Both the position numbers and the translations under genes were made by a program. 64,000 nucleotides of DNA, taken from positions 33,487 to 97,486 of IMG/VR virus record IMGVR_UViG_3300027749_000066; one strand, 5' to 3'. The stretch comes from a virus. Under the pieces are notes generated by a model, which searched no databases, was not told where the DNA came from, and was given only the letters and a program-made list of their open reading frames with translations. The first letter of the stretch is position 1. Every line of letters begins with the position of its first letter. Of this stretch, positions 1 through 64,000 are shown one piece after another.

Positions 1-11
1 TCGTTTCATTT

Positions 12-266
12 TTGAAGGATGTTACTTGGTCAGCAAAGGTAAAGCAAGGCGTTTGTGTTGGTATCTCAGTTCTTGTAGCTGTTGGTATTACTGCAATTGA
101 TAAGGGAGTGAATCTTTCAGATTGGAAAGTTCTTGTTTCTAATTTGTCAGTTGTTTTTACTGTAGCTCAGGTTTTTTATAACCAGTATTTTGGTGGTACT
201 TCTATCAATGCTAAACTTGAGAATGTAGGTGTTGGCGCTGGTAAGGCGGTGACTCCAAGTGCTTAA
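12..266 (+). CDS. Small membrane protein, holin candidate (possibly 5' truncated)
   Basis: 84 residues from a TTG at 12, but the frame is open to the left window edge, so the true start may lie outside. Two hydrophobic stretches (about residues 12-28 and 38-57) separated by a short polar loop give a two-segment membrane protein of holin-like size. It overlaps the next gene by 8 nt. No lytic enzyme is adjacent inside the window, so the holin role is inference from size and topology only. Confidence 0.55.
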   Translation: MKDVTWSAKVKQGVCVGISVLVAVGITAIDKGVNLSDWKVLVSNLSVVFTVAQVFYNQYFGGTSINAKLENVGVGAGKAVTPSA

Positions 267-441
267 GTGTAAAAAATGTGGTGGATTTCTTTATGAAGAA
301 GAAGTTTATTATGATGAGGATGATAATAAAATAGTTCAAATAGGTTGTTATCAATGTTCACATAAAGCATATATAAAGGCAAAAGATTGGGCATTTTTTA
401 AAAAGAAAATAAATGATGCCATTAAAAAAAATAATGAGTGA
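259..441 (+). CDS. Zinc-ribbon small protein
   Basis: 60 residues, GTG start inside the end of the preceding gene. An N-terminal CKKC pair and a later CYQC pair form a CxxC...CxxC zinc ribbon, followed by a lysine-rich tail. Probably a small nucleic-acid-binding or adaptor protein; function not recognised. Confidence 0.65.
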   Translation: MLKCKKCGGFLYEEEVYYDEDDNKIVQIGCYQCSHKAYIKAKDWAFFKKKINDAIKKNNE

Positions 442-895
442 ATCAAAATTTGTAAAAATTAAGGTTAATAAATTATATTTTTTGCCTAGTGGTGATGTTG
501 TGAGAGTGGTAAGAATAAACTGGATGCGTAATAGTGTCATAGTTCATAATTACCACTCTCATAGCAATGAGGTGGTGGAATACGAACTCGCCCCTGCTAT
601 ACTGTCTCCGGCCTACCGAATCGGGGAGGTCGCTAGGATGTTGGGCAAGCAACCTGCTACCTTGCGTAAGTATGAACAACTAGGTTTAATTCCTAAAGTT
701 CGTAAGATTTCTTTGAATTTTGGTGAAAAACGTTTCACTAGGGTGTATACTTCAAAAGATGTAGAAGAGATTGTAGAGTTTTTTGATAGGAGGAAGCCTG
801 TTGGTAGACCTTCTAGAACTAATACTTTCGGAATAAACAAAAATGAGATTAAGAGAATTCTTAATTCAAGATATATAAAGGAAGATAATGGCTAA
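434..895 (+). CDS. MerR-like helix-turn-helix protein
   Basis: About 153 residues from ATG 434, which overlaps the previous stop by 8 nt; an upstream ATG at 413 is possible but gives a longer overlap. The middle reads YRIGEVARMLGKQPATLRKY, the winged-helix MerR signature (IGEVA...TLRKYE..GLI), followed by a basic region and a GRPSR patch resembling an AT-hook. Likely a DNA-binding regulator. The stretch coding for the helix-turn-helix (about 585-660) is more GC-rich than its flanks, which may mean the domain was acquired. Confidence 0.75.
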   Translation: MSESKFVKIKVNKLYFLPSGDVVRVVRINWMRNSVIVHNYHSHSNEVVEYELAPAILSPAYRIGEVARMLGKQPATLRKYEQLGLIPKVRKISLNFGEKRFTRVYTSKDVEEIVEFFDRRKPVGRPSRTNTFGINKNEIKRILNSRYIKEDNG

Positions 896-1115
896 TTTAA
901 CGCCTGAGAAAGATAGTAATAACTCAATTTGGTGCTCAGTTGGTATCACGAAGAATCTTGGCAATTATGAGAGTCTCCGTATCGATGCTGGTGCTAGAAT
1001 TGACATTGAAGCTTTTTCTGATAAAGAAGAGGCTTGGAAGAATCTTTGGACAGAAGTTCAGGCTCAAATTGAAGAGCAACTTATCGAAGCTGATCGTGGC
1101 TTGGCCGAAGGCTGA
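888..1115 (+). CDS. Conserved small phage-type protein
   Basis: 75 residues, overlapping both neighbours by a few nt, so translationally coupled. It starts MANLTPEKDSNNSIWCSVG and has an acidic helical C-terminus (EEAWKNLWTEVQAQIEEQL). The layout resembles small actinophage proteins of unknown role near WhiB genes; no catalytic motif is visible. Confidence 0.65.
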   Translation: MANLTPEKDSNNSIWCSVGITKNLGNYESLRIDAGARIDIEAFSDKEEAWKNLWTEVQAQIEEQLIEADRGLAEG

Positions 1116-1438
1116 TGTGTTGGCCAATGTCTAGTAATCTTAAAAAAGTGCATTGGACAAAGGACGCATTGTGTAAGTTTGATAAGAAGTTTACTTCGTT
1201 CCAAGTGGATGAGGTGAACGAAGCTAAATCTATTTGTGCTAATTGCACTGTTCAAGTAGAGTGCATTTTTGCTAATGCAGAAACAGATGGTACATTCATA
1301 TCCGCTGGTTTATCGAAATACGATAGACTGTTAATAGAATGGAAGAGGGTGAACAATACTGATGAAGGAAACTTCAGAGGAAGTTCTACTTATATTTCAG
1401 AAGTCGTGCGACGAGCACGCAAAACTATTCATTCCTGA
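1115..1438 (+). CDS. WhiB-like iron-sulfur transcription factor (first copy)
   Basis: 107 residues. Cysteines at 20, 41, 44 and 50 match the WhiB pattern C-x(n)-CxxC-x5-C (CANCTVQVEC), which in this family binds a [4Fe-4S] cluster and contacts the primary sigma factor. The usual G-[VI]-W-G-G turn is degenerate here (TFISAGLS). ATG 1115 overlaps the preceding TGA. Phage WhiB proteins often antagonise host WhiB proteins, so early host take-over or repression is the likely role. Confidence 0.85.
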   Translation: MCWPMSSNLKKVHWTKDALCKFDKKFTSFQVDEVNEAKSICANCTVQVECIFANAETDGTFISAGLSKYDRLLIEWKRVNNTDEGNFRGSSTYISEVVRRARKTIHS

Positions 1439-1685
1439 GCCTCGTCAAGATCAAATTATTGAGAGTTTGCTCAACTACTATAATAAATACTATTCAATGA
1501 AAATCCTTGAAGAATGTATTCATGAGTTCGCTAGAAGTCATCAAGATCCTATCATAATTTATGAATTTGCTATGGACTCAAGTAAAATTCGTGAGAAGAT
1601 TCTTGAGCGGGAAAAGTCAAAAAAAGAATTCAGCACTTTAGTCAAGCAGACTGAAGAGAGGATGCGTTTGTACGATGAACTATGA
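1362..1685 (+). CDS. Hypothetical helical protein
   Basis: 107 residues, charged, with a C-terminal helix rich in Glu, Lys and Arg. It starts 77 nt inside the WhiB gene in another frame and overlaps the helicase start by 11 nt, so it lies in a tightly packed operon leading into the replicative helicase. A role as helicase loader or accessory factor is possible from position only; no diagnostic motif is seen. Confidence 0.6.
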   Translation: MKETSEEVLLIFQKSCDEHAKLFIPEPRQDQIIESLLNYYNKYYSMKILEECIHEFARSHQDPIIIYEFAMDSSKIREKILEREKSKKEFSTLVKQTEERMRLYDEL

Positions 1686-2901
1686 ATTAAATCTATTGAA
1701 TAGTATTCTCAAGACTGGTGATCTTGTTCCTTGCATTGAGCAGGGCGTTGATTATGTGTTTTCAGAGTATTCTGATGTATGGAATTTTATTGTTCAGTTT
1801 AATAACGAATATGGTCAATCTCCATCTAAAGATGTTATTAAAACAAACTTCAAGAGCTTTGAATTTTATAATGCAGAGTCTCCCATTCAATTTTATATTG
1901 ATGATGCTAAGAAGCAAAGCCTTAGTCGTGGTGTTAGAACAGCTTTATTTAAGGCTTCTGATGCCTTGAAGAGTGGTGATGATCCTGCGAAGATCCTTAC
2001 CCTTATGCAGAATGAGGCTGCACAGTTGATCCGTGATTCGGGAAGACTGAAGGACTCTAATATTGCTGATTACACTGAGCGTGCGACGATCCTTAAAGAT
2101 CGTATTGAAAATCCTGATCATCGCATTGTTGGTGTGACTAGTGGCATTAAGGTTATTGATGCTCATTTTGGTGGCTTTCAGCCCGGTGATTTTGTTGTTG
2201 TTATTGGATGGACTGGTGTAGGAAAGTCTGCACTGACTCGTCTTATGGCTGCTAATGCTTGGCGTGCCGGTTATGTTCCTTTAATCATCTCCCTTGAGAT
2301 GGATCGTCTTCAGGAAGAATTCCGCATGGATACTATTCTGAATGCTGGTGAGGTATTCACCAATACTCAACTTACAAATGGTAAGGGCATTGGTATTAAT
2401 GACTATGAGGGTTGGGCTAAAGAGATGTTTGATGGCAAGCCTCCTATCCATCTAGTTACATCTGATGGGATTGAAACTGCTGATCAGCACTTTGTTCAGG
2501 CAAAGATTGAGCAGTATAAGCCAGATCTTGTAATCCTTGATTATCATACTTTGTTTGATGATGCAAACAAGGGTGGATCAGAGACTGAGCGTGCAAAGAA
2601 TCTATCAAAAGCTTTCAAGCGTATTGCTGTTCGTAATCGTGTACCTGTAATTGATGTTTCAGGTGTCACGATGGATGATGGTCATGATGAGCGTCCTCCG
2701 GAACTTAGCGAGATTGCTTGGAGTAAGCAGTTGTCTTATGATGCGGATATGGTTCTCGCTGTTCATAGATCTATGGGTAGTGACATTTTTCAAGTAGTAA
2801 CTCGAAAGACTAGACGGTGTGCGCCGTTTGCGTTTTATCTTAAGTGGAATCTAGACTCAGGTGAATGGAAGGAAATTTATGAGCACGAAGCGATGGACTA
2901 A
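1675..2901 (+). CDS. DnaB-type replicative DNA helicase
   Basis: 408 residues. The N-terminal third is helical. The RecA-fold C-terminal domain starts near residue 150 with Walker A GWTGVGKSA (178-186), Walker B LVILDYHTLF (about 280-290) and a glutamine/serine region before a final arginine-containing KTRR segment. Unwinds DNA 5' to 3' at the phage fork. It is followed immediately by the primase, as is typical for phage replisomes. Slightly shorter than bacterial DnaB because the N-terminal domain is reduced. Confidence 0.93.
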   Translation: MNYELNLLNSILKTGDLVPCIEQGVDYVFSEYSDVWNFIVQFNNEYGQSPSKDVIKTNFKSFEFYNAESPIQFYIDDAKKQSLSRGVRTALFKASDALKSGDDPAKILTLMQNEAAQLIRDSGRLKDSNIADYTERATILKDRIENPDHRIVGVTSGIKVIDAHFGGFQPGDFVVVIGWTGVGKSALTRLMAANAWRAGYVPLIISLEMDRLQEEFRMDTILNAGEVFTNTQLTNGKGIGINDYEGWAKEMFDGKPPIHLVTSDGIETADQHFVQAKIEQYKPDLVILDYHTLFDDANKGGSETERAKNLSKAFKRIAVRNRVPVIDVSGVTMDDGHDERPPELSEIAWSKQLSYDADMVLAVHRSMGSDIFQVVTRKTRRCAPFAFYLKWNLDSGEWKEIYEHEAMD

Positions 2902-3079
2902 GAGGCCGTTCTATTTTATTGAGGGAGAGGCGATTGATCAGGAAGCTATCATTCGTGTTCGTCCTCAGATTGAAAAGTATGTTCGATATGATTTGAAGAA
3001 GAATTTCAAGAAGACAAATGTCACTTGGGATATGAATGATAAAGGTAACTTCAACTTTAAGATTGAGTTTTATGGTTGA
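2879..3079 (+). CDS. Small basic protein between helicase and primase
   Basis: 66 residues. ATG 2879 has AAGGAA just upstream and is preferred over the earlier in-frame ATG 2861. Lys- and Arg-rich, overlapping the helicase end by 23 nt and the primase start by 8 nt. Likely a replisome accessory judging from coupling, but no family is recognised. Confidence 0.65.
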   Translation: MSTKRWTKRPFYFIEGEAIDQEAIIRVRPQIEKYVRYDLKKNFKKTNVTWDMNDKGNFNFKIEFYG

Positions 3080-3998
3080 TATTCTTGACTATATTGAGTC
3101 TAAGGGTATGCAGGTTATGCGTGATGATGGTTCCGAATTAGCCTGTTATTGTCCTTTCCATTCTAATATGGATACTCCAGCTTTTTATATTAATAAAAGA
3201 ACTGGCCTTTGGATTTGTTTTAATCCTTCCTGCGGAAAGACTGGATCGCTTCGTGATCTTATGACTTTTTTTGGTGATAAAGGCAATATAGTCAAGGATT
3301 ATTCCTTTGATCAAATTACTGATAATCTTCGTGAACATCAAGAGGTTATAGACTCGTCGTGGGATGAAACTCTTGATCTGTTAAGAGTTGACTATGAGAC
3401 TGAATCTCATAAGTTAAAATATTTAATGGATCGTGGTTTTGTTATTGATACTCTTGAGTATTTTGATGTTTGTTTTTCTGATGTCAAAAAACGTATAGTT
3501 ATCCCTGCTAGGGATGAAAAATATAAAGTCATTGGTTTTATTGGCAGGACTATTTTGCAGGATGTTCAACCAAAATATCTTTATTCAAAAGGTTTCCCTA
3601 GAAAAAATATTTTGTTTAATTTAAACAATGCAAAGCGCTATGATTCATGTATAGTTGTTGAGGGTAGTTTGGATGCAATGAAAATTCATCAAGCTGGTTT
3701 TCCAAATGTCGTCTCCTCATTAGGAGCAACAATTACTAAGGAACATATTGGGAAATTAGCATCATACTTTGACAATATCATTATATTCTCAGATAACGAT
3801 AGTGCTGGAGATGCTATGAGATCAGAGATTATAAAGAATCTTTATGACAAAAATCTTAAGATTGTTCAGTTTGAAAATCCTGATATCAAAGATCCCGGCG
3901 ATATGAACGAAGAGCAAATTGTTTCACATATTAATAATGCAATAGACTATTTTACTTGGAGTTTTAATCATGTATTTTCGGCTTACACATCTGACTGA
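3072..3998 (+). CDS. DnaG-type primase
   Basis: 308 residues from ATG 3072. The N-terminus has a CHC2 zinc finger (C27, H30, C49, C54) for template recognition. A TOPRIM core follows with VVEGSLDAMK (about 195-204) and FSDNDSAGD (about 239-247), the Glu and Asp metal ligands of the primase active site. Shorter than bacterial DnaG and lacking an obvious helicase-binding tail. Synthesises RNA primers at the fork with the adjacent DnaB-type helicase. Confidence 0.93.
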   Translation: MVDILDYIESKGMQVMRDDGSELACYCPFHSNMDTPAFYINKRTGLWICFNPSCGKTGSLRDLMTFFGDKGNIVKDYSFDQITDNLREHQEVIDSSWDETLDLLRVDYETESHKLKYLMDRGFVIDTLEYFDVCFSDVKKRIVIPARDEKYKVIGFIGRTILQDVQPKYLYSKGFPRKNILFNLNNAKRYDSCIVVEGSLDAMKIHQAGFPNVVSSLGATITKEHIGKLASYFDNIIIFSDNDSAGDAMRSEIIKNLYDKNLKIVQFENPDIKDPGDMNEEQIVSHINNAIDYFTWSFNHVFSAYTSD

Positions 3999-4146
3999 AG
4001 ATGTATTCCAACTTGACTTCATGGATGGTTCCATGAGTAACACTGTCCTACTCAGTGCTAAGGAGATTTCCTTGCTGGAGGAGGTTCTGGAGGTCTTCCC
4101 GACGCTTGAGGTGTCAGAGCAGATCGATAGATGGTATAATGGTTAG
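3970..4146 (+). CDS. Small acidic protein overlapping primase end
   Basis: 58 residues (MYFRLTHLTEDVFQLDF...), ATG 3970, ending TAG 4144-4146. It overlaps the primase by 29 nt. The C-terminal part is an amphipathic acidic helix (KEISLLEEVLEVFPTLEVSE). Its third codon positions are GC-rich, which supports coding. The end of the gene contains the -10 of the next promoter. Confidence 0.6.
   Translation: MYFRLTHLTEDVFQLDFMDGSMSNTVLLSAKEISLLEEVLEVFPTLEVSEQIDRWYNG
4132..4140 (+). promoter_or_regulatory. Extended -10 promoter for ssDNA-binding protein gene
   Basis: TGGTATAAT (extended TG-N plus TATAAT) inside the 3' end of the small ORF, with no convincing -35. The leader to ATG 4215 is about 70 nt, includes the near-palindrome TTTGATTAAATCAAA, and ends with an AAAGGT-type ribosome site. 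Confidence 0.5.
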
Positions 4147-4214
4147 ACGCCTGAGTGCGTTTGATTAAATCAAAGATAGACGTTTATTAACGTAGAAAGA
4201 TAAAGGTAATTAAA

Positions 4215-4880
4215 ATGAGTATGTTCAAAACACTTAGTGATCTTAAGAAGAACACAATCGAAAACAAGGGCAGTGGCCCTATGGGAGATGGCGAGCGTAT
4301 TCCTCGCTTCTTCTCCGTGAAGTCCGGCGAATCATACCTGATTCGCTTCCGTCAGGAACTCACCGAGGATTCAGCGAATTTCTCTGATGCCGCTGGGGTT
4401 GCTCATGTTGTTTCAGTTCACACTAATCCAAATGATTACAAGAAGAGTGCGATTTGCACTGGTGATAATGAGGATTATGGTTATCGCTGTTTTGGTTGTG
4501 AGCAGGTTGTCCATGATCGTGGTTGGAAGGCAAAGCAGCATCTTCTTCTGAATGTTGCAGTTTTTAGTGCTGATGACGAAACTTGGGAGCCTCGCATCCT
4601 TGATCAGAAGTTCACTGGCGCTCACGTTGCAGAAACTATTGTTACTTATGCAAGTGAGTATGGTACGATTATGGATCGTGATTTCAAGATCTCTCGTACT
4701 GGTCAGAAGCAGCAGACTAAGTATAATCTGATCCCCCTTGCTCCAAAGGATGCAAATGCTTCAATTGCAGAACTTCCTATGCATGATTTGACTAAGACTT
4801 ATAAGCTCATGAGTCCTGCAGAACAGGCTGGTTATTATATTTCTGAAGAAGACAACTCTGGCTCTAGCGGTTGGGCTTGA
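4215..4880 (+). CDS. Single-stranded DNA-binding protein (gp32-like)
   Basis: 221 residues. The centre holds a Cys/His cluster (AICTGD...YRCFGCEQVVHDRGWKAKQH) followed by beta-rich sequence, like the zinc-containing OB-fold of T4 gp32-type proteins. The C-terminus is acidic and Ser/Gly-rich (EEDNSGSSGWA), the usual protein-interaction tail. Own promoter and own terminator fit a protein needed in large amounts. Coats ssDNA in replication and recombination. Confidence 0.82.
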   Translation: MSMFKTLSDLKKNTIENKGSGPMGDGERIPRFFSVKSGESYLIRFRQELTEDSANFSDAAGVAHVVSVHTNPNDYKKSAICTGDNEDYGYRCFGCEQVVHDRGWKAKQHLLLNVAVFSADDETWEPRILDQKFTGAHVAETIVTYASEYGTIMDRDFKISRTGQKQQTKYNLIPLAPKDANASIAELPMHDLTKTYKLMSPAEQAGYYISEEDNSGSSGWA

Positions 4881-4886
4881 GTTATT

Positions 4887-4916
4887 TGCTGGGGGACTTC
4901 GGTCCCCCAGCATTTT
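4887..4916 (+). terminator. Intrinsic terminator after ssDNA-binding protein
   Basis: 11-bp perfect stem TGCTGGGGGAC / GTCCCCCAGCA with TTCG tetraloop, followed by TTTTC, 7 nt after the stop codon. Confidence 0.9.
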
Positions 4917-4941
4917 CTTCTGAAAGGTATATGACTAAATT

Positions 4942-5481
4942 ATGATTGTTCTTGATATTGATGGGGTTGTGGCTAATCCCTTTGATGAAGTAAACTATTT
5001 CTTAGGAAATCTTGGATATGAAACTAAACCTTGGACTTCTTGGGAAAGTGATAGTTGGTCAGAAGTATATAATTATGTAAATTCATCAACAATGATTGAT
5101 TGCGTTAATAATAAACTTATTTATAAAAACGCTATTTCATTTGAAGAAGCTTGGTATTGGACTAATCATTATAGTTCAACATATGACATCATGTATCTTA
5201 CTGCTAGACCAGAAACTATGTCTCAATTAACTTGGGATTGGTTTATGGATTGGGATATCCCAGCAGACTTTATTGTTTTTCAAAAAAATAAAGTTGACTT
5301 TCTTCAGCAATTATATATTGATATTTATGTTGATGATAATCCTCAAATAGTTATTGATGCTTTTGAGAAGGGTGTGCCAGCAAGATTGCTTAACCGTCCT
5401 TATAATTTAACCGCAGATATTGATCCAAAACTTAGGATTAATTCTTTATGGGATATTGATTTTAATGAAAATATTATTTGA
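4942..5481 (+). CDS. HAD-family 5'(3')-deoxyribonucleotidase-like phosphatase
   Basis: 179 residues. N-terminal LDIDGVVAN is HAD motif I (nucleophile and acid/base aspartates, residues 5 and 7). YLTARPE is motif II and the later YVDDNPQ is motif IV. Length and motif spacing fit the NT5C-type nucleotidase group, which hydrolyses deoxynucleoside monophosphates. With dCMP deaminase, ThyX and NrdJ it would tune the phage nucleotide pool. Confidence 0.8.
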   Translation: MIVLDIDGVVANPFDEVNYFLGNLGYETKPWTSWESDSWSEVYNYVNSSTMIDCVNNKLIYKNAISFEEAWYWTNHYSSTYDIMYLTARPETMSQLTWDWFMDWDIPADFIVFQKNKVDFLQQLYIDIYVDDNPQIVIDAFEKGVPARLLNRPYNLTADIDPKLRINSLWDIDFNENII

Positions 5482-5824
5482 TGGTTCTATTAAAACATCT
5501 ATAAATAAAATTGTTATTGATACTTTTTTAAATGGTGTATATAAACAATATGGCAAAAAACTTTACATTATTTATACCGGAGTGGGTAAAACATCTGACA
5601 TTATAGATGATTGGGCAATCAAGAATTTCCCTAATGATGGTACAAGAAATTGTTTTAATGCAATTTGGTATGATCATTATAAAAAAGAAGACGAATTATT
5701 TAATTATGAACTTATGAATGAGACTAAACCAGATTTAGTTTTTATTTTTGGTGATGATTCTCATGATTTTTCAAAAGTTGCAAAACAAATGGGTGTACCA
5801 GTTTATAAAGTAGAAAAAATATAA
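5465..5824 (+). CDS. Rossmann-like protein, SLOG/DUF2493-like
   Basis: 119 residues from ATG 5465 (17-nt overlap with the nucleotidase). It begins MKILFDGS, has YTGVGKTSDIIDDWA and ends KPDLVFIFGDDSHDF...GVPVYKV, the pattern of nucleotide-binding DUF2493/SLOG proteins (beta strand, Gly loop, PDLV strand, final G-[IV]-P-V). Probably binds a nucleotide derivative; the specific role is unknown. Confidence 0.6.
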   Translation: MKILFDGSIKTSINKIVIDTFLNGVYKQYGKKLYIIYTGVGKTSDIIDDWAIKNFPNDGTRNCFNAIWYDHYKKEDELFNYELMNETKPDLVFIFGDDSHDFSKVAKQMGVPVYKVEKI

Positions 5825-6303
5825 TGGATGATTTAAACAGACCATCTTGGGAAGAGTATTTTTTAAACATTGCGTTGGCAACTGCTGAGCGATCTACTTG
5901 TCCAAGTAGAAAAGTTGGAAGTGTTATTGTCAATCCTGCAACTCAACAAGTAATCTCTATGGGCTATAATGGTGCTGCTAGAGGTGCTCCTCATTGCACA
6001 GATCAATGCTTGTCTAGAGAAAAAGGGAGCGACTGGGATAAGTGCAATGCTATCCATGCAGAATTAAATGCAATAATAGCTGCTGCTATGAATGGAGTTA
6101 GTACTAATGGTGCTACTATGTATCTCACTACCACTCCGTGCTTGTTCTGTGCAAGGACATTGATTAATGCTGGTATAAAGAAAGTAATTTCTCTTACTTT
6201 ATATTCTCATACACAAGGACTCGAGCTTCTACAAGAAAGCGGAGTAGAAGTGATTATTGCAAATATTTATATGAAAGGAAAAAATGAAGACAGTTTTGTT
6301 TGA
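5824..6303 (+). CDS. Deoxycytidylate (dCMP) deaminase
   Basis: 159 residues. Zinc catalytic motif HAE (H78, E80) and PCLFC (C106, C109), preceded by the dCMP-deaminase-type substrate region with GYNGAARGAPHC. Converts dCMP to dUMP, the substrate of thymidylate synthase (ThyX at 49.1 kb). ATG overlaps the previous stop. Confidence 0.92.
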   Translation: MDDLNRPSWEEYFLNIALATAERSTCPSRKVGSVIVNPATQQVISMGYNGAARGAPHCTDQCLSREKGSDWDKCNAIHAELNAIIAAAMNGVSTNGATMYLTTTPCLFCARTLINAGIKKVISLTLYSHTQGLELLQESGVEVIIANIYMKGKNEDSFV

Positions 6304-6487
6304 AAGAGTGCAGATTTGTGAAGTTGTTTATTCTGACAAAGATGTAGAGAATTTTCTAGCAGAGAACCCTGATTCTGTTGAACATGATTATTATAATTAT
6401 GTAATGGAATTGATTAAAGATCAGGATGAGTCTTGGACTTCTGCTGAAGTTTTTATTATTGGACATATTGAAGGTATTAAGGAATAA
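6284..6487 (+). CDS. Hypothetical acidic protein
   Basis: 67 residues with an AAAGGA ribosome site and a 20-nt overlap with the deaminase. Glu/Asp-rich, no known motif. It sits between dCMP deaminase and DNA polymerase. Confidence 0.6.
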   Translation: MKTVLFERVQICEVVYSDKDVENFLAENPDSVEHDYYNYVMELIKDQDESWTSAEVFIIGHIEGIKE

Positions 6488-6489
6488 TT

Positions 6490-9400
6490 TTGCCTGAGTT
6501 TACACATCTACATAATCATAGCGAATACTCACTTCTTGATGGTCTGACTACTCCGGAAGAGATGGCTCAGATCGCAAGTACTAATGGTCAGATTGCTTCT
6601 GCAATTACTGATCATGGAACTATGGGTGGGTTTATTAGATTCCAGAAGGCTTGTAAGGATCAAAATGTTAAGCCAATCTTTGGTGTTGAAGCATATTTTG
6701 TTGATGATGTAGCGACGGATGATGAGGATAACAAGGCTGAAAGATTCCATCTTATTCTTCTTGCTAAGAATGATAAGGGGCTTGAAAATCTTTTCAGACT
6801 TAATAATGTCGCTTGGACTGAGCAGTTCTACTACAAACCTAGAATTGACTTCTCTAATTTGGAGCAATTTGGTGAGGGATTAATTTGTCTTTCGGGATGT
6901 ATGGGTAGTGCATTGTCTAAAGCAATTCTTGCCGGTGATGAAAAGCGATCAGAGCTATTGCTGAATAGGTTTCAAAGAATCTTCAAGGATGATTATTATC
7001 TTGAAGTACAGCCCCATAATCCACCGGAGCTTAATGCAAAACTTATTGACTATGGGGACTCTTATGATATTCCTATTGTCGGTACTCTTGATTGTCATTT
7101 CCCAACAGCAAATGATTGGGGCGTTGAGGAAGTGCTTTTGGCTGTTGGTCAGAGTTCATCTATGAATGCTGCTCAGAAGCGTCATGCTAAGGATAATTAT
7201 GATAAAGCTTGTAATGTTCATAATCTAATTGATAAGATGGATTTGCTTTATCCTGATCGCAGGCTTTCCTTCAAAGATCTTCCTCTTTATATGATGGACG
7301 CTAATGAAGCATTACGTCACTTTGAAGATGCTGGTATTACAAGAACGGATATTCTTGAAAATACTATGGAGATCGCTGATAAGTGTAATACAGAGATTAA
7401 GATGAATAATATGTTCTTACCTTCTTATACTAAGAATATCAAGATCAATATGACTTCTAATGAATATCTTCGTGACATTTCGTTTTTTCTTCTTGAGCAG
7501 AAGGGTCTTTCTTCTGATCCTGTTTATATTGATCGTCTTAATGAGGAGTTGGAAGTAATTGCAGGGAAGAACTTTTCGGACTATTTTTTGGTCTTGTGGG
7601 ATCTTATTAGTTGGGCTGACAGTGACGGCATTGCCCGTGGGCCTGCCCGTGGTAGCGCTGGTGGATCTCTATTGTCTTATGTTCTTGGTATTACGAATAT
7701 CGATCCGGTCAAGCATGGACTTCTCTTTTTTCGGTTTATCAATCCTGAGAGAAACGATTTCCCGGATATCGATTTGGACTTCGAAGATCGTCGCCGTGAT
7801 GAGGCGAAAGAATATCTGAGGAATCGGTGGGGTCCAGAGAATGTCGCTGGTATTTCTGCTTATGGCACATTCCAGCCTAAGGGTTCCATCAAGGCTATTG
7901 CTAGCGCTTTTGCTGTGCCTTATACTGAGGCTAATGCTATATCTCCTCTCTTTGAGACTTTTGAGGAATATAAAACTAAAGATAAACTTGCTAAATTCAG
8001 GAATAAGAACCCAGACATCATTAAGGTCGCTGAGAGGCTTGTGGGACGATATAAGAACGCATCAGCGCACGCTGCTGGCGTCGTCGTATCTAATGTTCCC
8101 CTAAATACTATCGTTCCCATTGAAGTTCGTGAAGAGGCAGGAACCAAGCGCAAGATCAATGTGATTGCTTATGACAAGGATGAGACTGGCGAATTTGGAC
8201 TCATTAAATTTGATGCTCTTGGAGTGCGTGCGATCACAGTCATCAAAGATTGCATTAATGCCATTAAGGAACGAAAAGGAATTGATGTCTCAAAAGACAG
8301 CATCGATATTGACAACCCAGATTCAAGAGTCTTTGCAGAATTCACAGCAGGCAATGTTGTTGGAATCTTCCAAGCGGAAGGTGCTGGTTATGCTTCTCTT
8401 ATTACTGAGATGGGTATTTCTAACTTCAACGATTTAGCTGTTTCTAATGCCTTGGTACGTCCGGGATCGTATGTAACTCAGGGCAAGAAGTATCTTGCTC
8501 GTAGAGATGGCACTGAGCGTACTATTTATGATCACAAGATTCTTGAGAATATTCTTGGTGAGACTTATAACACCTTCATCTTTGAAGAGCAGGTTATGAA
8601 GATCGCTGTGGAACTTGCTGGCTTCAGTTGGGCTAAGGCTGACCGTCTTCGTAAGATCATCTCCAAGAAGAAGGATGCTGCTGAGTTTGATAAGTATCAG
8701 AAAGAATTTGTTGATGGTGCTTCAACTCATATCTCGGAGCATAAGGCGAGAAGTCTTTGGGCTGATATTGAGAAAGCTTCTCTTTATATGTTCAACAAGT
8801 CTCATGCGACTGCTTATTCGCTAGTATCGTATCAAACAATGTGGCTTAAGGTTAATTATCCTACTGAGTTCATTTGGGCTACTTTGTCTAATGAGACAGA
8901 GGGTGAGAAAGTTACTACATATTTGTTTGAGGCTCAACGACTTGGCATCGAAATCCTCGGTCCCGACGTAAATAGTTCTGAGTATAGTTTTTCTTTGGAT
9001 GGTGATGCGTTGCGGTTTGGTTTGTCTAATATTGCTGGTTGTGGTGCGAATACTGTTAATGAGATTTTGTTGAAGCGTCCTTTTCAGGATTATGATCATT
9101 TTGTTAATTCTGTGCAGAAGTCTAAGGTTAAGGTTAATAATCTTGAGGCTTTGCAGAAGGTGGGCGCTTTGGATAGTGTCGGTTATGATTCTCCGTATGA
9201 GTCTCGTCGGTATTTTGGGCCGTTGTTGAATTATCCGGTGACGATGAATGATAAGTCTCCGTTTGATTCGATTATTATGCCGTGTGCTGATGCTCAGGAT
9301 AATAAGGAGGATATTAATTTGTATATTGTTCGTGGTGTGGTTAAGTCTACGAAGCGGACTTCTCGTTATTTTCGTGCTGAGATTGAGGATGCGACTGGTG

Positions 9401-9951
9401 TTGTGTCGTCGTTTGCTGATTCTGATGCGGTGATCAATAAGCGTGATTATGTGATTGCTATTGTTGGTGACCAGACGATTCATCATGTTGCGGATTTTAA
9501 TGATATTGAGACTGGGAAGACTGATTCTAAGTTTTCGAGGTTTTTGCAGAGGCAGATGGCTGGTGATTCTTTGGATGAGTTTGATTTTCTGTATGATAAG
9601 GGTGTTAAGCGTAGTATTGTGCCTAATGGGAAGACGCCGCTTTTGGCGTATCTTATTAATACGGTGAATTTTAAGACTCGTAATGATAAGGATATGTGTT
9701 CGTCATATTTTTATATTCCTGATCATGGTTGGTTGAAGACAACTATTTTTGGGTCTAGTGTGGTGTCTCATCGTTCGGAGTTGAATAGTGTTTTTGAGTG
9801 GAAGATGTTGAAAATTACTTCAGGTAAAAATGGGCAATATTCGTTGGTGAATGTCATTTCTGCTGAGAAGTGGTGTAAGATGAATCTTATTGATGTTGAA
9901 CAGGAAAGAGGCAAGTATGGCAAAAAGTTTGATGCATCGATTTCTCTCTAA
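6490..9951 (+). CDS. dnaE: DNA polymerase III alpha subunit (DnaE-type)
   Basis: 1153 residues, TTG start with AAGGAA upstream. The PHP domain opens with THLHNHSEYSLLDG and ITDHGTMGG. The catalytic core has the paired aspartates in PDIDLDFED (about residues 423-431) and the GPARGSAGGSLLSY nucleotide site. A thumb and fingers region follows, with FNKSHATAYS, then an OB-like region. Length is that of bacterial DnaE. The codon style changes to G/T-rich third positions from about 8,960 onward, suggesting a recombination joint inside the gene. The 3' end overlaps an HNH endonuclease gene. Confidence 0.95.
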   Translation: MPEFTHLHNHSEYSLLDGLTTPEEMAQIASTNGQIASAITDHGTMGGFIRFQKACKDQNVKPIFGVEAYFVDDVATDDEDNKAERFHLILLAKNDKGLENLFRLNNVAWTEQFYYKPRIDFSNLEQFGEGLICLSGCMGSALSKAILAGDEKRSELLLNRFQRIFKDDYYLEVQPHNPPELNAKLIDYGDSYDIPIVGTLDCHFPTANDWGVEEVLLAVGQSSSMNAAQKRHAKDNYDKACNVHNLIDKMDLLYPDRRLSFKDLPLYMMDANEALRHFEDAGITRTDILENTMEIADKCNTEIKMNNMFLPSYTKNIKINMTSNEYLRDISFFLLEQKGLSSDPVYIDRLNEELEVIAGKNFSDYFLVLWDLISWADSDGIARGPARGSAGGSLLSYVLGITNIDPVKHGLLFFRFINPERNDFPDIDLDFEDRRRDEAKEYLRNRWGPENVAGISAYGTFQPKGSIKAIASAFAVPYTEANAISPLFETFEEYKTKDKLAKFRNKNPDIIKVAERLVGRYKNASAHAAGVVVSNVPLNTIVPIEVREEAGTKRKINVIAYDKDETGEFGLIKFDALGVRAITVIKDCINAIKERKGIDVSKDSIDIDNPDSRVFAEFTAGNVVGIFQAEGAGYASLITEMGISNFNDLAVSNALVRPGSYVTQGKKYLARRDGTERTIYDHKILENILGETYNTFIFEEQVMKIAVELAGFSWAKADRLRKIISKKKDAAEFDKYQKEFVDGASTHISEHKARSLWADIEKASLYMFNKSHATAYSLVSYQTMWLKVNYPTEFIWATLSNETEGEKVTTYLFEAQRLGIEILGPDVNSSEYSFSLDGDALRFGLSNIAGCGANTVNEILLKRPFQDYDHFVNSVQKSKVKVNNLEALQKVGALDSVGYDSPYESRRYFGPLLNYPVTMNDKSPFDSIIMPCADAQDNKEDINLYIVRGVVKSTKRTSRYFRAEIEDATGVVSSFADSDAVINKRDYVIAIVGDQTIHHVADFNDIETGKTDSKFSRFLQRQMAGDSLDEFDFLYDKGVKRSIVPNGKTPLLAYLINTVNFKTRNDKDMCSSYFYIPDHGWLKTTIFGSSVVSHRSELNSVFEWKMLKITSGKNGQYSLVNVISAEKWCKMNLIDVEQERGKYGKKFDASISL

Positions 9952-10402
9952 AGTTGAAAAAACTGATTACTGCTGGGAGTGGATGGCAGCAAAAAATCCG
10001 TGTGGATATGGAGTAATGAGATATAGTACGCAAGTTAGTCTTAGGCAGGCGACACATGTTGCAGTTGAGCTTTTTAGACCTGATGACATTAGGCCTTCAA
10101 TAAATTATGGTATTATGCATTCTTGTGATAATCCGGGTTGCGTCAATCCTGATCATCTTAAATGGGGGACTCCAGCAGAGAATCAGTTAGATAAAGTTAT
10201 AAAAAATCGTCAAAGAAAAGGTGAAAGTCATCCTTTTGCTAAGTTATCCTTAGAGCAAGTAGAGCAAATTCGTTCACTTTGCAGTGAAGGCAAAACACAA
10301 AGAGAGGTAGGAGAATTGTTTAATGTAAGTAATCAGCAAGTTTCTCGCATTATTAATAATAAGCGATGGAAGAAAGAGGGTAACCAAAATTCTTGTAATT
10401 AA
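9917..10402 (+). CDS. HNH homing-type endonuclease between dnaE and recA
   Basis: 161 residues from ATG 9917 (strong AGGAAAGAGG site). N-terminal HNH module: WEWMAAKNPCGYGVM, then MHSCDNPGCVNPDHL (zinc/HNH core). C-terminal helix-turn-helix: KTQREVGELFNVSNQQVSRI, a DNA-targeting domain common in free-standing phage homing endonucleases. A-rich codon use differs from both neighbours, which share a G/T-rich style, so it looks inserted. It overlaps the dnaE end by 35 nt and runs into the 5' part of the recA-like frame. Confidence 0.88.
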   Translation: MAKSLMHRFLSKVEKTDYCWEWMAAKNPCGYGVMRYSTQVSLRQATHVAVELFRPDDIRPSINYGIMHSCDNPGCVNPDHLKWGTPAENQLDKVIKNRQRKGESHPFAKLSLEQVEQIRSLCSEGKTQREVGELFNVSNQQVSRIINNKRWKKEGNQNSCN

Positions 10403-11345
10403 GGGTGGAGAGAAGATTCCGAAGCCGGATATCATTCCGACTCCTTCGTTTGGTTTGAATTATATTTTGGGTGGTGGTTTGTGGACCGGACGTTATCATA
10501 TTGTTTGGGGTAATCCTCAGGCTGGTAAGTCTACACTTTGTTTTCATGCTGCTGCTGAGGCTCAGAAGCTTGGTTATACTCCGGTGATTGTTGATGCTGA
10601 GGGTTCGTCTACTGATGAGTGGATGGAGCATTGTGGTATTGATATCAGCAATCGTATTGTGATTCGTTCTACTATTCTTGAGGATATTTTGAATGTGATC
10701 ATGCCAATGTTTCGGGAGAAGGATTCGAAGTATTTCTTTATTTTTGATTCGATCAATACGATTGTGATGGAGCAGTTCTATAAGAACGATGATGGTATGG
10801 GTGGTATTGGCATCTATGCTCGCTCTCAGGGTGTTCTGATCCAGAAGGTTGCTGATGAACTTATTTCGGGGGTGAATCATTGTGTGGTGTTTATTGCACA
10901 GCAGACGATTGCTGCGAAGGGTCAGTATTTTGTTACTCAGGGTAAGTATGGTAATGCTGCGTATCATTGGGCTACTAATATTGTTCGTCTTAATGCTGGT
11001 GATGCTTCTGCTGATGTGGACCGTGATAGCGATGAGCGTATTACCTCCCGCAAGGTGACTTGGCGTATTGATAAGTCTAAGCAGAAGTCTATTCAGGGTA
11101 CGAAGGGTGATTATTGGTTTTCTCCGGAGTCTGCTCATATTGATTTGAAGCGTGAGGCGTTCCATATTGCTGTGCGTCATGGTTTGATCAATAAAAAGGG
11201 CGCTTGGTTTGAGTGGAATGGTGAGAGTTATCATGGGGCTGAGAAGCTTGTGAATGCTTTGTCTGATGATGATATGAAGCTTATCTTGGGTCAGTTGAAT
11301 GAACTTACATTGAGTTTTGATAGCGAAGATATTGTTGATGACTGA
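10389..11345 (+). CDS. RecA-like recombinase with displaced, probably non-ATG start
   Basis: Walker A WGNPQAGKSTLC (about residues 39-50 from 10389) and Walker B KYFFIFDSINTIV identify a RecA-fold recombinase. The first canonical in-frame start is TTG 10455, but the upstream in-frame residues ILVIKGGEKIPKP...LGGGLW look like genuine RecA-family N-terminus. There is no ATG, GTG or TTG before 10455. An ATT at 10389 sits 8 nt after AGAGGG, so I place the start there tentatively. The C-terminus overlaps the next gene. Likely strand-exchange protein for phage recombination. Confidence 0.82.
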   Translation: MLVIKGGEKIPKPDIIPTPSFGLNYILGGGLWTGRYHIVWGNPQAGKSTLCFHAAAEAQKLGYTPVIVDAEGSSTDEWMEHCGIDISNRIVIRSTILEDILNVIMPMFREKDSKYFFIFDSINTIVMEQFYKNDDGMGGIGIYARSQGVLIQKVADELISGVNHCVVFIAQQTIAAKGQYFVTQGKYGNAAYHWATNIVRLNAGDASADVDRDSDERITSRKVTWRIDKSKQKSIQGTKGDYWFSPESAHIDLKREAFHIAVRHGLINKKGAWFEWNGESYHGAEKLVNALSDDDMKLILGQLNELTLSFDSEDIVDD

Positions 11346-11625
11346 TTGGAATCGTAGGGAGAAGCGTTCTGCTCGTAAGGATGGGGCGACTGTTGTTGCT
11401 AACTCTGGGCGAGGTTTTCGTAAGGGTGATGCTGTTCTTGATGATTGGCTTGTTGATTATAAGCATAATGAGTTGACTTTTACTTTGAAGTCTTCTGCTT
11501 GGGCTAAGCATTCTAAGGATGCTTGGAATGAGGGTCAGAAGAAGCCGTTGATTAAAGTTATTTATGGTGATGGCCGTTCTGTTGCGATTATAGATTGGGA
11601 TGATTTTCTTGAGCTTAAAGGATAA
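11338..11625 (+). CDS. PD-(D/E)XK Holliday-junction-resolvase-like nuclease
   Basis: 95 residues from ATG 11338, 8-nt overlap with recA. The arrangement KRSARKDG...GDAVLDDWLVDYK...FTLKSSAWAK matches the catalytic E/D...D...xK strand layout of small PD-(D/E)XK resolvases. Its place between RecA-like and Cas4-like proteins supports a recombination role. Alternative: a general phage endonuclease. Confidence 0.65.
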   Translation: MTDWNRREKRSARKDGATVVANSGRGFRKGDAVLDDWLVDYKHNELTFTLKSSAWAKHSKDAWNEGQKKPLIKVIYGDGRSVAIIDWDDFLELKG

Positions 11626-11881
11626 TGTTCAAAGATTTATTGCAATCAAGGAAACTACTTGTGTTTATCAGGAGTATGAGGATGGAGATGAGTGTGGCAA
11701 TATTACTGTTAGAGCTTTAAATATGCCTTTTGAGGTTCCGCCGATGCCTTTGTGTTATGTTCATGCATATGAGTTTCGTGATTGGACCAATGATGATACG
11801 GTTAGAGAGTTTGTTGCTATAATGACAGAGGACGATGTTTTGAAAGATTTTTTGGAGAAATTTAATGACGATAGCAAGTAG
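11600..11881 (+). CDS. Hypothetical protein
   Basis: 93 residues, start uncertain (ATG 11600, 26-nt overlap with the resolvase-like gene). Mixed acidic sequence with three separated cysteines (TTCVY, DECGN, LCYV) that could bind metal, and an acidic C-terminal helix. No recognised family. Confidence 0.55.
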   Translation: MIFLSLKDNVQRFIAIKETTCVYQEYEDGDECGNITVRALNMPFEVPPMPLCYVHAYEFRDWTNDDTVREFVAIMTEDDVLKDFLEKFNDDSK

Positions 11882-12227
11882 TAGAGCAATGAGTGAAGGT
11901 AATGTTGAGGTTGATCTTGATGAGATCGCCGGGGCTTTGAGTGCGGAAGAGTTCGCTGAGTTCTCTATTTGTATGGAGATTGTCCAGCGTATTCTTGATC
12001 GTCCTCAGGCTATGATGGGTTCTGAGGCTCTTGTGGCTGCAGCGAAGCTGGCTGCTTTGAGAACTAAACTTGGTGCAAGAGCGCAGTATTATAAGACTAG
12101 TGATAAGTCTATTATTCAACGTCGTCGCAAGGATCTTCTTATGCTTATGTTTACTGCTCTTGAGGAGAATATTAATACTCTCAAGTTACTTGGTAAGATT
12201 GAGGGTTCGATGAGTGGTGTTCGATGA
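11865..12227 (+). CDS. Conserved helical protein in recombination cluster
   Basis: 120 residues, with a second possible start at ATG 11889. Acidic N-terminus, then long helices (AALRTKLGARAQYYKTSDKS and RRRKDLLMLMFTALEENIN). Similar-looking proteins are common near Cas4-like genes in actinophages, but no function is established. Confidence 0.65.
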   Translation: MTIASSRAMSEGNVEVDLDEIAGALSAEEFAEFSICMEIVQRILDRPQAMMGSEALVAAAKLAALRTKLGARAQYYKTSDKSIIQRRRKDLLMLMFTALEENINTLKLLGKIEGSMSGVR

Positions 12228-13006
12228 AGAATCTTGTTGGTAAGTTGAAGGTTCAGCAACCTGAGAAGAAGGTTGTCAAGAAGACTGAGGGTACTGTTAC
12301 TCCTGCTGATGTTCTTGATCTTGAGAAGTCTTTGGTTGATGCTATTGATGCGAAACTTGAAGCTTCTAATGGGGTTCATTGGAAGCAAAGCGAGAGTTTT
12401 GCTCCTTCTAATACGAATCCTTGTTCCCGGTTTGCTGTTTACCGTATGAGGGGTTATCAGCAGGAGACTACTATTCTTGGCCAGACTAGACGTATCTTTG
12501 ATCTTGGTAATCGTGTTGAGGATGCTGTGGGAGATATGTTGAAGGATATTGGTGTCCTTATTGATTCTCAACTTCCTTTGGAGATTACTGATCCTGTCCC
12601 AATTAAGGGTTATATTGACTTTCTGATTGACTGGGATGGCCCCAAGGTTGTTGAGTGTAAGTCAATTAATGAGGCAGGTTTTGCTTTTAGGAGTGCTTAT
12701 CATAAGCCCAAGGATGAGCATTTTCGTCAGTTGCAGTTCTATATGTATGGTATGAATCATGATTCTGGTTTTCTTTTTTATTATTCCAAGAATAACTCTG
12801 CCATTCTTCCTTTGTTAGTTAAGAGAGATAATGAATTTATTGAGTCCACGTTTAATAAATATAAGAAGATCTATGAAGTATTCAAAAATGGAGATCTTCC
12901 TGCTAGACCATATAAGCAGACTTCCCAGAATTGTCAACGCTGCGATGCTTCTGCTCATTGCTGGTCTGATAAAGAAGAAGGTGTAGCAGTTAATCTTAAG
13001 AAATAG
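12224..13006 (+). CDS. Cas4-like RecB-type exonuclease
   Basis: 260 residues. PD-(D/E)XK core: GYIDFLI (Asp) then KVVECKS (Glu-x-Lys). Iron-sulfur cysteines: one in NPCSRF (about 66) and three in NCQRCDASAHC (about 239-249), the split Cas4 arrangement. Probably a ssDNA exonuclease for recombination or replication. No CRISPR array or other Cas gene is present, so a CRISPR role is not supported. Confidence 0.85.
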   Translation: MKNLVGKLKVQQPEKKVVKKTEGTVTPADVLDLEKSLVDAIDAKLEASNGVHWKQSESFAPSNTNPCSRFAVYRMRGYQQETTILGQTRRIFDLGNRVEDAVGDMLKDIGVLIDSQLPLEITDPVPIKGYIDFLIDWDGPKVVECKSINEAGFAFRSAYHKPKDEHFRQLQFYMYGMNHDSGFLFYYSKNNSAILPLLVKRDNEFIESTFNKYKKIYEVFKNGDLPARPYKQTSQNCQRCDASAHCWSDKEEGVAVNLKK

Positions 13007-13014
13007 ATATTATA

Positions 13015-13023
13015 TGATATACT
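13015..13023 (+). promoter_or_regulatory. Extended -10 promoter, leaderless start at 13031
   Basis: TGATATACT with 7 nt between the -10 hexamer and ATG 13031, so the transcript would begin at or next to the start codon. Confidence 0.5.
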
Positions 13024-13030
13024 ATATAAT

Positions 13031-13345
13031 ATGATTCTTGAGCCTAAAATATGTGCTAATCCTGATTGTACTGAACTCTTTGAGCCTCAAGTTCATAATG
13101 CTATTTATTGTAGTGTTGAATGTCGTAAAGTTATTACTAATAAAAATGTTTTAGATCGTTATTATGAAAATAAAGAACGAAAAGCAAATAAAAAAAGAAT
13201 TTGTAAAAACAAAGATTGTTTTACAATTTTATCTACTTATAACATAGAAACTATATGTGAAGCCTGCAAGACTGAACGTCTAATAAAAAGATTATCTTCT
13301 TGGGGTTGGGATGAAGAGAAGTTAAGAGAGGACTGGAGCTTTTAA
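13031..13345 (+). CDS. Double zinc-motif protein
   Basis: 104 residues. The N-terminal motif CANPDCTELF...AIYCSVECRK is treble-clef-like (FCS/MYND-type). A second set follows in ICKNKDCF...TICEACK. Basic linker between. Probably nucleic-acid binding. ATG follows directly on a -10-like element (leaderless), and the stop overlaps the RuvC-like start. Confidence 0.7.
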   Translation: MILEPKICANPDCTELFEPQVHNAIYCSVECRKVITNKNVLDRYYENKERKANKKRICKNKDCFTILSTYNIETICEACKTERLIKRLSSWGWDEEKLREDWSF

Positions 13346-13944
13346 TGAGCCTAGTCAGAACTTTAAAAATTAAACATCTTAAGTCAACTACTGTAGTTGG
13401 TATTGATGCTTCGTCTACAGTTATTGCTTTTGCTATTATTGAACAACGTCCAGATAAAGTTAATCTTATTAAGACAAGTAAAATTAATCTTGGCAATTTT
13501 TCAATGAATCAAAAACTAAAGATTATCTCTTCATCTGTTTCTAAAATTTTTGGTATCTATGCTATAGATCATGTTTTTGTTGAGCAACCTATTTATATAC
13601 AAAATCCTGCTACTAGTAGAATTCTTTCTCAAGTTTCAGGTCATCTGCTGGGAGAATGCCTTAAAGAATGTGATAGTGTCTCAGAGGTAACTATTGCTAA
13701 TTGGAAAAGTTATATAGGATATAAGAATGTTAGTAAAGCTGAGAAAGATTCTTGGACAAAGCAATTTGGCGAAAAAGAATCAAAAAAGATGGCGGCGTTT
13801 GAAAGAAAACAAAGAACTATTAATATCATCCATAGAAAAATTCCAGATATAAATTATCTTAATGATAATGATATTTGTGATGCAATTGGTATTGCTCTTT
13901 ATGGACTTGATAAAGTAAATAAAGGAGAACTAGATGCCTCTTGA
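13345..13944 (+). CDS. RuvC-like Holliday junction resolvase (RNase H fold)
   Basis: 199 residues. VVGIDASSTVIAFAII carries the first catalytic Asp, HVFVEQP the Glu, and NDNDICDAIGIALYG the final Asp cluster. The insertion KKMAAFERKQRTINIIHRK is basic and suits DNA contact. Resolves four-way junctions before packaging. Confidence 0.82.
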   Translation: MSLVRTLKIKHLKSTTVVGIDASSTVIAFAIIEQRPDKVNLIKTSKINLGNFSMNQKLKIISSSVSKIFGIYAIDHVFVEQPIYIQNPATSRILSQVSGHLLGECLKECDSVSEVTIANWKSYIGYKNVSKAEKDSWTKQFGEKESKKMAAFERKQRTINIIHRKIPDINYLNDNDICDAIGIALYGLDKVNKGELDAS

Positions 13945-14230
13945 ACCGTATAAACAAAAAGATTGGTTATATTATCATTATGTTCAAAAAAGAATGAACC
14001 TTAAAGATATGGTTGTTCTTCTTGAACAAAAGTATAATATTAAAATTAGTCATCAGGCTATTTATAACTGGCTAGTTAAATATGATCTTTTGAAATATAG
14101 AGGTAAGGGTAGGAAAATTGGCGCAAATCTTCAGGGCAAGAAAAAATCCAGCGCAATGGGGAAACGTCCTGATAGGATTCGTGAGGAGCGAATGAGAGCC
14201 TTAGCGAGAGCTAAGAAGAAAAAAAGATAG
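13934..14230 (+). CDS. Basic helix-turn-helix protein
   Basis: 98 residues, AAGGAG ribosome site. The middle (MVVLLEQKYNIKISHQAIYN) is a helix-turn-helix of the Sigma-70 region-4/transposase-like type. The C-terminus is very rich in Lys and Arg. Likely DNA-binding regulator. Confidence 0.7.
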   Translation: MPLEPYKQKDWLYYHYVQKRMNLKDMVVLLEQKYNIKISHQAIYNWLVKYDLLKYRGKGRKIGANLQGKKKSSAMGKRPDRIREERMRALARAKKKKR

Positions 14231-14242
14231 ACTTATATTCTG

Positions 14243-14620
14243 ATGGATGAAGAATATTTATTTTTTGAAGAAGATGACAGAGTACGAGATTTAGTTGTTC
14301 CTCCGTATTCTGAAGTACAAAAAATTCTTTTTGGTATATCATATTTTTTTGCAAATATTTGGAATAACACTATGTTAGATATTGCTAATCATGGTTATAC
14401 TATAGTTGATAAAGAATTGACACCCATGATGATGTTCGATGCCATTGATGCTGGTATAATAATGCCTATCTATGTGCAAAGTCCGGAAAATGCTGATAGA
14501 ATGATTTTCAAGTTCTGGAATCCATTGGAACAAATTTATTGTGATATTGATGAAATGGACTTGGAAGACTTTTATTGGTTTACTGTAATATTAAATAATG
14601 GAATTTGGAGTTATAACTAA
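14243..14620 (+). CDS. Hypothetical acidic protein
   Basis: 125 residues with a strongly acidic N-terminus (MDEEYLFFEEDDRVRD) and aromatic-rich body. The acidity could indicate a nucleic-acid mimic, but this is inference. Confidence 0.6.
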   Translation: MDEEYLFFEEDDRVRDLVVPPYSEVQKILFGISYFFANIWNNTMLDIANHGYTIVDKELTPMMMFDAIDAGIIMPIYVQSPENADRMIFKFWNPLEQIYCDIDEMDLEDFYWFTVILNNGIWSYN

Positions 14621-14943
14621 TGTCTAATACGACTAAAGATGCGTTCAGAATTGTAGAGAAAGAGTTAAGTAAGTTTTGCTCTTATGATAATGTTAAATCT
14701 GTCTTGTCTAAATATATGATTGGGAAATATGATCCCGAACTTGTTGAGAAGCTTCTTGTAATTCTTGGTACAGAATTTCGTCATAATCTTGAAAGACTTA
14801 CGTCGAATCTTCCTGATGATAATGTTGAGGCTGCTGCTGTTGTAAGCAGAAAAGCAGCGAATAAGCGTGGACGCCCTAGGAAGAATGACTTACAGATTGA
14901 AGCTGCTGATGATTTTGATTTTGATGATGTCAAAGAAGACTAA
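14620..14943 (+). CDS. Protein with AT-hook-like motif
   Basis: 107 residues. ATG overlaps the previous stop. A helical N-terminal part is followed by KRGRPRK (AT-hook core GRP flanked by basics) and an acidic tail DDFDFDDVKED. May bind the minor groove of AT-rich DNA, apt for an AT-rich phage genome. Confidence 0.6.
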   Translation: MSNTTKDAFRIVEKELSKFCSYDNVKSVLSKYMIGKYDPELVEKLLVILGTEFRHNLERLTSNLPDDNVEAAAVVSRKAANKRGRPRKNDLQIEAADDFDFDDVKED

Positions 14944-14950
14944 TCATATA

Positions 14951-14959
14951 TGGTATAAT
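14951..14959 (+). promoter_or_regulatory. Extended -10 promoter, leaderless start at 14967
   Basis: TGGTATAAT with exactly 7 nt from the hexamer to ATG 14967, predicting a leaderless transcript for the packaging genes. Confidence 0.55.
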
Positions 14960-14966
14960 TGTTACT

Positions 14967-15566
14967 ATGGCCAATAAATTAGAGAAATCAGATAATATAT
15001 TTGACAAAGCAAAAAAGGTTGAGCAAGTTGGTTTGCTTAATCTTAAAGGCTATTCTAATTCGGATATTGCTGAACTTGAAAATATTTCTGTTCAGACTGT
15101 TAGGGAGTACGTTTCTCAGTATAAAATTTATCTTGAGAGTACTGCCGAGAATGACCCTTATTTCTTAGAAAAAGTTCAGTATAATACTGTCAAGGCTTTG
15201 GCTGAATTTGATGAGATTTCTAAGGAAGCTTGGGAGACTGTTGAAATTGCCACTAGAGAGGGAATGGTTTCTGGTAGAAATCAAGCCCTCAAACTTTGTT
15301 TAGATATTGCTACTAAAAAAGCACAACTTCATCAACTCATGGGTGGTACTAAAACAGATGGCGAATATATTGCAAGAATGCAAAAAGCCGAAACTGTTAA
15401 TCAAATTATCTCTAAGGTTATTAGAGATGTTATTGCTAATTGCGATGACTGCAAAGCGAAGGCTTCGCCTATGCTTCGTGAGGCTTTCTCTATGATGGAT
15501 TCAGAGTCTGCTGACGATACCGAAGATATTGTTGAGGTATATGAAGATGCAGAAATTATTGATTAG
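14967..15566 (+). CDS. Terminase small subunit candidate
   Basis: 199 residues. The N-terminal helix-turn-helix (LKGYSNSDIAELENISVQTV) suits pac/cos recognition. A long helical oligomerisation region and an acidic C-terminal tail (ESADDTEDIVEVYEDAE) follow. Position just upstream of the large subunit supports the call, though a membrane protein gene lies between. Confidence 0.65.
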   Translation: MANKLEKSDNIFDKAKKVEQVGLLNLKGYSNSDIAELENISVQTVREYVSQYKIYLESTAENDPYFLEKVQYNTVKALAEFDEISKEAWETVEIATREGMVSGRNQALKLCLDIATKKAQLHQLMGGTKTDGEYIARMQKAETVNQIISKVIRDVIANCDDCKAKASPMLREAFSMMDSESADDTEDIVEVYEDAEIID

Positions 15567-15864
15567 AAAGTTTCCCGAAAAATCCACAGCGGCATGGTGT
15601 TTTATTGGATTTTTTATTTTAATTTATGATGTTATTGCATTGCTTTTAAATGATTCTTCCAAAGAGAAGAAAGATTTTTATGAAACACTTTCTGATGGTT
15701 GTTGGCGTGGTATTGAACATTCAATTTTTCGATGGCCAATTTGGTTATTTATCTTTACAATTGCTAAACATTTAGCTGCTCCAGATTTTTTTCGTAAATA
15801 TGATCCAATAAAAATTGTTGGAATATTTGTAAGATATTTAAAGAAAAGTGTTAATAATGGGTGA
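15541..15864 (+). CDS. Small membrane protein between terminase genes
   Basis: 107 residues from ATG 15541 (GAGG site). Hydrophobic spans at WCFIGFFILIYDVIALLL and WPIWLFIFTIAKHLAA with a charged middle. The 3' end overlaps the terminase start by 8 nt. Function unknown. Confidence 0.65.
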   Translation: MKMQKLLIRKFPEKSTAAWCFIGFFILIYDVIALLLNDSSKEKKDFYETLSDGCWRGIEHSIFRWPIWLFIFTIAKHLAAPDFFRKYDPIKIVGIFVRYLKKSVNNG

Positions 15865-17641
15865 TGATTTTTTTGGAACAAATTTAGATCTTAATGATTT
15901 TGAAAAACTTCTTAAGAATGAAGATCTTCTTGAGGAGCCTGTATCATTAGAGAAGTTTGTTACTGATAAACATTATCTCGGTCTTCCTCCTTTAAGTGAG
16001 ATTCAACTTGAGATTGGCAAAAGAATTACTCAAATTTTTAAACCAGAAACTCTTGTTCAACTTATGGGTGAAGAGCAAGGGTTGGAATATTATCACAACT
16101 ACACTGTCAATGAAGTTATTTGTCAGTTAGGAAAAGGTTCAGGTAAAGATCACGTTTCACGCGTGTCTCTTGCTTATATTGCCTATCTGCTTCATTGTCT
16201 TAGAGATCCTCTTGATTACTTTGGCAAAGCTGCTGGTGTTTATATTGATCTTGTCAACCTTGCTGTTAACGCAAAACAGGCGCAACAGGTTTTCTTTGAT
16301 CCTTTAAAGAATCTTCTCTTAGCTTCTCCGTGGGCTAATGAGGTTGGTTTTGAACCTAGAGTTCAGGAGATCTTTTGGTTTAGTCGTCCTGTTCGAATGT
16401 TCTCCGGTCACTCTGAGGCTGAAGGCTGGGAGGGCTATGAAGTTCTTATTGTTGTTCTTGATGAGATCTCAGCATTCAAAACTGATAATGAACTTAAGGG
16501 CCAACTTCGCAATAAGGGTTCTGCTTCAGAAATTTATGACATGGCTCGAGCTTCTATTACTTCTCGCTTTCCAAGTGTTGGAAAAGTTGTTCTTCTTTCT
16601 TTCCCTAGATTCAAAGGAGACTTTATTCAGCAAAGATATAAGTCAGTTATTGACGATTTAATTGAGCATGGTGGAGTTATGCTTGATGAGAAAGTGGGGA
16701 ACCGTGGAGGCTATAGAGAGGCCACTTCGTGGTGCTTAAAAGCTGCAACGTGGGAAGTAAATCCCACTCGTCACCGTGAAGAGTTTGAGAATGAGTTTCG
16801 GCGTGATCCTATTATGGCTCGCGCTCGTTTTGCTTGTGAGCCTCCTGAAATGGTTGATGCTTATTTTCGTGATCCCGAGTCTGTTCGTAATGCATTTAGA
16901 TTTAAAGAAGATCCTCTTGATAATGAAGGACATTACAAAGAGTGGTTTCTAGGCAAAGATCCTCATCCTAGGTACATTCATATCGATCTTGGTCTTAAAC
17001 GAGATCGTGCTGCTCTTTGTATGGTTCACTCTCCGGGTCTTAAGAAGATTAAGACTATGGGTGGTGTTGAAAATCTTCCTATTATTGAGATGGATTATTT
17101 GCAAAGTTGGAAGGCCGAAGATAACTCTGAGATTCCTTTTTCAGAGATTCGTTCTACTATTACAGATCTTACAAAAAGGTTTACTGTTGTATCTGTGACG
17201 TTTGATCAATGGAACTCTGCTGATATGATTCAATCATTGAGAGCTATTGGAGTTAATGCTGATCTGCATACTGTTGCTAAAAAAGATTATGATACTCTTT
17301 CTACCACAATTTACGATGGACGTTTCCGTGGTTATTGGAATAATATTGTTGTTGAGGATGAGCTTTTGAAATTAAAACTTATCAATAATACTAAGGTTGA
17401 TCATCCTTCATCGGGGTCTAAAGATTTAGCTGACTCTGTTGCTGGCGCTACTTTTATGTGTATGACTAATCTTAGTACAGAATTTGAGTTTGATATAGAG
17501 ATATTAGATGAGACTAATTATACATTACTAGAGTCTGAAAATGATACTCATATTGTCGATATGATTTCCAGAAATTTTAAAGAAAATGGGAAGCCAAAGC
17601 AATTGCCAGAAGATATTTCTGATTGGCTTGAGATAATATAA
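15857..17641 (+). CDS. Terminase large subunit
   Basis: 594 residues from ATG 15857. ATPase: CQLGKGSGKDHVSR (Walker A, about 88-101) and LIVVLDEIS (Walker B, about 197-205). The C-terminal RNase H-like nuclease shows HIDLGLKRDRAALC (first Asp), VTFDQWNSADM and KDLADSVAGA (final Asp). Cuts and pumps the genome into proheads. It lies far from the portal gene (62.7 kb), so the usual terminase-portal neighbourhood is split. Confidence 0.93.
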   Translation: MGDDFFGTNLDLNDFEKLLKNEDLLEEPVSLEKFVTDKHYLGLPPLSEIQLEIGKRITQIFKPETLVQLMGEEQGLEYYHNYTVNEVICQLGKGSGKDHVSRVSLAYIAYLLHCLRDPLDYFGKAAGVYIDLVNLAVNAKQAQQVFFDPLKNLLLASPWANEVGFEPRVQEIFWFSRPVRMFSGHSEAEGWEGYEVLIVVLDEISAFKTDNELKGQLRNKGSASEIYDMARASITSRFPSVGKVVLLSFPRFKGDFIQQRYKSVIDDLIEHGGVMLDEKVGNRGGYREATSWCLKAATWEVNPTRHREEFENEFRRDPIMARARFACEPPEMVDAYFRDPESVRNAFRFKEDPLDNEGHYKEWFLGKDPHPRYIHIDLGLKRDRAALCMVHSPGLKKIKTMGGVENLPIIEMDYLQSWKAEDNSEIPFSEIRSTITDLTKRFTVVSVTFDQWNSADMIQSLRAIGVNADLHTVAKKDYDTLSTTIYDGRFRGYWNNIVVEDELLKLKLINNTKVDHPSSGSKDLADSVAGATFMCMTNLSTEFEFDIEILDETNYTLLESENDTHIVDMISRNFKENGKPKQLPEDISDWLEII

Positions 17642-17651
17642 AAAGGAAAAA

Positions 17652-17921
17652 ATGAAAGATAAAGACTTGCTGCTTGCAAAGTGTAGAATTAATGCTGTAC
17701 CAACTTCAATGTTTTTTGAAGATTTTGAAACTCTTTCTCTTAAAGATAAGAAAGAAGTTTTATCTTTGTGTAAAGATTGTGTAGTAAAAGATAAGTGTCT
17801 TGAAGACGCTTTATCTCACAAGAATACTTATGGAGTTTGGGGTGGACAGTTCTTCAAGAAGGGTCGCCCTATGCGTGTCAGTATGACTGCGAAAAAGAAG
17901 GCGTCAAAGGCTCTCGCATAG
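17652..17921 (+). CDS. WhiB-like iron-sulfur regulator (second copy)
   Basis: 89 residues. Cysteines 11, 40, 43 and 49 (CKDCVVKDKC) and the classic GVWGG turn (61-65) with a basic tail. Canonical WhiB layout, more complete than the first copy. AAGGAAAA site upstream. Confidence 0.9.
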   Translation: MKDKDLLLAKCRINAVPTSMFFEDFETLSLKDKKEVLSLCKDCVVKDKCLEDALSHKNTYGVWGGQFFKKGRPMRVSMTAKKKASKALA

Positions 17922-18051
17922 TATTGCAACTTTTTGTTGCCACCAAAAAAAATTTTGGTGTTGAGGTAGGTTTCCGATCAGGTGGCGATATACTGTTCCC
18001 TAGTGGTCAGGCACCCTGATCGCTACTTATCCATAACAATAAGGAGTAGTA
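17922..18051 (+). promoter_or_regulatory. Structured leader with terminator-like hairpins and promoter
   Basis: Contains GCAAC-N6-GTTGC, then CACCAAAA...TTTTGGTG, then a -10-like GATATACT inside a large inverted repeat GATCAGG...CCTGATC. The leader of the next gene ends AAGGAG. It could end WhiB transcription and start or attenuate the next unit. Confidence 0.45.
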
Positions 18052-18384
18052 ATGCTTAACATTGAAAAGACAGATGAACTTCCGCAGGTTCGTCGTGGCG
18101 GTGGCCGTCCTTCAGCAGAACGCAAGCAGATTCAAGATGCTTTAAATACTCTTGAGACTCAGGTTATTCGTGATGTTGAGGCGGGTAACAAGTACAATGC
18201 TCTTCAGCAACGTATCCGCCAGACTGCTGCTAGTTTGAACCTTAAGGTCAAGATTGTTTATCGTAAGCATGAAGATAGCGAAACTGTCGGAGATCTTTAT
18301 TTCGTCGGTTTTAATGATGATGATGTTGAGAAGAGCAAGTCGAACACAATTCGTCGTAGTATGAAGGCTAAGGCTGAAGTTTGA
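18052..18384 (+). CDS. Conserved small basic/acidic protein
   Basis: 110 residues, good AAGGAG site. Starts with a GGGRPSAERKQ patch, then a helical region and a short beta part (KVKIVYRK...DLYFVGF), ending in a basic tail. Looks nucleic-acid-associated; no family recognised. Own promoter region and a hairpin downstream suggest a monocistron. Confidence 0.7.
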   Translation: MLNIEKTDELPQVRRGGGRPSAERKQIQDALNTLETQVIRDVEAGNKYNALQQRIRQTAASLNLKVKIVYRKHEDSETVGDLYFVGFNDDDVEKSKSNTIRRSMKAKAEV

Positions 18385-18389
18385 CATCT

Positions 18390-18554
18390 GTGAAAGAAAG
18401 TGTCAATAATCTCCCCGATAATTTCGGGGAGATTATTGATGTTATTGACAAATTTTTGTCTACAACTTCTGGTAGAAATCTAATAGATAGTAATGAAATT
18501 CAAGATTTTTGTTTGGACTTGAGAATCTTAATGACTCCTAAAGTTGATAATTAA
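18390..18554 (+). CDS. Possible small protein across a hairpin
   Basis: 54 codons from GTG 18390 to TAA 18554 (VKESVNNLPDNFGEIIDVID...). No ribosome site is visible, and the 5' end covers a perfect 14-bp hairpin, so the frame may be chance. The residue pattern is protein-like (amphipathic IIDVIDKFLS, then QDFCLDLRIL). Confidence 0.35.
   Translation: MKESVNNLPDNFGEIIDVIDKFLSTTSGRNLIDSNEIQDFCLDLRILMTPKVDN
18406..18438. terminator. Perfect hairpin, terminator-like
   Basis: AATAATCTCCCCGA and its exact complement flank a 4-5 nt loop. A-rich before and ATTATT after; no long T run. Lies 22 nt after the stop at 18384. Confidence 0.55.
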
Positions 18555-18572
18555 GTCTATTTTTGATAAAAT
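18544..18572 (+). promoter_or_regulatory. Sigma-70-type promoter
   Basis: TTGATA, 17-nt spacer, TAAAAT, followed by a leader with CTGAGGT ribosome site to ATG 18593. Confidence 0.65.
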
Positions 18573-18592
18573 AGATGTACTGAGGTATTGAT

Positions 18593-18817
18593 ATGTTTCA
18601 GAATAAATATAAATATCTTAGTATTATTAAGTCTACAAAATTATTTGTAGAGTCAATGTTCCTTCACATAAATAGGATATATAAAGAATATATTCAAGTC
18701 GTTGATGATGACGGCATTTTTATGTATGCACAGATGGGCGACTGGCAAGAGTCAGGTATGTTAGATTATATTTTTATTTCTCATATAGCCATTTCCTGTG
18801 TAGAGCAAGGACTGTAG
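18593..18817 (+). CDS. Hypothetical protein
   Basis: 74 residues with its own promoter. Basic N-terminal half (KYKYLSIIKSTKLFVESM), acidic middle (VVDDDGIF), hydrophobic end. No family recognised. Lies just upstream of the Rpf-like gene and may be co-transcribed. Confidence 0.6.
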   Translation: MFQNKYKYLSIIKSTKLFVESMFLHINRIYKEYIQVVDDDGIFMYAQMGDWQESGMLDYIFISHIAISCVEQGL

Positions 18818-19357
<540 letters not shown>

Positions 19358-19445
19358 AAATATTTAATGAGCTTTTCTAGGTTATGTCCGAAAGAGTTTG
19401 CAAAATATTTTTGCAGTTAGTAAAACTAAATACTTTTTTTAAAAA

Positions 19446-19478
19446 AATGGAGGCCCTATTTGGGTCTCCATTTTTTTT
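19446..19478 (+). terminator. Intrinsic terminator after Rpf-like gene
   Basis: AATGGAGGCCC / GGGTCTCCATT stem with a 5-nt loop and eight T residues. Confidence 0.85.
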
Positions 19479-19635
19479 CATTAAATTTTAGTTAAATGTT
19501 AAGCCAAATGTCGTGGGCGCCAGAGTTTAGCTTTATATCTTCATTCAAGATCTCGAGCTAACAAATAATGACGATTTTTGTGATCGATCCAATACACAAG
19601 CAATTCGGGAACTTTGGTTTAACTAGGTGTAACAT

Positions 19636-19664
19636 TTGACTGAACCGGTTGAATACGATATGAT
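19636..19664 (+). promoter_or_regulatory. Strong promoter with AACCGGTT operator
   Basis: TTGACT, 17-nt spacer, TATGAT. The spacer carries the palindrome AACCGGTT (19643-19650). A preceding AACTAGGTGTAAC block recurs almost unchanged before the promoter at 24212. Confidence 0.7.
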
Positions 19665-19709
19665 GACATTTGTCAGAAGTTCACTCATTCATTATGAAAG
19701 AAGAAGTTA

Positions 19710-21098
19710 ATGAAATATATTCGCATTGCGAATAAAGCTGGCTTTGTTAATAGACTTTATCTTGAAAAGTTGGGACTTTCTACAAAAAGAGACGATGAGA
19801 ATACTATTGGCCAATTTGGTTCAGGTTCAAAGTTCGCTCCAATTGCCGCTTTGCGTAATGGTTGGCAGTGGATTAATGTTGGTGAAGATGAACTTGGCCA
19901 ATATAAAATGGAGTATGTTGTCAAGGAAGAATGTGATATTAATTCTATTTTTTATTATTACAACAATGAGTATCTGAAGCCCTCTTCTTTTGTTATTGAA
20001 GCTGGTGTTCTTTCTTGGGATAGTGAGTTTCAAATTTTTCGTGAAGCATTCTCTAATGCTCTTGATGAGTTTACTGCTAACGGAAATGAATATACCATTA
20101 CGTTTGTTGATGATATTGTCTTTGAGCCTGGTGTATTTGCAGTTTATTTAACTGCGTGTGATGAACTGATTGAGATTATCAACAACTTTGATAAGTATTT
20201 TTCGATCAAACGTAATAAGATCGCATCGATTAGTGACAAAGAAAAAATCTTTAATCCTTTTGATAAAGAAGTTAATTTTTATTACAAGGGTGTTCTTGTT
20301 CATAATGACAAGAATAGTTCTTCACCTATCTTCAATTATGAGATTCCTAGTATTACTTTGAATGAAGAACGTCGTGTGCGTAACACTTATGAACTTGGTT
20401 CTAAAGTGACGCAAATGTTTTACTATCTTAATAGTAATAATGATGGACATGATAGTATTGCTAAAACTCTTATTGCAAATGCTGGAAATGATTGTTGGGA
20501 ATGGACTATTCCTGTCCATCATGTTGAGACTTGGTTTTCTCTCAACTATCATAATTCCAATAATTCTTTCAAAAATGCTTGGGAGAGTATGTATGGTGAT
20601 ACTATTGCTGTAACACCTGAACTTATGCGCTTTAAGTCGCAGTTTGCTTTGCGTAATGTCAAGACTATTGAGATTAAAAGTGCATATTTGTATGCTATGC
20701 TTCAGCGCTCCGGTGTTCCTTGCGCTGATTCTATTCTTGGTGATGAGATTAATTATGAGTTTGTTAGTCTTGCTGAACGTCAACAAAATAGATTTGATAC
20801 AGCAGTTCGGGTCGTTAAGTCTTATATCAAAGATTTTGATAGTTATGTGAAAGATTTCAAGTTCTTTCTTCCTCAAGGTGAACAAGATCGTATTCTTGGT
20901 GTTGCTAATATGGATAAGAATACTGTCTATCTTTCAGTGTATGCTTTTGATAGTATGAATACTTTAGTTGGTACTATTGTTCATGAGTATGATCATCTTA
21001 GAACTGGTCTTGGTGATGATGATAATGCTTTTCGTAGTGCTGCTGATGATCATATTGGTAATCTTCTTCTTCAACTTCATGAAAGGAGTTCGTCATGA
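19710..21098 (+). CDS. GHKL-ATPase-like protein fused to zincin-type metalloprotease domain
   Basis: 462 residues. Residues 34-42 (GQFGSGSKF) resemble a GHKL glycine-rich lid and 111-120 (REAFSNALDE) an N-box with the metal-coordinating Asn and following Asp. The glycine box precedes the N-box, the reverse of Hsp90/MutL order, so the fold may be permuted. The C-terminus has HEYDH (425-429) and a later DDH, a HExxH zincin signature. First gene of the 19.7-31.9 kb operon region, from a strong promoter. Function unknown; both domain calls rest on short motifs. Confidence 0.6.
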   Translation: MKYIRIANKAGFVNRLYLEKLGLSTKRDDENTIGQFGSGSKFAPIAALRNGWQWINVGEDELGQYKMEYVVKEECDINSIFYYYNNEYLKPSSFVIEAGVLSWDSEFQIFREAFSNALDEFTANGNEYTITFVDDIVFEPGVFAVYLTACDELIEIINNFDKYFSIKRNKIASISDKEKIFNPFDKEVNFYYKGVLVHNDKNSSSPIFNYEIPSITLNEERRVRNTYELGSKVTQMFYYLNSNNDGHDSIAKTLIANAGNDCWEWTIPVHHVETWFSLNYHNSNNSFKNAWESMYGDTIAVTPELMRFKSQFALRNVKTIEIKSAYLYAMLQRSGVPCADSILGDEINYEFVSLAERQQNRFDTAVRVVKSYIKDFDSYVKDFKFFLPQGEQDRILGVANMDKNTVYLSVYAFDSMNTLVGTIVHEYDHLRTGLGDDDNAFRSAADDHIGNLLLQLHERSSS

Positions 21099-21132
21099 CA
21101 GTCCTACCATAAGGTAGTCTATCAGGAGGAAT

Positions 21133-21273
21133 ATGTCAGCAATATTTGATATTATTAGATTGCTAATCTCTGCTGCCTTAGCAGTTATCGCTGGGATAGC
21201 AATTCTTTTACTATCTATCTTTTTCATAGTAATACTAGTTGGTATGCCACTCGCTTTTATTGCGGGTCTATAG
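21133..21273 (+). CDS. 46-residue membrane peptide
   Basis: ATG 21133 with a near-perfect AGGAGGA site, stop TAG 21271-21273. Almost entirely hydrophobic (ISAALAVIAGIAILLLSIFF and VILVGMPLAFIAGL), giving one or two membrane segments. Function unknown. Confidence 0.75.
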   Translation: MSAIFDIIRLLISAALAVIAGIAILLLSIFFIVILVGMPLAFIAGL

Positions 21274-21285
21274 TGAGAGTGATTT

Positions 21286-21579
21286 ATGAGTAATGATAAT
21301 TATTTTGTAGTAGAGGCTAGATTGCCTGTTTATATTGAGGAAGCTCTTTCTCCAGAAGAAGCCGCAAGGAAAGCAGCAAGAATTATTGAGAATGAGTATG
21401 GTGTCAATATAAGTAACTGGTTTCTTAGAGTGTTCGAATATGGTGCTGGCGAAGAGTCTGGACCTATTGCTGAATATTTTTCGAATCCGGCAGGATCAAA
21501 GTTCCGTAAAATTGATCAGAATGTCAAAGAACACGATGACAAAATTCGTCAAGAAACAATAGAAAGCAATAGGGGATAA
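21286..21579 (+). CDS. Hypothetical protein of the small-gene operon
   Basis: 97 residues. The N-terminal half resembles a small alpha/beta domain (YFVVEARLPVYIEEALSPEE) and the C-terminus is a charged helix. No family recognised. Confidence 0.65.
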   Translation: MSNDNYFVVEARLPVYIEEALSPEEAARKAARIIENEYGVNISNWFLRVFEYGAGEESGPIAEYFSNPAGSKFRKIDQNVKEHDDKIRQETIESNRG

Positions 21580-21583
21580 CGCA

Positions 21584-22039
21584 ATGGGCTATTATATTAG
21601 TTTGATTGATAGTAACGCTAAGCTTTGCGCTGAAGATTTAGATGAGGCTTATCGTATTTTGTGTGAGTTGAATAATGACAACACTCAAAAAACTGGTGGA
21701 ACGATTCCTATTGATAGAAAAGATGGGCCTCATGAAAACATTTGGTTTTCTTGGATGCCTTGGAATTATCCTGATCTTCTCAAAAGTGCTGCAGAAATTT
21801 TTGAGTATCTTGGTTTTTCTATGATCTGTCATGAAAATGGTGATCTTTTGCTTACCGGATATGATGATAAGATGGGCGCTGAAGATGTGTTTTTGGATAG
21901 TCTTAGTCATCTTTGGAATTCTGTAGATGAAGTAGAAAATCCATATTTCGCTTGGCGTGGTGAAGAGGGTGATATGTGGAGAACCATTTACGTTGGTGGT
22001 AAAGTTATAAATCAGACAGCTAAAATTGAATGGGGTTGA
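21584..22039 (+). CDS. Conserved phage-type hypothetical protein
   Basis: 151 residues starting MGYYISLIDSNAKL; Trp-rich middle (ENIWFSWMPWNYPDLLKS) and a final beta part (MWRTIYVGGKVINQ). Resembles uncharacterised phage and plasmid proteins that assess side-chain-rich surfaces; no enzyme motif seen. Confidence 0.68.
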   Translation: MGYYISLIDSNAKLCAEDLDEAYRILCELNNDNTQKTGGTIPIDRKDGPHENIWFSWMPWNYPDLLKSAAEIFEYLGFSMICHENGDLLLTGYDDKMGAEDVFLDSLSHLWNSVDEVENPYFAWRGEEGDMWRTIYVGGKVINQTAKIEWG

Positions 22040-22049
22040 AGTAATACAA

Positions 22050-22310
22050 ATGGTTACTGAATACAAAACTACTGTTAGTTTTCTTCATTCTCCTTTTCCT
22101 TATGAGAATGAGCAGAAGAAGAAGTATAAGCCTTCTATTTTCAATGGTTGGTTTACTATTGATGAGTTGCGTAAGATGAATCCTGCTTTTAAGAACAAAG
22201 ATGTTAATTGGGTTCCGAATGTCGATTTGCCTTATCCTGATGAAGTTACATTGTTTCATCCTTACAATGGTTATTATGTTCTTATTTCCGAATCAAGAAT
22301 TAGGAGTTAG
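22050..22310 (+). CDS. Hypothetical protein
   Basis: 86 residues from ATG 22050. Basic patch NEQKKKYKP, then aromatic-rich sequence. No family recognised. Confidence 0.6.
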   Translation: MVTEYKTTVSFLHSPFPYENEQKKKYKPSIFNGWFTIDELRKMNPAFKNKDVNWVPNVDLPYPDEVTLFHPYNGYYVLISESRIRS

Positions 22311-22312
22311 AA

Positions 22313-22708
22313 ATGTCTGTTACTGATACATCCCTTGAAGTTGTTGGAAGTATTAAGGTTAATTATCCATTGACTCGTCAGTTTGTTGACGATCTTCTTG
22401 TCACTGCTTTTGAAGGTGGCATTAATTATTGGTGTAGCAAAGCTTATCCTGTTGATAATATTTTCCCTGAAGGCGCAGTTTATACTTCTGATTGTTTGTC
22501 TCGGGGTAGAGATATTGTTATTGTTGAAGAATCAGATGAAGATGGAGATCAAGGTAAGAATCATATTCTTACTCTTGATAATCTTATCTTTGGCATCAAG
22601 TGTTTTATGAATATGCCTAATGCCAATAATATCTTCGATGATTATGATGCTTTTGATGCTGATGTTATTATTCAATTTGCAATTTTCAATGATGTTGTAT
22701 ACGGATAA
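22313..22708 (+). CDS. Conserved phage-type hypothetical protein
   Basis: 131 residues. The phrase FVDDLLVTAFEGGINYWC is characteristic of a widespread phage family of unknown function. An acidic loop (EESDEDGDQ) follows, then hydrophobic C-terminal helices. Start supported by AGGAG just upstream. Confidence 0.7.
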   Translation: MSVTDTSLEVVGSIKVNYPLTRQFVDDLLVTAFEGGINYWCSKAYPVDNIFPEGAVYTSDCLSRGRDIVIVEESDEDGDQGKNHILTLDNLIFGIKCFMNMPNANNIFDDYDAFDADVIIQFAIFNDVVYG

Positions 22709-22721
22709 GGGAGATATTTTA

Positions 22722-22934
22722 ATGGGTGATAATATTTACACTGTTAGTATTAGTAACACTTTCAATGCTGATTCTGCTAATGATGCTGTTATGCAAATGA
22801 TTTGTTGGCTTCAAGAGTCTGCTCATTCTGCTGATTATCTTGTTGAGTGGGAAGCTATCGTTGCTGATATGTTTCGCAATTGTTCTGTGTTTATTGACTC
22901 AGGACAAATGATTCGTGAAAAAATTGAGTATTGA
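22722..22934 (+). CDS. Hypothetical small protein
   Basis: 70 residues from ATG 22722, with a GGGAGAT ribosome site. Acidic, with a Trp/Cys-containing helix. Longer upstream in-frame extension is hydrophobic shadow of the previous gene and is not used. Confidence 0.6.
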   Translation: MGDNIYTVSISNTFNADSANDAVMQMICWLQESAHSADYLVEWEAIVADMFRNCSVFIDSGQMIREKIEY

Positions 22935-22935
22935 T

Positions 22936-23091
22936 ATGGGTAAGAAACTTCGTGAAAAAGATTATCGTACTGGTTATGAGCAAGGTTATCGTGATGCTTT
23001 GAAGCAAGCAATGTCTATTGTTCATATGGAATGGGATCGACATAACAAGGAGATTAAAGTTGTTAAAGAGTACGGCAGTATCTCTGTTTGA
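22936..23091 (+). CDS. Hypothetical basic peptide
   Basis: 51 residues, ATG 22936, TGA 23089-23091. Rich in Lys, Arg and Tyr (MGKKLREKDYRTGYEQGYRD), probably one long helix. Gene follows the previous stop by 1 nt. Confidence 0.6.
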   Translation: MGKKLREKDYRTGYEQGYRDALKQAMSIVHMEWDRHNKEIKVVKEYGSISV

Positions 23092-23095
23092 GAAT

Positions 23096-23242
23096 ATGAT
23101 ATTACCCGGTGTAATTGCTGCTTATAGTGAATCTGATAAAGTTGCGATTAGAACTGCTTGGAATGATTGGACTGACGGTTTGTGTAAGTCTGGAGAGATT
23201 ACACAAAAACAATATGAAAGTTGGTTGAACCCCTTTGAGTGA
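23096..23242 (+). CDS. Hypothetical small protein
   Basis: 48 residues from ATG 23096 (MILPGVIAAYSESDK...). Ends KSGEITQKQYESWLNPFE. The pattern is protein-like and fills the gap between coupled genes. Confidence 0.6.
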   Translation: MILPGVIAAYSESDKVAIRTAWNDWTDGLCKSGEITQKQYESWLNPFE

Positions 23243-23417
23243 TGGAATTCTTTTGAAGAATGACCCTGAGGTTGAGGATCTTATTGTTTCTATTATTCTT
23301 GGTATTGAGAAGTATAATGAGTATGCTAAGAATACTAATAAAGATTCATCAGGTACTAAGCTTATTATTAAACACAAGCTCAAAGAGCTTGACGACTTTG
23401 TTTGGAGTGTGATTTAA
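23235..23417 (+). CDS. Hypothetical small protein
   Basis: 60 residues, TTG start overlapping the previous stop by 8 nt. Helical, with alternating acidic and lysine-rich segments. Confidence 0.58.
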   Translation: MSDGILLKNDPEVEDLIVSIILGIEKYNEYAKNTNKDSSGTKLIIKHKLKELDDFVWSVI

Positions 23418-23611
23418 TGTCTGGTATTACTATTGGGAAAAATCATGAAGGTGCGTGGGTTCTTGATGCTATGTGCTTTGATGGTTATGAGACTTTTCTT
23501 CATACTATGAGATTTTATGACTATACTAAAGCTGAAGCTATCAAGTTGTTTAAGTCTCATTGCTTAGAAGAAGGGTTGAAAATTTTAACTTCGGAGGATG
23601 AATATGTCTAA
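23417..23611 (+). CDS. Hypothetical small protein
   Basis: 64 residues from ATG 23417, overlapping the previous stop codon by 1 nt. MSGITIGKNHEGAWVLDAM suggests a beta hairpin followed by helices with a conserved-looking HCLEEGLK. No family recognised. Confidence 0.6.
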   Translation: MSGITIGKNHEGAWVLDAMCFDGYETFLHTMRFYDYTKAEAIKLFKSHCLEEGLKILTSEDEYV

Positions 23612-23774
23612 AGGTATGTTTCGTCAGCAAGTTACTTTAACTGTAACTTATGATCTTGAAGAGTACGATCACCCTATGTATTGGGATTGGACTGAACTTT
23701 GTGGTAGTTTTTGTCGTGTCGTGGATAGTAGTGAAGTAAATCTTGTTATTGTCGATGATGGTTCTGATTTCTAG
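23604..23774 (+). CDS. Hypothetical small acidic protein
   Basis: 56 residues, ATG 23604 with GGAGGAT site, TAG 23772-23774. Beta-strand-like N-terminus (QQVTLTVTYDLEEYD), Trp-rich middle, acidic end. Last gene before a promoter. Confidence 0.6.
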   Translation: MSKGMFRQQVTLTVTYDLEEYDHPMYWDWTELCGSFCRVVDSSEVNLVIVDDGSDF

Positions 23775-23793
23775 AGCAGAACTCAAGTGTGAA

Positions 23794-23802
23794 TGATATA
23801 AT
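23794..23802 (+). promoter_or_regulatory. Extended -10 promoter
   Basis: TGATATAAT, 38 nt upstream of ATG 23841, with GGAGAA ribosome site in the leader. Confidence 0.5.
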
Positions 23803-23840
23803 CTTGATATATCGTTTATACGATCAGACTAAATGGAGAA

Positions 23841-24077
23841 ATGACTATTATGAGTAAGTATCTGCACACTGTTGTAGATTTTTATCTTGAGGGAGATTCT
23901 GTCCCCAAAACTGGATATGTTGTTAGTGAACTTGATAATATTGCTAAGATTCGTGTTGAGCATGGGCCTAATCATGGCCTTTTGTTTGACGTTGAGTTTG
24001 ATAATATTATCGATGATTCTTTTGAAAGTTTTGAGTTAGAAGATCAAAAACTTTACTCTTGGTATGATGGTGAATAG
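23841..24077 (+). CDS. Hypothetical protein, beta-rich
   Basis: 78 residues. YVVSELDNIAKIRVEHGPNH looks like a small beta-barrel (KOW/SH3-like) segment, then an acidic tail. Monocistronic between two regulatory spacers. Confidence 0.6.
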   Translation: MTIMSKYLHTVVDFYLEGDSVPKTGYVVSELDNIAKIRVEHGPNHGLLFDVEFDNIIDDSFESFELEDQKLYSWYDGE

Positions 24078-24289
24078 TAGCCATATTAAATTCTCCCAAT
24101 ATTTAGATTCATGTTGTGCGGCCGCAACATTAAGCTTTAGGTTGCGATAAACATTCACTGGCACACAATCTCGAGCTCATTCCGTGACTTTTATAAAACT
24201 AGGTACAACTTTTGACAGCAACTGGTTCAATCGACTAAGGTATGTAACACAAAGCGTTACTCCATTACCTACAGAAAGAAGTTGATCTT
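24078..24289 (+). promoter_or_regulatory. Regulatory spacer with palindrome and promoter
   Basis: Contains hairpin TGTTGTGCGGCCGCAACA (24113-24130), AAGCTTTA, CTCGAGCT (24170) and the promoter TTGACA (24212-24217), 18-nt spacer with AACTGGTT, TAAGGT. Element order matches the spacer at 19.5 kb, so both operons are probably co-regulated. Confidence 0.6.
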
Positions 24290-24529
24290 GTGAGAAATGT
24301 TGGGGTTGAGAATGTGATTAAAAGTTCAGATAACATTGAACTTTCGTATAATCATGAGACTCGTGATTTCGATTATCTTATTGGTAAAATTCTCCGTGAA
24401 CGTAATCTTGTTCGTATTGGAGTAATCATTGCTATTGATTATTTTCATGATGGTTATCATCATGATAATGCAGTAGCAGTTCTTGACAATGGTAAGCGTA
24501 TCAATTGTAGAAAGCTGGTTAAGCGATGA
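24290..24529 (+). CDS. Hypothetical protein
   Basis: 79 residues, GTG start after an AGAAAGAAG ribosome site. His-rich loop DYFHDGYHHDNAV. First gene of the second small-gene operon. Confidence 0.62.
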   Translation: MRNVGVENVIKSSDNIELSYNHETRDFDYLIGKILRERNLVRIGVIIAIDYFHDGYHHDNAVAVLDNGKRINCRKLVKR

Positions 24530-24726
24530 GTAATCACATTTGTTCCGAGATTCAGTATAGCCATGTTCATTCAGATTTGTGTGGAATTGATCTTCACGAT
24601 CAAGATTGGCGTAATCTTTTGCACCAGGCTTTGGATGAGTGGTTGGATAAGAGTAATGGTGACGGTTGTTTCTACGTTGGTGATGTTGCTTCTTATGCTA
24701 ACTCTGAGCATGAGGAGATGAACTAA
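24526..24726 (+). CDS. Hypothetical His/Asp-rich protein
   Basis: 66 residues with a 4-nt overlap. HVHSDLCGIDLHDQDW could bind metal. No family recognised. Confidence 0.6.
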   Translation: MSNHICSEIQYSHVHSDLCGIDLHDQDWRNLLHQALDEWLDKSNGDGCFYVGDVASYANSEHEEMN

Positions 24727-24887
24727 TGGGAAAGATTACAATTCCTACTGATCCCGAGTTTTCTGATGTTGTTTATGAGTGTGATACTTGCGATAAAGCT
24801 TACACTTATGAACCAAAAGATTCTTTTCAGACTTACAATGCACAATGGTTTTGTTCGGAAGAATGCGGAAAGAATGGTGGTTGGTAA
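24726..24887 (+). CDS. Zinc-finger small protein
   Basis: 53 residues, ATG 24726, TAA 24885-24887. CDTCDKAY and FCSEECGKN form a treble-clef-like C-x2-C...C-x3-C motif with a Tyr/Asp-rich middle. Confidence 0.65.
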   Translation: MGKITIPTDPEFSDVVYECDTCDKAYTYEPKDSFQTYNAQWFCSEECGKNGGW

Positions 24888-25048
24888 TGCCTGACTCTAT
24901 GGATTGGGTAAAAAGTAATGTCAGAAGTTGTGATGAATGTGGCCGAGAAACTGATGCTGGCGAGTGGCCGGATTGGATAAACGGTATTTGTGAAGACTGC
25001 GATCCAAGCATTCTTTTTGATTACGATGAGGAGATTAGTAATGTCTAG
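24887..25048 (+). CDS. Zinc-ribbon small protein
   Basis: 53 residues from ATG 24887, overlapping the previous stop by 1 nt. SCDECGRETDAGEWP...GICEDCDPS gives C-x2-C...C-x2-C. Adjacent to another zinc protein; they may work as a pair. Confidence 0.65.
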   Translation: MPDSMDWVKSNVRSCDECGRETDAGEWPDWINGICEDCDPSILFDYDEEISNV

Positions 25049-25250
25049 TTTCGAGAAGTTCTTGGAAGATGTTGATCTTTGCCTTATGAGTAAGCTTGGA
25101 CTTACTTCTAATTCTATTGGTGATGCTCCTTGGCATGATTATTTCGAAGATGAATTAGAAACAGAAGCTGCTTGTGCTTATGCTTTACATGATTATAATG
25201 ACGTTGACTTTAGCGTTCTTGAAACTATCGGATTGGCGGATTACATCTAA
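25041..25250 (+). CDS. Hypothetical acidic protein
   Basis: 69 residues from ATG 25041, acidic helices (YFEDELETEAACAYALHDY). No family recognised. Confidence 0.6.
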   Translation: MSSFEKFLEDVDLCLMSKLGLTSNSIGDAPWHDYFEDELETEAACAYALHDYNDVDFSVLETIGLADYI

Positions 25251-25645
25251 TGAATGATGATAGAGTTGCTATTCTTATCAAAGAAGCTTTTCCTTCTATT
25301 GATTGGAATAAAGTTAATGAAGCTGATCGTGCTCTAAACTTTGAGCTTCACTTTGGTCCTTTGCCTTCTGACTATTGGAGTGAGTGTGAGCCACTCCATT
25401 ATTATGAATGGAAGGGTTGGGAGAAAGCTTGTCATGATCTTTCAGAAATGCTTTCTGATCTTCCAGTTAAGATCTTTTATTCCGAAGATGCTGAATGTAT
25501 TAGCATTAGCCATCCTGAAGATGATCCAGAAAATTGGACTAAGTATGAAGATAGTGATGAGTATTACTGGAGTGGATTTGATTATTGGGAATTGAATCCT
25601 TTGAAGTATGTGTTGCACAAAGAGTCCTATATGCAGATTTATTGA
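25250..25645 (+). CDS. Hypothetical acidic, Trp-rich protein
   Basis: 131 residues, ATG overlaps previous stop. Many Glu/Asp and Trp/Tyr (HPEDDPENWTKYEDSDEYYW). The charge pattern would suit a DNA mimic or anti-restriction protein, but there is no motif to prove this. Confidence 0.62.
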   Translation: MNDDRVAILIKEAFPSIDWNKVNEADRALNFELHFGPLPSDYWSECEPLHYYEWKGWEKACHDLSEMLSDLPVKIFYSEDAECISISHPEDDPENWTKYEDSDEYYWSGFDYWELNPLKYVLHKESYMQIY

Positions 25646-25653
25646 TTGGAGTT

Positions 25654-25866
25654 ATGATGAGTAAAGCTAAGAGTCATATTGTTCAGGTTCCAATTTATCT
25701 TTATGTTGATGTGACTGATAAGGAACTTCATGAAGATAACATTGATTTTCTTGTTGAAGAGAAAGTGATTGCTAAGTATAAGAATTCTGATGGTGAGCTT
25801 CATCTTTCTACAAATCTTCTCATGTTTGATGACTGGGATATTTACGAAACAGAATACGAGGATTAA
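25654..25866 (+). CDS. Hypothetical protein
   Basis: 70 residues from ATG 25654 (ATG 25657 is equally possible), GGAG site. Beta-rich start (HIVQVPIYLYVDVTD), acidic end. Confidence 0.6.
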   Translation: MMSKAKSHIVQVPIYLYVDVTDKELHEDNIDFLVEEKVIAKYKNSDGELHLSTNLLMFDDWDIYETEYED

Positions 25867-25868
25867 TT

Positions 25869-26279
25869 ATGTCTGAGGTATTGATTGGTAGTATCGGTGT
25901 TGATTCGGGTCAGATGATGTTGTGTGATCCATGTTATATTGAATCATCTTGGAAGAAGGAAGATATTGACTTCAAAAATATTGATCAGTATGCCGGTAAG
26001 TTTAATTATGGTGGTGCCTGTCAAGCTACTCTTTCTGATAAGAGTGCAGGTATTCTTGAAGATGGTATTGGTGCTGTTTGTGCTACTGGTTTTGGTGATG
26101 GTAGTTACAATGTGTATGTTACTTACTCTGATGAAGGATCTTGGGGTAAACGTATTTCGGAAATGAGAATTGTTTTCATCGGTGATGAAGTCGAGGAAGA
26201 TAATGAAGATGATATTTGTTTTTATTGTTGTGGTGAATATTGTGATGGTGAATGTCAAAATGAGGATGAAGAAGAATGA
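25869..26279 (+). CDS. DUF4241-like protein with zinc-binding tail
   Basis: 136 residues. IGVDSGQMMLCDPCYI and the later TGFGDGSYNVYV resemble the DUF4241-type beta domain. An acidic linker leads to a Cys-rich tail (ICFYCCGEYCDGEC), a likely zinc knuckle. Function unknown. Confidence 0.65.
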   Translation: MSEVLIGSIGVDSGQMMLCDPCYIESSWKKEDIDFKNIDQYAGKFNYGGACQATLSDKSAGILEDGIGAVCATGFGDGSYNVYVTYSDEGSWGKRISEMRIVFIGDEVEEDNEDDICFYCCGEYCDGECQNEDEEE

Positions 26280-26488
26280 GTGTTATTGATTTGAATATTC
26301 CCCTTCAACATGAATATGATGTTGTTGAGGGAAGTTATTGTATTGAATGCTTTAGTCCTCCAGGTTGGAGGTATGCAAATTTCTTTAATGGTCATGGTCC
26401 TTTCTGTAATAAGAAATGCTTTGCAAAGTATATTGGTATTGACTATGGAAAGCTTCCTAAGTTGAATAGAATAGGAAAGATTAAGTGA
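26276..26488 (+). CDS. Zinc-binding small protein
   Basis: 70 residues. CIECFSPPGW and FCNKKCFAKY form a C-x2-C...C-x3-C motif; basic end. 4-nt overlap with the previous gene. Confidence 0.65.
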   Translation: MSVIDLNIPLQHEYDVVEGSYCIECFSPPGWRYANFFNGHGPFCNKKCFAKYIGIDYGKLPKLNRIGKIK

Positions 26489-26733
26489 TTACAACAAGAG
26501 TTGTTTGCGATAGGGTTTGTAAATTCTCTAATTCCTATAATATTGATTGTGTTGAGTATAATTATACTCTTCATATTCTAGTAGTTACTTTTAATACTGG
26601 GTCTACTTATCAGTATTACGATGTTCCAGTTGATGTATTTGGTAGTATTGTTACTGCACCGTCTATTGGTAAAGCTTTTAATCAGTATGTATCTCGTCGT
26701 GAGTTTCGTTATATCAAATTGGAGGATAAGTAA
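26485..26733 (+). CDS. KTSC-domain protein
   Basis: 82 residues, GTG start. The C-terminal part (LVVTFNTGSTYQYYDVPVDV, APSIGKAFNQYV) matches the KTSC domain, found in phage and lysyl-tRNA-synthetase-associated proteins; likely RNA or nucleotide related. The first 20 residues carry three Cys. Confidence 0.75.
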   Translation: MITTRVVCDRVCKFSNSYNIDCVEYNYTLHILVVTFNTGSTYQYYDVPVDVFGSIVTAPSIGKAFNQYVSRREFRYIKLEDK

Positions 26734-26999
26734 TGACTGTCACAATTGATGTAAATGTTCCAATCACTCTTGATGATTGGATGTGTAATCTTACTCTTGC
26801 TGATTTTGAGAGTATGGAAGTTATTGATTCAGGTTGGACTTGTGATCTTTATGTTCATGATTTTAATCATGGCAATGGTCATAAGATTTGGCTCTCTAGA
26901 GTCGGTATTGATGGTGGTATGCCTTATGATAACGCTGTCATTATTGAGAAGTATATTGCAAATCGTTGGGTTGACGTTCTAATTTACGAAGCACTCTGA
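26733..26999 (+). CDS. Hypothetical protein
   Basis: 88 residues, ATG overlapping the previous stop. Acidic, with HDFNHGNGHKIW. No family recognised. Confidence 0.6.
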   Translation: MTVTIDVNVPITLDDWMCNLTLADFESMEVIDSGWTCDLYVHDFNHGNGHKIWLSRVGIDGGMPYDNAVIIEKYIANRWVDVLIYEAL

Positions 27000-27013
27000 A
27001 AGGTATAACTATT

Positions 27014-27430
27014 ATGTCGCTTAATTGGGATCTTACGAAGATTAAGAATTACGAAGAATTTTGCTGGTTGAAGAATGATGATGATGATACGGTAAAACTT
27101 AATACTGCAACTGAAGCTTTGATTTGGCTTTCGATGGGTATTGGTATGAATCGTATCACTGAGGCTAATGCTGCTGAATTTTATTCAAGAGTTTCTTTGT
27201 ATGAAAAGTTGAATGGTTCTATGCGTAGTGTTTGGTATGATGATGATAGAGGTCATCAGCGTATCTTTACTTCAGAAGAAGATGTATATAATCACATTGG
27301 CTTGGGTACTAATGCAACTCCTTATACTGACGCTAAGTTTCGTAAGTTGATGTTTGACTGTGCAAATAGAGATGCTTCTCGAGCTTTCCGTGAGTATGTC
27401 AAGGAATTGAATAAGGAAGAGGTTGCATGA
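27014..27430 (+). CDS. Conserved phage-type hypothetical protein
   Basis: 138 residues, AAAGGT site. Helical, with TATEALIWLSMGIGMNRITE in the middle and a charged C-terminal helix. Seen as a type in large actinophages; role unknown. Confidence 0.65.
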   Translation: MSLNWDLTKIKNYEEFCWLKNDDDDTVKLNTATEALIWLSMGIGMNRITEANAAEFYSRVSLYEKLNGSMRSVWYDDDRGHQRIFTSEEDVYNHIGLGTNATPYTDAKFRKLMFDCANRDASRAFREYVKELNKEEVA

Positions 27431-27651
27431 GTTATATTGAGATTAGTGAAGATAATAGTAGTATCCCGGTATCAGTAACGATTGACACTGATATTGCTGG
27501 TATCGTTATTCTTGCAAGACTTTGTTTGTTTGCAAATGATATTGATATGGGTGAGGGTTATGATATGAATGATATCTATTCTCAACTTGTATCTAATCTT
27601 GAGCAGTATGGAAATATTATCGCTTCTGAACCTATTGAATTTGAGGAGTAG
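27427..27651 (+). CDS. Hypothetical acidic protein
   Basis: 74 residues, 4-nt overlap. Beta then helical segments, acidic throughout. No family recognised. Confidence 0.58.
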   Translation: MSYIEISEDNSSIPVSVTIDTDIAGIVILARLCLFANDIDMGEGYDMNDIYSQLVSNLEQYGNIIASEPIEFEE

Positions 27652-27656
27652 TTAAA

Positions 27657-28415
27657 ATGTCCGAGTACGTTGATCTTGCGAAGCAATCTTTAAAGCATCC
27701 TAGTGATTTTGGTTGGTATGGTTTCGAAGAGATGTTTGTTACTTGGGGTTTTGCTGGCATCAATAAAGATGCACGGGATGTTATTGCTGACGTTTCTAAT
27801 TGGTATTGTACTATTGCCGAAATGAAGCGTTTGTTCCCTGATACTTATGATGAGTGTTTTTCTGAGGTTGGTCTAAGGCATTGGCTTGTTGGTCATGCTG
27901 ATCAACTTTGTGTTAAGGTTTTGAGATCAGAAGTTCCTCATCATTTGATTACTGATGAAGATATTACTGATGAGTTCAAAGCTGTTGTGGATATTGCAAC
28001 TTATCTTTCTAATGAGTATCCCATTCTTGATGAAGAAGATTATTCTGATCGTCAATGGAAAGCAGGTGCTGATAATATTGAGTGGTGTATTGACAATAAT
28101 GTTTTCGATTGGTGTCAGTATGTTGACAATTATGTCGGTATTGGTGGTGAAGTTCAGTCTTGGCTTGCTAGCAATGATTATGATTGTGATAATTATGATG
28201 ATCAGGGTGTTCCTATTTATAACGAGGAAGAGATTCTAGAAGCTGTTTATTATCTAGGTCTTGATATTCGTTTGAATGATGATGATGCTGACATTCATAG
28301 TTTGGATGATGCTACATCTTTTTGGCTTTCTTATGAGAGAAGTAATCCTTCGATTGCTGCTAATCGTAAGAATCGACGTTGGGAAGAAGCTGGACAATTG
28401 AAGTTGGAGGTTTGA
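27657..28415 (+). CDS. Large acidic hypothetical protein
   Basis: 252 residues, the second-largest protein in this operon. Very rich in Asp, Glu, Trp and Tyr (DEEDYSDRQWKAGADNIEWC, NDYDCDNYDDQG). Probably alpha-helical. Could be a DNA-mimic type inhibitor, an inference from charge only. Confidence 0.65.
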   Translation: MSEYVDLAKQSLKHPSDFGWYGFEEMFVTWGFAGINKDARDVIADVSNWYCTIAEMKRLFPDTYDECFSEVGLRHWLVGHADQLCVKVLRSEVPHHLITDEDITDEFKAVVDIATYLSNEYPILDEEDYSDRQWKAGADNIEWCIDNNVFDWCQYVDNYVGIGGEVQSWLASNDYDCDNYDDQGVPIYNEEEILEAVYYLGLDIRLNDDDADIHSLDDATSFWLSYERSNPSIAANRKNRRWEEAGQLKLEV

Positions 28416-28416
28416 T

Positions 28417-28668
28417 ATGTCAACTATTGTGCTAGATCCTATTTTGGATATCATTGAAGATGTGACTGAGGAACTTGAATTTGAAGAGCCTACTGTTTCT
28501 CATCTTATTACCAAAGAAGATGCCATGAATGGTTATATTAATGGTGTAGCTATTACTGCACTTTGTGGCCATGTATTTGTTCCTACTAGAGATCCTAATA
28601 AGTTTCCTCTTTGTCAAAAATGTATTGAGGTTGCCAAGAATGGCTTTAACAATGGAGATGGCGAGTGA
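28417..28668 (+). CDS. DUF3039-like zinc protein
   Basis: 83 residues. The C-terminal half (ALCGHVFVPTRDPNKFPLC, QKC) matches DUF3039, a family essentially restricted to Actinobacteria, with a C...C-x2-C zinc site. Supports an actinobacterial host. Confidence 0.78.
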   Translation: MSTIVLDPILDIIEDVTEELEFEEPTVSHLITKEDAMNGYINGVAITALCGHVFVPTRDPNKFPLCQKCIEVAKNGFNNGDGE

Positions 28669-29069
28669 ATTCAAAAGATTATTTTGAAGATATCAAGTCT
28701 TTTATTGAGGCTGGTAGGAGTAATGATTTCCGAAAACTTTCTCATGAGACTTGGTATGTGAAAACCACTGATGCTTTTGACAATACTGTTTATGGTATTC
28801 AGTATCATAATACTGTTATTGCTGGTATCAAGGAAGATGGAAGTTATTTTATTAATAATGGGGGTTGGTTTAGTGCAACGACTAAAAAGAGGATTAACGA
28901 GTTTCTTCGAAAGATTGGGTGGGATTCTGTTATTTCTCAGCGCAGTTACCAGTGGTATTTTGGTAGCGTTCATTTTAGTGGAGTTGCTTTATTTGATTGG
29001 ACGAATGTTCAATTAGATAGCTCGACTATTGATTGTTTTGCTTATCCGGTTAATACGATTGGAGTTTGA
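28665..29069 (+). CDS. Hypothetical protein
   Basis: 134 residues, GTG start with 4-nt overlap. Trp/Tyr-rich, beta-like (YGIQYHNTVIAGIKEDGSYF), repeated Gly. No family recognised. Confidence 0.62.
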   Translation: MNSKDYFEDIKSFIEAGRSNDFRKLSHETWYVKTTDAFDNTVYGIQYHNTVIAGIKEDGSYFINNGGWFSATTKKRINEFLRKIGWDSVISQRSYQWYFGSVHFSGVALFDWTNVQLDSSTIDCFAYPVNTIGV

Positions 29070-29071
29070 TT

Positions 29072-29209
29072 ATGGAATCGCATCCTGACTCTATTGAAGA
29101 GTGTGCTATCGGTTGTAGTAGTTGTATCTATACGACTGATGAAGATGGTAATGAGATCATTAATTATTGCAGGATTTGTTGTGAAACAATGTTGGATTGG
29201 GTTTGGTGA
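29072..29209 (+). CDS. Cys-rich zinc miniprotein
   Basis: 45 residues, ATG 29072, TGA 29207-29209. ECAIGCSSCIY...NYCRICCE gives a compact four- to six-Cys zinc site. GGAG upstream. Confidence 0.6.
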   Translation: MESHPDSIEECAIGCSSCIYTTDEDGNEIINYCRICCETMLDWVW

Positions 29210-29217
29210 AAGGGGTT

Positions 29218-29418
29218 ATGATGGAATTTGCTGTTACTATCACTCAGACTATTTATCACACTGTTGTTATTGATGCTGATAATGCTGATGAAATTCGTCA
29301 GTTTGGTGTGAGTGATGTTTATGATCTTATTGCTGATGGTGATGTTTCTGCTTTTGAAGATCCTTATATTTGTCATATTTACAATAATGAAACTCATGAA
29401 GAATGGATGGTTAACTGA
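29218..29418 (+). CDS. Hypothetical small protein
   Basis: 66 residues from ATG 29218 (AAAGGGG site; GTG 29206 is an alternative). Acidic alpha/beta pattern, VTITQTIYHTVVIDADNADE. No family recognised. Confidence 0.6.
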   Translation: MMEFAVTITQTIYHTVVIDADNADEIRQFGVSDVYDLIADGDVSAFEDPYICHIYNNETHEEWMVN

Positions 29419-29419
29419 T

Positions 29420-29602
29420 ATGGAAGAGCGTTACTATAAGATTGTGGTTGTCAGTGAAACTGTGACTACTTATGGTGGTTATTTTCGCAATATTGCACAA
29501 GCTTTTGTTGATTTTCAAGATGATGATCTTGATGTTGAGACTATTCATATTGGTTTTGGTGATAGCCGTATTGTTTCTATTGAGGAGTCAACCAATGACT
29601 GA
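29420..29602 (+). CDS. Hypothetical small protein
   Basis: 60 residues from ATG 29420. Similar alpha/beta pattern to the previous gene (YYKIVVVSETVTTYGGYF then acidic helix), possibly a diverged duplicate. Confidence 0.58.
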   Translation: MEERYYKIVVVSETVTTYGGYFRNIAQAFVDFQDDDLDVETIHIGFGDSRIVSIEESTND

Positions 29603-29849
29603 AGTAATTGTGCCTGCTTGGAATAATGAAACTGCCCGTACTTTAACTAATTTTTATGCTGAAGGTGGACAGTCTGCTGTTTTTGATTATGTTCACAGGA
29701 ATCATCGTGATTGGGATTGGATGTATTGTGAACCTTGTGAGTGCGAATCTCCTGTTTTTAAAGTTGAGGGAGAGAAGATTTGTGCAGTTTGCTTCACTGT
29801 ATTTGAGAAGTTTTATTTTCAGATAGGAGAGGATCTAATTGAAGTCTGA
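29595..29849 (+). CDS. Zinc-binding protein
   Basis: 84 residues from ATG 29595. YCEPCECESPVF and ICAVCF make a split C-x2-C...C-x2-C site. N-terminal helix rich in Trp/Arg. 8-nt overlap. Confidence 0.62.
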   Translation: MTEVIVPAWNNETARTLTNFYAEGGQSAVFDYVHRNHRDWDWMYCEPCECESPVFKVEGEKICAVCFTVFEKFYFQIGEDLIEV

Positions 29850-30009
29850 CGTTCTAACTTGTAGTGTTGCTAGTTATATGACTGATCAGCATGGTGTTGA
29901 TAAGTATTGGCAGTGTAATCAGGTTGCTATTGATGAATGTTGTGATGCTTATTATTGTGATGATTGCATCAAGCTTCATAGAGAGTATGATACTCATGAT
30001 TGTTTGTGA
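29839..30009 (+). CDS. Cys/His-rich miniprotein (tandem copy 1)
   Basis: 56 residues, TTG start with GGAGAGGAT site, TGA 30007-30009. W-x-C-x5-x-ECCD-xx-YC-x2-C...H...HDC is a cross-brace zinc pattern like B-box or RING fingers. The next gene has the same pattern, so this is a tandem duplication. Confidence 0.6.
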   Translation: MKSDVLTCSVASYMTDQHGVDKYWQCNQVAIDECCDAYYCDDCIKLHREYDTHDCL

Positions 30010-30010
30010 T

Positions 30011-30232
30011 ATGTTTAGTACTGCACAATATGCTTCAGATCCTTTTTGGCGTTGTGATATGCCTGCTGTTTATGAATGTTGTGATCGTCACTATTGTGAT
30101 ATTTGTTTTGATATGCACAAGAAGTTTGTGCGTCATGATTGTTATTGCTGTGAGAATACTGGAGTTGTTGTAAATAAGGTTGGTCTTATTAATATCGGTC
30201 AGGCTTGCGTTCTATGTGAAGGAGATGTGTGA
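30011..30232 (+). CDS. Cys/His-rich miniprotein (tandem copy 2)
   Basis: 73 residues from ATG 30011. FWRCDMPAVYECCDRHYCDI aligns position by position with KYWQCNQVAIDECCDAYYCD of the previous gene, then HDCYCCENTG and a last CVLCE. Longer than copy 1, with an added C-terminal Cys pair. Confidence 0.62.
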   Translation: MFSTAQYASDPFWRCDMPAVYECCDRHYCDICFDMHKKFVRHDCYCCENTGVVVNKVGLINIGQACVLCEGDV

Positions 30233-30588
30233 TGGGTGCAGAAAGTTTTTATTGTGAGTTTCAAGGTGAGACTTTGCAAGAAGCTTTTGATAATGCTGTC
30301 AAAGATGCTTATTACTGGCATGGTCATGCTGGCTATACAGGTACGATTTGCGAAAAAGATCAAGTTGTGGCTTTTCGTAATATTCCAAATCCAACTTCTG
30401 ATGAGGCACATAAGTTTTATGCTGCATTGGATATGAGTTGGCAGGAAACTTCTGAACTTCTTGTTGAGAAATTTGGTGAGGAAGTAGCTACCGAAATGTG
30501 TAACGCATACAATGATAAGTGGGGTCCAGCAGTTGCTTTTTATCTTGGTGATAACAATTGGTTTTTTTGTGGCATGGCGTCATCGTAA
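30232..30588 (+). CDS. Hypothetical protein
   Basis: 118 residues from ATG 30232 (GGAG site), overlapping the previous TGA. N-terminal ESFYCEFQGETLQEAFDNAV and a His-containing loop. No family recognised. Confidence 0.62.
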   Translation: MGAESFYCEFQGETLQEAFDNAVKDAYYWHGHAGYTGTICEKDQVVAFRNIPNPTSDEAHKFYAALDMSWQETSELLVEKFGEEVATEMCNAYNDKWGPAVAFYLGDNNWFFCGMASS

Positions 30589-30625
30589 GTTTAATATCTA
30601 ATCAACTAACAGAAAGAAAAACAAA

Positions 30626-31051
30626 ATGACTGAAATCAGAGCAGATCTTATTTTTACTGGTACTGAGATTGCTGAGATTGTTGGTGAGCATCTAAATGAG
30701 AAGATGTATGATTATGCTTTTCGTACAGATATTGCTCAGGTTATTGCTTCTAGTGATGTTCTTTGTTCTGATGTTCTTGAGAACATGGATTATTCTTCCA
30801 TTGTTGAGGGTGTGACTGAAGACATTCGTTACAACCATATGGATGAAGTTGCTGAAGCAATGGTAGAAGACTTCACGAATAGTATTCTTGAGAATACAAT
30901 GTTCATGGAGTCGATGCATGAAAAGATTGAACAGTATCTTGATGAGACTATTATGAATAGGGTCAAGGAATTGTCTGATCGTTTGGCTATTGTTGAACTG
31001 AAGCTCGAGCGTTCTTCTTCTAAGAAGACTTTTTGGAAAGGTTGGTTCTGA
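30626..31051 (+). CDS. Acidic coiled-coil protein
   Basis: 141 residues, AGAAAG site. Long acidic helices and a C-terminal heptad-like segment ending KKTFWKGWF, which could touch membrane. No family recognised. Confidence 0.62.
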   Translation: MTEIRADLIFTGTEIAEIVGEHLNEKMYDYAFRTDIAQVIASSDVLCSDVLENMDYSSIVEGVTEDIRYNHMDEVAEAMVEDFTNSILENTMFMESMHEKIEQYLDETIMNRVKELSDRLAIVELKLERSSSKKTFWKGWF

Positions 31052-31275
31052 TGGATACTAATGAAAAGTGCTGGGTTATTTACAGTATGAAGTTGGATAG
31101 CAATAATACTTATTATCTCAATAAGAAACTTGAGTTGAGTATTGAAGATACTTTGGTTAAAGCTGTTAAGGATGATATTTATCCGGGTGCGCCAACAGTA
31201 ATTACTCTTTCTTATTCTGATGGTAGTGAAACTGTTCTTCGTCTTGTTGATGAAAGTCAAATTGTTACTAATTAA
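31051..31275 (+). CDS. Hypothetical small protein
   Basis: 74 residues from ATG 31051. Beta-rich with YPGAPTVITLSYSDGS. No family recognised. Confidence 0.58.
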   Translation: MDTNEKCWVIYSMKLDSNNTYYLNKKLELSIEDTLVKAVKDDIYPGAPTVITLSYSDGSETVLRLVDESQIVTN

Positions 31276-31326
31276 TTATCACGCTTTTACATATAATTAT
31301 CCTAAGAGAAAAGATAGGAATTTGTT

Positions 31327-31710
31327 ATGATTACAGCACAACAGGTAGTTGAGATTATGATGGATTTGCCTGATGATAAGGTTAATCCTATGGAGTATTC
31401 GACTTGTGTATATACTAACCCTTATGATGAGAATCATCATTGTATTGCGGGGGAGGTTATTAGTAGATTAGGTTATCGTCTTCCAGATGTTGATGATCGT
31501 CTAAATGAAGATTCTATTATCGCTTTGCTTGATAATCCTAGGTATACTCTTTCAAAAGATGATTTTGAACCTCTTGCTATTGAGATTCTTTGGGCTGCAC
31601 AAGTTACTGCTGATAATAGTGATGGTGATACTGGTGAGCAGAGAACTTGGGATGAAGCTAAGGATTCGGCTTTCAAGACTTATATTGACGGGATGAAGCA
31701 AGATGACTAA
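31327..31710 (+). CDS. Hypothetical protein
   Basis: 127 residues. It follows a spacer with TATAAT (31292-31297) and an AGGAA ribosome site. HHCIAGEVISRLGYRLPDVD and an acidic C-terminal helix; the first part resembles phage proteins of the form CIAGEVL, function unknown. Confidence 0.62.
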   Translation: MITAQQVVEIMMDLPDDKVNPMEYSTCVYTNPYDENHHCIAGEVISRLGYRLPDVDDRLNEDSIIALLDNPRYTLSKDDFEPLAIEILWAAQVTADNSDGDTGEQRTWDEAKDSAFKTYIDGMKQDD

Positions 31711-31903
31711 GACTTATATTGTTCAGATTATTAGAAGTGATTCTTGCACTCTTTATATTGATTTTCCTGAAGGTGAGGAGCATTCTCGGGAAAAAGCTAT
31801 TGAAGAGGCTACAGACTTAAGTAATGCGGGTTTAATTAAGGATGATGAATGGGAACCAATTAAAGGTTATGAATACTATATTCTTGACTCATACGATGAT
31901 TAG
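31703..31903 (+). CDS. Hypothetical acidic protein
   Basis: 66 residues, 8-nt overlap. Alpha/beta pattern (TYIVQIIRSDSCTLYIDF), acidic. Last gene of the 24.3-31.9 kb block. Confidence 0.58.
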   Translation: MTKTYIVQIIRSDSCTLYIDFPEGEEHSREKAIEEATDLSNAGLIKDDEWEPIKGYEYYILDSYDD

Positions 31904-32001
31904 TACCATTTATAGCAAAAATTGCGGGGAATGGGCGTTAAACATCTTTCTCTCAGATATATCAAATAACATAAGTCATGATATAAGAGATATAACGTGA
32001 C

Positions 32002-32038
32002 ATACCCCGTGGTTCTATCTAAATGATACCCCGTGGTT
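32002..32038 (+). promoter_or_regulatory. Direct repeats, likely operator for the HicA-like gene
   Basis: ATACCCCGTGGTT occurs twice (32002-32014 and 32026-32038), 24 bp apart, about 80 nt upstream of the HicA-like start. A third, degenerate GCGGGGAATGGG lies at about 31923. Spacing near two helical turns fits a dimeric regulator binding twice on one face. Confidence 0.6.
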
Positions 32039-32117
32039 TACATTGTTTTACTATAGATTCAAGTTCAACGTTAACATCAATTGTTTTCTATTACCTTAGG
32101 AGTATAAGTGAAACCAT

Positions 32118-32339
32118 ATGGGTAACCAAATTTCGTCTAATAAGGAAATCATGAAGATTGTTAGAAAAGCTAGGAAGGAAGGGTGGTTGGTAGTTAAAAC
32201 CAAGAATAATCATATTCAGTTCTATCCCCCCAATAATGAAGAAGATATTATAGTTCTTCCTTCAACACCAGCTTTTTCTTCATCTAGAGCATTTAAGAAT
32301 AACATTATGAAACTCCGAGCAAAAGGATTAGACGTATGA
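32118..32339 (+). CDS. HicA-like mRNA interferase toxin
   Basis: 73 residues. The dsRBD-like order RKARKEGWLVVKTKNNHIQF...IVLPSTPAFSSSRAFKN matches HicA: Gly-Trp strand, central His (NNHI) as the catalytic residue, and final basic helix. HicA toxins cleave mRNA. Own regulatory region with two operator repeats supports autoregulated expression. Confidence 0.72.
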   Translation: MGNQISSNKEIMKIVRKARKEGWLVVKTKNNHIQFYPPNNEEDIIVLPSTPAFSSSRAFKNNIMKLRAKGLDV

Positions 32340-32605
32340 ACAAATACTACTATTATCATCTTATATATCAAGATGGTATAGAGTTAGAAGTAATTGTTGA
32401 AGAAACTAGCTGGGAAATCACTATTCATTCCCCCCACTTTACAGATACTGTTTATCATGTTCTTCATCGAAGAGATGAAGTTGCTAATAAGTGGGAGAAA
32501 GTGGATTGGGAGTTTATTGTTATTAATGATGAATGTATCTCCAAGAAGATATTGTTGGGATATAAACATTTCAGTGAGTTTCCCCCAGGTTATTATGAGT
32601 TGTAA
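32336..32605 (+). CDS. Partner of HicA-like toxin, unknown type
   Basis: 89 residues, coupled to hicA by a 4-nt overlap. It does not show the usual HicB partial RNase H fold plus helix-turn-helix; it is beta-rich with HSPHFTDTVYHVLHRRDE. Candidate antitoxin by position only. Confidence 0.5.
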   Translation: MNKYYYYHLIYQDGIELEVIVEETSWEITIHSPHFTDTVYHVLHRRDEVANKWEKVDWEFIVINDECISKKILLGYKHFSEFPPGYYEL

Positions 32606-32606
32606 T

Positions 32607-32622
32607 TGTTTCATGTGAAACA
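32607..32622. promoter_or_regulatory. parS-like near-palindrome
   Basis: TGTTTCATGTGAAACA differs at one central base from the canonical ParB-binding parS (TGTTTCACGTGAAACA). No ParB or ParA gene is visible in this window. Could be a functional or decayed site, or a fortuitous hairpin ahead of the terminator. Confidence 0.45.
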
Positions 32623-32650
32623 GTAAAACTTAATATTTGTAGTATTTTTA

Positions 32651-32679
32651 AAGGGAAGCCTTCGGGCTTCCCTTTTTTT
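32651..32679 (+). terminator. Intrinsic terminator ending the rightward block
   Basis: AAGGGAAGCC / GGCTTCCCTT stem, TTCG loop, followed by T residues. Confidence 0.9.
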
Positions 32680-33090
32680 GTCTCTCGAAAGAGTTTAGAG
32701 TTAGCGAAAGCGCTATGTTTTTTCAATTGTAAAGCTAAACAAATAGAACATTTGTTCGAATAAATGAATGAGAACTATACCCTCGAGCTAATAAAACAAC
32801 ACATTTTGCAAGAAAATGGGGCAGATATATAGGAACACAATTTGAAGCCCTTAGAAACGAAATTAGAGGGCAATGAAAGGACGCTAGAGTAGTGGTCCAC
32901 CCATACCCGCATGAAATGGAATACATTTTAGAAAAGGGTTAACGATATTTGTTTTGAAATACAATTTTGTAATAAACATTAGCATAAAGTAAAGCTATAG
33001 GTTGCGGGCGTGCTATCACACAGTAAGCGATAGCGGCACGCCCGCAGTTTAGCTTTACATTAATCTAAACATTTGAGCGAATAGATAAAA
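32680..33090. other. 411-nt spacer between convergent blocks with hairpin and repeats
   Basis: No supportable gene. It holds GTAAAGCTAAACAAAT and a later TTTAGCTTTACAT (inverted related elements), CTCGAGCTAA at 32782, and a large hairpin TGCGGGCGTGCTATC...GATAGC/GCACGCCCGCA (33003-33046) of the same class as those in the 34-36 kb cassettes. Confidence 0.5.
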
Positions 33091-33116
33091 AAAGGGAGGC
33101 CCGAAGGCCTCCCTTT
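33091..33116. terminator. Bidirectional intrinsic terminator
   Basis: AAAGGGAGGCC / GGCCTCCCTTT, CGAA loop; A run before and T run after serve both strands. Ends the leftward transcript of the Api92-like gene. Confidence 0.88.
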
Positions 33117-33134
33117 ATCTCATCCCCATGAGAA

Positions 33135-33698
33135 CTATTCAATATGCATCAAACCTTTGAGAACTACTTGTGCTTCCCCCATCAAAGAATCATGCAACTG
33201 ATAAAGCTTCTCATGATATTCAGAAGAATCATATTCATATTCCTCTGACCATACAGGCCAATCTTCATTCTTTGAATCTTTCTGGAAAAGAATATGGCCA
33301 TTATGATAAATAGCTACACCTGCAAAACACATACCATCTTCTTGCCAGTAATGAAGAAAGAAGAGGGTAGGATAAATCTTTGAGATTTTCTGGTAACCCA
33401 GAATCGGTGGTCCCCACGGTGACTCAAAAGTAAATGTCGAAGAATAATCGTCAATACTTTCGATAGTGAAATCACTTTCAGGCCACTTAGTACCCCAGTT
33501 ATCATAACACCATCCATATCCACCATCATTGAAGCCTTCCATTGTCTTATGATAATCAGACATTGGAACGTAAATCTGAAGGGGAGTTGGTTCTGGTTTA
33601 TCCAAGTCTATTGGAGAAAAGAAATCTTTCCTCGAATAGCCTTCTTCATCTCCACCAAGAACTTCTAAATGATTGTAGCACCAGTTAGGCATTATCAT
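33135..33698 (-). CDS. Api92-like (DUF1281-type) phage protein
   Basis: 187 residues. MPNWCYNHLEVLGG near the start and the internal GYGWCYDNWGTKW are hallmarks of the Api92-like ferredoxin-fold phage family of unknown function. ATG 33698 or the second ATG two codons later could be the start; AAAGG precedes both. Last gene of a leftward three-gene unit. Confidence 0.8.
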   Translation of the reverse strand: MIMPNWCYNHLEVLGGDEEGYSRKDFFSPIDLDKPEPTPLQIYVPMSDYHKTMEGFNDGGYGWCYDNWGTKWPESDFTIESIDDYSSTFTFESPWGPPILGYQKISKIYPTLFFLHYWQEDGMCFAGVAIYHNGHILFQKDSKNEDWPVWSEEYEYDSSEYHEKLYQLHDSLMGEAQVVLKGLMHIE

Positions 33699-33737
33699 GC
33701 ACCTTTCTCATCAAACAAAACGGGAGGGAAACAGTTA

Positions 33738-33956
33738 TCACAACTTCTCCTCCAAATCGATTAGAGTAGGAGCATCGACATTCCAATGCTCATCGAACTG
33801 AACGAACTTATTCCTCAGAATAAACAAACATTCTGTCTGAACTGTTTCCTCCAACTCCCGACGCTTAGAGGCAGGAATAGTGAGGAGGAGTTGACGAAAG
33901 TCATTCTCCAACCTTTCTCTTGCTGCAACTGACAACTTTGCGTATTCCTTACTCAT
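33738..33956 (-). CDS. Hypothetical charged helical protein
   Basis: 72 residues, alternating acid and base, helical, ending LIDLEEKL. 4-nt overlap with the membrane protein gene upstream. No family recognised. Confidence 0.6.
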   Translation of the reverse strand: MSKEYAKLSVAARERLENDFRQLLLTIPASKRRELEETVQTECLFILRNKFVQFDEHWNVDAPTLIDLEEKL

Positions 33957-34156
33957 TTCATTTCTCCCATGATTAGTGCGTTGTTGTTGTCGATACGGTT
34001 TTGATCCATGATCATCTGAATCTTTTCACGATTCCTATTGTAAGAATCGTCCTCAGCTTTCATACAGAAAGCTGAGTAAACAAATGCGATAAGAATCAAC
34101 ACAATAACTGCGATGATTCCCTTCACAGTTTCTGTTGCTACCTTTGTTCTGAACAT
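33953..34156 (-). CDS. Single-span membrane protein
   Basis: 67 residues, AAAGGA site. One transmembrane segment (GIIAVIVLILIAFVYSAFC) then a charged cytoplasmic or external tail. First gene of the leftward unit. Confidence 0.65.
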   Translation of the reverse strand: MFRTKVATETVKGIIAVIVLILIAFVYSAFCMKAEDDSYNRNREKIQMIMDQNRIDNNNALIMGEMK

Positions 34157-34204
34157 AAATCGTTCCTTTTCTTGGGGATGGGACTTGCTGACAGATGTAC
34201 CCTA

Positions 34205-34233
34205 TCATGTTTGACTGGTTGCGACAAATCCAA
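34205..34233 (-). promoter_or_regulatory. Sigma-70-type promoter for the leftward unit
   Basis: On the minus strand: TTGTCG, 17-nt spacer, TAGGGT, about 50 nt upstream of ATG 34156. The TAGGGT -10 form recurs in several cassette promoters to the right. Confidence 0.5.
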
Positions 34234-34333
34234 ATCTCTGATGTCTCAAATAGATTTTGTGTCCAAAGAGTTTGTGAAAGCTTTTAGCATTAGATTTTCA
34301 CTAAAGTTTACCTTTATGTTTATTCCAACATTT

Positions 34334-34377
34334 GCGGGCGTTCTCATCGGCTTTTGCTTCTTGATGAGAACGCCCGC
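34334..34377. repeat. Large cassette hairpin (class with GCTTTTGC loop)
   Basis: 15-bp perfect stem GCGGGCGTTCTCATC and complement with a GGCTTTTGCTTCTT loop. Preceded by CCAACATTT as is the copy at 34935. Marks the left edge of the GC-rich array. Confidence 0.7.
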
Positions 34378-34394
34378 CGCTCGGGAACGCCAAG

Positions 34395-34421
34395 AAGCCC
34401 CACGGCATCGCCGTGGGGCTT
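34395..34421 (-). terminator. Intrinsic terminator of cassette gene at 34442
   Basis: AAGCCCCACGGC / GCCGTGGGGCTT with 3-nt loop; identical 27-nt element at 34998-35024. Confidence 0.8.
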
Positions 34422-34441
34422 CCTGAGGGGCTTGGGGGCCG

Positions 34442-34723
34442 TTAGCGCTTGCGCTTGGCCTTGCGAACCTCGATCTGCGGAATGCCGTTGGCATCGTAGG
34501 AGATCGACGGCTCATCGGCGCGTGCTGCTCGCCAATGCTTGCGGATCATGGCCGAGACTGCGGGCCGGTCCTCGCTTGCCACCTCACCAATGGTAGATGA
34601 CAGGCGCACGCCTTGCTTGTCCGTCACCTTTGCGAGAGTGGCGAGAAGGTCGGCGTTCCACTCGGTCTTCCGCCCTCGGGGGGACTTGACAAACTCCGAG
34701 GGGGAGATGAACTCATCAGACAT
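34442..34723 (-). CDS. Cassette protein, paralogue family A copy 1
   Basis: 93 residues, basic. Pattern FISPSEFVKSPRGRKTEWN, then LATLAKVTDKQGVRLSSTIG, AMIRKHWR, DEPSISY and a GIPQIEVRKAKRKR end. Two near-identical relatives (35047, 35701) and one longer relative (36286) follow. The basic ends suggest nucleic-acid binding; function unknown. GC-rich codon use unlike the phage core. Confidence 0.72.
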   Translation of the reverse strand: MSDEFISPSEFVKSPRGRKTEWNADLLATLAKVTDKQGVRLSSTIGEVASEDRPAVSAMIRKHWRAARADEPSISYDANGIPQIEVRKAKRKR

Positions 34724-35046
34724 AACTACTCCTAAGTGAATCGGCTAGGGCCAGTCCCTAATCCGATGAGGTAAGTATGCCGGAAGGGTCTAGGATCTAC
34801 AACCAACGGAGCATAAACATCAGGTAAACATCAGGTGAACAGCTTCGCGGTTTGGATTTGGGATCATAGTGTTTATGAAAACGTTTTGCTATACATTTGC
34901 ATTAAAGTTTAGCTAAATGTTTATTCCAACATTTGCGGGCGTTCCTGTGGGGTTTTTGCTTCATCCACAGGAACGCCCGCCGCTCGGGAACGCCAAGAAG
35001 CCCCACGGCATCGCCGTGGGGCTTCCTGAGTGGCTCTAGCGGGCGT
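34724..35046. other. Cassette spacer 1 (leader, repeats, hairpin, terminator)
   Basis: From right to left for the leftward units: terminator 34998-35024 of the next gene, hairpin 34935-34980 (GCGGGCGTTCCTGTGG stem, loop GGTTTTTGCTTCAT), AT-rich DNA with two AAACATCAGG-type repeats (34814-34835), and the 34442 gene's leader with palindrome TAGGG-N5-CCCTA (34746-34760) before an AGGAG site. Confidence 0.65.
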
Positions 35047-35328
35047 CTAACGCTTGCGCTTGGCTTTCTTGACTTCCACCTGCGGGATGCCCTCGTTTGA
35101 GAACGAGATCGACGGCTCGTCGTTGCGATCCCGACGCCAGTGCTTCCGGATCGACGCCGACACCGCGGCGCGGTCGTCCTTGTCCACGACGCCGATGCTA
35201 TCCCGAAGGACGACGCCCTGCTTGTCGGACACCTTCGCGAGAGTCGCGATCAGTGTCTCGTTCCATTCCGTCTTTCGGCCTCGGGCCGACTTGACGAAAC
35301 TTGCGGGGGAGACGAATTCGTCTGCCAT
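35047..35328 (-). CDS. Cassette protein, paralogue family A copy 2
   Basis: 93 residues, about as similar to copies 1 and 3 as they are to each other: ASFVKSARGRKTEWNETLIA, KQGVVLRDSIG, SASIRKHWRRDRNDEPSIS, ending VEVKKAKRKR. AAGGAG site. The leader has the same TAGGG-N5-CCCTA palindrome as copy 1. Confidence 0.72.
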   Translation of the reverse strand: MADEFVSPASFVKSARGRKTEWNETLIATLAKVSDKQGVVLRDSIGVVDKDDRAAVSASIRKHWRRDRNDEPSISFSNEGIPQVEVKKAKRKR

Positions 35329-35430
35329 GATTGTTGCTCCTTGCGCTTGGGCTAGGGCCAGTCCCTAACCACAAGACGTACCTTAGTCTATGGGGTGAGT
35401 CAGAACCTAATCGAAAGGCTCTATGGCGAT

Positions 35431-35447
35431 GGTCATATGTCACACCG
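35431..35447. repeat. GGTCATATGTCACAC repeat, copy 1 of 3
   Basis: Further copies at 40543 and 44100. In each, a GCTAG element lies 47-48 bp to the right, so the pair is one conserved regulatory unit. A reversed near-copy (TGTGACATCTGACC) is at 36096. Confidence 0.65.
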
Positions 35448-35570
35448 TTATGGCTTGCGTCAGCCTGGCCGATGTGCTAGGCGACTTTCGGCCCTAGCAC
35501 AGCCGAAGCTCGAGTGCAAATCGGATTCGGGCGCATACTCAACTATGCATGATTATGCAATCACCTGCGA

Positions 35571-35613
35571 CGGGCGTTCGTCGTCTGAGGAACGAAGACA
35601 CGACGAACGCCCG
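35571..35613. repeat. Cassette hairpin, GAGGAACGA loop class
   Basis: Stem CGGGCGTTCGTCGT and exact complement; loop includes GAGGAACGA, the same loop core as the GGCGGCCGTGC hairpins at 36.8, 38.3, 38.7 and 42.4 kb though the stem sequence differs. Confidence 0.65.
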
Positions 35614-35657
35614 CAGGCTGACTGGCAGCCTGCGGGCGTCGGTTGTGGGGGGTGCTA

Positions 35658-35691
35658 CTGCCCTCCCCCGAGGCGGGGCGGGGGAGGGCAG
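35658..35691 (-). terminator. Intrinsic terminator of cassette gene at 35701
   Basis: CTGCCCTCCCCCG / CGGGGGAGGGCAG stem, 8-nt loop. Confidence 0.75.
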
Positions 35692-35700
35692 ACCTTGGGG

Positions 35701-35982
35701 CTAGCGCTTGCCCTTGGTCTTTCTGACTTCCACCTGCGGGATGCCGTCGGCGCTGTAACTGATCGACGGTTCGTCGGTGCGATCACGGCGCCAGTGCTTC
35801 CGGATCATGGCGGAGGTTGCGGGACGCTCGTCCTGTGCGACGGCGCCAACGCTGTCTCGGAGGACGACACCCTTGGCGGGGGTCACCTTGGCGAGCGTGG
35901 CGATGAGTGTTTCGTTCCACTCAGTCTTGCGCCCTCGGGGTGAGCGAGCGAACTCACTCGGGGAGATGAACTCATCTGACAT
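35701..35982 (-). CDS. Cassette protein, paralogue family A copy 3
   Basis: 93 residues, family A: FISPSEFARSPRGRKTEWNE, GVVLRDSVG, SAMIRKHWRRDRTDEPSISY, ending VEVRKTKGKR. Its leader lacks the exact TAGGG palindrome but keeps ACTCACC...GGTAC shared with copy 2; TATGAT serves as -10. Confidence 0.72.
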   Translation of the reverse strand: MSDEFISPSEFARSPRGRKTEWNETLIATLAKVTPAKGVVLRDSVGAVAQDERPATSAMIRKHWRRDRTDEPSISYSADGIPQVEVRKTKGKR

Positions 35983-36285
35983 GGGGACTGCCTTTCACGT
36001 TTGCGGTTGAGCCACTCCCAACCGCTGAAGGTACCGTATCATAGGTGAGTTAGGGGATGCCACTCAGAATGGGGTTAGAACCAAGATTTCTCAGTGTGAC
36101 ATCTGACCATCAGAAATGACTTGCGCTGTACCCTCGAGCTATGGTAGGGCCATTTCGGTTCCTAGCACACATTCCACCCAAGACGCAAATCAGATCACCT
36201 GCGGCGGTCGTTCCTCTACGGTAGTGCGTGTAGAGGAACGACCGCAAAGCGCAAAGCCCCAGCCTTTCGGCTGGGGCTTTTCTTG
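35983..36285. other. Cassette spacer 3
   Basis: Contains the reversed TGTGACATCTGACC element (36096), CTCGAGCT (36133), CCTAGCACA (36159), hairpin 36204-36245 (GCGGTCGTTCCTCTAC stem) and terminator 36253-36280 (AAAGCCCCAGCC / GGCTGGGGCTTT). Confidence 0.6.
36253..36280 (-). terminator. Intrinsic terminator of cassette gene at 36286
   Basis: AAAGCCCCAGCC / GGCTGGGGCTTT with TTTC loop. Confidence 0.8.
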
Positions 36286-36720
36286 TCAGGGCCGCTGTCC
36301 GGTTTCCTCTTCTATTCGCTTGAGAGTTTCGGGGAAGTAGGGTCCATCTCGCAAGATTTGATTCAGTTCATCATGATATCCTCGGAGGTAGAAGCTGAAG
36401 AGGTCATGATAGAGTTCTGAGATTTCATCGTAGTCGAAACCGTAGACGATGAGATCCAACATTTGCTCGTTGGTGATTTCTCTAAGGCTGAGATACTTGC
36501 GCCAGTTGCGAGGGTAGGCGACGATGGGAATGTTCTTGTCGTCAAAAGTGACTAGCACCGGCTGATTGTGTTCTAGTTCCCAATGCGCGGTGATCATGTC
36601 TCGCACAGCTGTTCGATTGGTCCATTCCACTGGTCCTACGGTACTGACTAGGCGTGCTGATTGGTGAAAGCTCACGCCGCGTAGTGTTTCTAGTAGTTGT
36701 TGGCTGTAGTTGGTTTCCAT
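36286..36720 (-). CDS. Cassette protein, extended family A member
   Basis: 144 residues. Residues about 8-70 follow family A (LLETLRGVSFHQSARLVSTV, AVRDMITAHWE, QPVLVTFDDKNIPIV), but the basic N- and C-termini are replaced. A C-terminal extension of aromatic and acidic helices (YGFDYDEISELYHDLFSFY) is added. Promoter places the transcript start at the ATG, so it is probably leaderless. Confidence 0.7.
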   Translation of the reverse strand: METNYSQQLLETLRGVSFHQSARLVSTVGPVEWTNRTAVRDMITAHWELEHNQPVLVTFDDKNIPIVAYPRNWRKYLSLREITNEQMLDLIVYGFDYDEISELYHDLFSFYLRGYHDELNQILRDGPYFPETLKRIEEETGQRP

Positions 36721-36727
36721 AGGGTGA

Positions 36728-36757
36728 ACCCTAGACGATGGATCGGTGCCGTGTCAA
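36728..36757 (-). promoter_or_regulatory. Leaderless promoter of gene 36286
   Basis: Minus strand: TTGACA, 18-nt spacer, TAGGGT, then 7 nt to ATG 36720. Confidence 0.68.
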
Positions 36758-36783
36758 CTCCAAATGCACACTAAATCTCACTA

Positions 36784-36845
36784 GAGAAGATATCTATATT
36801 TGGCGGCCGTGCATCCGAGGAACGAGGATGGCACGCACGGCCGCC
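36784..36845. repeat. 62-nt direct repeat including GGCGGCCGTGC hairpin, copy 1
   Basis: GAGAAGATATCTATATTT followed by the hairpin GGCGGCCGTGCATCC-GAGGAACGA-GGATG...CACGGCCGCC. Identical over 62 nt at 38676-38737; the 44-nt hairpin part recurs at 42409-42452. Confidence 0.85.
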
Positions 36846-36886
36846 TGTGGATAACTCTGTGGATAACTGTTTCTCCGACAACGCAG

Positions 36887-36919
36887 AAGCGCCCTCGGGA
36901 AACTCCCGAGGGCGCTTTG
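36887..36919 (-). terminator. Intrinsic terminator of gene 36945
   Basis: 14-bp stem AAGCGCCCTCGGGA / TCCCGAGGGCGCTT. Two TGTGGATAAC boxes lie just beyond it (36846-36869). Confidence 0.82.
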
Positions 36920-36944
36920 CCGGTACCTCACCTCCCTTGTGAGA

Positions 36945-37448
36945 TCAGTCCATGTAGCCGTTGTTGACGAACCACAGGCGAGCGCCGTACACGCTTTCGG
37001 GGACCGTGGCGTCCTCTTGGCGGTAGAGGTCTTCCAGCGTGTCGAACTGTTCGGCCAGTTCGATTCCGGCATTCTCTCGCCCTTGGCGTTCGATCAGTTC
37101 CTGTTCGTTGGAATCGAAACCACCAGCGGAAGGGTTGGACCACAGTGAAAGAATGTCTAGCGGCATGGAAGTCGATCCGCCGTGGGGGTGATGAATGGTG
37201 AAGTCGATCAGTCGCGTTGTTATCGAAGTGTGGAATGTTGTTGTGATGGTTGTGAACCCATTCCCATACGACTGGACGAACTGAATGAACTCTGTGCATG
37301 ATCCGTTGTCGTGCATCGTGATCGTGCTCACGGGTGCGTCAACCCTGTAGCCCATGCGCATCATGCGCCAGCACAGGGTTCGGGGGATTGGGGAGAGCGA
37401 CGCAATCTGCGCCACGGAAAGATTCGTCTCCATCAGAATATCGGACAT
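36945..37448 (-). CDS. Cassette hypothetical protein
   Basis: 167 residues from ATG 37448 (GGAGG site). N-terminus SVAQIASLSPIPRTLCWRMM is helix-turn-helix-like; the middle is beta-rich with Thr and His; the C-terminus is acidic helical. No family recognised. The hairpin/DnaA-box spacer follows its terminator. Confidence 0.65.
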   Translation of the reverse strand: MSDILMETNLSVAQIASLSPIPRTLCWRMMRMGYRVDAPVSTITMHDNGSCTEFIQFVQSYGNGFTTITTTFHTSITTRLIDFTIHHPHGGSTSMPLDILSLWSNPSAGGFDSNEQELIERQGRENAGIELAEQFDTLEDLYRQEDATVPESVYGARLWFVNNGYMD

Positions 37449-37567
37449 GACAACCTCCAGTCGTACCGGCACCCGTTGTGCCGATGGCAAACGATACCAT
37501 AGTTCCAACAGTGCGTGTAGTGTTTTCCCACGTATTCCAGGTATTGTTTACCTAATGTTCATGTTCG

Positions 37568-37613
37568 GCGGGCGCACTCTTCCGCAGGAAAAGATAGCGG
37601 GGCGCCCGCGCCG
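37568..37613. repeat. Cassette hairpin, GGCGGGCGC class
   Basis: Outer stem GGCGGGCGC / GCGCCCGC and inner CCGC / GCGG around an AGGAAAAGAT loop. Same two-stem design at 39268, 39917, 40755 and 41478. Confidence 0.7.
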
Positions 37614-37618
37614 CGAAA

Positions 37619-37647
37619 AAGTTATCCACAGGTTTGTCCACAGGCTG
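37619..37647. promoter_or_regulatory. Pair of DnaA-box-like sequences
   Basis: TTATCCACAGG then TTGTCCACAGG, between hairpin and terminator of the cassette. Confidence 0.6.
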
Positions 37648-37656
37648 GGTGCTGCT

Positions 37657-37680
37657 GGCCCCCGCCCGAAGGCGGGGGCC
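37657..37680 (-). terminator. Intrinsic terminator of gene 37688
   Basis: GGCCCCCGCC-CGAA-GGCGGGGGCC. The same 24-nt element ends genes at 38354, 38793, 39391 and 41594, and a variant ends 40879. Confidence 0.85.
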
Positions 37681-37687
37681 GAGTGGA

Positions 37688-38110
37688 TCATTCGTAATAG
37701 CTGTTGTCATCATCGTGATCCGGCCCGCAGTTGCCACGGATGATGCGAACGCTGAAATAGCCTTCCGGCTCTTGGGTGAGCGTGGGGAACACGCGAGGGT
37801 TGCCATCTTCGAATCGTTCGATCCATTCGAACGCCTTGTCCAGACTCGGAACCTGACGAGAGGCGACACGCTTGCGCGTGGTGAACCACCAACCACCCTC
37901 CTCGGGTCCGCCGTACTCAGAGCAGACATCGTACACTGAGATCCACCACACGCCGTCACCGGCCGAGTCGCGGTCGATCTCGCCGGATGTCGCGCAGTAG
38001 GCGCCGTGATCAGTCATCATCTGCGCGTACTCCGGCCCGCGATCGGGAGTCCAGATTTCGGCAATCTGGCCGCAGATGTTGCAAGTGGCGGGGGAAGTGA
38101 CTTCGGACAT
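37688..38110 (-). CDS. Cassette protein with zinc-finger start
   Basis: 140 residues, GGAGG site. Begins with CNICG and has two further Cys (AYCATSG, DVCSEYG); the middle is Trp-rich (GVWWISVYD, GGWWFTTRKRV) and the tail acidic. No family recognised. Confidence 0.65.
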   Translation of the reverse strand: MSEVTSPATCNICGQIAEIWTPDRGPEYAQMMTDHGAYCATSGEIDRDSAGDGVWWISVYDVCSEYGGPEEGGWWFTTRKRVASRQVPSLDKAFEWIERFEDGNPRVFPTLTQEPEGYFSVRIIRGNCGPDHDDDNSYYE

Positions 38111-38251
38111 GGGAACCTCCGGTTCGTGCGTGACACCATGCCACGCACAAGGAATGGTAGTCGATTCAAGTTGTCAGTGCAAGTGTTTCCCATAGTGTTT
38201 CGATATGCACCAGGAATACACTCAAGAATGAATATTTATGCAACAATATTT

Positions 38252-38296
38252 GGCGGCCGTGCATTCTGAGGAACGAAGAATGCACGCACGGCCGCC
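38252..38296. repeat. GGCGGCCGTGC hairpin, variant stem
   Basis: Same loop core GAGGAACGA as the 62-nt repeat, but the inner stem is CATTCT / AGAATG instead of CATCC / GGATG, a compensatory change that keeps pairing. Confidence 0.75.
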
Positions 38297-38322
38297 TGTG
38301 GATAAACCTGTGGAAAACTGCT

Positions 38323-38346
38323 GGCCCCCGCCCGAAGGCGGGGGCC
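38323..38346 (-). terminator. Intrinsic terminator of gene 38354
   Basis: GGCCCCCGCC-CGAA-GGCGGGGGCC. TGTGGATAA and TGTGGAAAA boxes lie between it and the hairpin. Confidence 0.85.
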
Positions 38347-38353
38347 GAGTGGA

Positions 38354-38593
38354 TCAGAGATCTCGCTCAAGCGCCCAGAGGACGCCTTCGAGCCACATTT
38401 CGGCTCGAATGAGATCGTCGAACTCCTCGTAGTCTGCGGACTCGTAGCGGACTCCATCGTGCTTGAAGATGCGCACGACCCATGAGTCTGATCGCCAATT
38501 CTGATCGTGGACGATGGTTCCGAAGAACTCTCCATCGTCGGTGGATGTGCCTTGGGTGGGGGTGGGTACCCACTGTGTGGTGTATTTCTTCAC
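38354..38593 (-). CDS. Cassette hypothetical small protein
   Basis: 79 residues, GTG start, predicted leaderless. Beta-rich N-terminal half (SDSWVVRIFKHDGVRYES), then acidic helix ending LEGVLWALERDL. No family recognised. Confidence 0.65.
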   Translation of the reverse strand: MKKYTTQWVPTPTQGTSTDDGEFFGTIVHDQNWRSDSWVVRIFKHDGVRYESADYEEFDDLIRAEMWLEGVLWALERDL

Positions 38594-38599
38594 GACGAA

Positions 38600-38628
38600 A
38601 GTCTCCCACAGTTGGGGATTCGGCGCAA
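38600..38628 (-). promoter_or_regulatory. Leaderless promoter of gene 38354
   Basis: Minus strand: TTGCGC, 17-nt spacer, GAGACT, then 6 nt to GTG 38593. Confidence 0.55.
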
Positions 38629-38675
38629 GTCAATCGGGAAGATTTGCGTGCTACCACGCACATTCTATTTCTCTG

Positions 38676-38737
38676 GAGAAGATATCTATATTTGGCGGCC
38701 GTGCATCCGAGGAACGAGGATGGCACGCACGGCCGCC
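38676..38737. repeat. 62-nt direct repeat including hairpin, copy 2
   Basis: Identical to 36784-36845. Confidence 0.85.
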
Positions 38738-38761
38738 GTCCACAGCCTGTGGAAAACTGCT

Positions 38762-38785
38762 GGCCCCCGCCCGAAGGCGGGGGCC
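38762..38785 (-). terminator. Intrinsic terminator of gene 38793
   Basis: GGCCCCCGCC-CGAA-GGCGGGGGCC, 24-nt repeat. Confidence 0.85.
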
Positions 38786-38792
38786 GAGTGGA

Positions 38793-39176
38793 TCAGGCTA
38801 GATCGAAGAACCTGATGACATCCGAGTATGTCGGTTCGTCGATCTTGGTGGTTCGGCCATCGGTCCCCTTGATGGCAGCGTTGAGGATTTCCACTCCGGA
38901 GAATCCATCTTGTTCGGTGGCGTAGATTCCGATGTGCGCTCGCTCTACGCCACGGACCATCCACAGTGATGCAACGGTGCGAACCTCATCACTGTAGCGG
39001 ATCGAAGCTTCGGCCTCGTTACCGAAGACTGGCTTGGTGATACCGTTCGGGCCGGTCCATCCGTTGCGAAGCATCAGAGTGAAAAATCCGATGAGGTAGC
39101 GGGCGGATACCGGCTGGCTGATGTTGGTGTTGCGGGCTGGAGTGTCTACCAGCTTTTTGGTGTGGGTGGTTCCCAT
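38793..39176 (-). CDS. Cassette hypothetical protein
   Basis: 127 residues from ATG 39176. An upstream in-frame TTG (39212) is the first base of the -35 hexamer, so the ATG is preferred. Helical (RYLIGFFTLMLRNGW), then RTVASLWMVRGVERAHIGIY and an acidic end. No family recognised. Confidence 0.68.
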   Translation of the reverse strand: MGTTHTKKLVDTPARNTNISQPVSARYLIGFFTLMLRNGWTGPNGITKPVFGNEAEASIRYSDEVRTVASLWMVRGVERAHIGIYATEQDGFSGVEILNAAIKGTDGRTTKIDEPTYSDVIRFFDLA

Positions 39177-39183
39177 GAGGAGC

Positions 39184-39212
39184 AGTTTAGGGATGGCGAC
39201 AGTTGTTGTCAA
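39184..39212 (-). promoter_or_regulatory. Leaderless promoter of gene 38793
   Basis: Minus strand: TTGACA, 17-nt spacer, TAAACT, then 7 nt to ATG 39176. Near-consensus; it decides the start codon. Confidence 0.75.
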
Positions 39213-39267
39213 GTGTTTTGCGTGCTACCACGCACATTCAAAGTTGTCTAGAAATGTTCTCTAGTTC

Positions 39268-39312
39268 GGCGGGCGCACTGATCCGTCGAAAAGCAAACGG
39301 AGCGCCCGCGCC
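39268..39312. repeat. Cassette hairpin, GGCGGGCGC class
   Basis: GGCGGGCGC outer stem; inner CCGT / ACGG (changed in both arms relative to CCGC / GCGG at 37568); loop CGAAAAGCAA. Followed by TTATCCACA, TGTGGATAA and TGTGGAAAA boxes. Confidence 0.7.
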
Positions 39313-39359
39313 GGGCAAAGGTTATCCACAGGCTGTGGATAACTCTGTGGAAAACTGCT

Positions 39360-39383
39360 GGCCCCCGCCCGAAGGCGGGGGCC
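39360..39383 (-). terminator. Intrinsic terminator of gene 39391
   Basis: GGCCCCCGCC-CGAA-GGCGGGGGCC, 24-nt repeat. Confidence 0.85.
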
Positions 39384-39390
39384 GAGTGGG

Positions 39391-39729
39391 TCACTCTACT
39401 GTGATTCCGAAACCATCTTCGCGACGACTGTGGGTCTTGACTTCGATGAGGAGATCATCTTCGAAGTATGGAACGGGTGAGACGCATTCGTCTTCATCGC
39501 ACCATGTTCGCGTCTCATGATCGTAACAGTCATGCTCCATGCCAACAGTTGGGCGGGTGATAAAAATTGTTGCGATGAGGATTCCCCCAAGGAAGATCTC
39601 AACTCCTGCAGAGTCGTTCCACGTTACTGCGTTGAATGCTGTCACTTTCGGCATGATGCCGTTCAGCATGAGTTCGGATGGGGTTGCCGGAGTTTCCGGC
39701 TGGGATGAGGTACCGCTTGTGTTGTTCAC
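39391..39729 (-). CDS. Cassette protein with possible membrane segment
   Basis: 112 residues, GTG start 6 nt after a TACCAT -10 (leaderless). Ser/Thr/Pro-rich N-terminus, hydrophobic VEIFLGGILIATIFI, then Asp/Cys/His-rich EHDCYDHETRTWCDEDECVS which could bind metal. Shares the MNNT start with the genes at 40050 and 40879. Confidence 0.65.
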   Translation of the reverse strand: MNNTSGTSSQPETPATPSELMLNGIMPKVTAFNAVTWNDSAGVEIFLGGILIATIFITRPTVGMEHDCYDHETRTWCDEDECVSPVPYFEDDLLIEVKTHSRREDGFGITVE

Positions 39730-40049
39730 GTTGTCATGGTACAGGAGCCAAGTGAACGCACAATGGTTTTTGGGTAAACAGAAGATGAATCTTTTTGTTC
39801 ACTTTCTGTTCATCGTTTCTTTATGTAGATGAACATTGGGTGAACTTTTTTGTTCATGTTCTGTTAGCTCAATGTTCACCATATATTCATCTTTTGTTCA
39901 TCTTCCGTTCATGTTCGGCGGGCGCATTCTCCCATCAGAAAAGACAATGGGGCGCCCGCCGCCCGGTTTTCCACAGGTTTGTCCACAGGCTGTGGATTGT
40001 TGTGGTGCCTGTGGACAACTCCGCTGGGGAGTTGTCCACAGGCTGGGGA
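39730..40049. other. Cassette spacer with GTTCAT repeats, hairpin and inverted DnaA boxes
   Basis: AT-rich 39775-39915 carries about ten GTTCA/TGAAC-type repeats (TTTGTTCATCTT, CCGTTCATG). Then hairpin 39917-39960 (loop CAGAAAAGAC) and TTTTCCACA and TTGTCCACA boxes. At 40008-40042 a 15-bp stem is made of two inverted TTGTCCACAGG boxes, which replaces the usual terminator of gene 40050. Confidence 0.65.
40008..40042 (-). terminator. Hairpin of inverted DnaA boxes downstream of gene 40050
   Basis: CCTGTGGACAACTCC / GGAGTTGTCCACAGG, 5-nt loop. Terminator position, but built from TTGTCCACA boxes. Confidence 0.6.
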
Positions 40050-40475
40050 TCAGACTGCCGAAATCCAGTGGCGGATGTCGATGATTGTTTCCGTGAGAGT
40101 GTCAGTCTCATCAAGGAACGATACAGTTCCGTCTGTGTAGACCCTTGCTTGTGTGCAACGGTCATCGACGCTGGAATCGTCGGTTCGGAAGACTGACATT
40201 ATCGCAACGCCGTTGTCCTCTATGACGGTCACAGAATGAATGAATCCGCCAACATTGGTGACATGTGTTGCAATGTGACGAACCGACTCACTGATGCCCA
40301 TACGAAGCAGAGCATCATAGGTGCGAACGGCGTTCATGCTAGATGCGCCGCTACAGTCAGACATATGGCCAAGAAACAGAACCCATGCGGGGACGGAGCC
40401 AAGGCGTGCGACTGCTGCCGTGGCGGGGACTGCCAGAACCTCTGGCGGGGTGAGGTACTTCTGTGTGTTGTTCAC
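40050..40475 (-). CDS. Cassette protein, family B member
   Basis: 141 residues, GTG start 6 nt after TAGGGT (leaderless). LTPPEVLAVPATA...VPAWVLFLGHMSD, then HIATHVTNVGGFIHSV and a beta/helix end RHWISAV. The gene at 40879 has the same order (LTPTEALSVP, VPTWAMLLGEI, LGGRIQST), and 43524 is a more distant relative. Function unknown. Confidence 0.68.
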   Translation of the reverse strand: MNNTQKYLTPPEVLAVPATAAVARLGSVPAWVLFLGHMSDCSGASSMNAVRTYDALLRMGISESVRHIATHVTNVGGFIHSVTVIEDNGVAIMSVFRTDDSSVDDRCTQARVYTDGTVSFLDETDTLTETIIDIRHWISAV

Positions 40476-40542
40476 AGAATCACCCTAGTGCCGATTGCGT
40501 CCGGATTGCAAGCCAGAAGGCCGATTTTCACCAGGTTTTTGT

Positions 40543-40559
40543 GGTCATATGTCACACTG
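40543..40559. repeat. GGTCATATGTCACAC repeat, copy 2 of 3
   Basis: GGTCATATGTCACACTG; GCTAG lies 48 bp to the right, with TTGACA in between giving a plausible rightward promoter (TTGACA, 17 nt, CTAGAC). Confidence 0.65.
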
Positions 40560-40847
40560 TTTGGACTTGACAATGGTTGGTGAGATGAGCTAGACTCTCA
40601 AATCCCACAAGATTGGTGGGGTTTGCATTCCCCACAAAGTTGGTGGGAATGAGCTAGCACATCAAAGTGAACTTTGAATGAATGGAAGGTAAACAGAAGA
40701 TGAATTCTTTTGTTCATCATATGTTCATCTTTTGTTCATCTTCCGTTCATGTTCGGCGGGCGCATTCTCCCATTGGAAAAGAATATGGGGCGCCCGTCGT
40801 CGGGCAATGTTTTCCACAGGCTTGTCCACAGGCTGTTGGGAACTGCT

Positions 40848-40871
40848 GGCCCCCACCCGAAGGTGGGGGCC
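40848..40871 (-). terminator. Intrinsic terminator of gene 40879
   Basis: GGCCCCCACC-CGAA-GGTGGGGGCC: one base pair is changed in both arms versus the other copies, keeping the stem. Confidence 0.85.
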
Positions 40872-40878
40872 GAGTGGA

Positions 40879-41289
40879 TCACTCTCCGGTGATGTACTTC
40901 CGGATGATTCGGAGAGCCGAGAGGAGCGTATCGTCGTGCTCGTTCCAGTAGTCCAGCGTTCTACTCATCCAGATCCCATCGGGATGGATGGTCATCTCGG
41001 CATGGTTGTATCCGTGGCCGATGTCGATTGTCACGTTGCCACCATGCACCCATGTGGACTGAATGCGGCCACCGAGTGAATCGACAGTGTGGGCGATCTT
41101 GATGATCGAACACCCAAAGTGATTCGCGCTTGTGGGTGCGATTGTGTTCAGCGCAACGAGAGCCGTCTGGAGAGTTGTTCCAGAGAAGTTATCCACGGTG
41201 ATTTCACCGAGGAGCATGGCCCAAGTTGGGACGGTGGATGGGACTGACAGAGCCTCTGTCGGGGTGAGGTGCTGCTGTGCGTTGTTCAC
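40879..41289 (-). CDS. Cassette protein, family B member
   Basis: 136 residues, GTG start 6 nt after a TACCCT -10. LTPTEALSVPSTVPTWAMLL, then SIIKIAHTVDSLGGRIQST, a beta segment and LSALRIIRKYITGE. Paralogue of gene 40050; function unknown. Confidence 0.68.
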   Translation of the reverse strand: MNNAQQHLTPTEALSVPSTVPTWAMLLGEITVDNFSGTTLQTALVALNTIAPTSANHFGCSIIKIAHTVDSLGGRIQSTWVHGGNVTIDIGHGYNHAEMTIHPDGIWMSRTLDYWNEHDDTLLSALRIIRKYITGE

Positions 41290-41593
41290 GTTGTCAGGGT
41301 ACCAGCTCCAAGTGAACGCAAGGTGAACGGACGGTGGAATCGGGGTGAATGTTGAAGATTCACCTGCTGTTCACCTTCCCTTTATGTGAATGAATTTTGA
41401 ATGAACAGAAGATGAACAAAAGGTGAAATGTTTTATTCACCATGTGTTAACCTAAAGTTCACCGAATGTTCATGTTGGGCGGGTGCATTCTTCCGCAGAA
41501 AAAGAAAGCGGAGCACCCGCCGCCGACTTTTCCACAGGTTTGTCCACAGGCTGGGTGCTGCTGGCCCCCGCCCGAAGGCGGGGGCCGAGTGGA
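41290..41593. other. Cassette spacer with GTTCAC/GTTCAT repeats
   Basis: From 41310 to 41475 many TGAAC and GTTCA elements in both orientations (GTGAACG, GTTCACC, GATGAACA, GTTCATG). Then hairpin 41478-41522, TTTTCCACA and TTGTCCACA boxes (41528-41551), and terminator 41563-41586. No gene supported. Confidence 0.65.
41563..41586 (-). terminator. Intrinsic terminator of gene 41594
   Basis: GGCCCCCGCC-CGAA-GGCGGGGGCC, 24-nt repeat. Confidence 0.85.
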
Positions 41594-42214
41594 TCAGGCT
41601 CCGATGCTCATCATCTTCCGGAAGATTGCGAGGGTGATCTCGGCGTCAACCTCGGCACGATGGCTGAACGGAACGTGAATCCCGAACCGCTCGGCAGTGG
41701 CCTTCAGGTTGTGACGACCCTCGGTGAACATGAGTCGGGACATTCCGAGAGTGCAGAACGTGCCAACCTTGGGAGCCTTGACTCCGGCTCGGTGCAATTC
41801 CACCACGATGAACGAATGATCGAACGATGCGTTGTGCGCCACGAATGTTGCGTTCCGCATCATCTCCCGAACCTTGGGGGCGATGTCTGCGAACGTCGGA
41901 GCGTGCATCACCATCGCATCAGTGATGCCGTGAATCTCGGTGGCACCAGTGTCGCGGTTCGGGTTCACCAGTGACACGAACCGACGAACCTCGCGACCCT
42001 TGGCGTCGATGCGGATCATTGCGATTTCGATGATCCGTTCCGAATGGGCATCCAAGCCAGTGGTCTCAACATCGACAACCACGCGATCGCCCGAGCGCAG
42101 AAGATCGCGAACGATGTTGTAGGTGCAATGGGCGAGAGTGAGAAACGCTCCCACGATGCATGATGCGATGACGAACCCGACAGGCTCGGAGACTGCGGAG
42201 TAGACAGTGTTCAT
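41594..42214 (-). CDS. Membrane-anchored DnaQ-like 3'-5' exonuclease
   Basis: 206 residues, AAGGAG site. An N-terminal hydrophobic segment (VGFVIASCIVGAFLTLA, about 12-28) precedes a DEDDh domain: VVVDVETTGL (D48, E50), FVAHNASFDH (D132) and HRAEVD (H185, D190). This is the epsilon/RNase T fold; it could proofread, degrade nucleic acid or act at the envelope. A membrane anchor on a DnaQ domain is unusual. Only array member with an assignable enzyme fold. Confidence 0.82.
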   Translation of the reverse strand: MNTVYSAVSEPVGFVIASCIVGAFLTLAHCTYNIVRDLLRSGDRVVVDVETTGLDAHSERIIEIAMIRIDAKGREVRRFVSLVNPNRDTGATEIHGITDAMVMHAPTFADIAPKVREMMRNATFVAHNASFDHSFIVVELHRAGVKAPKVGTFCTLGMSRLMFTEGRHNLKATAERFGIHVPFSHRAEVDAEITLAIFRKMMSIGA

Positions 42215-42384
42215 GATTTCTCCTTGCTAGGTGCCGGTGGACTCTCCCCCGACAAAGACAAGTATTGCAGGCCCAAGTGAACATAGGATTGTGGGAAGGT
42301 GAACAGAAGGTGAATTCATTTGTTCATCAAAAATTCATCTGTTTTTTATGAAGATGAATTCTTGGTGAATTTTGAGCTAAATTT
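42215..42384. other. AT-rich iteron-like block left of the DnaA-box cluster
   Basis: GTGAACA, GTGAATTC, GTTCATC and AAGATGAATTC-type elements between 42275 and 42372, directly beside the DnaA-box cluster; a possible unwinding region. Confidence 0.5.
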
Positions 42385-42759
42385 TTGTCCACAGGGTTAT
42401 CCACAGGCGGCGGCCGTGCATCCGAGGAACGAGGATGGCACGCACGGCCGCCATCCACAGGTTTTTCCACAGGCTGTGGATAACTTTCGGTTGTCCACAG
42501 GTTTTTCCACAGGCGGGGAGAAGTTGTCCACAGGTGAGGGGAGTTCTCCACAGGGTTGTCCACAGGTTGCCTGTGGATGAGGGTGTGGAAAACTGTTGTC
42601 CACATGGTTGTCCACAGAGGCTGAGTGGTTGTCCACAGTTTCCACAGGTTTGTCCACAGGTTTGTCCACAGGCGCAGATCCTGGAGGCAGTGGTTGTCCA
42701 CAGGGCTGGGGAAAACCCTGTGGACAACGAGCCTGGGCCTGTGGAGTGAGTTTTCCACA
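42385..42759. promoter_or_regulatory. Cluster of about twenty DnaA-box-like sequences (origin or titration candidate)
   Basis: Exact TTGTCCACA or its complement at 42385, 42491, 42524, 42556, 42596, 42608, 42629, 42650, 42662, 42694 and 42719 (complement). TTATCCACA at 42397 and complement at 42475. TTTTCCACA forms at 42463, 42503, 42584 (complement) and 42751, plus weaker variants. Most are followed by GG. TTGTCCACA is the actinobacterial DnaA-box consensus. The cluster also holds the third hairpin copy (42409-42452). Confidence 0.8.
42409..42452. repeat. GGCGGCCGTGC hairpin, copy 3
   Basis: Same 44 nt as 36802-36845, embedded between DnaA-box-like sequences. Confidence 0.85.
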
Positions 42760-42774
42760 GGCCCAGCCGTCGGG

Positions 42775-43020
42775 TCAGAGCCAGTCGCCGGGATTCAGGA
42801 ATGCATCGGAACACTCTCGGCAGATGAGATCTCCCGAATCCATGTTCTGATATGTCGGATGCCATCCAGTGATCTCCCCATCCGTGACGATGGCGCCGAT
42901 GGGTTCACTGGCACAGTAGTGGCAGTTGTCGGCCAATGGCATTCCGATGCGCTCGGATGTTTCGATGAGAAACTCATCGGCGATGTGGCAGATGTTCGCG
43001 GTGTTCGGGTTGATGGTCAT
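42775..43020 (-). CDS. Cassette zinc-binding protein
   Basis: 81 residues from ATG 43020 (GAAAGAGA site). NCHYCASEPIGAIVTDGE and LICRECSDAF form C-x2-C...C-x2-C. No HNH signature. Function unknown; it is the gene next to the DnaA-box cluster. Confidence 0.66.
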   Translation of the reverse strand: MTINPNTANICHIADEFLIETSERIGMPLADNCHYCASEPIGAIVTDGEITGWHPTYQNMDSGDLICRECSDAFLNPGDWL

Positions 43021-43075
43021 TGTGTTCTCTTTCGTGTGTTCTGGTTGGTGTTGGGTTGGGATGGAAGGACAGCGT

Positions 43076-43101
43076 GGGTCCGGCACCGGAGTGCCGGACC
43101 C
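43076..43101 (-). terminator. Intrinsic terminator of gene 43108
   Basis: GGGTCCGGCAC-CGGA-GTGCCGGACCC; same 26-nt element at 43490-43515. Confidence 0.82.
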
Positions 43102-43107
43102 TGCCGG

Positions 43108-43431
43108 TCAGATCGACACTCGGCCAGTGTCTCGGGCGAGGTAGACAACCGGAATCAGATCATGGTGTGGGGACACCATCGTGTAGTAGTTTCCGTTGGT
43201 GTGGCCGTGGATGCCCCGACCGTTCTGATCGATGAATCCCGGAGCGCACACTGCCGATGAGAACGTGTAGCCGAGAGTGTTGAGGATGGTGATGGTGGTA
43301 TCAATCCGATCGGAGTGATGCATCATCGGGACGCTGTAATCCGCCTCGGTGAGTAGAGCCTCTACGACTGAGGCGATGGTCTCGGCCGAGAGTCGGATGG
43401 TGGTGGTGGTGGTGTTCGGGTTGGTGTTCAT
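43108..43431 (-). CDS. Cassette hypothetical protein with Thr run
   Basis: 107 residues, AGGA site. N-terminal TTTTT run, helical SAETIASVVEALLTEAD, then His-rich GIHGHTNGNYYTMVSPHHD. Possibly a distant relative of family B. Confidence 0.62.
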   Translation of the reverse strand: MNTNPNTTTTTIRLSAETIASVVEALLTEADYSVPMMHHSDRIDTTITILNTLGYTFSSAVCAPGFIDQNGRGIHGHTNGNYYTMVSPHHDLIPVVYLARDTGRVSI

Positions 43432-43489
43432 TGTGTATTCCTATCTGTTCTAGTTGGTTGGTTTGTTGGTGTGGAAGGACTACCGGAGC

Positions 43490-43515
43490 GGGTCCGGCAC
43501 CGGAGTGCCGGACCC
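43490..43515 (-). terminator. Intrinsic terminator of gene 43524
   Basis: GGGTCCGGCAC-CGGA-GTGCCGGACCC. Confidence 0.82.
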
Positions 43516-43523
43516 TGCCGGTA

Positions 43524-43979
43524 TCACCAGCCGGAGCCGGTGGGGAAGTTGGAGCCGGTGAACCAGCGGAGGAGCGCAGCCGCTTCCGGCATCGTGACGG
43601 TACCGTGTTGGGTGATTTCGCAGCCACCATCGAACGTGGTGGTTTGAACCTTCACGCGGCCCGCCTCGTAGATGGTGGCAGTGAGGCTAGCGCCGGTAGC
43701 GTTGTGAGCGGTTACTTCGACGTAGTTGTTGAACACATCAGTGCAATACACCTCGGCATCGTTCTGACCGCAGTAGGCAATCCATCGGATGACTCCGTGG
43801 AGTCGGCTAGCCGGTGATGCCATGAGTGCGAGGTAGCCGCGGGCGTGGGCGTTGGCGTTGGGCGTGTAGCCGTGGCGCAGGTCGGCCATGCTTCCGGCGA
43901 ACATGACCCACGACTCTACGAGCGCCGGAATATCCGCCGGTCGGGGAGTGGTGGTGGTGGTGGTGGTTGCGTTGGTCAT
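43524..43979 (-). CDS. Cassette protein, distant family B member with Thr run
   Basis: 151 residues from ATG 43979 (AAAGGG site). TTTTTTT run coded by GTG triplets (opposite strand), then IPALVESWVMFAGSMADLRH, HGVIRWIAYCG and MPEAAALLRWFTG, which follow the order seen in genes 40050 and 40879. Function unknown. Confidence 0.65.
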   Translation of the reverse strand: MTNATTTTTTTPRPADIPALVESWVMFAGSMADLRHGYTPNANAHARGYLALMASPASRLHGVIRWIAYCGQNDAEVYCTDVFNNYVEVTAHNATGASLTATIYEAGRVKVQTTTFDGGCEITQHGTVTMPEAAALLRWFTGSNFPTGSGW

Positions 43980-44378
43980 GGCTGACCCTTTCGGTGAGTG
44001 GGTGCCGGTCGGTCCGGCACCTCGGTACTGCGTAGTCAGACTACACCCGCGGGGGGGGGGCCGCGCCAGTTTTGGGGCCGATTTCTGATCGGATTTGGTG
44101 GTCATATGTCACACCGATTTCGGCCACATCGTCGGCCGAACTGTGCTAGGGGAGCTCGAGGTCAATCTCCACCAGATCGGTGGGGATTGTACCCCACCAG
44201 TTTAGTGGGGAAGCCAGGATCTGGGATAGAGGGCAGCCTTGTCTGAGCGTGTGTTAAATTTTTGTCTTTTTTTGGTTTGACAAATAAAATTGCCCTTCAA
44301 GCTGGGGGTGTGCTTGAGGGGCGGGGGGTTGCTTTTTTTGTTTTTTTGTGTGTTGGGGCTAGATGTCCCAGTTGGGGG
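43980..44378. other. Right border of the GC-rich array
   Basis: G10 homopolymer (44051-44060), GGTCATATGTCACACCG (44100), GTGCTAGGGGAGCTCGAGG, two stem-loops made of CCACC...GGTGG and CCCCAC...GTGGGG (44168-44212) as in the 40.6 kb spacer, then T/G-rich DNA with the direct repeat GGGGCTAGATGTCCCA. No gene supported except the small ORF ending at 44379. Confidence 0.55.
44100..44116. repeat. GGTCATATGTCACAC repeat, copy 3 of 3
   Basis: GCTAG follows 47 bp to the right. This copy ends the GC-rich array, copy 1 lies near its left side. Confidence 0.65.
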
Positions 44379-44489
44379 CTAGATGTCCCAATTTGGGGCT
44401 TCGTCGGGTTCGTCGTCCCATTGGATTTCGTCGGGATAGTCGGGGATGGGGATGGTTTCGGGTTCGATTTCGATGATTGTGGGGGTCAT
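44379..44489 (-). CDS. 36-residue acidic peptide
   Basis: ATG 44489 overlaps the stop of the upstream gene (TAATGA); stop is TAG at 44379. Sequence is Pro/Asp/Glu-rich (MTPTIIEIEPETIPIPDYPD) and ends in PNWDI. The last codons and stop are duplicated just downstream as a GGGGCTAGATGTCCCA direct repeat. Confidence 0.55.
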   Translation of the reverse strand: MTPTIIEIEPETIPIPDYPDEIQWDDEPDEAPNWDI

Positions 44490-44695
44490 TATTCTTCTTC
44501 TTCGTAGTCGTATTCGTATTCGGCGTCTTTTTTGGCTTGTTGGAGGGCGATTGTGAGCATTCCGATGGTTTCGTAGGCTGCGAGTTCTTCGTCTGTGTCA
44601 ATTTCGATGCCGAGGTGTCCGTCTTCGTCTAGTACTTTGCTGATGATGATGGTGCCGAGTGTGATTCCGGTGTTTTGTTCGGTGTTTTCGTCCAT
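44489..44695 (-). CDS. Small acidic phage protein
   Basis: 68 residues. TLGTIIISKVLDEDGHLGIE, then helical AAYETIGMLTIALQQA and a very acidic tail (EYEYDYEEEE). Resembles small actinophage proteins of unknown role. AT-richer than the array genes. Confidence 0.68.
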   Translation of the reverse strand: MDENTEQNTGITLGTIIISKVLDEDGHLGIEIDTDEELAAYETIGMLTIALQQAKKDAEYEYDYEEEE

Positions 44696-44763
44696 GTGTT
44701 TAGTGTATCATGGTGGTGTTTTTGTGGCGATGGGGGTTTGGCCGGTTTTTTGTTGCGGTTGTG

Positions 44764-45378
44764 TTACTTTTTGTTGGCTTGGTGGATTGCTTTGGCGAAT
44801 CCGTTGGGTGTGACCGATCTTTTTTCGGCTCTGTCGGCGCTTGGTGGTAGGTTGTTGAGTTTGTTTTTGTTGGTTGGTTGTACATATTTTGTTTCTGGCA
44901 TGATGAAGCCGTTTCCGGTCCATAGGCAGGTGCGTTTGTAGTAGGCTTCTTCTTCTGGGTTGTCTAGGTAGCCTGCGTAGTCTGTTGGTTGGAAGATGTA
45001 GTCGGGTTTTCTCCAGTATGTTGAGATGGTTGATACTGGGTTTTCGATCATGTATGGTGCGTCGGACCATTCTGCGATTTTTACGCAGGCTTCTACGACT
45101 TGGAGGGCTTCGACTAGACCTGTGAGGCCTTTGTCGTGGAAGTATCGGGCGCCGGAGACTGCGACGTTTGTGCAGGGTGGAAATCCGAATACTATTTCGT
45201 ATTCTGTTCTTGGTGGAAGCCATTTGGTGATGTCAGCACCGATTGTGGTGAGATTTCCGGTTTTTTTGGTTCCTTTGGGGTGTTGTGTGTCTACGATCAT
45301 GCATTCGTAGCCTGCTTCCAGCCACGGTTGGACGATGTTCCCTGTTTTGTCACAAAGTGATAGTACTAGTTTTGTCAT
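44764..45378 (-). CDS. C5-cytosine methyltransferase-like protein
   Basis: 204 residues. Motif IV-like GFPPCTNVAVSG (P67-P68-C69, catalytic Cys) and motif VI-like MIENPVST (E112, N113), with a Rossmann start LVLSLCDKTGN. Much shorter than host Dcm-type enzymes and without an obvious target-recognition domain. It may methylate phage DNA as anti-restriction, or modify a nucleotide. No restriction enzyme lies nearby. Confidence 0.7.
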   Translation of the reverse strand: MTKLVLSLCDKTGNIVQPWLEAGYECMIVDTQHPKGTKKTGNLTTIGADITKWLPPRTEYEIVFGFPPCTNVAVSGARYFHDKGLTGLVEALQVVEACVKIAEWSDAPYMIENPVSTISTYWRKPDYIFQPTDYAGYLDNPEEEAYYKRTCLWTGNGFIMPETKYVQPTNKNKLNNLPPSADRAEKRSVTPNGFAKAIHQANKK

Positions 45379-45408
45379 TTGTCAAGTTTATCATGTTTTG
45401 TATGGCAG

Positions 45409-45435
45409 AAAAGACCCCTTCGGGGGTCTTTTCTT
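45409..45435 (-). terminator. Intrinsic terminator of gene 45476
   Basis: AAAAGACCCC-TTCG-GGGGTCTTTT; A and T runs make it usable on both strands. Confidence 0.88.
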
Positions 45436-45475
45436 GTGCTGCTTAGGGTTTATCGCCCTCCGATTGATTATTTTA

Positions 45476-45694
45476 TCATAGAACGGGGTGATTGTCAGGG
45501 ATTTGTTTGTCATTAAATACGATTTCATGACCGTAGAGGCGAATTACTGGGACGCACGGGTCATCTCCATTATCCCACATTTCTATTTCTTTGTCACTCA
45601 TCGGTATTCCGTCGTGTGTGTCACATACCGGGTTTGAAATCCACCCTTTTGCGACACCGTATGTTAACCATTCGTTGTATTTTTCCCAACTCAT
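45476..45694 (-). CDS. Conserved small phage-type protein
   Basis: 72 residues, MSWEKYNEWLTYGVAKGWIS, PVCDTHDG...MSDKEIEMW, DDPCVPVIRLY. The form PxCDTHDGxP is common in uncharacterised actinophage proteins. 4-nt overlap with the upstream gene. Confidence 0.72.
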   Translation of the reverse strand: MSWEKYNEWLTYGVAKGWISNPVCDTHDGIPMSDKEIEMWDNGDDPCVPVIRLYGHEIVFNDKQIPDNHPVL

Positions 45695-45915
45695 CTTTGA
45701 ACCTCTTCAATATTGGAGAATAATTGTTCTTCTGTTAGCTTTGATGATATTGATAAGATCTTTGGTGTTACTGGAGAAGTTGTTTTAACTTCGTGTGGTC
45801 CTATTGCACCACAAAACCAGCATTTTTGGGGGTTAAACTTATCAATACTCCAAGCACAACCACATTCACATAGGAAAGCTTTAACATATTTTGTAGAAGA
45901 ATCCATTGACTTCAT
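45691..45915 (-). CDS. Zinc-ribbon protein
   Basis: 74 residues. FLCECGCAWSID and KCWFCGAIG give C-x-C-x-C...C-x2-C, a zinc ribbon. Helical C-terminus. Function unknown. Confidence 0.66.
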   Translation of the reverse strand: MKSMDSSTKYVKAFLCECGCAWSIDKFNPQKCWFCGAIGPHEVKTTSPVTPKILSISSKLTEEQLFSNIEEVQR

Positions 45916-45936
45916 GATATCACAAAAAACGGGATA

Positions 45937-46242
45937 TTAGGATTTCTTCAGCTTATTATTCTTTAAATATAGATGAACCTTATATAGAACTAGATAGCCT
46001 ATAAGGTCGTCTATAACATCTTCATCTTCGTCTTCTTGTTGGTTTAGTACCCTTGATAGTTTATCGTCTATGCGAACTTTGAGTGCATCTCCTGTATCAC
46101 CTTTGTGGAAGATACTTACTGGTTCAAGGGCGGAGTTGCCGTATTTCCTATTTTTTGTGATAAGTAGTTCTTTGATTTCATCACATTTTTTTGCTATAAG
46201 TGTGGGTACGTCCATGTGTTCTCCTGTGCTCTGAGAGGTCAT
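45937..46242 (-). CDS. Nucleotide-modification-associated / MazG-like helical protein
   Basis: 101 residues from ATG 46242 (AGAAGG site). KNRKYGNSALEPVSIF, VRIDDKLSRVLN and DVIDDLIGYLVLYKVHL match the helical pattern of DUF1599/Nmad1-type proteins in phages, related to all-alpha NTP pyrophosphatases. Might act on nucleotide pools or DNA modification. Confidence 0.65.
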   Translation of the reverse strand: MTSQSTGEHMDVPTLIAKKCDEIKELLITKNRKYGNSALEPVSIFHKGDTGDALKVRIDDKLSRVLNQQEDEDEDVIDDLIGYLVLYKVHLYLKNNKLKKS

Positions 46243-46387
46243 TATATTGCCTTCTAAGAGGTTTGAAATACGTTTTAAGGTATTCTTGCTGCTCTTCAAG
46301 TTTATCAAGGTTTATTGAGGTTTTTGGGGTTTGTTGGTTACTAGATACTAATCTGGCGACCGGACCGAGATTACATTATAACAACGA

Positions 46388-46681
46388 TTATCTAATTTTT
46401 TTCTTATCAAAATAGATTCGTTGCATCTCAAGTTGAGCATATGATTCATTAGATGAATAGTATACCTTGGCATATGCTTCTCTTGCTACATCATCAAAAG
46501 CATCGCATCGGGGATTCTGACAGATGTACAATGCTTTGTAATTCTCGGGTTGAGCTGTAACATGGATTGCATCAACAAGATCGCACTTCTTATTACAGTA
46601 GGTGCAGAACTTTTCGGGATATGGAAAGTTTGCTATCCTCTTACCTATAAGTTTTCCTCTGAAATATTCAGATAAGATCAT
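46388..46681 (-). CDS. Zinc-binding hypothetical protein
   Basis: 97 residues. FCTYCNKKCDLV and ICQNPRCDAF form a double Cys-pair zinc site; basic end YFDKKKIR. 4-nt overlap with the membrane protein gene upstream. Confidence 0.64.
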   Translation of the reverse strand: MILSEYFRGKLIGKRIANFPYPEKFCTYCNKKCDLVDAIHVTAQPENYKALYICQNPRCDAFDDVAREAYAKVYYSSNESYAQLEMQRIYFDKKKIR

Positions 46682-46977
46682 TTATCAATTATATCAGATG
46701 AAGACATTGTTGGATGTGACTTTTCATGTTCTACTTGCCAAATTTGAACATTATCAAGTCTTTCATCAAGGCGATCAACTTTTGAATCTATCCCACCAAC
46801 TTGATTGCTGAGATGATTAAGCAATGTTTGATTTTGTTCGTTAATTTCTTTACCTTCTAGATGTTGTGCTGTATTTTCTTTGCGAAACCTTTGAACAAAA
46901 ACTGCTCCAAGTGTTGTAATAAAAGCTACTGAAATTGGTACAATGACAATCTGTGCAACATCTAAGAATGAACTCAT
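46678..46977 (-). CDS. DUF2746-like membrane/coiled-coil protein, holin candidate
   Basis: 99 residues, AGGAG site. N-terminal membrane span (IVIVPISVAFITTLGAVFV), RKENTAQH motif, then a coiled coil (VGGIDSKVDRLDERLDNV). Matches the layout of actinophage membrane proteins annotated DUF2746, which often sit in lysis modules. First gene of the leftward half; endolysin is at 50.1 kb on the other strand. Confidence 0.68.
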   Translation of the reverse strand: MSSFLDVAQIVIVPISVAFITTLGAVFVQRFRKENTAQHLEGKEINEQNQTLLNHLSNQVGGIDSKVDRLDERLDNVQIWQVEHEKSHPTMSSSDIIDK

Positions 46978-47190
46978 TGTAAATAATTACTCCTAATATT
47001 TATGCATTCATTAGGAATGCTATTCAATAAGTTTAGCAAATTTCATTTTATGAAGCCACCTATGGAGCCTCTTGTATAATGCAAGTTCAAGAAAAGTTGC
47101 GTGATATGCGCGAGTTCCTGAAATCTTGTGGTATAGTCAATATTGACAACAGAAAAACCTGCTGTGATCACAATAAAGGGTACATTGATT

Positions 47191-47224
47191 AGGATTTCAT
47201 TAGCTTAATGCTAGAAATCCTCTT
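47191..47224 (+). terminator. Hairpin, terminator-like
   Basis: AGGATTTC...TAGC-loop-GCTA...GAAATCCT followed by CTTT. Could end a short transcript from the promoter-like element near 47130. Confidence 0.55.
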
Positions 47225-47258
47225 TGGCAACCCTTGATACAAAAGTGTTTTTTATTTT

Positions 47259-47312
47259 CCTTTAAAGCCTTTAAAGCCTTTAAAGCCTTTAAAGCCTTTA
47301 AAGCCTTTAAAA
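47259..47312. repeat. Six tandem 9-nt repeats (CCTTTAAAG)
   Basis: Five exact copies and a final CCTTTAAAA. Each core CTTTAAAG is a perfect palindrome, so the array presents evenly spaced dyads. Followed by AT-rich DNA. Confidence 0.9.
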
Positions 47313-47464
47313 CTTTTTATTAAAAAATACACTGAATAAAGTAATTACTAATAATCTATTATTAAATTCTTTATCTTTCAGCTTTTAAAAACATTGGTAA
47401 CAAGGCTTGTAGCCTTAAAGCGCACATGGGGTGCGTCTTTTTGTTGTTTCAAAGTTCTTGGTGG

Positions 47465-47489
47465 AACCGGTTGCGATCCGTGATATGAT
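47465..47489 (+). promoter_or_regulatory. Promoter with AACCGGTT element
   Basis: AACCGGTT (47465-47472) and extended -10 TGATATGAT (47481-47489) for the operon starting at 47540. Same palindrome as in the promoter at 19636. Confidence 0.6.
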
Positions 47490-47539
47490 GCTTGGATTCC
47501 CCTTGGAAGGCTTGGGGCGAACAGGCATAGGAGCCACCG

Positions 47540-47929
47540 TTGAACGATTACTTTAAATTTCTCATGTTTGAACTTCCTTCTATCACTGAAGAATTTGATA
47601 CTGATTCAGAACGTGTACATGAGATCTGCGTACTTCTTGCTGTAGATGGGAAAGATATTCCAGAGACTTTCTATCGTCTCTATGTCACCCCCATTGGTGT
47701 TGATCAAACTTTGATGAATAATGCGATGTCGTATTTTACGGGCGCAGGATTTCTTAATATCAAGTGTGATTGTGAAATTGATTCACAAAATTACTGTGAA
47801 CTTGCTTTGACTGATGATAATATCTTTTATGATATGGGCCAGCAGGATCGTGAGAACATGAGTGAGAATTATGTTAGAATCTATAAGGAGATCAAGACCC
47901 TTCATATGGAGTTGAGTGAATGCTGGTAA
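47540..47929 (+). CDS. Hypothetical acidic protein upstream of deformylase
   Basis: 129 residues, TTG start with AGGAG site. LPSITEEFDTDSERVHEICV and a Cys-containing middle (IKCDCEIDSQNYCELAL). 10-nt overlap with the deformylase gene. No family recognised. Confidence 0.62.
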   Translation: MNDYFKFLMFELPSITEEFDTDSERVHEICVLLAVDGKDIPETFYRLYVTPIGVDQTLMNNAMSYFTGAGFLNIKCDCEIDSQNYCELALTDDNIFYDMGQQDRENMSENYVRIYKEIKTLHMELSECW

Positions 47930-48441
47930 AATATCCAAATCCACTTCTCAATGAGAGATCTGTCGCAGCGTTTGGTAATCTTACTAATGATGAGATTTCA
48001 AAGATCATCAGTTTGATGAGATCTGAATGCTGGAAGGTTGGTGGATTTGCTATTTCAGCAATTCAAGTTGGAGATCCTTACACAATTCTTGGATATTTTT
48101 CTTTTAAAAAGAAAGAGTATCAATGGATTATTGATCCAGAAATTATTGATACTAGTGGTAGTAGTTCTCTGAATGAAGGATGTCTTTCAATTCCCGGATA
48201 CTTTTGGAATATTATAAGACCATCAAAAGTTACAATTTCATATAAAGATATTAACGGAATAGATAGAGTGAGAACTTTTACAGGTGTAATTGCTCGAGCT
48301 ATTCTTCATGAAATGGATCATTTTGATGGAATTCTTATTCCAGATTTTATGTCCGATGATGAAGCAAAAACTTTTAATAGTCATTATACACAAAATAGCC
48401 ACATTGAAGAATATGTAGCTCCAAGTCTTAACGCTATTTGA
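47920..48441 (+). CDS. def: Peptide deformylase
   Basis: 173 residues. Motif 1 GFAISAIQVG (42-51), motif 2 EGCLSIPG (C88), motif 3 HEMDH (H130, E131, H134): the complete metal site that removes N-terminal formyl groups from nascent proteins. Motif 1 is relaxed from GxGxAAxQ. Phage deformylases are thought to sustain high translation or photosystem-like protein turnover; here it begins the translation-related block with a tRNA directly after. Confidence 0.92.
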   Translation: MLVKYPNPLLNERSVAAFGNLTNDEISKIISLMRSECWKVGGFAISAIQVGDPYTILGYFSFKKKEYQWIIDPEIIDTSGSSSLNEGCLSIPGYFWNIIRPSKVTISYKDINGIDRVRTFTGVIARAILHEMDHFDGILIPDFMSDDEAKTFNSHYTQNSHIEEYVAPSLNAI

Positions 48442-48447
48442 TGGTTT

Positions 48448-48520
48448 GGACGTTTAACTCAGTTGGTAGAGTATCTCTTTTACAAAGAGAAGGTCAGGGG
48501 TTCAATTCCCTTAACGTCCA
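48448..48520 (+). tRNA. tRNA-Val (anticodon TAC)
   Basis: 73 nt. Acceptor GGACGTT / AACGTCC, anticodon stem TCTCT / AGAGA with loop TTTACAA, T-arm with GGTTCAATTCC. No CCA encoded. Confidence 0.9.
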
Positions 48521-48522
48521 CT

Positions 48523-48720
48523 ATGAATAATATAGAAAAAGAATATACATTTTTACTTACTGAGATGGAAGCAGCTTATCTTAATGCTGCAGTAGTAGAT
48601 TTTTTTCATAAGATGAAAAATGCTGCTGAGGAAAAAACAGTTGTACTATTTAGAGATGATAGATATCGTATTGCCAAAGATCTTTGGATGAAAATAGAAA
48701 AACAAATCCCTTTGCTGTAA
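48523..48720 (+). CDS. Hypothetical small protein
   Basis: 65 residues from ATG 48523; the longer frame upstream runs through the tRNA and is rejected. Helical, MNNIEKEYTFLLTEMEAAYL then basic. No family recognised. Confidence 0.6.
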   Translation: MNNIEKEYTFLLTEMEAAYLNAAVVDFFHKMKNAAEEKTVVLFRDDRYRIAKDLWMKIEKQIPLL

Positions 48721-48729
48721 TGATATAAT
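48721..48729 (+). promoter_or_regulatory. Extended -10 promoter, leaderless start at 48735
   Basis: TGATATAAT overlapping the previous stop; 5 nt from hexamer to ATG. Confidence 0.5.
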
Positions 48730-48734
48730 AGAGT

Positions 48735-49082
48735 ATGATATATCGTGAATACATTACGTCTGATGAGTGGAAGAAGCGTAGAGAAAACTACTTTGAGACT
48801 CATCTGCGACGATGTAGAGCTTGTGGCTCAGCGAAAAGGATTCATCTTCATCATAAAACTTACAGACGGCTAGGACAAGAGCGGGATGCAGATTTGGTTC
48901 CGCTTTGTCATTTGTGCCACTCAGCTTTACATCGTAGGCAGAGGCAGAGTGGCCAGAATCTCTGGATTGCCACTGAGGCATTCATTCGCAATAAAGAAAA
49001 AATGCGTAGTAAAAAAAAGAAAAAAAAGAAGCAAGTTGTGAAAAGAAAATCCCGACTTCACAAAAAAGAAACAAGATCATGA
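48735..49082 (+). CDS. HNH endonuclease
   Basis: 115 residues. CRACGSAKRIHLHHKTYRRL and LCHLCHSALHRRQ give the HNH beta-beta-alpha metal core with its zinc cysteines. Very basic C-terminal tail (KKKKKKKQVVKRKSR). May nick DNA in packaging or act as a homing nuclease. Leaderless. Confidence 0.85.
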   Translation: MIYREYITSDEWKKRRENYFETHLRRCRACGSAKRIHLHHKTYRRLGQERDADLVPLCHLCHSALHRRQRQSGQNLWIATEAFIRNKEKMRSKKKKKKKQVVKRKSRLHKKETRS

Positions 49083-49088
49083 TATAAT
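49080..49088 (+). promoter_or_regulatory. Extended -10 promoter for thyX
   Basis: TGATATAAT; ATG 49106 has a GAGGT site in a short leader. Confidence 0.5.
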
Positions 49089-49105
49089 CATGGCCAGAGG
49101 TAAAA

Positions 49106-49909
49106 ATGATCTATGCAAAAATAATAGCTGATAGTGTAAATGTGACTGGTGATAGACTTACTACAATGGAAGTTCAGTTTCACCGATTTATACTTCCTGA
49201 GTTTAATACTCACCGAGTTTTTTCTCGTAACTCTGCATCATCAAGAGCTATCCCAATTTCTAGGCAAATAGAAAAAATTTCAAAAAATCCTGCCTTCCCA
49301 GTTTTCTGGGGAGTCAATAAGCCCGGTATGCAAGCAGAAGAAGAGTTAGCATTCTGCGATTCAGTCAAAGCAAGCAAGACTTGGCTTAAGGCCTCCAAGA
49401 GTGCAGTGAAGCACGCAAAGAAACTTGAGAAGCTTGGAGTTCATAAGCAGACTACTAATAGACTTCTTGAGCCTTTTATGTGGCATAAGGTTATTGTCAG
49501 TTCAACTGAGTGGGATAGTTTTTTTGAGCAAAGATGCAGTCCACTTGCTCAACCTGAAATTCGTGAAGTCGCAGATTTAATGAAGACTGCCTATGAATCA
49601 AGTACTCCTGTTCTTTTGATTAAAGGAGAGTATCATTTGCCATATTTAACTTTCAAAGATTTAAATTTTAGTAGACAAGATAGAATCAAAATGTGTGTAG
49701 CTAGATGTGCAAGAGTATCTTATGATAATCATGATGGCTCTTTTAATCAACTCAAAGATCTACAATTATTTGACAGATTGGCAAACGCAGAACCTCCTCA
49801 CTGGAGCCCTATGGAGCATATTGCTACACCTTCTACAAAAAAATTAAATAATTCTGGAAATTTTATAGGATTTTCTCAAGTTAGGCATAACTTAGATCTG
49901 GTATTATAA
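49106..49909 (+). CDS. thyX: Flavin-dependent thymidylate synthase
   Basis: 267 residues. THRVFSRNSASSRAIP is the ThyX signature (RHRxxSxNxxSxR, first Arg replaced by Thr here), and the C-terminal GFSQVRHNLD/PMEH segments are also typical. Makes dTMP from dUMP using FADH2 and methylene-tetrahydrofolate, downstream of the phage dCMP deaminase. Confidence 0.93.
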   Translation: MIYAKIIADSVNVTGDRLTTMEVQFHRFILPEFNTHRVFSRNSASSRAIPISRQIEKISKNPAFPVFWGVNKPGMQAEEELAFCDSVKASKTWLKASKSAVKHAKKLEKLGVHKQTTNRLLEPFMWHKVIVSSTEWDSFFEQRCSPLAQPEIREVADLMKTAYESSTPVLLIKGEYHLPYLTFKDLNFSRQDRIKMCVARCARVSYDNHDGSFNQLKDLQLFDRLANAEPPHWSPMEHIATPSTKKLNNSGNFIGFSQVRHNLDLVL

Positions 49910-49913
49910 TACT

Positions 49914-50078
49914 ATGAGATTTAAGAGTATTTTATGTGAAAATAAAAATCATTATGAATGTCTAGAATATACTTGTGAATGTCCATGTCACCATCCAAAT
50001 TATTGCGATTGTTTTGCTTGTAGAGTAAAGACAATTGGATTTGGCCAAGTTCCGGGTGGATATAAATCAACGAACTAG
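49914..50078 (+). CDS. Cys/His-rich miniprotein
   Basis: 54 residues, ATG 49914, TAG 50076-50078, 3-4 nt after TATAAT (49905-49910). ECLEYTCECPCHHPNYCDCF is dense in potential metal ligands. Small zinc-binding protein of unknown role. Confidence 0.58.
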   Translation: MRFKSILCENKNHYECLEYTCECPCHHPNYCDCFACRVKTIGFGQVPGGYKSTN

Positions 50079-50103
50079 CTTAGTTGTAAAAACTTTTTAT
50101 CCA

Positions 50104-50112
50104 TGATAAAAT
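50104..50112 (+). promoter_or_regulatory. Extended -10 promoter of the endolysin
   Basis: TGATAAAAT, then a leader with AGGAG before ATG 50138. Confidence 0.5.
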
Positions 50113-50137
50113 TACTGTATATACTTAGGAGATAATT

Positions 50138-51208
50138 ATGGATCTAGATGCAATTCCATTCATTCAAGCTAGAAATTTTACTTGGGGCCGTAAGGTTCAA
50201 CCTTCCTTGATTGTAATTCACGACATGGAGGCTGGAGAGTACTCTACGACAGCAGAATCATGTGCAAATTACTTCTCTGGTGGAAATGCGCCACAGGCCT
50301 CTGCTCATTATTGTTGCGATAACGATAGTATTGTTTGCTCTGTAAAGCCAGATGATACCGCTTGGCATACTGGTGAAAATAGCACAAATAATTGTGGCAT
50401 TGGCATTGAGCAGGCTGGATATGCTAATCAGGGCATTGGCTTTGGAACTGGATGGGCCGATCAGTATTCACAGGATATGATTATTAATCAGGTTGCCCCT
50501 CTGTGCGCTGCTCTTTGTGAGCGCTATGGTATTCCGGTACACTTCCTCACTGCCGATGATCTTCGTGCGGGTGATCGTGTTGGCATTACTTCTCATCGCG
50601 AGATTACTTATGCTTTCGTTCAGGGCGGTCATACTGATCCCGGTCCTGATTATCCTTGGGATCAGCTTCTTTCTGAGATTGCAAAAAATCTTGGGGGCCA
50701 ACCTCCTGCTCCACAGCCCCCTGAGACGCCTACTCCTAGTTCTGATGTATTCGGTCCCGGATCAACTGGTAATCAAGTTAAGTCCATTCAGGCTCTTGTA
50801 GGAGTTACTCAGGATGGTATTTATGGTTCTCAGACTCAAGCAGCAGTGGCTGTTTGGCAGAGAAATATTAATGTACCTGCTGATGGTATTTGGGGTCCGA
50901 GAACTCAGGAAGCTACTAATCAGTTTTTTGTTTGGATTTCTTCTCAGAATCATCATCCGGCCTCTGGCGAAGGTGATGCATTTCTTGCCGCTGTTGCAAG
51001 CGCAACTTCGCAGGTACTACAGAGTGGGTCAAGTGGCGGTGCTGTAAAAATTCTTCAAGGATCTTTGAATATTAGGGGATATGCTCTTGTTCAGGATGGT
51101 GTCTTTGGTCCTGCTACATCTAACGCTGTCCGCAGATTTCAATCTGACAACGGACTTGTCGTTGATGGTGTTGTTGGTCCCCAGACATGGACATATCTTC
51201 TCTCTTAA
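50138..51208 (+). CDS. Endolysin: N-acetylmuramoyl-L-alanine amidase with two peptidoglycan-binding domains
   Basis: 356 residues. N-terminal amidase_2/PGRP domain with zinc ligands in VIHDMEAGEY (H28), SAHYCCDND (H57) and HTDPGPDYPW. A Pro-rich linker (about 190-202) follows, then two PG_binding_1 repeats: VKSIQALVGVTQDGIYG...DGIWGPRT and VKILQGSLN...DGVFGPAT...DGVVGPQTW. Cuts the stem-peptide link in host peptidoglycan. Confidence 0.93.
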   Translation: MDLDAIPFIQARNFTWGRKVQPSLIVIHDMEAGEYSTTAESCANYFSGGNAPQASAHYCCDNDSIVCSVKPDDTAWHTGENSTNNCGIGIEQAGYANQGIGFGTGWADQYSQDMIINQVAPLCAALCERYGIPVHFLTADDLRAGDRVGITSHREITYAFVQGGHTDPGPDYPWDQLLSEIAKNLGGQPPAPQPPETPTPSSDVFGPGSTGNQVKSIQALVGVTQDGIYGSQTQAAVAVWQRNINVPADGIWGPRTQEATNQFFVWISSQNHHPASGEGDAFLAAVASATSQVLQSGSSGGAVKILQGSLNIRGYALVQDGVFGPATSNAVRRFQSDNGLVVDGVVGPQTWTYLLS

Positions 51209-51214
51209 AATAAG

Positions 51215-51895
51215 ATGGCTAGAGTTAGCGTTCTCCTCACTGTCTATAATAAACCTCAATGGTTAAATCAGTGCATTGACTCTGTAATTGACCAGACATA
51301 TGATAATTGGGAACTTATAATTCTTGATGACAATTCTCCTGATCCAATGGTTCAGGAGATTTTGTCTTCTTACAAAGATGAGAGAATTAAAATATATACA
51401 TCTAATGTTTCTGAGCAGGATAGATACAAAACGGCTAGATACGCTACTTTAATAAATCTGGGTGTCTATGAGATAGCAACTGGCGACTATATAACCTATC
51501 TTACTGATGATGACTTCTATTATCCAGATCGACTTGAGTCGATGGTTAAAAGATTGGAAGACGAAAGTATCAACATAGTTTATGGAAGTCAAAGATCAAT
51601 TCAACCTGATGGAACTACTATTGAAGTAAGAGACACTCAGGGCATATTAGATATTGCGTATAATATAGTTGATCATAATTCAGTTATGCACAGAACACAA
51701 TTGTTCTACGATGTTGGTGGGTGGCCGGATAGTCCAGAATATTGGGCGGGAGCCGATGCGTACTTCTGGAATAGAATAACTGACGCCGGACACAAGTTCT
51801 ATCCAGTAGAAGGTGGACCTTATGAAGCTAAGAGATATCATGGTGACAGTGTTCAGTATCTAGTTCATAATGGGAGGTTCTTTCCAAGTGAATGA
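51215..51895 (+). CDS. Family 2 glycosyltransferase (GT-A)
   Basis: 226 residues. VSVLLTVYNKPQWLNQCIDS start, ILDDNSPD nucleotide site and TYLTDDDFYYPDRL (DxD metal motif), then a gate helix GADAYFWNRI. First gene of an eight-gene sugar block. Transfers a sugar to wall, virion or DNA acceptor; acceptor unknown. Confidence 0.87.
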   Translation: MARVSVLLTVYNKPQWLNQCIDSVIDQTYDNWELIILDDNSPDPMVQEILSSYKDERIKIYTSNVSEQDRYKTARYATLINLGVYEIATGDYITYLTDDDFYYPDRLESMVKRLEDESINIVYGSQRSIQPDGTTIEVRDTQGILDIAYNIVDHNSVMHRTQLFYDVGGWPDSPEYWAGADAYFWNRITDAGHKFYPVEGGPYEAKRYHGDSVQYLVHNGRFFPSE

Positions 51896-52562
51896 CAAAG
51901 TGTTGTTGGGTATTATTGATAATAAAAGACCAGATTGCTTAGATGCTACAATTCAATCTTTAGAGAATAATTTATTTTATGATTTTTTTAAAAAAGTAAT
52001 TATCAATGATTCTGGAGATAGTAAATATGCTAAGTATCTTGAAGAAAAATACTCAGATAGATATGAAATTTACTCTCATCCTGAAAATATGGGACTCTCT
52101 GGTTCAATAAGAACTTTATGGAGCATAGCAAATATTTATAATGTAGATTATGTTTGGCATCAAGAAGGCGATTTTATTTTTAATCAAAAAATTGATCTTA
52201 ATATACTCAAATATAAATTAAATAACAAAAAAACTCTTGCCCAAGTTGCTTTGAAAAGACAGGCTGTTAATGATCAAGAAATTTCTGTTGGTGGATTTAT
52301 GTATCAAGATCCAACTTCATATGAGCCATATATACATGATAATGTTAAGTGGTTAGAGCATAGAAAACTCTTTACTTTAAATCCATGTCTATACCCTAAA
52401 TGGGTAGTTGACTTAGGATGGCAAGTAGGCTGGGGAGAGAAAGAGTTTTCAGAACTTCTGTTTTCAGATCCATATGTCAAGTGTGCATATTTAGGACATA
52501 TGGAAGATCCTCCTTTGGTAGATCATATAGGACACTACAGAGGGGATGGCTGGCGTGTATGA
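51888..52562 (+). CDS. Glycosyltransferase-like protein
   Basis: 224 residues from GTG 51888 (GGAGG site). VLLGIIDNKRPDCLDATIQS and VIINDSGDSKYAKYL follow GT-A layout; YVWHQEGDFIFN replaces the DxD motif. Weaker match than its neighbours; coupled by overlaps. Confidence 0.72.
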   Translation: MNDKVLLGIIDNKRPDCLDATIQSLENNLFYDFFKKVIINDSGDSKYAKYLEEKYSDRYEIYSHPENMGLSGSIRTLWSIANIYNVDYVWHQEGDFIFNQKIDLNILKYKLNNKKTLAQVALKRQAVNDQEISVGGFMYQDPTSYEPYIHDNVKWLEHRKLFTLNPCLYPKWVVDLGWQVGWGEKEFSELLFSDPYVKCAYLGHMEDPPLVDHIGHYRGDGWRV

Positions 52563-53185
52563 ACGCATACAATGAAGATTTTTATAATCAAATACATGAT
52601 GGAGCCTTGTCATCTGCAAGAGCTATCGTACCCGAAGTAATAAGCATATTTAAACCAAAGTCTGTAGTTGACTTTGGCTGTGGAACGGGGGCTTGGCTAT
52701 CAGTATTTAAAGAGAATGGCATAGATGAAATAGCCGGAGTCGATGGATCTCCAGAGGGATATTCTCTTATACCCGAAGAAAATTTTATACTAAAAGATCT
52801 TTCTTCAGAGTTTTCTTTAGACAAAAAGTATGATTTAGCTGTATCACTTGAAGTTGCTGAGCATATTCCTCATAAATTTGCTGATCAATTTGTGACTAAT
52901 ATTTGCAATAGCTCAGACAATATACTCTGGTCAGCAGCCGTTCCGGGCCAAAAAGGCGTTGAACATATAAATGAACAGTGGCCAAGTTATTGGGTACCGA
53001 AGTTTCATCAAAAAGGCTATATATGTTCACCTATTTTTAGATTTAATTTTTGGAATAATGAAAATATTGAAAACTGGTATAGACAAAATATATTGATCTT
53101 TACAAAAAATCCAGTTCTATTTAAAAATATTAAAGTTGATCATCAAATCTTAGATGTTATACATTATAATAACTGGAGTGTCTAG
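52559..53185 (+). CDS. SAM-dependent methyltransferase
   Basis: 208 residues from ATG 52559 (4-nt overlap). Class I motif I SVVDFGCGTGAWLSVF, acidic loop GVDGSPEG, and SLEVAEHIPHKFAD typical of small-molecule or sugar methyltransferases. Lies within the glycosyltransferase block, so a sugar is the likely substrate. Confidence 0.85.
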   Translation: MNAYNEDFYNQIHDGALSSARAIVPEVISIFKPKSVVDFGCGTGAWLSVFKENGIDEIAGVDGSPEGYSLIPEENFILKDLSSEFSLDKKYDLAVSLEVAEHIPHKFADQFVTNICNSSDNILWSAAVPGQKGVEHINEQWPSYWVPKFHQKGYICSPIFRFNFWNNENIENWYRQNILIFTKNPVLFKNIKVDHQILDVIHYNNWSV

Positions 53186-53799
53186 TGAAAAATCTAGTTA
53201 TTATCGGAGCAGGTTCTCACGGTTCTGGTATAGAGACAATAGTCAGTGCTATAAACGATCAAATTCCGACTTGGAATTTACTTGGATATCTTGATGATGA
53301 TAAAAATAAGGCCGGAGTTATAGGGTCGGTTGATAAGCATATAGAAGGTGCTCATTATGTAGTTGGAGTAAATGAACCATATCTAAAAAGAAAAGTGTTT
53401 TCAAAAAAGAAGATATGGACGCCAGCGACACTTGTTCATCCATCAGCAATTATTGGGAAAAAAGTCTTTCTTAGTGATGGAGTAGTTATTTTTGCAGGAG
53501 TTATTGTAACTGGGAATGTTTGGATTGGACCAGAGTCCCATATTAATGTTGGATCAACAGTCAGTCAGGGAACAAGAATAGGGAAATTTTGTAGTATTGG
53601 TCCGGGAGTTAATATTGCAGGAGAGGTTAATATAGGAGATAGTGCTTTTATAGGAACTGGCGCTTCTATTATTAATTTAATAAATATTGCAAAAGATACA
53701 ACTATAGGTGCCGGAAGTGTTATAATACACAATATTGATAAATCTGGTACAACAGTTGCTGGTGTCCCAGCTAGGATGATAAGAGATTTAGATGAGTAA
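53185..53799 (+). CDS. NeuD/PglD-like sugar O- or N-acyltransferase
   Basis: 204 residues, GTG start. An N-terminal Rossmann half (LVIIGAGSHGSGIETIV, LLGYLDDD) and a left-handed beta-helix of hexapeptide repeats (TLVHPSAIIG onward, GVNIAGEVNIGDSAFIGTGA) ending AGVPARMI. Acylates a nucleotide-linked sugar in this family. Confidence 0.87.
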   Translation: MKNLVIIGAGSHGSGIETIVSAINDQIPTWNLLGYLDDDKNKAGVIGSVDKHIEGAHYVVGVNEPYLKRKVFSKKKIWTPATLVHPSAIIGKKVFLSDGVVIFAGVIVTGNVWIGPESHINVGSTVSQGTRIGKFCSIGPGVNIAGEVNIGDSAFIGTGASIINLINIAKDTTIGAGSVIIHNIDKSGTTVAGVPARMIRDLDE

Positions 53800-54544
53800 A
53801 GTATTCGCAATAGCTATGGTTAAAGATGAAGAAGATATTATTAAATATACAATAGAACATCTTCTTTGTGAAGATATTGATAACTTTATTATACTAGATA
53901 ATATGTCATCTGACGGTACTAGGGATATATTGGAAGATTTAGCTAGAGAACATAAGAATATATTGATTGAAGATGATCTTGAAGTTGCATATTATCAATC
54001 ACTGAAAATGACAAATTTAGCTAATAAGGCAGTGTCAAATGGTGCTGACTGGATTATCCCATTCGATGCAGATGAAGTCTGGTACGCGACTTCCGGGGAA
54101 ACTCTTGGATCTGAGCTTAGATCTCTATCGAAGCCTATAGTTGTGGCTAAGGTATTTGATCACTTTCCAACCTCTGATGATCCAGTTGGAGATAATCCAA
54201 TCAAAACTATTCTACATAAAGAGCCGCTACCAGAGTTTTGGCCATGCGTAGCATTTAGGGCCGAAGATGATTTTGAAATCCTTCAGGGAAATCACAATGT
54301 TATAAGATCTGGAGAACGAAACTATAGTGCTGTAGAAATAAGACACTTCCAATATCGATCTTTTGAGCAGTTTAAAAGGAAGCTCCGAAACGGTAAAATT
54401 GCATACGACGCCACTAATCTCCCCGAGGGGGAGGGTGCTCATTGGAGACAAATGGGTGCTCTAGATGATGATTCGCTATTCCAACTATGGCAAGATTTTT
54501 TGTCAACAGATATGATTTTAGATCCAGCACCAACAAGATCTTAA
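53792..54544 (+). CDS. Family 2-like glycosyltransferase
   Basis: 250 residues, 8-nt overlap. AIAMVKDEEDIIKYTIEHLL and ILDNMSSDGT are typical of Glyco_tranf_2_4; WIIPFDADEVW carries the DxD. The C-terminal FQYRSFEQFKRKLRNG is also family-like. Confidence 0.85.
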   Translation: MSKVFAIAMVKDEEDIIKYTIEHLLCEDIDNFIILDNMSSDGTRDILEDLAREHKNILIEDDLEVAYYQSLKMTNLANKAVSNGADWIIPFDADEVWYATSGETLGSELRSLSKPIVVAKVFDHFPTSDDPVGDNPIKTILHKEPLPEFWPCVAFRAEDDFEILQGNHNVIRSGERNYSAVEIRHFQYRSFEQFKRKLRNGKIAYDATNLPEGEGAHWRQMGALDDDSLFQLWQDFLSTDMILDPAPTRS

Positions 54545-54550
54545 AAAATA

Positions 54551-54559
54551 TAGTATAAT
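54551..54559 (+). promoter_or_regulatory. -10 promoter element
   Basis: TAGTATAAT in a 36-nt gap; starts a second transcript of the glycosyltransferase block. Confidence 0.4.
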
Positions 54560-54580
54560 GATTTTGAACATTGGACGCTT

Positions 54581-55276
54581 ATGAGTGAAAATAAAATCCA
54601 TACTATAGTTGTAACTCCTTTTAAAAATGAAGTAGAGATGACTATCAAGTATATTAATCTTTTGAAGAATGAAAAATTTGATCAAGCTATTATGTACGAT
54701 AATGGGTCTAGGGAAGAAGTTATAAGAGATATCAGAAACTTTATTCCTGATGATCCTAGATTTACCATTGTAGACGCATCAGGATGGAAGCTCCATCAAA
54801 TGTGGAATCATGCATGGTCAGAGGCTGTATCTAAATTTGATATATTTAATATTGCTTTCTTTAATAATGATATTGAATGGTCTGAACCACTTGTAGAAAA
54901 GATGTCGGAACTCTTGAGATCTCAGGATCAAGTCGGCTGCGTCTATCCAGATCACGGATACTTCAACACTGATGCAAAATTTGTTTTAACTCCCACTACC
55001 GGAACTAAAAAAGATGGCGGGATGTGCGGATTCTGCTTTATGTTGAGGGGAGAACTCGCTCCAGATGAGATGCCATATGTAGATGAAAATCTTATCTGGT
55101 GGTTTGGTGATGATCACGTTGAGATGAATGTCCGAAAGGCCAACTATTATGTATGTCGCATTAATGGTCTTCATATCACACACATAGAAGAAGCAACTGC
55201 CGCAAATGGCGAAAACACTTGGGTAGAAGAGGCCAAGAGAAAAGATGCAGAGTACTGGTACTCTACATATCACTAA
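54581..55276 (+). CDS. Family 2-like glycosyltransferase
   Basis: 231 residues. IVVTPFKNEVEMTIKYINLL, MYDNGSREEVI and AFFNNDIEW (DxD equivalent NND), then CGFCFMLRGE. GT-A fold. Confidence 0.8.
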   Translation: MSENKIHTIVVTPFKNEVEMTIKYINLLKNEKFDQAIMYDNGSREEVIRDIRNFIPDDPRFTIVDASGWKLHQMWNHAWSEAVSKFDIFNIAFFNNDIEWSEPLVEKMSELLRSQDQVGCVYPDHGYFNTDAKFVLTPTTGTKKDGGMCGFCFMLRGELAPDEMPYVDENLIWWFGDDHVEMNVRKANYYVCRINGLHITHIEEATAANGENTWVEEAKRKDAEYWYSTYH

Positions 55277-55286
55277 CGGAGATCTT

Positions 55287-55847
55287 ATGGAATTTGCAGA
55301 TGTAACAGTTATTACCCCAACTTTAGTTCATAGACATGAGATGCTCGCTGACTGTATGGAGTCTGTTAGGAATCAGACAGTTCAACCCAAGGCTCATATT
55401 ATCGGGACTGACTACGAGCGTGTCGGAGCTAGTGCAATGTTCAATAAACTTATTGATGCAGCAACTACCGAGTGGGTTGCTCCTCTTTGCGATGACGATA
55501 TCTTATATCCCGACTATATCCAGCAGCTTGTTGATAATGCTGGTGATGCAGATATGATTTATCCTTGGTGTGAAGTAACAGGGACGAGAAATGGATGGAA
55601 TCCTAATTCTTATTATGACGAAGAAAGAATCCTTACTTCTAACTTCATACCAGCAACTGTGCTGCTTAGAAAGTCTGCTTGGGAGGCTGTAGGCGGGTAT
55701 CCGGCAGTTGTGTGCGAAGATCATGCTATGTGGGTTCAGCTTGTAACAAACGGTTTTAAGATCAAATGTCATCCTCAAATTCTTTGGCAGTATAGATTTC
55801 ATGGTAGAAACATTAGTGATGGTATTTATAATCCTTGGGAAGTTTGA
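55287..55847 (+). CDS. Family 2-like glycosyltransferase
   Basis: 186 residues from ATG 55287 (CGGAG site). VTVITPTLVHRHEMLADCM, RVGASAMFNKLIDAAT, PLCDDDILYPDYIQ (DDD) and CEDHAMWVQLV (catalytic ED). Compact GT-A domain. Confidence 0.85.
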   Translation: MEFADVTVITPTLVHRHEMLADCMESVRNQTVQPKAHIIGTDYERVGASAMFNKLIDAATTEWVAPLCDDDILYPDYIQQLVDNAGDADMIYPWCEVTGTRNGWNPNSYYDEERILTSNFIPATVLLRKSAWEAVGGYPAVVCEDHAMWVQLVTNGFKIKCHPQILWQYRFHGRNISDGIYNPWEV

Positions 55848-56551
55848 TGAAAAAAGTTGGCGTAGTTATACCTATTTTAAATCAATTTGAACTAGCAATT
55901 AAAGCTATTGAGTCAATTCAAATTCCAGAAGGAATGGATTGGGAACTTTTTATTATAGATAACTGGTCTACTAATAATGGAGTTTCTGGTGCTTGGAATA
56001 TTGGCACAAAAAAAGCTATAGAAAAAAAATGTGACTATATTCTTATCATCAATGATGATATTATTTTATCTCCAACAACTATTGAGCATATGTGTAGTCT
56101 TATCGATTTAGATCATATTGGTGTTATAACAGCAACAGACTATAGAGATTCGATGACACCAGAGCAAGTGAAGATTTGCGAGAAGCCTGATCATCCTGTA
56201 GATATTATGCCTGCTCCAGACTTTGCTTGTTTTATGATTACGCCAGAAACTTATGATTATATTGGCGAATTCGATAACAATATATATCCTGCATACTTCG
56301 AAGACAATGACTATTGTTATAGAACCATTTTGGCGGGCCTTAGATGTGCTAGATCGCAGAATGCAGTATTTTACCACTACGGCTCAAGAACGCAGAATAG
56401 CGGAGAGCCTGTAGTTCCTTCTCAGTTGTTTGAGAAAAACCGAGACTACTTTAGAGACAAATGGGGCGGACTTCCCGGAGAAGAGGTCAATACTCATCCT
56501 TGGAATAATCAATCCTTGAACTGGACTGCAACAAGGCAGACTTCCTTCTAG
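55847..56551 (+). CDS. Family 2-like glycosyltransferase
   Basis: 234 residues, ATG overlaps the previous stop. VGVVIPILNQFELAIKAIES, LIINDDIIL (NDD) and FEDNDYCYRTILAG (ED catalytic region). Final member of the contiguous block. Confidence 0.85.
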   Translation: MKKVGVVIPILNQFELAIKAIESIQIPEGMDWELFIIDNWSTNNGVSGAWNIGTKKAIEKKCDYILIINDDIILSPTTIEHMCSLIDLDHIGVITATDYRDSMTPEQVKICEKPDHPVDIMPAPDFACFMITPETYDYIGEFDNNIYPAYFEDNDYCYRTILAGLRCARSQNAVFYHYGSRTQNSGEPVVPSQLFEKNRDYFRDKWGGLPGEEVNTHPWNNQSLNWTATRQTSF

Positions 56552-56592
56552 GTTGCGAACCTGCTGAAGCCGTGGTACGATGCTGGGAGCAA

Positions 56593-56665
56593 CCGGCAGT
56601 AACTCAGTGGTAAGAGGACGATTCTTATACAGTCGTAGTCGGTGGTTCGATCCCACCCTGCCGGA
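56593..56665 (+). tRNA. tRNA-Ile (anticodon TAT)
   Basis: 73 nt. Acceptor CCGGCAG / CTGCCGG, anticodon stem CGATT / AGTCG with loop CTTATAC, T-arm GGTGG-TTCGATC-CCACC. Reads AUA codons, which are rare in GC-rich actinobacteria but used in this AT-rich phage. Confidence 0.85.
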
Positions 56666-56704
56666 CTAGATGCTATGTCGTTAGATACTATGTGAGGAGA
56701 TAAT

Positions 56705-56863
56705 ATGTCAGCAAGCAGTCCAACTGAGGAAGAGATGCAAGATCTTGTCATTTTAATTCTTCCCCGTGTTATAGTTCAAGCCCTAGATAATCCAGATGGA
56801 GAATTTTATAGTGGTGAAATTATGGATGAAGCTATCAGAAAGGCTTTAAAACTTTATGATTGA
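56705..56863 (+). CDS. Hypothetical small protein
   Basis: 52 residues, ATG 56705 with GAGGAG site, TGA 56861-56863. Acidic N-terminus, then a hydrophobic strand (LVILILPRVIVQAL). No family recognised. Confidence 0.62.
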   Translation: MSASSPTEEEMQDLVILILPRVIVQALDNPDGEFYSGEIMDEAIRKALKLYD

Positions 56864-57110
56864 AAAAATTATTACTTACACTTTACCAGATCAACTTCGT
56901 GAAAGAGCCTGCCCTGCGGGCGAACCTTGGACTGGAGATAGTCCAGAAGAAAATCATGGTCATACTGACTGCTGGCTCTTTCATCAAGCCGCAAGTGAAA
57001 TTGAAATTTTGCAAAAACAACTTAATGCAAGTAGACAAATTTGTGAATCGTATCGTATCCGTCTTATTAATTTTGTAAATGGAGAAACTAGTGCAAACAT
57101 TCCTTCCTAG
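56856..57110 (+). CDS. Hypothetical protein
   Basis: 84 residues, 8-nt overlap. PAGEPWTGDSPEENHGHTDC is typical of actinophage fillers; helical coiled-coil end. 32-nt overlap with the next gene. Confidence 0.6.
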   Translation: MIEKIITYTLPDQLRERACPAGEPWTGDSPEENHGHTDCWLFHQAASEIEILQKQLNASRQICESYRIRLINFVNGETSANIPS

Positions 57111-57513
57111 CGATGATTTCGCTCTCTGTGCAATGACACTTGATCGTCAACGTCTTGGCAAACAAAGAGTGGAAACATTGCAGATTATGCAAACTATTGC
57201 TGGCATGAGTAGGGGTAAAGGTTGGATTAATCATCCCGCTACAAAAATGTGGATCGGACATGAAGAATATCTGATGTTGTATCAAATTGCAATTGTCTCA
57301 GAATGGACAATGCGAGGTTATAAAGATACTTGTCTTGATAAAACTTATGAAGCTTTCAAGACAATTGATGCTGAGTTCTCGTATCCAGAGTGGATGGGAA
57401 GTGACGCATTTCACGCTTCACACCGTAGCAATCTGCTGCGGAAGGATGTAGAGTTCTACTCGCAGTTCGGTTGGACAGAGCCGTATGATTTGGAATATAT
57501 CTGGCCTGTTTGA
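57079..57513 (+). CDS. MSMEG_6728-family protein
   Basis: 144 residues. FLPSDDFALCAMTLDRQRLG and QRVETLQIM...HPATKMWIGHEEYLMLY, then HASHRSNLLRKD match the MSMEG_6728-type family found in mycobacteria and actinophages. It is related by fold predictions to pyrimidine-dimer glycosylases, but the function is not established. Confidence 0.78.
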   Translation: MEKLVQTFLPSDDFALCAMTLDRQRLGKQRVETLQIMQTIAGMSRGKGWINHPATKMWIGHEEYLMLYQIAIVSEWTMRGYKDTCLDKTYEAFKTIDAEFSYPEWMGSDAFHASHRSNLLRKDVEFYSQFGWTEPYDLEYIWPV

Positions 57514-57519
57514 CAGTTA

Positions 57520-57590
57520 GCCCCTGTAATTCAATGGTAGAATAGTTGGCTTTTAACCAATCCATGAGGGTTCGATTCCCTCCGGGGGTA
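57520..57590 (+). tRNA. tRNA-Lys (anticodon TTT)
   Basis: 71 nt. Acceptor GCCCCTG / CGGGGGT (G-T at the end pair), anticodon stem GTTGG / CCAAT with loop CTTTTAA, T-arm GAGGG-TTCGATT-CCCTC. Decodes AAA, abundant here. Confidence 0.87.
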
Positions 57591-57612
57591 CTCACTATAA
57601 TAAGGAGAAATA

Positions 57613-57783
57613 ATGCCCAATGTAAGAATTTCTAGAGAGAAACTTCCTGATCCTAATATGACAGATATGGAGATTTATCCTGATGGTGATAAGTCTCGTC
57701 CCCGTATTGGTATTCTGAAGTTTGAGAAGGTTGGATCAAAGTTTATCCTTGATCCCGGATTCCTTCCCTATCAGAATTTCTAG
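57613..57783 (+). CDS. Hypothetical small protein
   Basis: 56 residues, ATG 57613 with AAGGAG, TAG 57781-57783. Basic and beta-rich, MPNVRISREKLPDPNM...FEKVGSKFILDPGFL. Lies between two tRNA genes. Confidence 0.65.
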   Translation: MPNVRISREKLPDPNMTDMEIYPDGDKSRPRIGILKFEKVGSKFILDPGFLPYQNF

Positions 57784-57784
57784 G

Positions 57785-57886
57785 TGATATAATTTAATTG
57801 TTGCGAACGTAGCGCATATAGTCCGAACGAAGCGCAAAGCCGTGTGAAGGCAGTGCTGCGGGGGAGAGAGAAATCTCTCCCCCGCA
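57785..57886 (+). promoter_or_regulatory. Promoter, direct repeats and hairpin upstream of tRNA-Leu
   Basis: TGATATAAT (57785-57793), two copies of CGAACG-[TA]-AGCGCA (about 57803 and 57822), then a 13-bp perfect hairpin TGCGGGGGAGAGA / TCTCTCCCCCGCA (57857-57886). It may be a tRNA leader or a separate small RNA. Confidence 0.5.
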
Positions 57887-57894
57887 AACATCTA

Positions 57895-57968
57895 GCGGGT
57901 ATATCCCAACTGGCAGAGGACGGCGGCTTAAAACCGCTTCAGTGTGGGTTCGAATCCCACTACCCGCA
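57895..57968 (+). tRNA. tRNA-Leu (anticodon TAA), short variable region
   Basis: 74 nt. Acceptor GCGGGTA / TACCCGC, anticodon stem GGCGG / CCGCT with loop CTTAAAA, T-arm GTGGG-TTCGAAT-CCCAC. Variable region is only about 5 nt, whereas bacterial tRNA-Leu normally has a long variable arm. Confidence 0.78.
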
Positions 57969-58030
57969 CTTGGATAGTATGATAGCCATAAAGTATCTTA
58001 TGGATAGTATTATGATCAAAAGGAGAAAGT

Positions 58031-58276
58031 ATGAATACTGTGGATAGCATTATTGAAAAATGGGACGATGATATAGTTCGTACTCATTCAGCAGATTGTT
58101 GGCAGTGGCATCCTACTTGTGCTATTGCAATTCTTGCTGATGAGATTTATGATCTTCGTTCTCTTATTGAAGCATGGGCTGATGCAGATGATATTTATTC
58201 TGAGGGTTTGAGTGATAAACAGCATGACTCCCTTGAATCTGCTTATGATGCACTTCGTCAGGCGGTGGGGCGATGA
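58031..58276 (+). CDS. Small acidic protein, tandem copy 1
   Basis: 81 residues. CAIAILADEIYDLRSLIEAW and the terminal ALRQAVGR align with the next gene. Coiled-coil-like; many actinophages carry such short ADEIERLR proteins of unknown role. Confidence 0.65.
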   Translation: MNTVDSIIEKWDDDIVRTHSADCWQWHPTCAIAILADEIYDLRSLIEAWADADDIYSEGLSDKQHDSLESAYDALRQAVGR

Positions 58277-58518
58277 GTGACATCGTGGAACGACTGCGAG
58301 CAAATATGAACCCCTGCATACGTTCAGGACAGTTTGATGCTGGACTCTGCGTTGAATGTGAAGCTGCCGATGAGATTGAGCGATTGCGCTCCCTCATTAC
58401 CGAATGGGCCGATGCTGACGATGGTGATCTGCCATTCAATGAGAAGTATCATGAATGTACTTGCGATAAACGCTTCTGTGTGGCAGCACGATCACTCCGC
58501 AAAGCAGTTGGACGATAG
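58273..58518 (+). CDS. Small acidic protein, tandem copy 2
   Basis: 81 residues, 4-nt overlap. AADEIERLRSLITEWADADD and SLRKAVGR repeat the previous gene; extra Cys residues (CVEC, CTCDKRFC) may bind zinc. Confidence 0.65.
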   Translation: MSDIVERLRANMNPCIRSGQFDAGLCVECEAADEIERLRSLITEWADADDGDLPFNEKYHECTCDKRFCVAARSLRKAVGR

Positions 58519-58671
58519 GCCCATATCATGAATTATCTATGCACCATAATATGAACTGTGTAGAAATTTCCTGATAAACGGTAGCGTAGTTATCCGATAA
58601 ATGGTAGTGTAGTGACGTATTTGTCACATAGTACTAAAATTTAATATAGTGACATATCTGTCACAAACTAC
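58519..58671 (+). promoter_or_regulatory. Operator-rich spacer before tRNA-Arg
   Basis: Two direct repeats GATAAA-[CT]-GGTAG-[CT]-GTAGT (58573-58590, 58596-58613) and two dyads: GTGACG-N4-TGTCAC (58612-58627) and the perfect GTGACA-TATC-TGTCAC (58649-58664). Likely a repressor region. Confidence 0.65.
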
Positions 58672-58741
58672 CCCCAATGTGCCGGATGCACAAACGATGC
58701 TTCTAACATTGTTGAGCTAGGTTCAACTCCTAGATTGGGGA
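58672..58741 (+). tRNA. tRNA-Arg (anticodon TCT)
   Basis: 70 nt. Acceptor CCCCAAT / ATTGGGG, minimal 3-bp D stem, anticodon stem CGATG / CATTG with loop CTTCTAA, T-arm CTAGG-TTCAACT-CCTAG. Decodes AGA. Confidence 0.8.
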
Positions 58742-58760
58742 CGCTTATAAAGATAATCAA

Positions 58761-58769
58761 TGATATACT
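58761..58769 (+). promoter_or_regulatory. Extended -10 promoter, leaderless start at 58775
   Basis: TGATATACT; 5 nt from the hexamer to ATG. Confidence 0.5.
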
Positions 58770-58774
58770 ATTAG

Positions 58775-59179
58775 ATGGCCGGAATTATTGTAGATATTGA
58801 TGGAACATTACTTAGTGGCAATAATGGTATTGATAAAACTATTGCTTGGGTAAATGAAAAATCAAAAACATATAAAATCTATATTTCAACTGGAAGACCA
58901 GAATCTGATAGAGCTTCTACTACAAAAGCACTCAAAAATGCTGGAGTGAAGTTCAATAGACTTTATATGAATAGTTTAGGTCATGGACATCAGTATACTT
59001 TGGAGTCTAAAAGAAATCATGCTCAAAGTTTACTTAAATCAGATAATATTACTTTAGCAATTGACAATGATGCTGATGCTAGAGAAGTATACTCTAAACT
59101 TGGTATTGCTACAAAAAATCCATCAAGTCTTCCAAAAACTCTTAGTAAAATTGAGGGTTTTTGGGAAGGTCTTTTCTGA
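58775..59179 (+). CDS. HAD-family phosphatase
   Basis: 134 residues. IIVDIDGTLLSG (motif I Asp pair), IYISTGRPESD (motif II), KRNHAQSLL (motif III Lys) and LAIDNDADARE (motif IV). Small cap-less HAD; it resembles 3'-phosphatase domains of phage polynucleotide kinases, but there is no kinase domain. Confidence 0.8.
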   Translation: MAGIIVDIDGTLLSGNNGIDKTIAWVNEKSKTYKIYISTGRPESDRASTTKALKNAGVKFNRLYMNSLGHGHQYTLESKRNHAQSLLKSDNITLAIDNDADAREVYSKLGIATKNPSSLPKTLSKIEGFWEGLF

Positions 59180-59224
59180 TTTATGCTAGACTAGATATCT
59201 AGGAATAATAAAGAAAGATTTAAA

Positions 59225-60211
59225 ATGAATGAAATTGGGTGGTTTAGTCCTCCGGGATTAGGCGATGGAATTGGTTATGGCTATGCAGCTATTAAAACAA
59301 TAGAAGCACTTAAAAATAAACATATAAAAGTTTCTTTCGATAGTAGAGAAACAAAAACTCATATTTCTTTTATTCAGCCTGAATATTATAGAGGTGAGCC
59401 AGATCAGTATCGGATTGGATATACTCCTTGGGAGTCATCCGTTATTCCAGAATCTTGGCCTCACACTATGAATCAAATGAATGAAATTTGGACTACTTCA
59501 CAGTATTGTGTTGATGTATTTAATTCTTTTAATGTAAATAAAACTGTTCGGCTAGTTCCTCATGGAATTGATCAAGAATTATGGAAAATTGAAAATAGAT
59601 ATCTTCAAGAAAAATTTGTCTTTTTTCATGTTGGAGGGCCAACTGAAAGAAAAGGTGGGCAAAGAGTAGTTGACGCATTTATAGATTTATTTGATGGTAA
59701 TCCTAATGTTATTCTTGTACTTAAATCTAATGAAGTTACTGAATGTAGATTTTATGAAAATGGTGTAGATTTTAAAAGTGCTAAATTTCATCCTCAAATT
59801 TTATCTATTGATTATAAAGTATCTGTTGAAGATTTAGTTAAATTATATAATGCTGCTCATTGTCTTGTATATCCAACTAATGGAGAAGGATTTGGATTAA
59901 TCCCATTTCAGGGCATAGCTACAGGTCTACCTACAATTGTAACTAATGCAACGGCTTGTGCAGATTTTGCTGAAATGTCTGTACCATTGGATTCGCATCC
60001 AGCACGGGGCGAAGGGGTTCATCTTGGTGACTGGGTTGATCCAGACCTTGATGATCTTCGTGATAAAATGAGATATGTTTACGAAAATTACGAGCAAGTG
60101 AAGGAAAAGACACTTCACTCTGCTACTATGATTCACAACACACAAACGTGGGATCATGTAGCAGATTTGATTGTAAATATTCTTGGGGAAAAAATTTCTC
60201 AAAGAGTTTAA
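59225..60211 (+). CDS. GT4-type glycosyltransferase
   Basis: 328 residues, AAGAAAG site. Begins IGWFSPPGLGDGIGYGYAAI (glycine loop), has VRLVPHGIDQELW, FFHVGGPTERKGGQRVVDAF and the C-terminal donor site YPTNGEGFGLIPFQGIATGL (E-x7-E). GT-B fold, unlike the GT-A enzymes at 51-56 kb. Confidence 0.87.
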   Translation: MNEIGWFSPPGLGDGIGYGYAAIKTIEALKNKHIKVSFDSRETKTHISFIQPEYYRGEPDQYRIGYTPWESSVIPESWPHTMNQMNEIWTTSQYCVDVFNSFNVNKTVRLVPHGIDQELWKIENRYLQEKFVFFHVGGPTERKGGQRVVDAFIDLFDGNPNVILVLKSNEVTECRFYENGVDFKSAKFHPQILSIDYKVSVEDLVKLYNAAHCLVYPTNGEGFGLIPFQGIATGLPTIVTNATACADFAEMSVPLDSHPARGEGVHLGDWVDPDLDDLRDKMRYVYENYEQVKEKTLHSATMIHNTQTWDHVADLIVNILGEKISQRV

Positions 60212-60237
60212 AATAATATAATAATATAGGAGAAAAA

Positions 60238-62259
60238 GTGGGAAGTACAGACTTCTTGAGTTTCAAGTTGGCAGAAGATTTTATTATTTCTTATCAGGAG
60301 CGTAATGTTCCTTGGGGCTTCCCTATTGGTGGAGGCAACTCTCTTGGTGAGTTAACATTTCTTACAAAGTATTCTCGTCGCAAAAGCGATGGGACTAAAG
60401 AACGTTGGTTTGAGACTTGTCGAAGAGTTATTGAAGGAACTTTTACTATTCAGAAGGATTGGTGCAAGGAGAATCGTCTTCCTTGGAATGAGCGTAAGGC
60501 TCAGGCAACTGCCCAAGATGCATATGAGCGTTTGTTCGTTGGTAAGTGGACTCCTCCCGGTCGTGGCCTTTGGATGATGGGGACTGAGTTTGTTCATGCT
60601 AGCAAGAATTCTGCTGCCCTTCAGAACTGTTCTTTCCTTTCTACTGAAAGTATTTCTCCTCGTAGCGTACATGATGCAGTATGGCCTTTTGTTCGTTTAA
60701 TGGAAATGTCAATGCTTGGTGTTGGCGTTGGTTTTGATACTAAGGGCGCAGGGAAGCTCGAGATTCATCAGCCCAATTCTGATATCAAGACATTTGTTGT
60801 CCCTGACTCGCGTGAGGGCTGGTTTGAATCAGTCTCTATTCTGCTTGAGTCTTATTTCTTTGCTAATAGGAATACTGTTGAGTTTGACTATTCTGAGATT
60901 CGTCCTTCCGGTGAACCTATTAGGGGATTTGGCGGTGTTGCTGCTGGTCCGGGTCCATTGATTGATCTTCATTCTTCTCTCAAAAAGCAATTTGATAATC
61001 GTGGTGGAGATAAGATTACTGCCACTGATATTGTCGATATTCAAAATAAGATTGGCAAGTGTGTTGTATCTGGTAATGTTCGTCGTTCTGCTGAGATTGC
61101 GCTTGGAGACGCAAATGATCAGGAATTTCTTAATCTAAAGAATTGGGAAATTAATCCCGAGCGTATGGGAGCGAATGGTTGGGGACATACTTCTAACAAT
61201 TCTATTGTTGCAAATGTTGGTGATAATTTTGATCACATTGCAACTCTCATTGGTGACAATGGAGAGCCGGGGATTGTTTGGCTTGATCTTTGTCGTAAGT
61301 TTGGCCGTCTTGTTGATTCTGCCAATGATAAGGATTGGCGTGCTGCTGGAACTAATCCTTGTTCTGAGCAAACTCTTGAGTCCGGTGAGTGCTGCACTCT
61401 TGTGGAAAACTTTATTTCTCGTCATGATTCATTTGAGGATTTTAATAAGACTCTTAAGGTTTCATATCTTTATGCTAAGTCTGTAACTCTTCTTCCTACT
61501 CATTGGCCTGAGACTAATGCTATTATGCAACGTAATCGTCGTATTGGTTGCTCTGTATCTGGTCTTGCTCATTTTGCTGAGATGCATGGTTGGACTGAAC
61601 TTCGCACTTGGCTTGATACTGGATATCATAATATTCAAGTTTTGGACACTAAATACTCAGAGTGGCTTGGATGTCGCTCTTCTATTAAAACAACGTCTGT
61701 GAAGCCTTCTGGAACCGTCTCGTTGCTCTTTGGAGTCACCCCCGGTGTTCACTGGCCTACAGCAGATGTATATATTCGTCGTATGCGCTTTGCCACTAAT
61801 GATCCTTTGCTTGATGCTCTTGCAAAGGCGGGATATAAGGCAGAACCTGATGTTATGGACCCAACTCATAGCGTTGTTGTTGAACTTCCTACGGTTGGTC
61901 CTGAGGTTCGTACTGAACGTGAGGTTTCGATGTGGGAGAAAACATCTCTTGCTATTCTTGCTCAGCGTTATTGGGCAGATAATCAGGTATCAGTTACAGT
62001 GACATTCACTGATGATGAGAAGAGTCAGATTGGCGCTTTGCTTCGTTCGATTGATGGTCAGTTGAAGTCTGTTTCTATGCTTCCTATTCTTGAGGTTGGT
62101 GGAGCTTATGCTCAGATGCCTTATGAGAGGATTGACCTTGATACTTGGAATGGGTCAGTTAAAAAGATCAAGAGTATCAATTGGAATAGTCTATATGCTG
62201 GTAATTCTTTTGATGCAGAAGGTGAGAAGTACTGCAGCAACGATACTTGCGAAATTTAA
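60238..62259 (+). CDS. nrdJ: Adenosylcobalamin-dependent (class II) ribonucleoside-triphosphate reductase
   Basis: 673 residues, GTG start with AGGAG. LQNCSFLSTES (C131), CVVSGNVRRSAEIALG, NPCSEQTLESGECC (373-386, finger-loop Cys), KPSGTVSLLFGVTPG and a C-terminal redox pair (C666, C671). Length and motifs fit the monomeric B12-dependent type. Makes dNTPs without oxygen dependence, using host cobalamin. Confidence 0.93.
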   Translation: MGSTDFLSFKLAEDFIISYQERNVPWGFPIGGGNSLGELTFLTKYSRRKSDGTKERWFETCRRVIEGTFTIQKDWCKENRLPWNERKAQATAQDAYERLFVGKWTPPGRGLWMMGTEFVHASKNSAALQNCSFLSTESISPRSVHDAVWPFVRLMEMSMLGVGVGFDTKGAGKLEIHQPNSDIKTFVVPDSREGWFESVSILLESYFFANRNTVEFDYSEIRPSGEPIRGFGGVAAGPGPLIDLHSSLKKQFDNRGGDKITATDIVDIQNKIGKCVVSGNVRRSAEIALGDANDQEFLNLKNWEINPERMGANGWGHTSNNSIVANVGDNFDHIATLIGDNGEPGIVWLDLCRKFGRLVDSANDKDWRAAGTNPCSEQTLESGECCTLVENFISRHDSFEDFNKTLKVSYLYAKSVTLLPTHWPETNAIMQRNRRIGCSVSGLAHFAEMHGWTELRTWLDTGYHNIQVLDTKYSEWLGCRSSIKTTSVKPSGTVSLLFGVTPGVHWPTADVYIRRMRFATNDPLLDALAKAGYKAEPDVMDPTHSVVVELPTVGPEVRTEREVSMWEKTSLAILAQRYWADNQVSVTVTFTDDEKSQIGALLRSIDGQLKSVSMLPILEVGGAYAQMPYERIDLDTWNGSVKKIKSINWNSLYAGNSFDAEGEKYCSNDTCEI

Positions 62260-62277
62260 CAAAAAAGTATCTTTTAA

Positions 62278-62318
62278 TGGCAGAACTATACCAAAAATGG
62301 TATAGTTCTGCCATTTTT
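62278..62318 (+). terminator. Intrinsic terminator after nrdJ
   Basis: 16-bp perfect stem TGGCAGAACTATACCA and complement, 4-nt loop, then TTTTT. Confidence 0.92.
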
Positions 62319-62351
62319 GCTTTGTTTTCTTGCTTGATAACACAATATCTG

Positions 62352-62360
62352 TGATAATAT
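62352..62360 (+). promoter_or_regulatory. Extended -10 promoter, leaderless start at 62368
   Basis: TGATAATAT; 7 nt from the hexamer to ATG. Likely late promoter for the portal operon. Confidence 0.5.
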
Positions 62361-62367
62361 TATTGAT

Positions 62368-62703
62368 ATGGGAAAAATGCTTAAAAATGTACAAGTAGTT
62401 GTTGAAGATCTTCGTGGTGTTTGCCTTTGGGAAATGCCAGATGGTGCTTGCCTTGGCGATGATGAAGGAAGAATGCTTTCTATGGAAGGCAATATCAATG
62501 ATTTTATTATTGAAAAAAAAATGAGAGATGCTGCAAAATATTATATTGGCGTAGAGGCTCTTGATGGTCATCCTCGTTGGATGCCAGGAAGTCGTAAAAT
62601 TACTGATAATGAATCTGATGATCATATGGAAAGAATGCTGGATGGCGATATTCCAGATCCTGTTGATGCATTTAAACAGTTAAATAGAAAAGGTTTAGTA
62701 TGA
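62368..62703 (+). CDS. Conserved protein upstream of portal
   Basis: 111 residues. GVCLWEMPDGACLGDDEGRM, then a helix and DGHPRWMPGSRKITDNESD. Position directly before the portal (4-nt overlap) suggests a head-related or assembly role; the family is common in actinophages but uncharacterised. Confidence 0.7.
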   Translation: MGKMLKNVQVVVEDLRGVCLWEMPDGACLGDDEGRMLSMEGNINDFIIEKKMRDAAKYYIGVEALDGHPRWMPGSRKITDNESDDHMERMLDGDIPDPVDAFKQLNRKGLV

Positions 62704-64000
62704 GAAGAATCGCAGCCTCAATGATAGAAGACAATAAAGAAATTATTGAGATTGATGATATTACTAGTACCTATACTAATGCTATTGATTTAATTAAAGT
62801 TGAAGATAAAGATATTTTTAAACTTCCTATTGATTTAGAAAAACAAACAAAAAAAGTAAAAACTACATATCAAAAATTAAATAAAAGATATCAAACTAGT
62901 GCTGATGGCACTGAGTCTAAATTTGTTGATCCAGAAATGGTCAATGGATATGGGATGTTTGATCTCGTCCAGCCTCCTTATAATCTTGAAATTTTGGCTT
63001 CTTTATTTGAGGAAAATTCAGTTCATCATGCCAGCATTCTAGCTCGAACTATGAATACTGTTGCTCTTGGTTATCGATGGGAAGATACAACAAAGACAAA
63101 AAAAAGAATAGAAAAAGCTTCTTCTAAAGAAGGCGATGGGTTGACAAGACTTCGTGATGAACTTCAAAAAGAAGAGGATAGACTTGATGAACTTTTTGAA
63201 GATTTTAATATTGATGAAGATTTTATTGAAACTTTAATTAAAGTTTGGGTTGATTATCTTACAACTGGTAACGGTTATATGGAAATTGGCCGTAATAGAA
63301 ATGGAACTATTGGATATGTTGGACATATTCCTTCCGTCTTTGTTCGCATAAGAAGAGCACGCGATGGATTTGTTCAGAGAGCAGCAGCAAGATTTATTTA
63401 TTTTAGAAATTTTCAGGATACTAAAACTCCAGATCCTATTGGTTCTGATAATAATCCTAATGAGATTATTCATTTTAGACAATATAGTCCTACTAATACA
63501 TATTACGGTGTTCCTTCAGCAGTTGCTGCTTTAAGTGCAATTATTGGAGATAAATTTGCTAAAGAATATAATATTGATTATTTTGAAAATAAAAGTATTC
63601 CTCGTTATGCAATTATTTTAAAGGGTGCAAATCTTTCTCAAAAATCAAAACAAGAAGTTGTTAATTATTTTAAAAATGAAATTAAAGGCAATAATCATGG
63701 AACATTATTTATTCCTCTTCCCGCTACTCTTGGTAGAGAAGTAGATATTAAATTTGAAAAACTTGAAAATACTGTTCAAGATAGTTCTTTTGATAAATAT
63801 CGTAAATCAAATAGAGATGAAATTACTGTAGCTAATAGAGTTCCTGCTCCAAAAATTGGTATTTATGATAATGCTAATCTTGCTGTTTCAAGAGATGCTG
63901 ATAAAACATTTAAAAATCAAGTTGTTGGACCTGATCAAAAAGTTCTTGAAAATAAACTCAATAGAATTGTAAAAGAATTTACAGACAAAAAACTTCTTAA
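62700..64000 (+). CDS. Portal protein (3' end beyond window)
   Basis: Open from ATG 62700 to the window edge, 433 residues visible. PPYNLEILASLFEENSVHHA, ILARTMNTVALGYRW, DYLTTGNGYMEIGRN and PTNTYYGVPSAVAALSAII are typical of PBSX/HK97-type portals. Forms the dodecameric vertex that docks the terminase. Confidence 0.88.
   Translation, partial: MRRIAASMIEDNKEIIEIDDITSTYTNAIDLIKVEDKDIFKLPIDLEKQTKKVKTTYQKLNKRYQTSADGTESKFVDPEMVNGYGMFDLVQPPYNLEILASLFEENSVHHASILARTMNTVALGYRWEDTTKTKKRIEKASSKEGDGLTRLRDELQKEEDRLDELFEDFNIDEDFIETLIKVWVDYLTTGNGYMEIGRNRNGTIGYVGHIPSVFVRIRRARDGFVQRAAARFIYFRNFQDTKTPDPIGSDNNPNEIIHFRQYSPTNTYYGVPSAVAALSAIIGDKFAKEYNIDYFENKSIPRYAIILKGANLSQKSKQEVVNYFKNEIKGNNHGTLFIPLPATLGREVDIKFEKLENTVQDSSFDKYRKSNRDEITVANRVPAPKIGIYDNANLAVSRDADKTFKNQVVGPDQKVLENKLNRIVKEFTDKKLL

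Follow-up and report, generated by a model that had tools for sequence, protein, structure and literature searches.

What use does a phage that encodes no DnaA make of a dense cluster of DnaA boxes? The cluster lies in the window analyzed here, a 64,000-nucleotide stretch (bases 33487-97486) of the 97,486-bp virus record IMGVR_UViG_3300027749_000066, and coordinates below are those of the window unless another record is named. To our knowledge, how replication starts in virulent actinophages that carry their own replisome is not settled. Here, we describe the architecture of this locus and of its counterparts in other viruses, and propose that the virus probably borrows the replication starter protein of its host, which it may also soak up.

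The phage has a GC content of about 36% (its genome averages about 64% AT), with the exception of an island at 34.0-45.5 kb that is mostly 50-62% GC. It encodes a DnaE-like polymerase, a DnaB-like helicase, a DnaG-like primase, a single-strand DNA binding protein (SSB), RuvC and a RecA/UvsX-like protein, along with a Cas4-like exonuclease, ribonucleotide reductase, terminase, capsid protease and endolysin. Four of the replication genes are placed as follows.

1675-2901, plus strand: DnaB-like replicative helicase
3036-3998, plus strand: DnaG-like primase
4215-4880, plus strand: single-strand DNA binding protein
6490-9951, plus strand: DnaE-like DNA polymerase III alpha (phrog_405)

No DnaA domain is found anywhere in the phage contig, so the protein binding any DnaA boxes would be the host's DnaA. 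Judged from sequence, that host is probably an actinobacterium, because the best-ranked annotated-phage matches to DnaE and to the capsid protease part are mainly Streptomyces phages of the Stanwilliamsviridae type, because the phage possesses a PF06737 (Rpf-type) transglycosylase domain, which is typical of actinobacteria, and because its boxes are of the TTGTCCACA type. These three strands lend indirect support to the actinobacterial association drawn in an earlier note on this DNA. The similarity to Stanwilliamsviridae (about 39% over 89% of the length of DnaE, and 41-46% for the capsid protease part) shows that the phage is related, and not necessarily that it belongs to the family. Searching species genomes for the pattern TTGTCCACAGGNTTGTCCACAGG gave 51 matches, mostly in actinobacteria and none beside a DnaA signature motif, and indicated no host; several of the 51 represent one repeated sequence in Amycolatopsis/Prauserella and relatives. 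In L009 (8333-11518), a single 1061-aa open reading frame appears to join the capsid maturation protease to a major-capsid-like part, an unusual fusion.

The box array itself sits in a 560-bp non-coding gap (42215-42774) that is among the two longest of the contig under a simple gene call, upstream of a gene for a DnaQ-like exonuclease.

42385-42759, plus strand: DnaA-box array, 18 TTNTCCACA including 11 TTGTCCACA (15 forward, 3 reverse)
42270-42384: AT-rich flank (66% AT) with TGAA/TTCA repeats about 11 bp apart, a candidate unwinding element or operator
42408-42452: GC-rich hairpin GGCGGCCGTGC...GCACGGCCGCC inside the array, with further copies at about 36802-36845 and 38694-38737
41594-42214, minus strand: DEDDh 3'-5' exonuclease, DnaQ-like (PF00929, 1.2e-33; phrog_192, 3e-44)

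The earlier note had described about twenty boxes in 375 bp, eleven of them exact or exact complement, mostly in one orientation, mostly followed by GG and lying beside AT-rich repeated DNA, and each of these particulars is borne out. Exact TTGTCCACA occurs ten times forward and once in reverse, 15 of the 18 TTNTCCACA boxes are forward, and GG directly follows 13 of the 18. Five degenerate copies, four that keep the TCCACAG core (near 42454, 42571, 42641 and 42739) and one TCCCCAG copy at 42706, bring the total to about 23, while dinucleotide shuffles of the same 375 bp contain on average 0.03 TTGTCCACA and 0.05 TTNTCCACA. Abutting the array, the stretch at 42300-42390 with its TGAA/TTCA repeats contains the most AT-rich 60 bp (75% AT) of 36.0-44.5 kb; an AT-rich candidate unwinding element thus accompanies the boxes as at oriC, on a phage genome that is itself about 64% AT. 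The box nearest these repeats (42385) reads away from them, whereas in E. coli the R1 box is oriented towards the unwinding element. Neither strand of 42215-42790 has TAG/TAA triplets three in a row, which would mark a DnaA-trio, and a recognizable DnaA-trio is absent from some origins.

The boxes are spaced in a manner that would favor cooperative DnaA binding. Neighboring boxes are separated by under 40 bp in 22 cases. The start-to-start distance is exactly 12 bp in 15 of these, with both boxes in the same orientation in 12, and the others fall mainly at 20-22 and 31-32 bp, the exceptions being 16, 25 and 28; intervals of 12, 20-22 and 31-32 bp are close to whole helical turns. Five of the same-orientation double boxes belong to the array (starting at 42385, 42491, 42544, 42596 and 42650). 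When twelve pairs are aligned, the TCCACA cores and the 12-bp register are kept while the flanks diverge. E. coli DnaA in vivo prefers box pairs 2 or 3 bp apart, and one inserted base between paired boxes strongly cuts its binding (PMC11317965); the phage boxes show this cooperative spacing of 2-3 bp between boxes. Same-orientation boxes support head-to-tail DnaA oligomers, and box direction can vary between origins (PMC10316083).

Twelve same-orientation double boxes on the phage (0 in shuffles) compare with 0-5, median 0, in 61 Actinomycetota genomes, which are samples of one phylum and not the phage's host; only 13 of the 61 have any, and in the richest genomes they lie mostly next to dnaA. 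Across 34 dnaA-proximal Actinomycetota regions, most hold 0-4 strict boxes per 375 bp and four hold 12-18, and in the dense regions the commonest same-strand spacing is 12 bp, followed by 20-22 bp. The match in both density and spacing indicates that the phage array is built on the same rules as the densest oriC-like regions, and by its sequence the array is very probably a binding platform for host DnaA. Glycomyces, Actinokineospora and an actinomycete MAG carry three to six DnaA boxes just upstream of dnaB (L226, L247 and L236), and L219 and L227 have box clusters upstream of dnaB too, by flanking sequence, a placement that suggests DnaA control of dnaB in actinobacteria.

The array is not the only box-bearing site of the phage. 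The GC-rich, hypervariable island carries 18 more boxes in eight intergenic gaps at 36846-41548 (shuffle mean 0.41), mostly as pairs with 12-bp start-to-start spacing, for a total of 36 in the island (shuffle mean 0.44) and 40 in the whole contig, nearly all of them full-consensus sites. In the following list, G002 denotes the relative IMGVR_UViG_3300043372_000294 (96,743 bp).

34000-45500: GC-rich island of small minus-strand genes; about 36.9-44.1 kb without counterpart genes in G002, flanks conserved
36846-36866, minus strand: double DnaA box, intergenic gap
37622-37642, plus strand: double DnaA box, intergenic gap
38297-38317, minus strand: double DnaA box, intergenic gap
38748-38756, minus strand: single DnaA box, intergenic gap
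39322-39354: three DnaA boxes 12 bp apart (one forward, two reverse), intergenic gap
39750-39912: AT-rich TGAA/TTCA 11-bp repeats between gene start and double box (similar at 40665-40750 and 41388-41473)
39967-40040: four DnaA boxes including one double box, intergenic gap
40810-40830, plus strand: double DnaA box, intergenic gap
41528-41548, plus strand: double DnaA box, intergenic gap
44764-45378, minus strand: phage DNA methyltransferase (phrog_757; 74% identical in G002), conserved island edge

Along the direction of transcription (island gene calls are simple ones, and the genes considered are all on the minus strand), a typical gap runs from stop codon through GC-rich terminator, double DnaA box and long GC-rich hairpin to gene start, and four gaps add AT-rich TGAA/TTCA repeats of about 11 bp between hairpin and gene start. 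The array follows this same plan with its box part expanded. Terminators, hairpins and AT-rich repeats of different gaps are 65-100% alike, marking them as copied intergenic modules. The TGAA/TTCA repeats (39750-39912, 40665-40750, 41388-41473 and 42275-42375) are arranged ahead of four minus-strand genes as direct runs that face one another, and look like iterons or operator arrays of some regulator. At 34442-35991, three related genes stand in tandem (two compared, with 70% protein identity), and the gaps between them carry terminators that resemble one another and long inverted repeats that end in GCGGGCGTTC.

Comparison at the locus itself is with G002 alone, as the other relatives identified through DnaE do not cover it. 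G002, an independent contig, is 71-92% identical to the phage in aligned stretches and has a GC-rich island in the same place with conserved flanking genes, which leads us to reject an assembly chimera of phage and host DNA. A captured host oriC is likewise rejected, the contig being free of any DnaA domain. No gene that the window carries between 36.9 and 44.1 kb is matched in G002, and the G002 island holds eight boxes that are TCCACAG or close to that type, in flanks unrelated to those of the window; four of the eight fit into about 44 bp. At 80.8-88.0 kb of G002, CGCTCGCTTG, itself contained in a longer repeat, is present 20 times, about once per intergenic gap and always in one orientation (also L150), and these repeats are unrelated to those of the window. 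Each island thus appears to carry a separate family of intergenic repeats, a pattern that cassette-like exchange of genes would give. Among viral contigs, a search with one repeat of the island found no close copies and the methyltransferase led only to distant ones; annotated phages, searched in near mode, gave no DNA-level similarity to the island.

A distant search of annotated phages with the array matched mostly Streptomyces phages, eight of which, when aligned, keep two to four boxes in a non-coding gap of 1.3-2.2 kb. The earlier note had proposed a search for DnaA boxes in related phages; they are present in these eight phages and at the G002 locus. In the Loccivirinae, the gap boxes read TCCACAGGTTTATCCACAG then TGTGGATAA or similar. 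The genes on either side of the gap are convergent in LukeCage and StarPlatinum, and also in Jollison except for one small predicted gene, and in LukeCage about 57-90 bp separate the boxes (L258 1501-1591) from the start of the terminal repeat that follows them. With genes pointing into the gap and boxes placed just before a terminal repeat, the box site is not simply a promoter. Boxes occur near genome ends, terminal repeats or the terminase gene in several unrelated phages (LukeCage, L319-L321), including Arthrobacter phage Seahorse, where they lie near 56.4 kb of 56,481.

Box arrays extend well beyond these relatives. At least 120 viral contigs contain TTNTCCACAGG pairs separated by 3 bp, and none contains the reversed pattern. 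Dense viral arrays include 24 boxes in about 490 bp (L061) and 13 in 240 bp (L084), and portal, terminase and sigma factor genes confirm several array-bearing records as phage. In the small ssDNA phage Microvirus mar31 (MZ089777), the DnaA-box variant TTTTCCACAGG is repeated 11 times in tandem with an 11-bp period at 1480-1598, in the gap that separates the gene for the pilot protein from that for the major capsid protein. Two SP6-like phages of Klebsiella, ZK1 and VLCpiA2b, carry 5-6 boxes, several of them 21 bp apart, and two T7-like phages (Berlinvirus), A7 of Shigella and P483 of Escherichia, carry 4-5. T7-like phages, SP6-like phages and microviruses are not expected to initiate replication with DnaA, and the presence of arrays in them weakens an origin as the general explanation. 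A scan with a 4-bp gap between boxes, meant as a spacing control, matched one large, apparently related phage family and so provides no test of spacing. One large group of viral contigs (L326-L445, for example L339, L335, L351 and L359) shares a conserved pair of DnaA boxes 4 bp apart, TTATCCACAGGnnTTATCCACAGG. The TTATCCACAGGnnTTATCCACAGG contigs are 46-48% GC in those examined; the double box often comes right after a stop codon, a TTGAC...TACG motif lies downstream in many, and a large gene in a terminase-like position lies about 760 bp further on.

How, then, does the phage use its array? Our best explanation is that the main use is as a DnaA-dependent phage replication origin, to which we give a probability of roughly 0.43, somewhat short of even odds. 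We propose that host DnaA would fill the helically phased boxes and form a filament, which would open the adjacent AT-rich repeats, and that the phage's own DnaB, primase, DnaE and SSB would assemble at the opened repeats. The double boxes of neighboring gaps would raise the local DnaA concentration, and the box set as a whole would draw DnaA from host oriC as a by-product. We favor this model because the array packs 18 boxes into 375 bp (0.05 in shuffles) with oriC-like spacing, because the most AT-rich 60 bp abut it, and because the phage has a bacterial-type replisome with no known initiator and no DnaA of its own. The persistence of boxes in G002 through gene turnover argues in the same direction, as does the conserved box footprint in Streptomyces phages at a site that is not simply a promoter. 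Several observations speak against it. The earlier note had suggested GC skew as an origin marker, and no switch occurs at the array in the phage or in G002, the skew keeping one sign around the whole genome in both. Nor is there a DnaA-trio, and the nearest box faces away from the AT-rich DNA; a further 18 boxes are located elsewhere in the island, and arrays occur in phages that are not expected to use DnaA. At third codon positions the plus strand of the island remains rich in G, including stretches whose genes are on the minus strand, so that strand bias in the island does not follow gene direction.

The earlier note had read this DNA as a phage with DnaA boxes, which the DnaE, DnaB, terminase and capsid genes and the box counts confirm, and had left its role between an origin and a sink for DnaA, a choice that sequence does not decide. 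As a sink, the boxes would mainly sequester host DnaA, stopping host initiation and DnaA-dependent transcription and freeing precursors for the phage, while phage replication starts elsewhere. This we hold to be possible but somewhat unlikely. The phage genome brings 12 double boxes against 0-5 in the 61 Actinomycetota genomes and multiplies them as it replicates, its boxes are nearly all full-consensus and spread over eight further gaps, and arrays recur in phages with other modes of replication (the microvirus, the SP6-like Klebsiella phages and the T7-like Berlinviruses). Yet a sink does not need a compact array beside the most AT-rich DNA, and the closest annotated family, with only about two to four boxes, has too few to titrate DnaA. 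If the boxes are nonetheless decoys, which we doubt, phages of very different kinds would have repeatedly evolved them, shutting down host replication without a phage protein, and the phage of this window would be an extreme case, with more double boxes than any of the 61 sampled actinobacterial chromosomes.

The same boxes could instead control transcription, with double boxes and array upstream of minus-strand genes tying early phage expression to host DnaA. Most boxes do sit between a terminator and the next same-strand gene, and there are parallels in the double boxes just upstream of dnaB in Glycomyces, Actinokineospora and the actinomycete MAG and in the DnaA boxes reported upstream of dnaB and dnaQ in Caulobacter (PMC8203912). 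Such control is nevertheless improbable as the main use, as the boxes stayed in G002 while the genes changed, some Streptomyces phage boxes lie in a gap with genes pointing in from both sides, and hairpin and AT-rich repeats separate boxes from gene starts, often by 100-300 bp. Finally, since the intergenic modules of the island have clearly been copied, copying could have multiplied a motif that lacks any present function. We regard such expansion without selection as very unlikely: the 12-bp spacing and TCCACA core hold while flanks diverge, the G002 boxes stand in unrelated flanks, and TTNTCCACAGG pairs with a 3-bp gap are found in at least 120 viral contigs against none reversed.

These proposals lend themselves to experiment. 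The array is a compact, testable fragment of 0.6 kb, and the actinobacterial case offers a test of the origin model; for the decoy idea, tractable laboratory phages are available, since a microvirus and T7-like and SP6-like phages that infect Escherichia, Shigella and Klebsiella also carry arrays. If true, a decoy would represent host take-over by bare non-coding DNA that soaks up the initiator. Neither dense arrays of DnaA boxes in phages nor a phage decoy for DnaA came up in our literature search, a weak indication given that most subscription papers lay outside its coverage.

Among known systems, the lytic Pseudomonas phage PseuGes_254 has a putative origin that likewise combines an AT-rich region with predicted DnaA boxes; in the accessible text of PMC11512268 it is an Ori-Finder prediction only, and the dense array is a feature of the window phage. 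The gap of Stanwilliamsviridae (Streptomyces cluster BE) also places DnaA boxes in a large non-coding region, 12 bp apart in the Loccivirinae, but has only two to four of them, in LukeCage beside a terminal repeat; this likeness rests on the boxes and on related DnaE and capsid protease, not on established common descent of the site. Like the phage island, datA groups high-affinity boxes at a site other than oriC, where they could reduce free DnaA, but it comprises two consensus boxes and four with one mismatch and depends on an IHF site for its ATPase-promoting role (PMC5835720), against 36 boxes in the phage island. E. coli double boxes share the same orientation and 3-bp separation and are mostly single regulatory sites on the chromosome (PMC11317965), whereas the phage has 12 on one genome. 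Compared with the actinomycetal oriC, the phage array has no dnaA gene beside it, no DnaA-trio was found, its nearest box faces away from the AT-rich flank, and extra boxes are spread over several kb; yet the two share box sequence, same-orientation spacing of 12 and 20-22 bp, an AT-rich flank and density, with 18 boxes per 375 bp in the phage and up to 18 in the densest oriC-like region examined.
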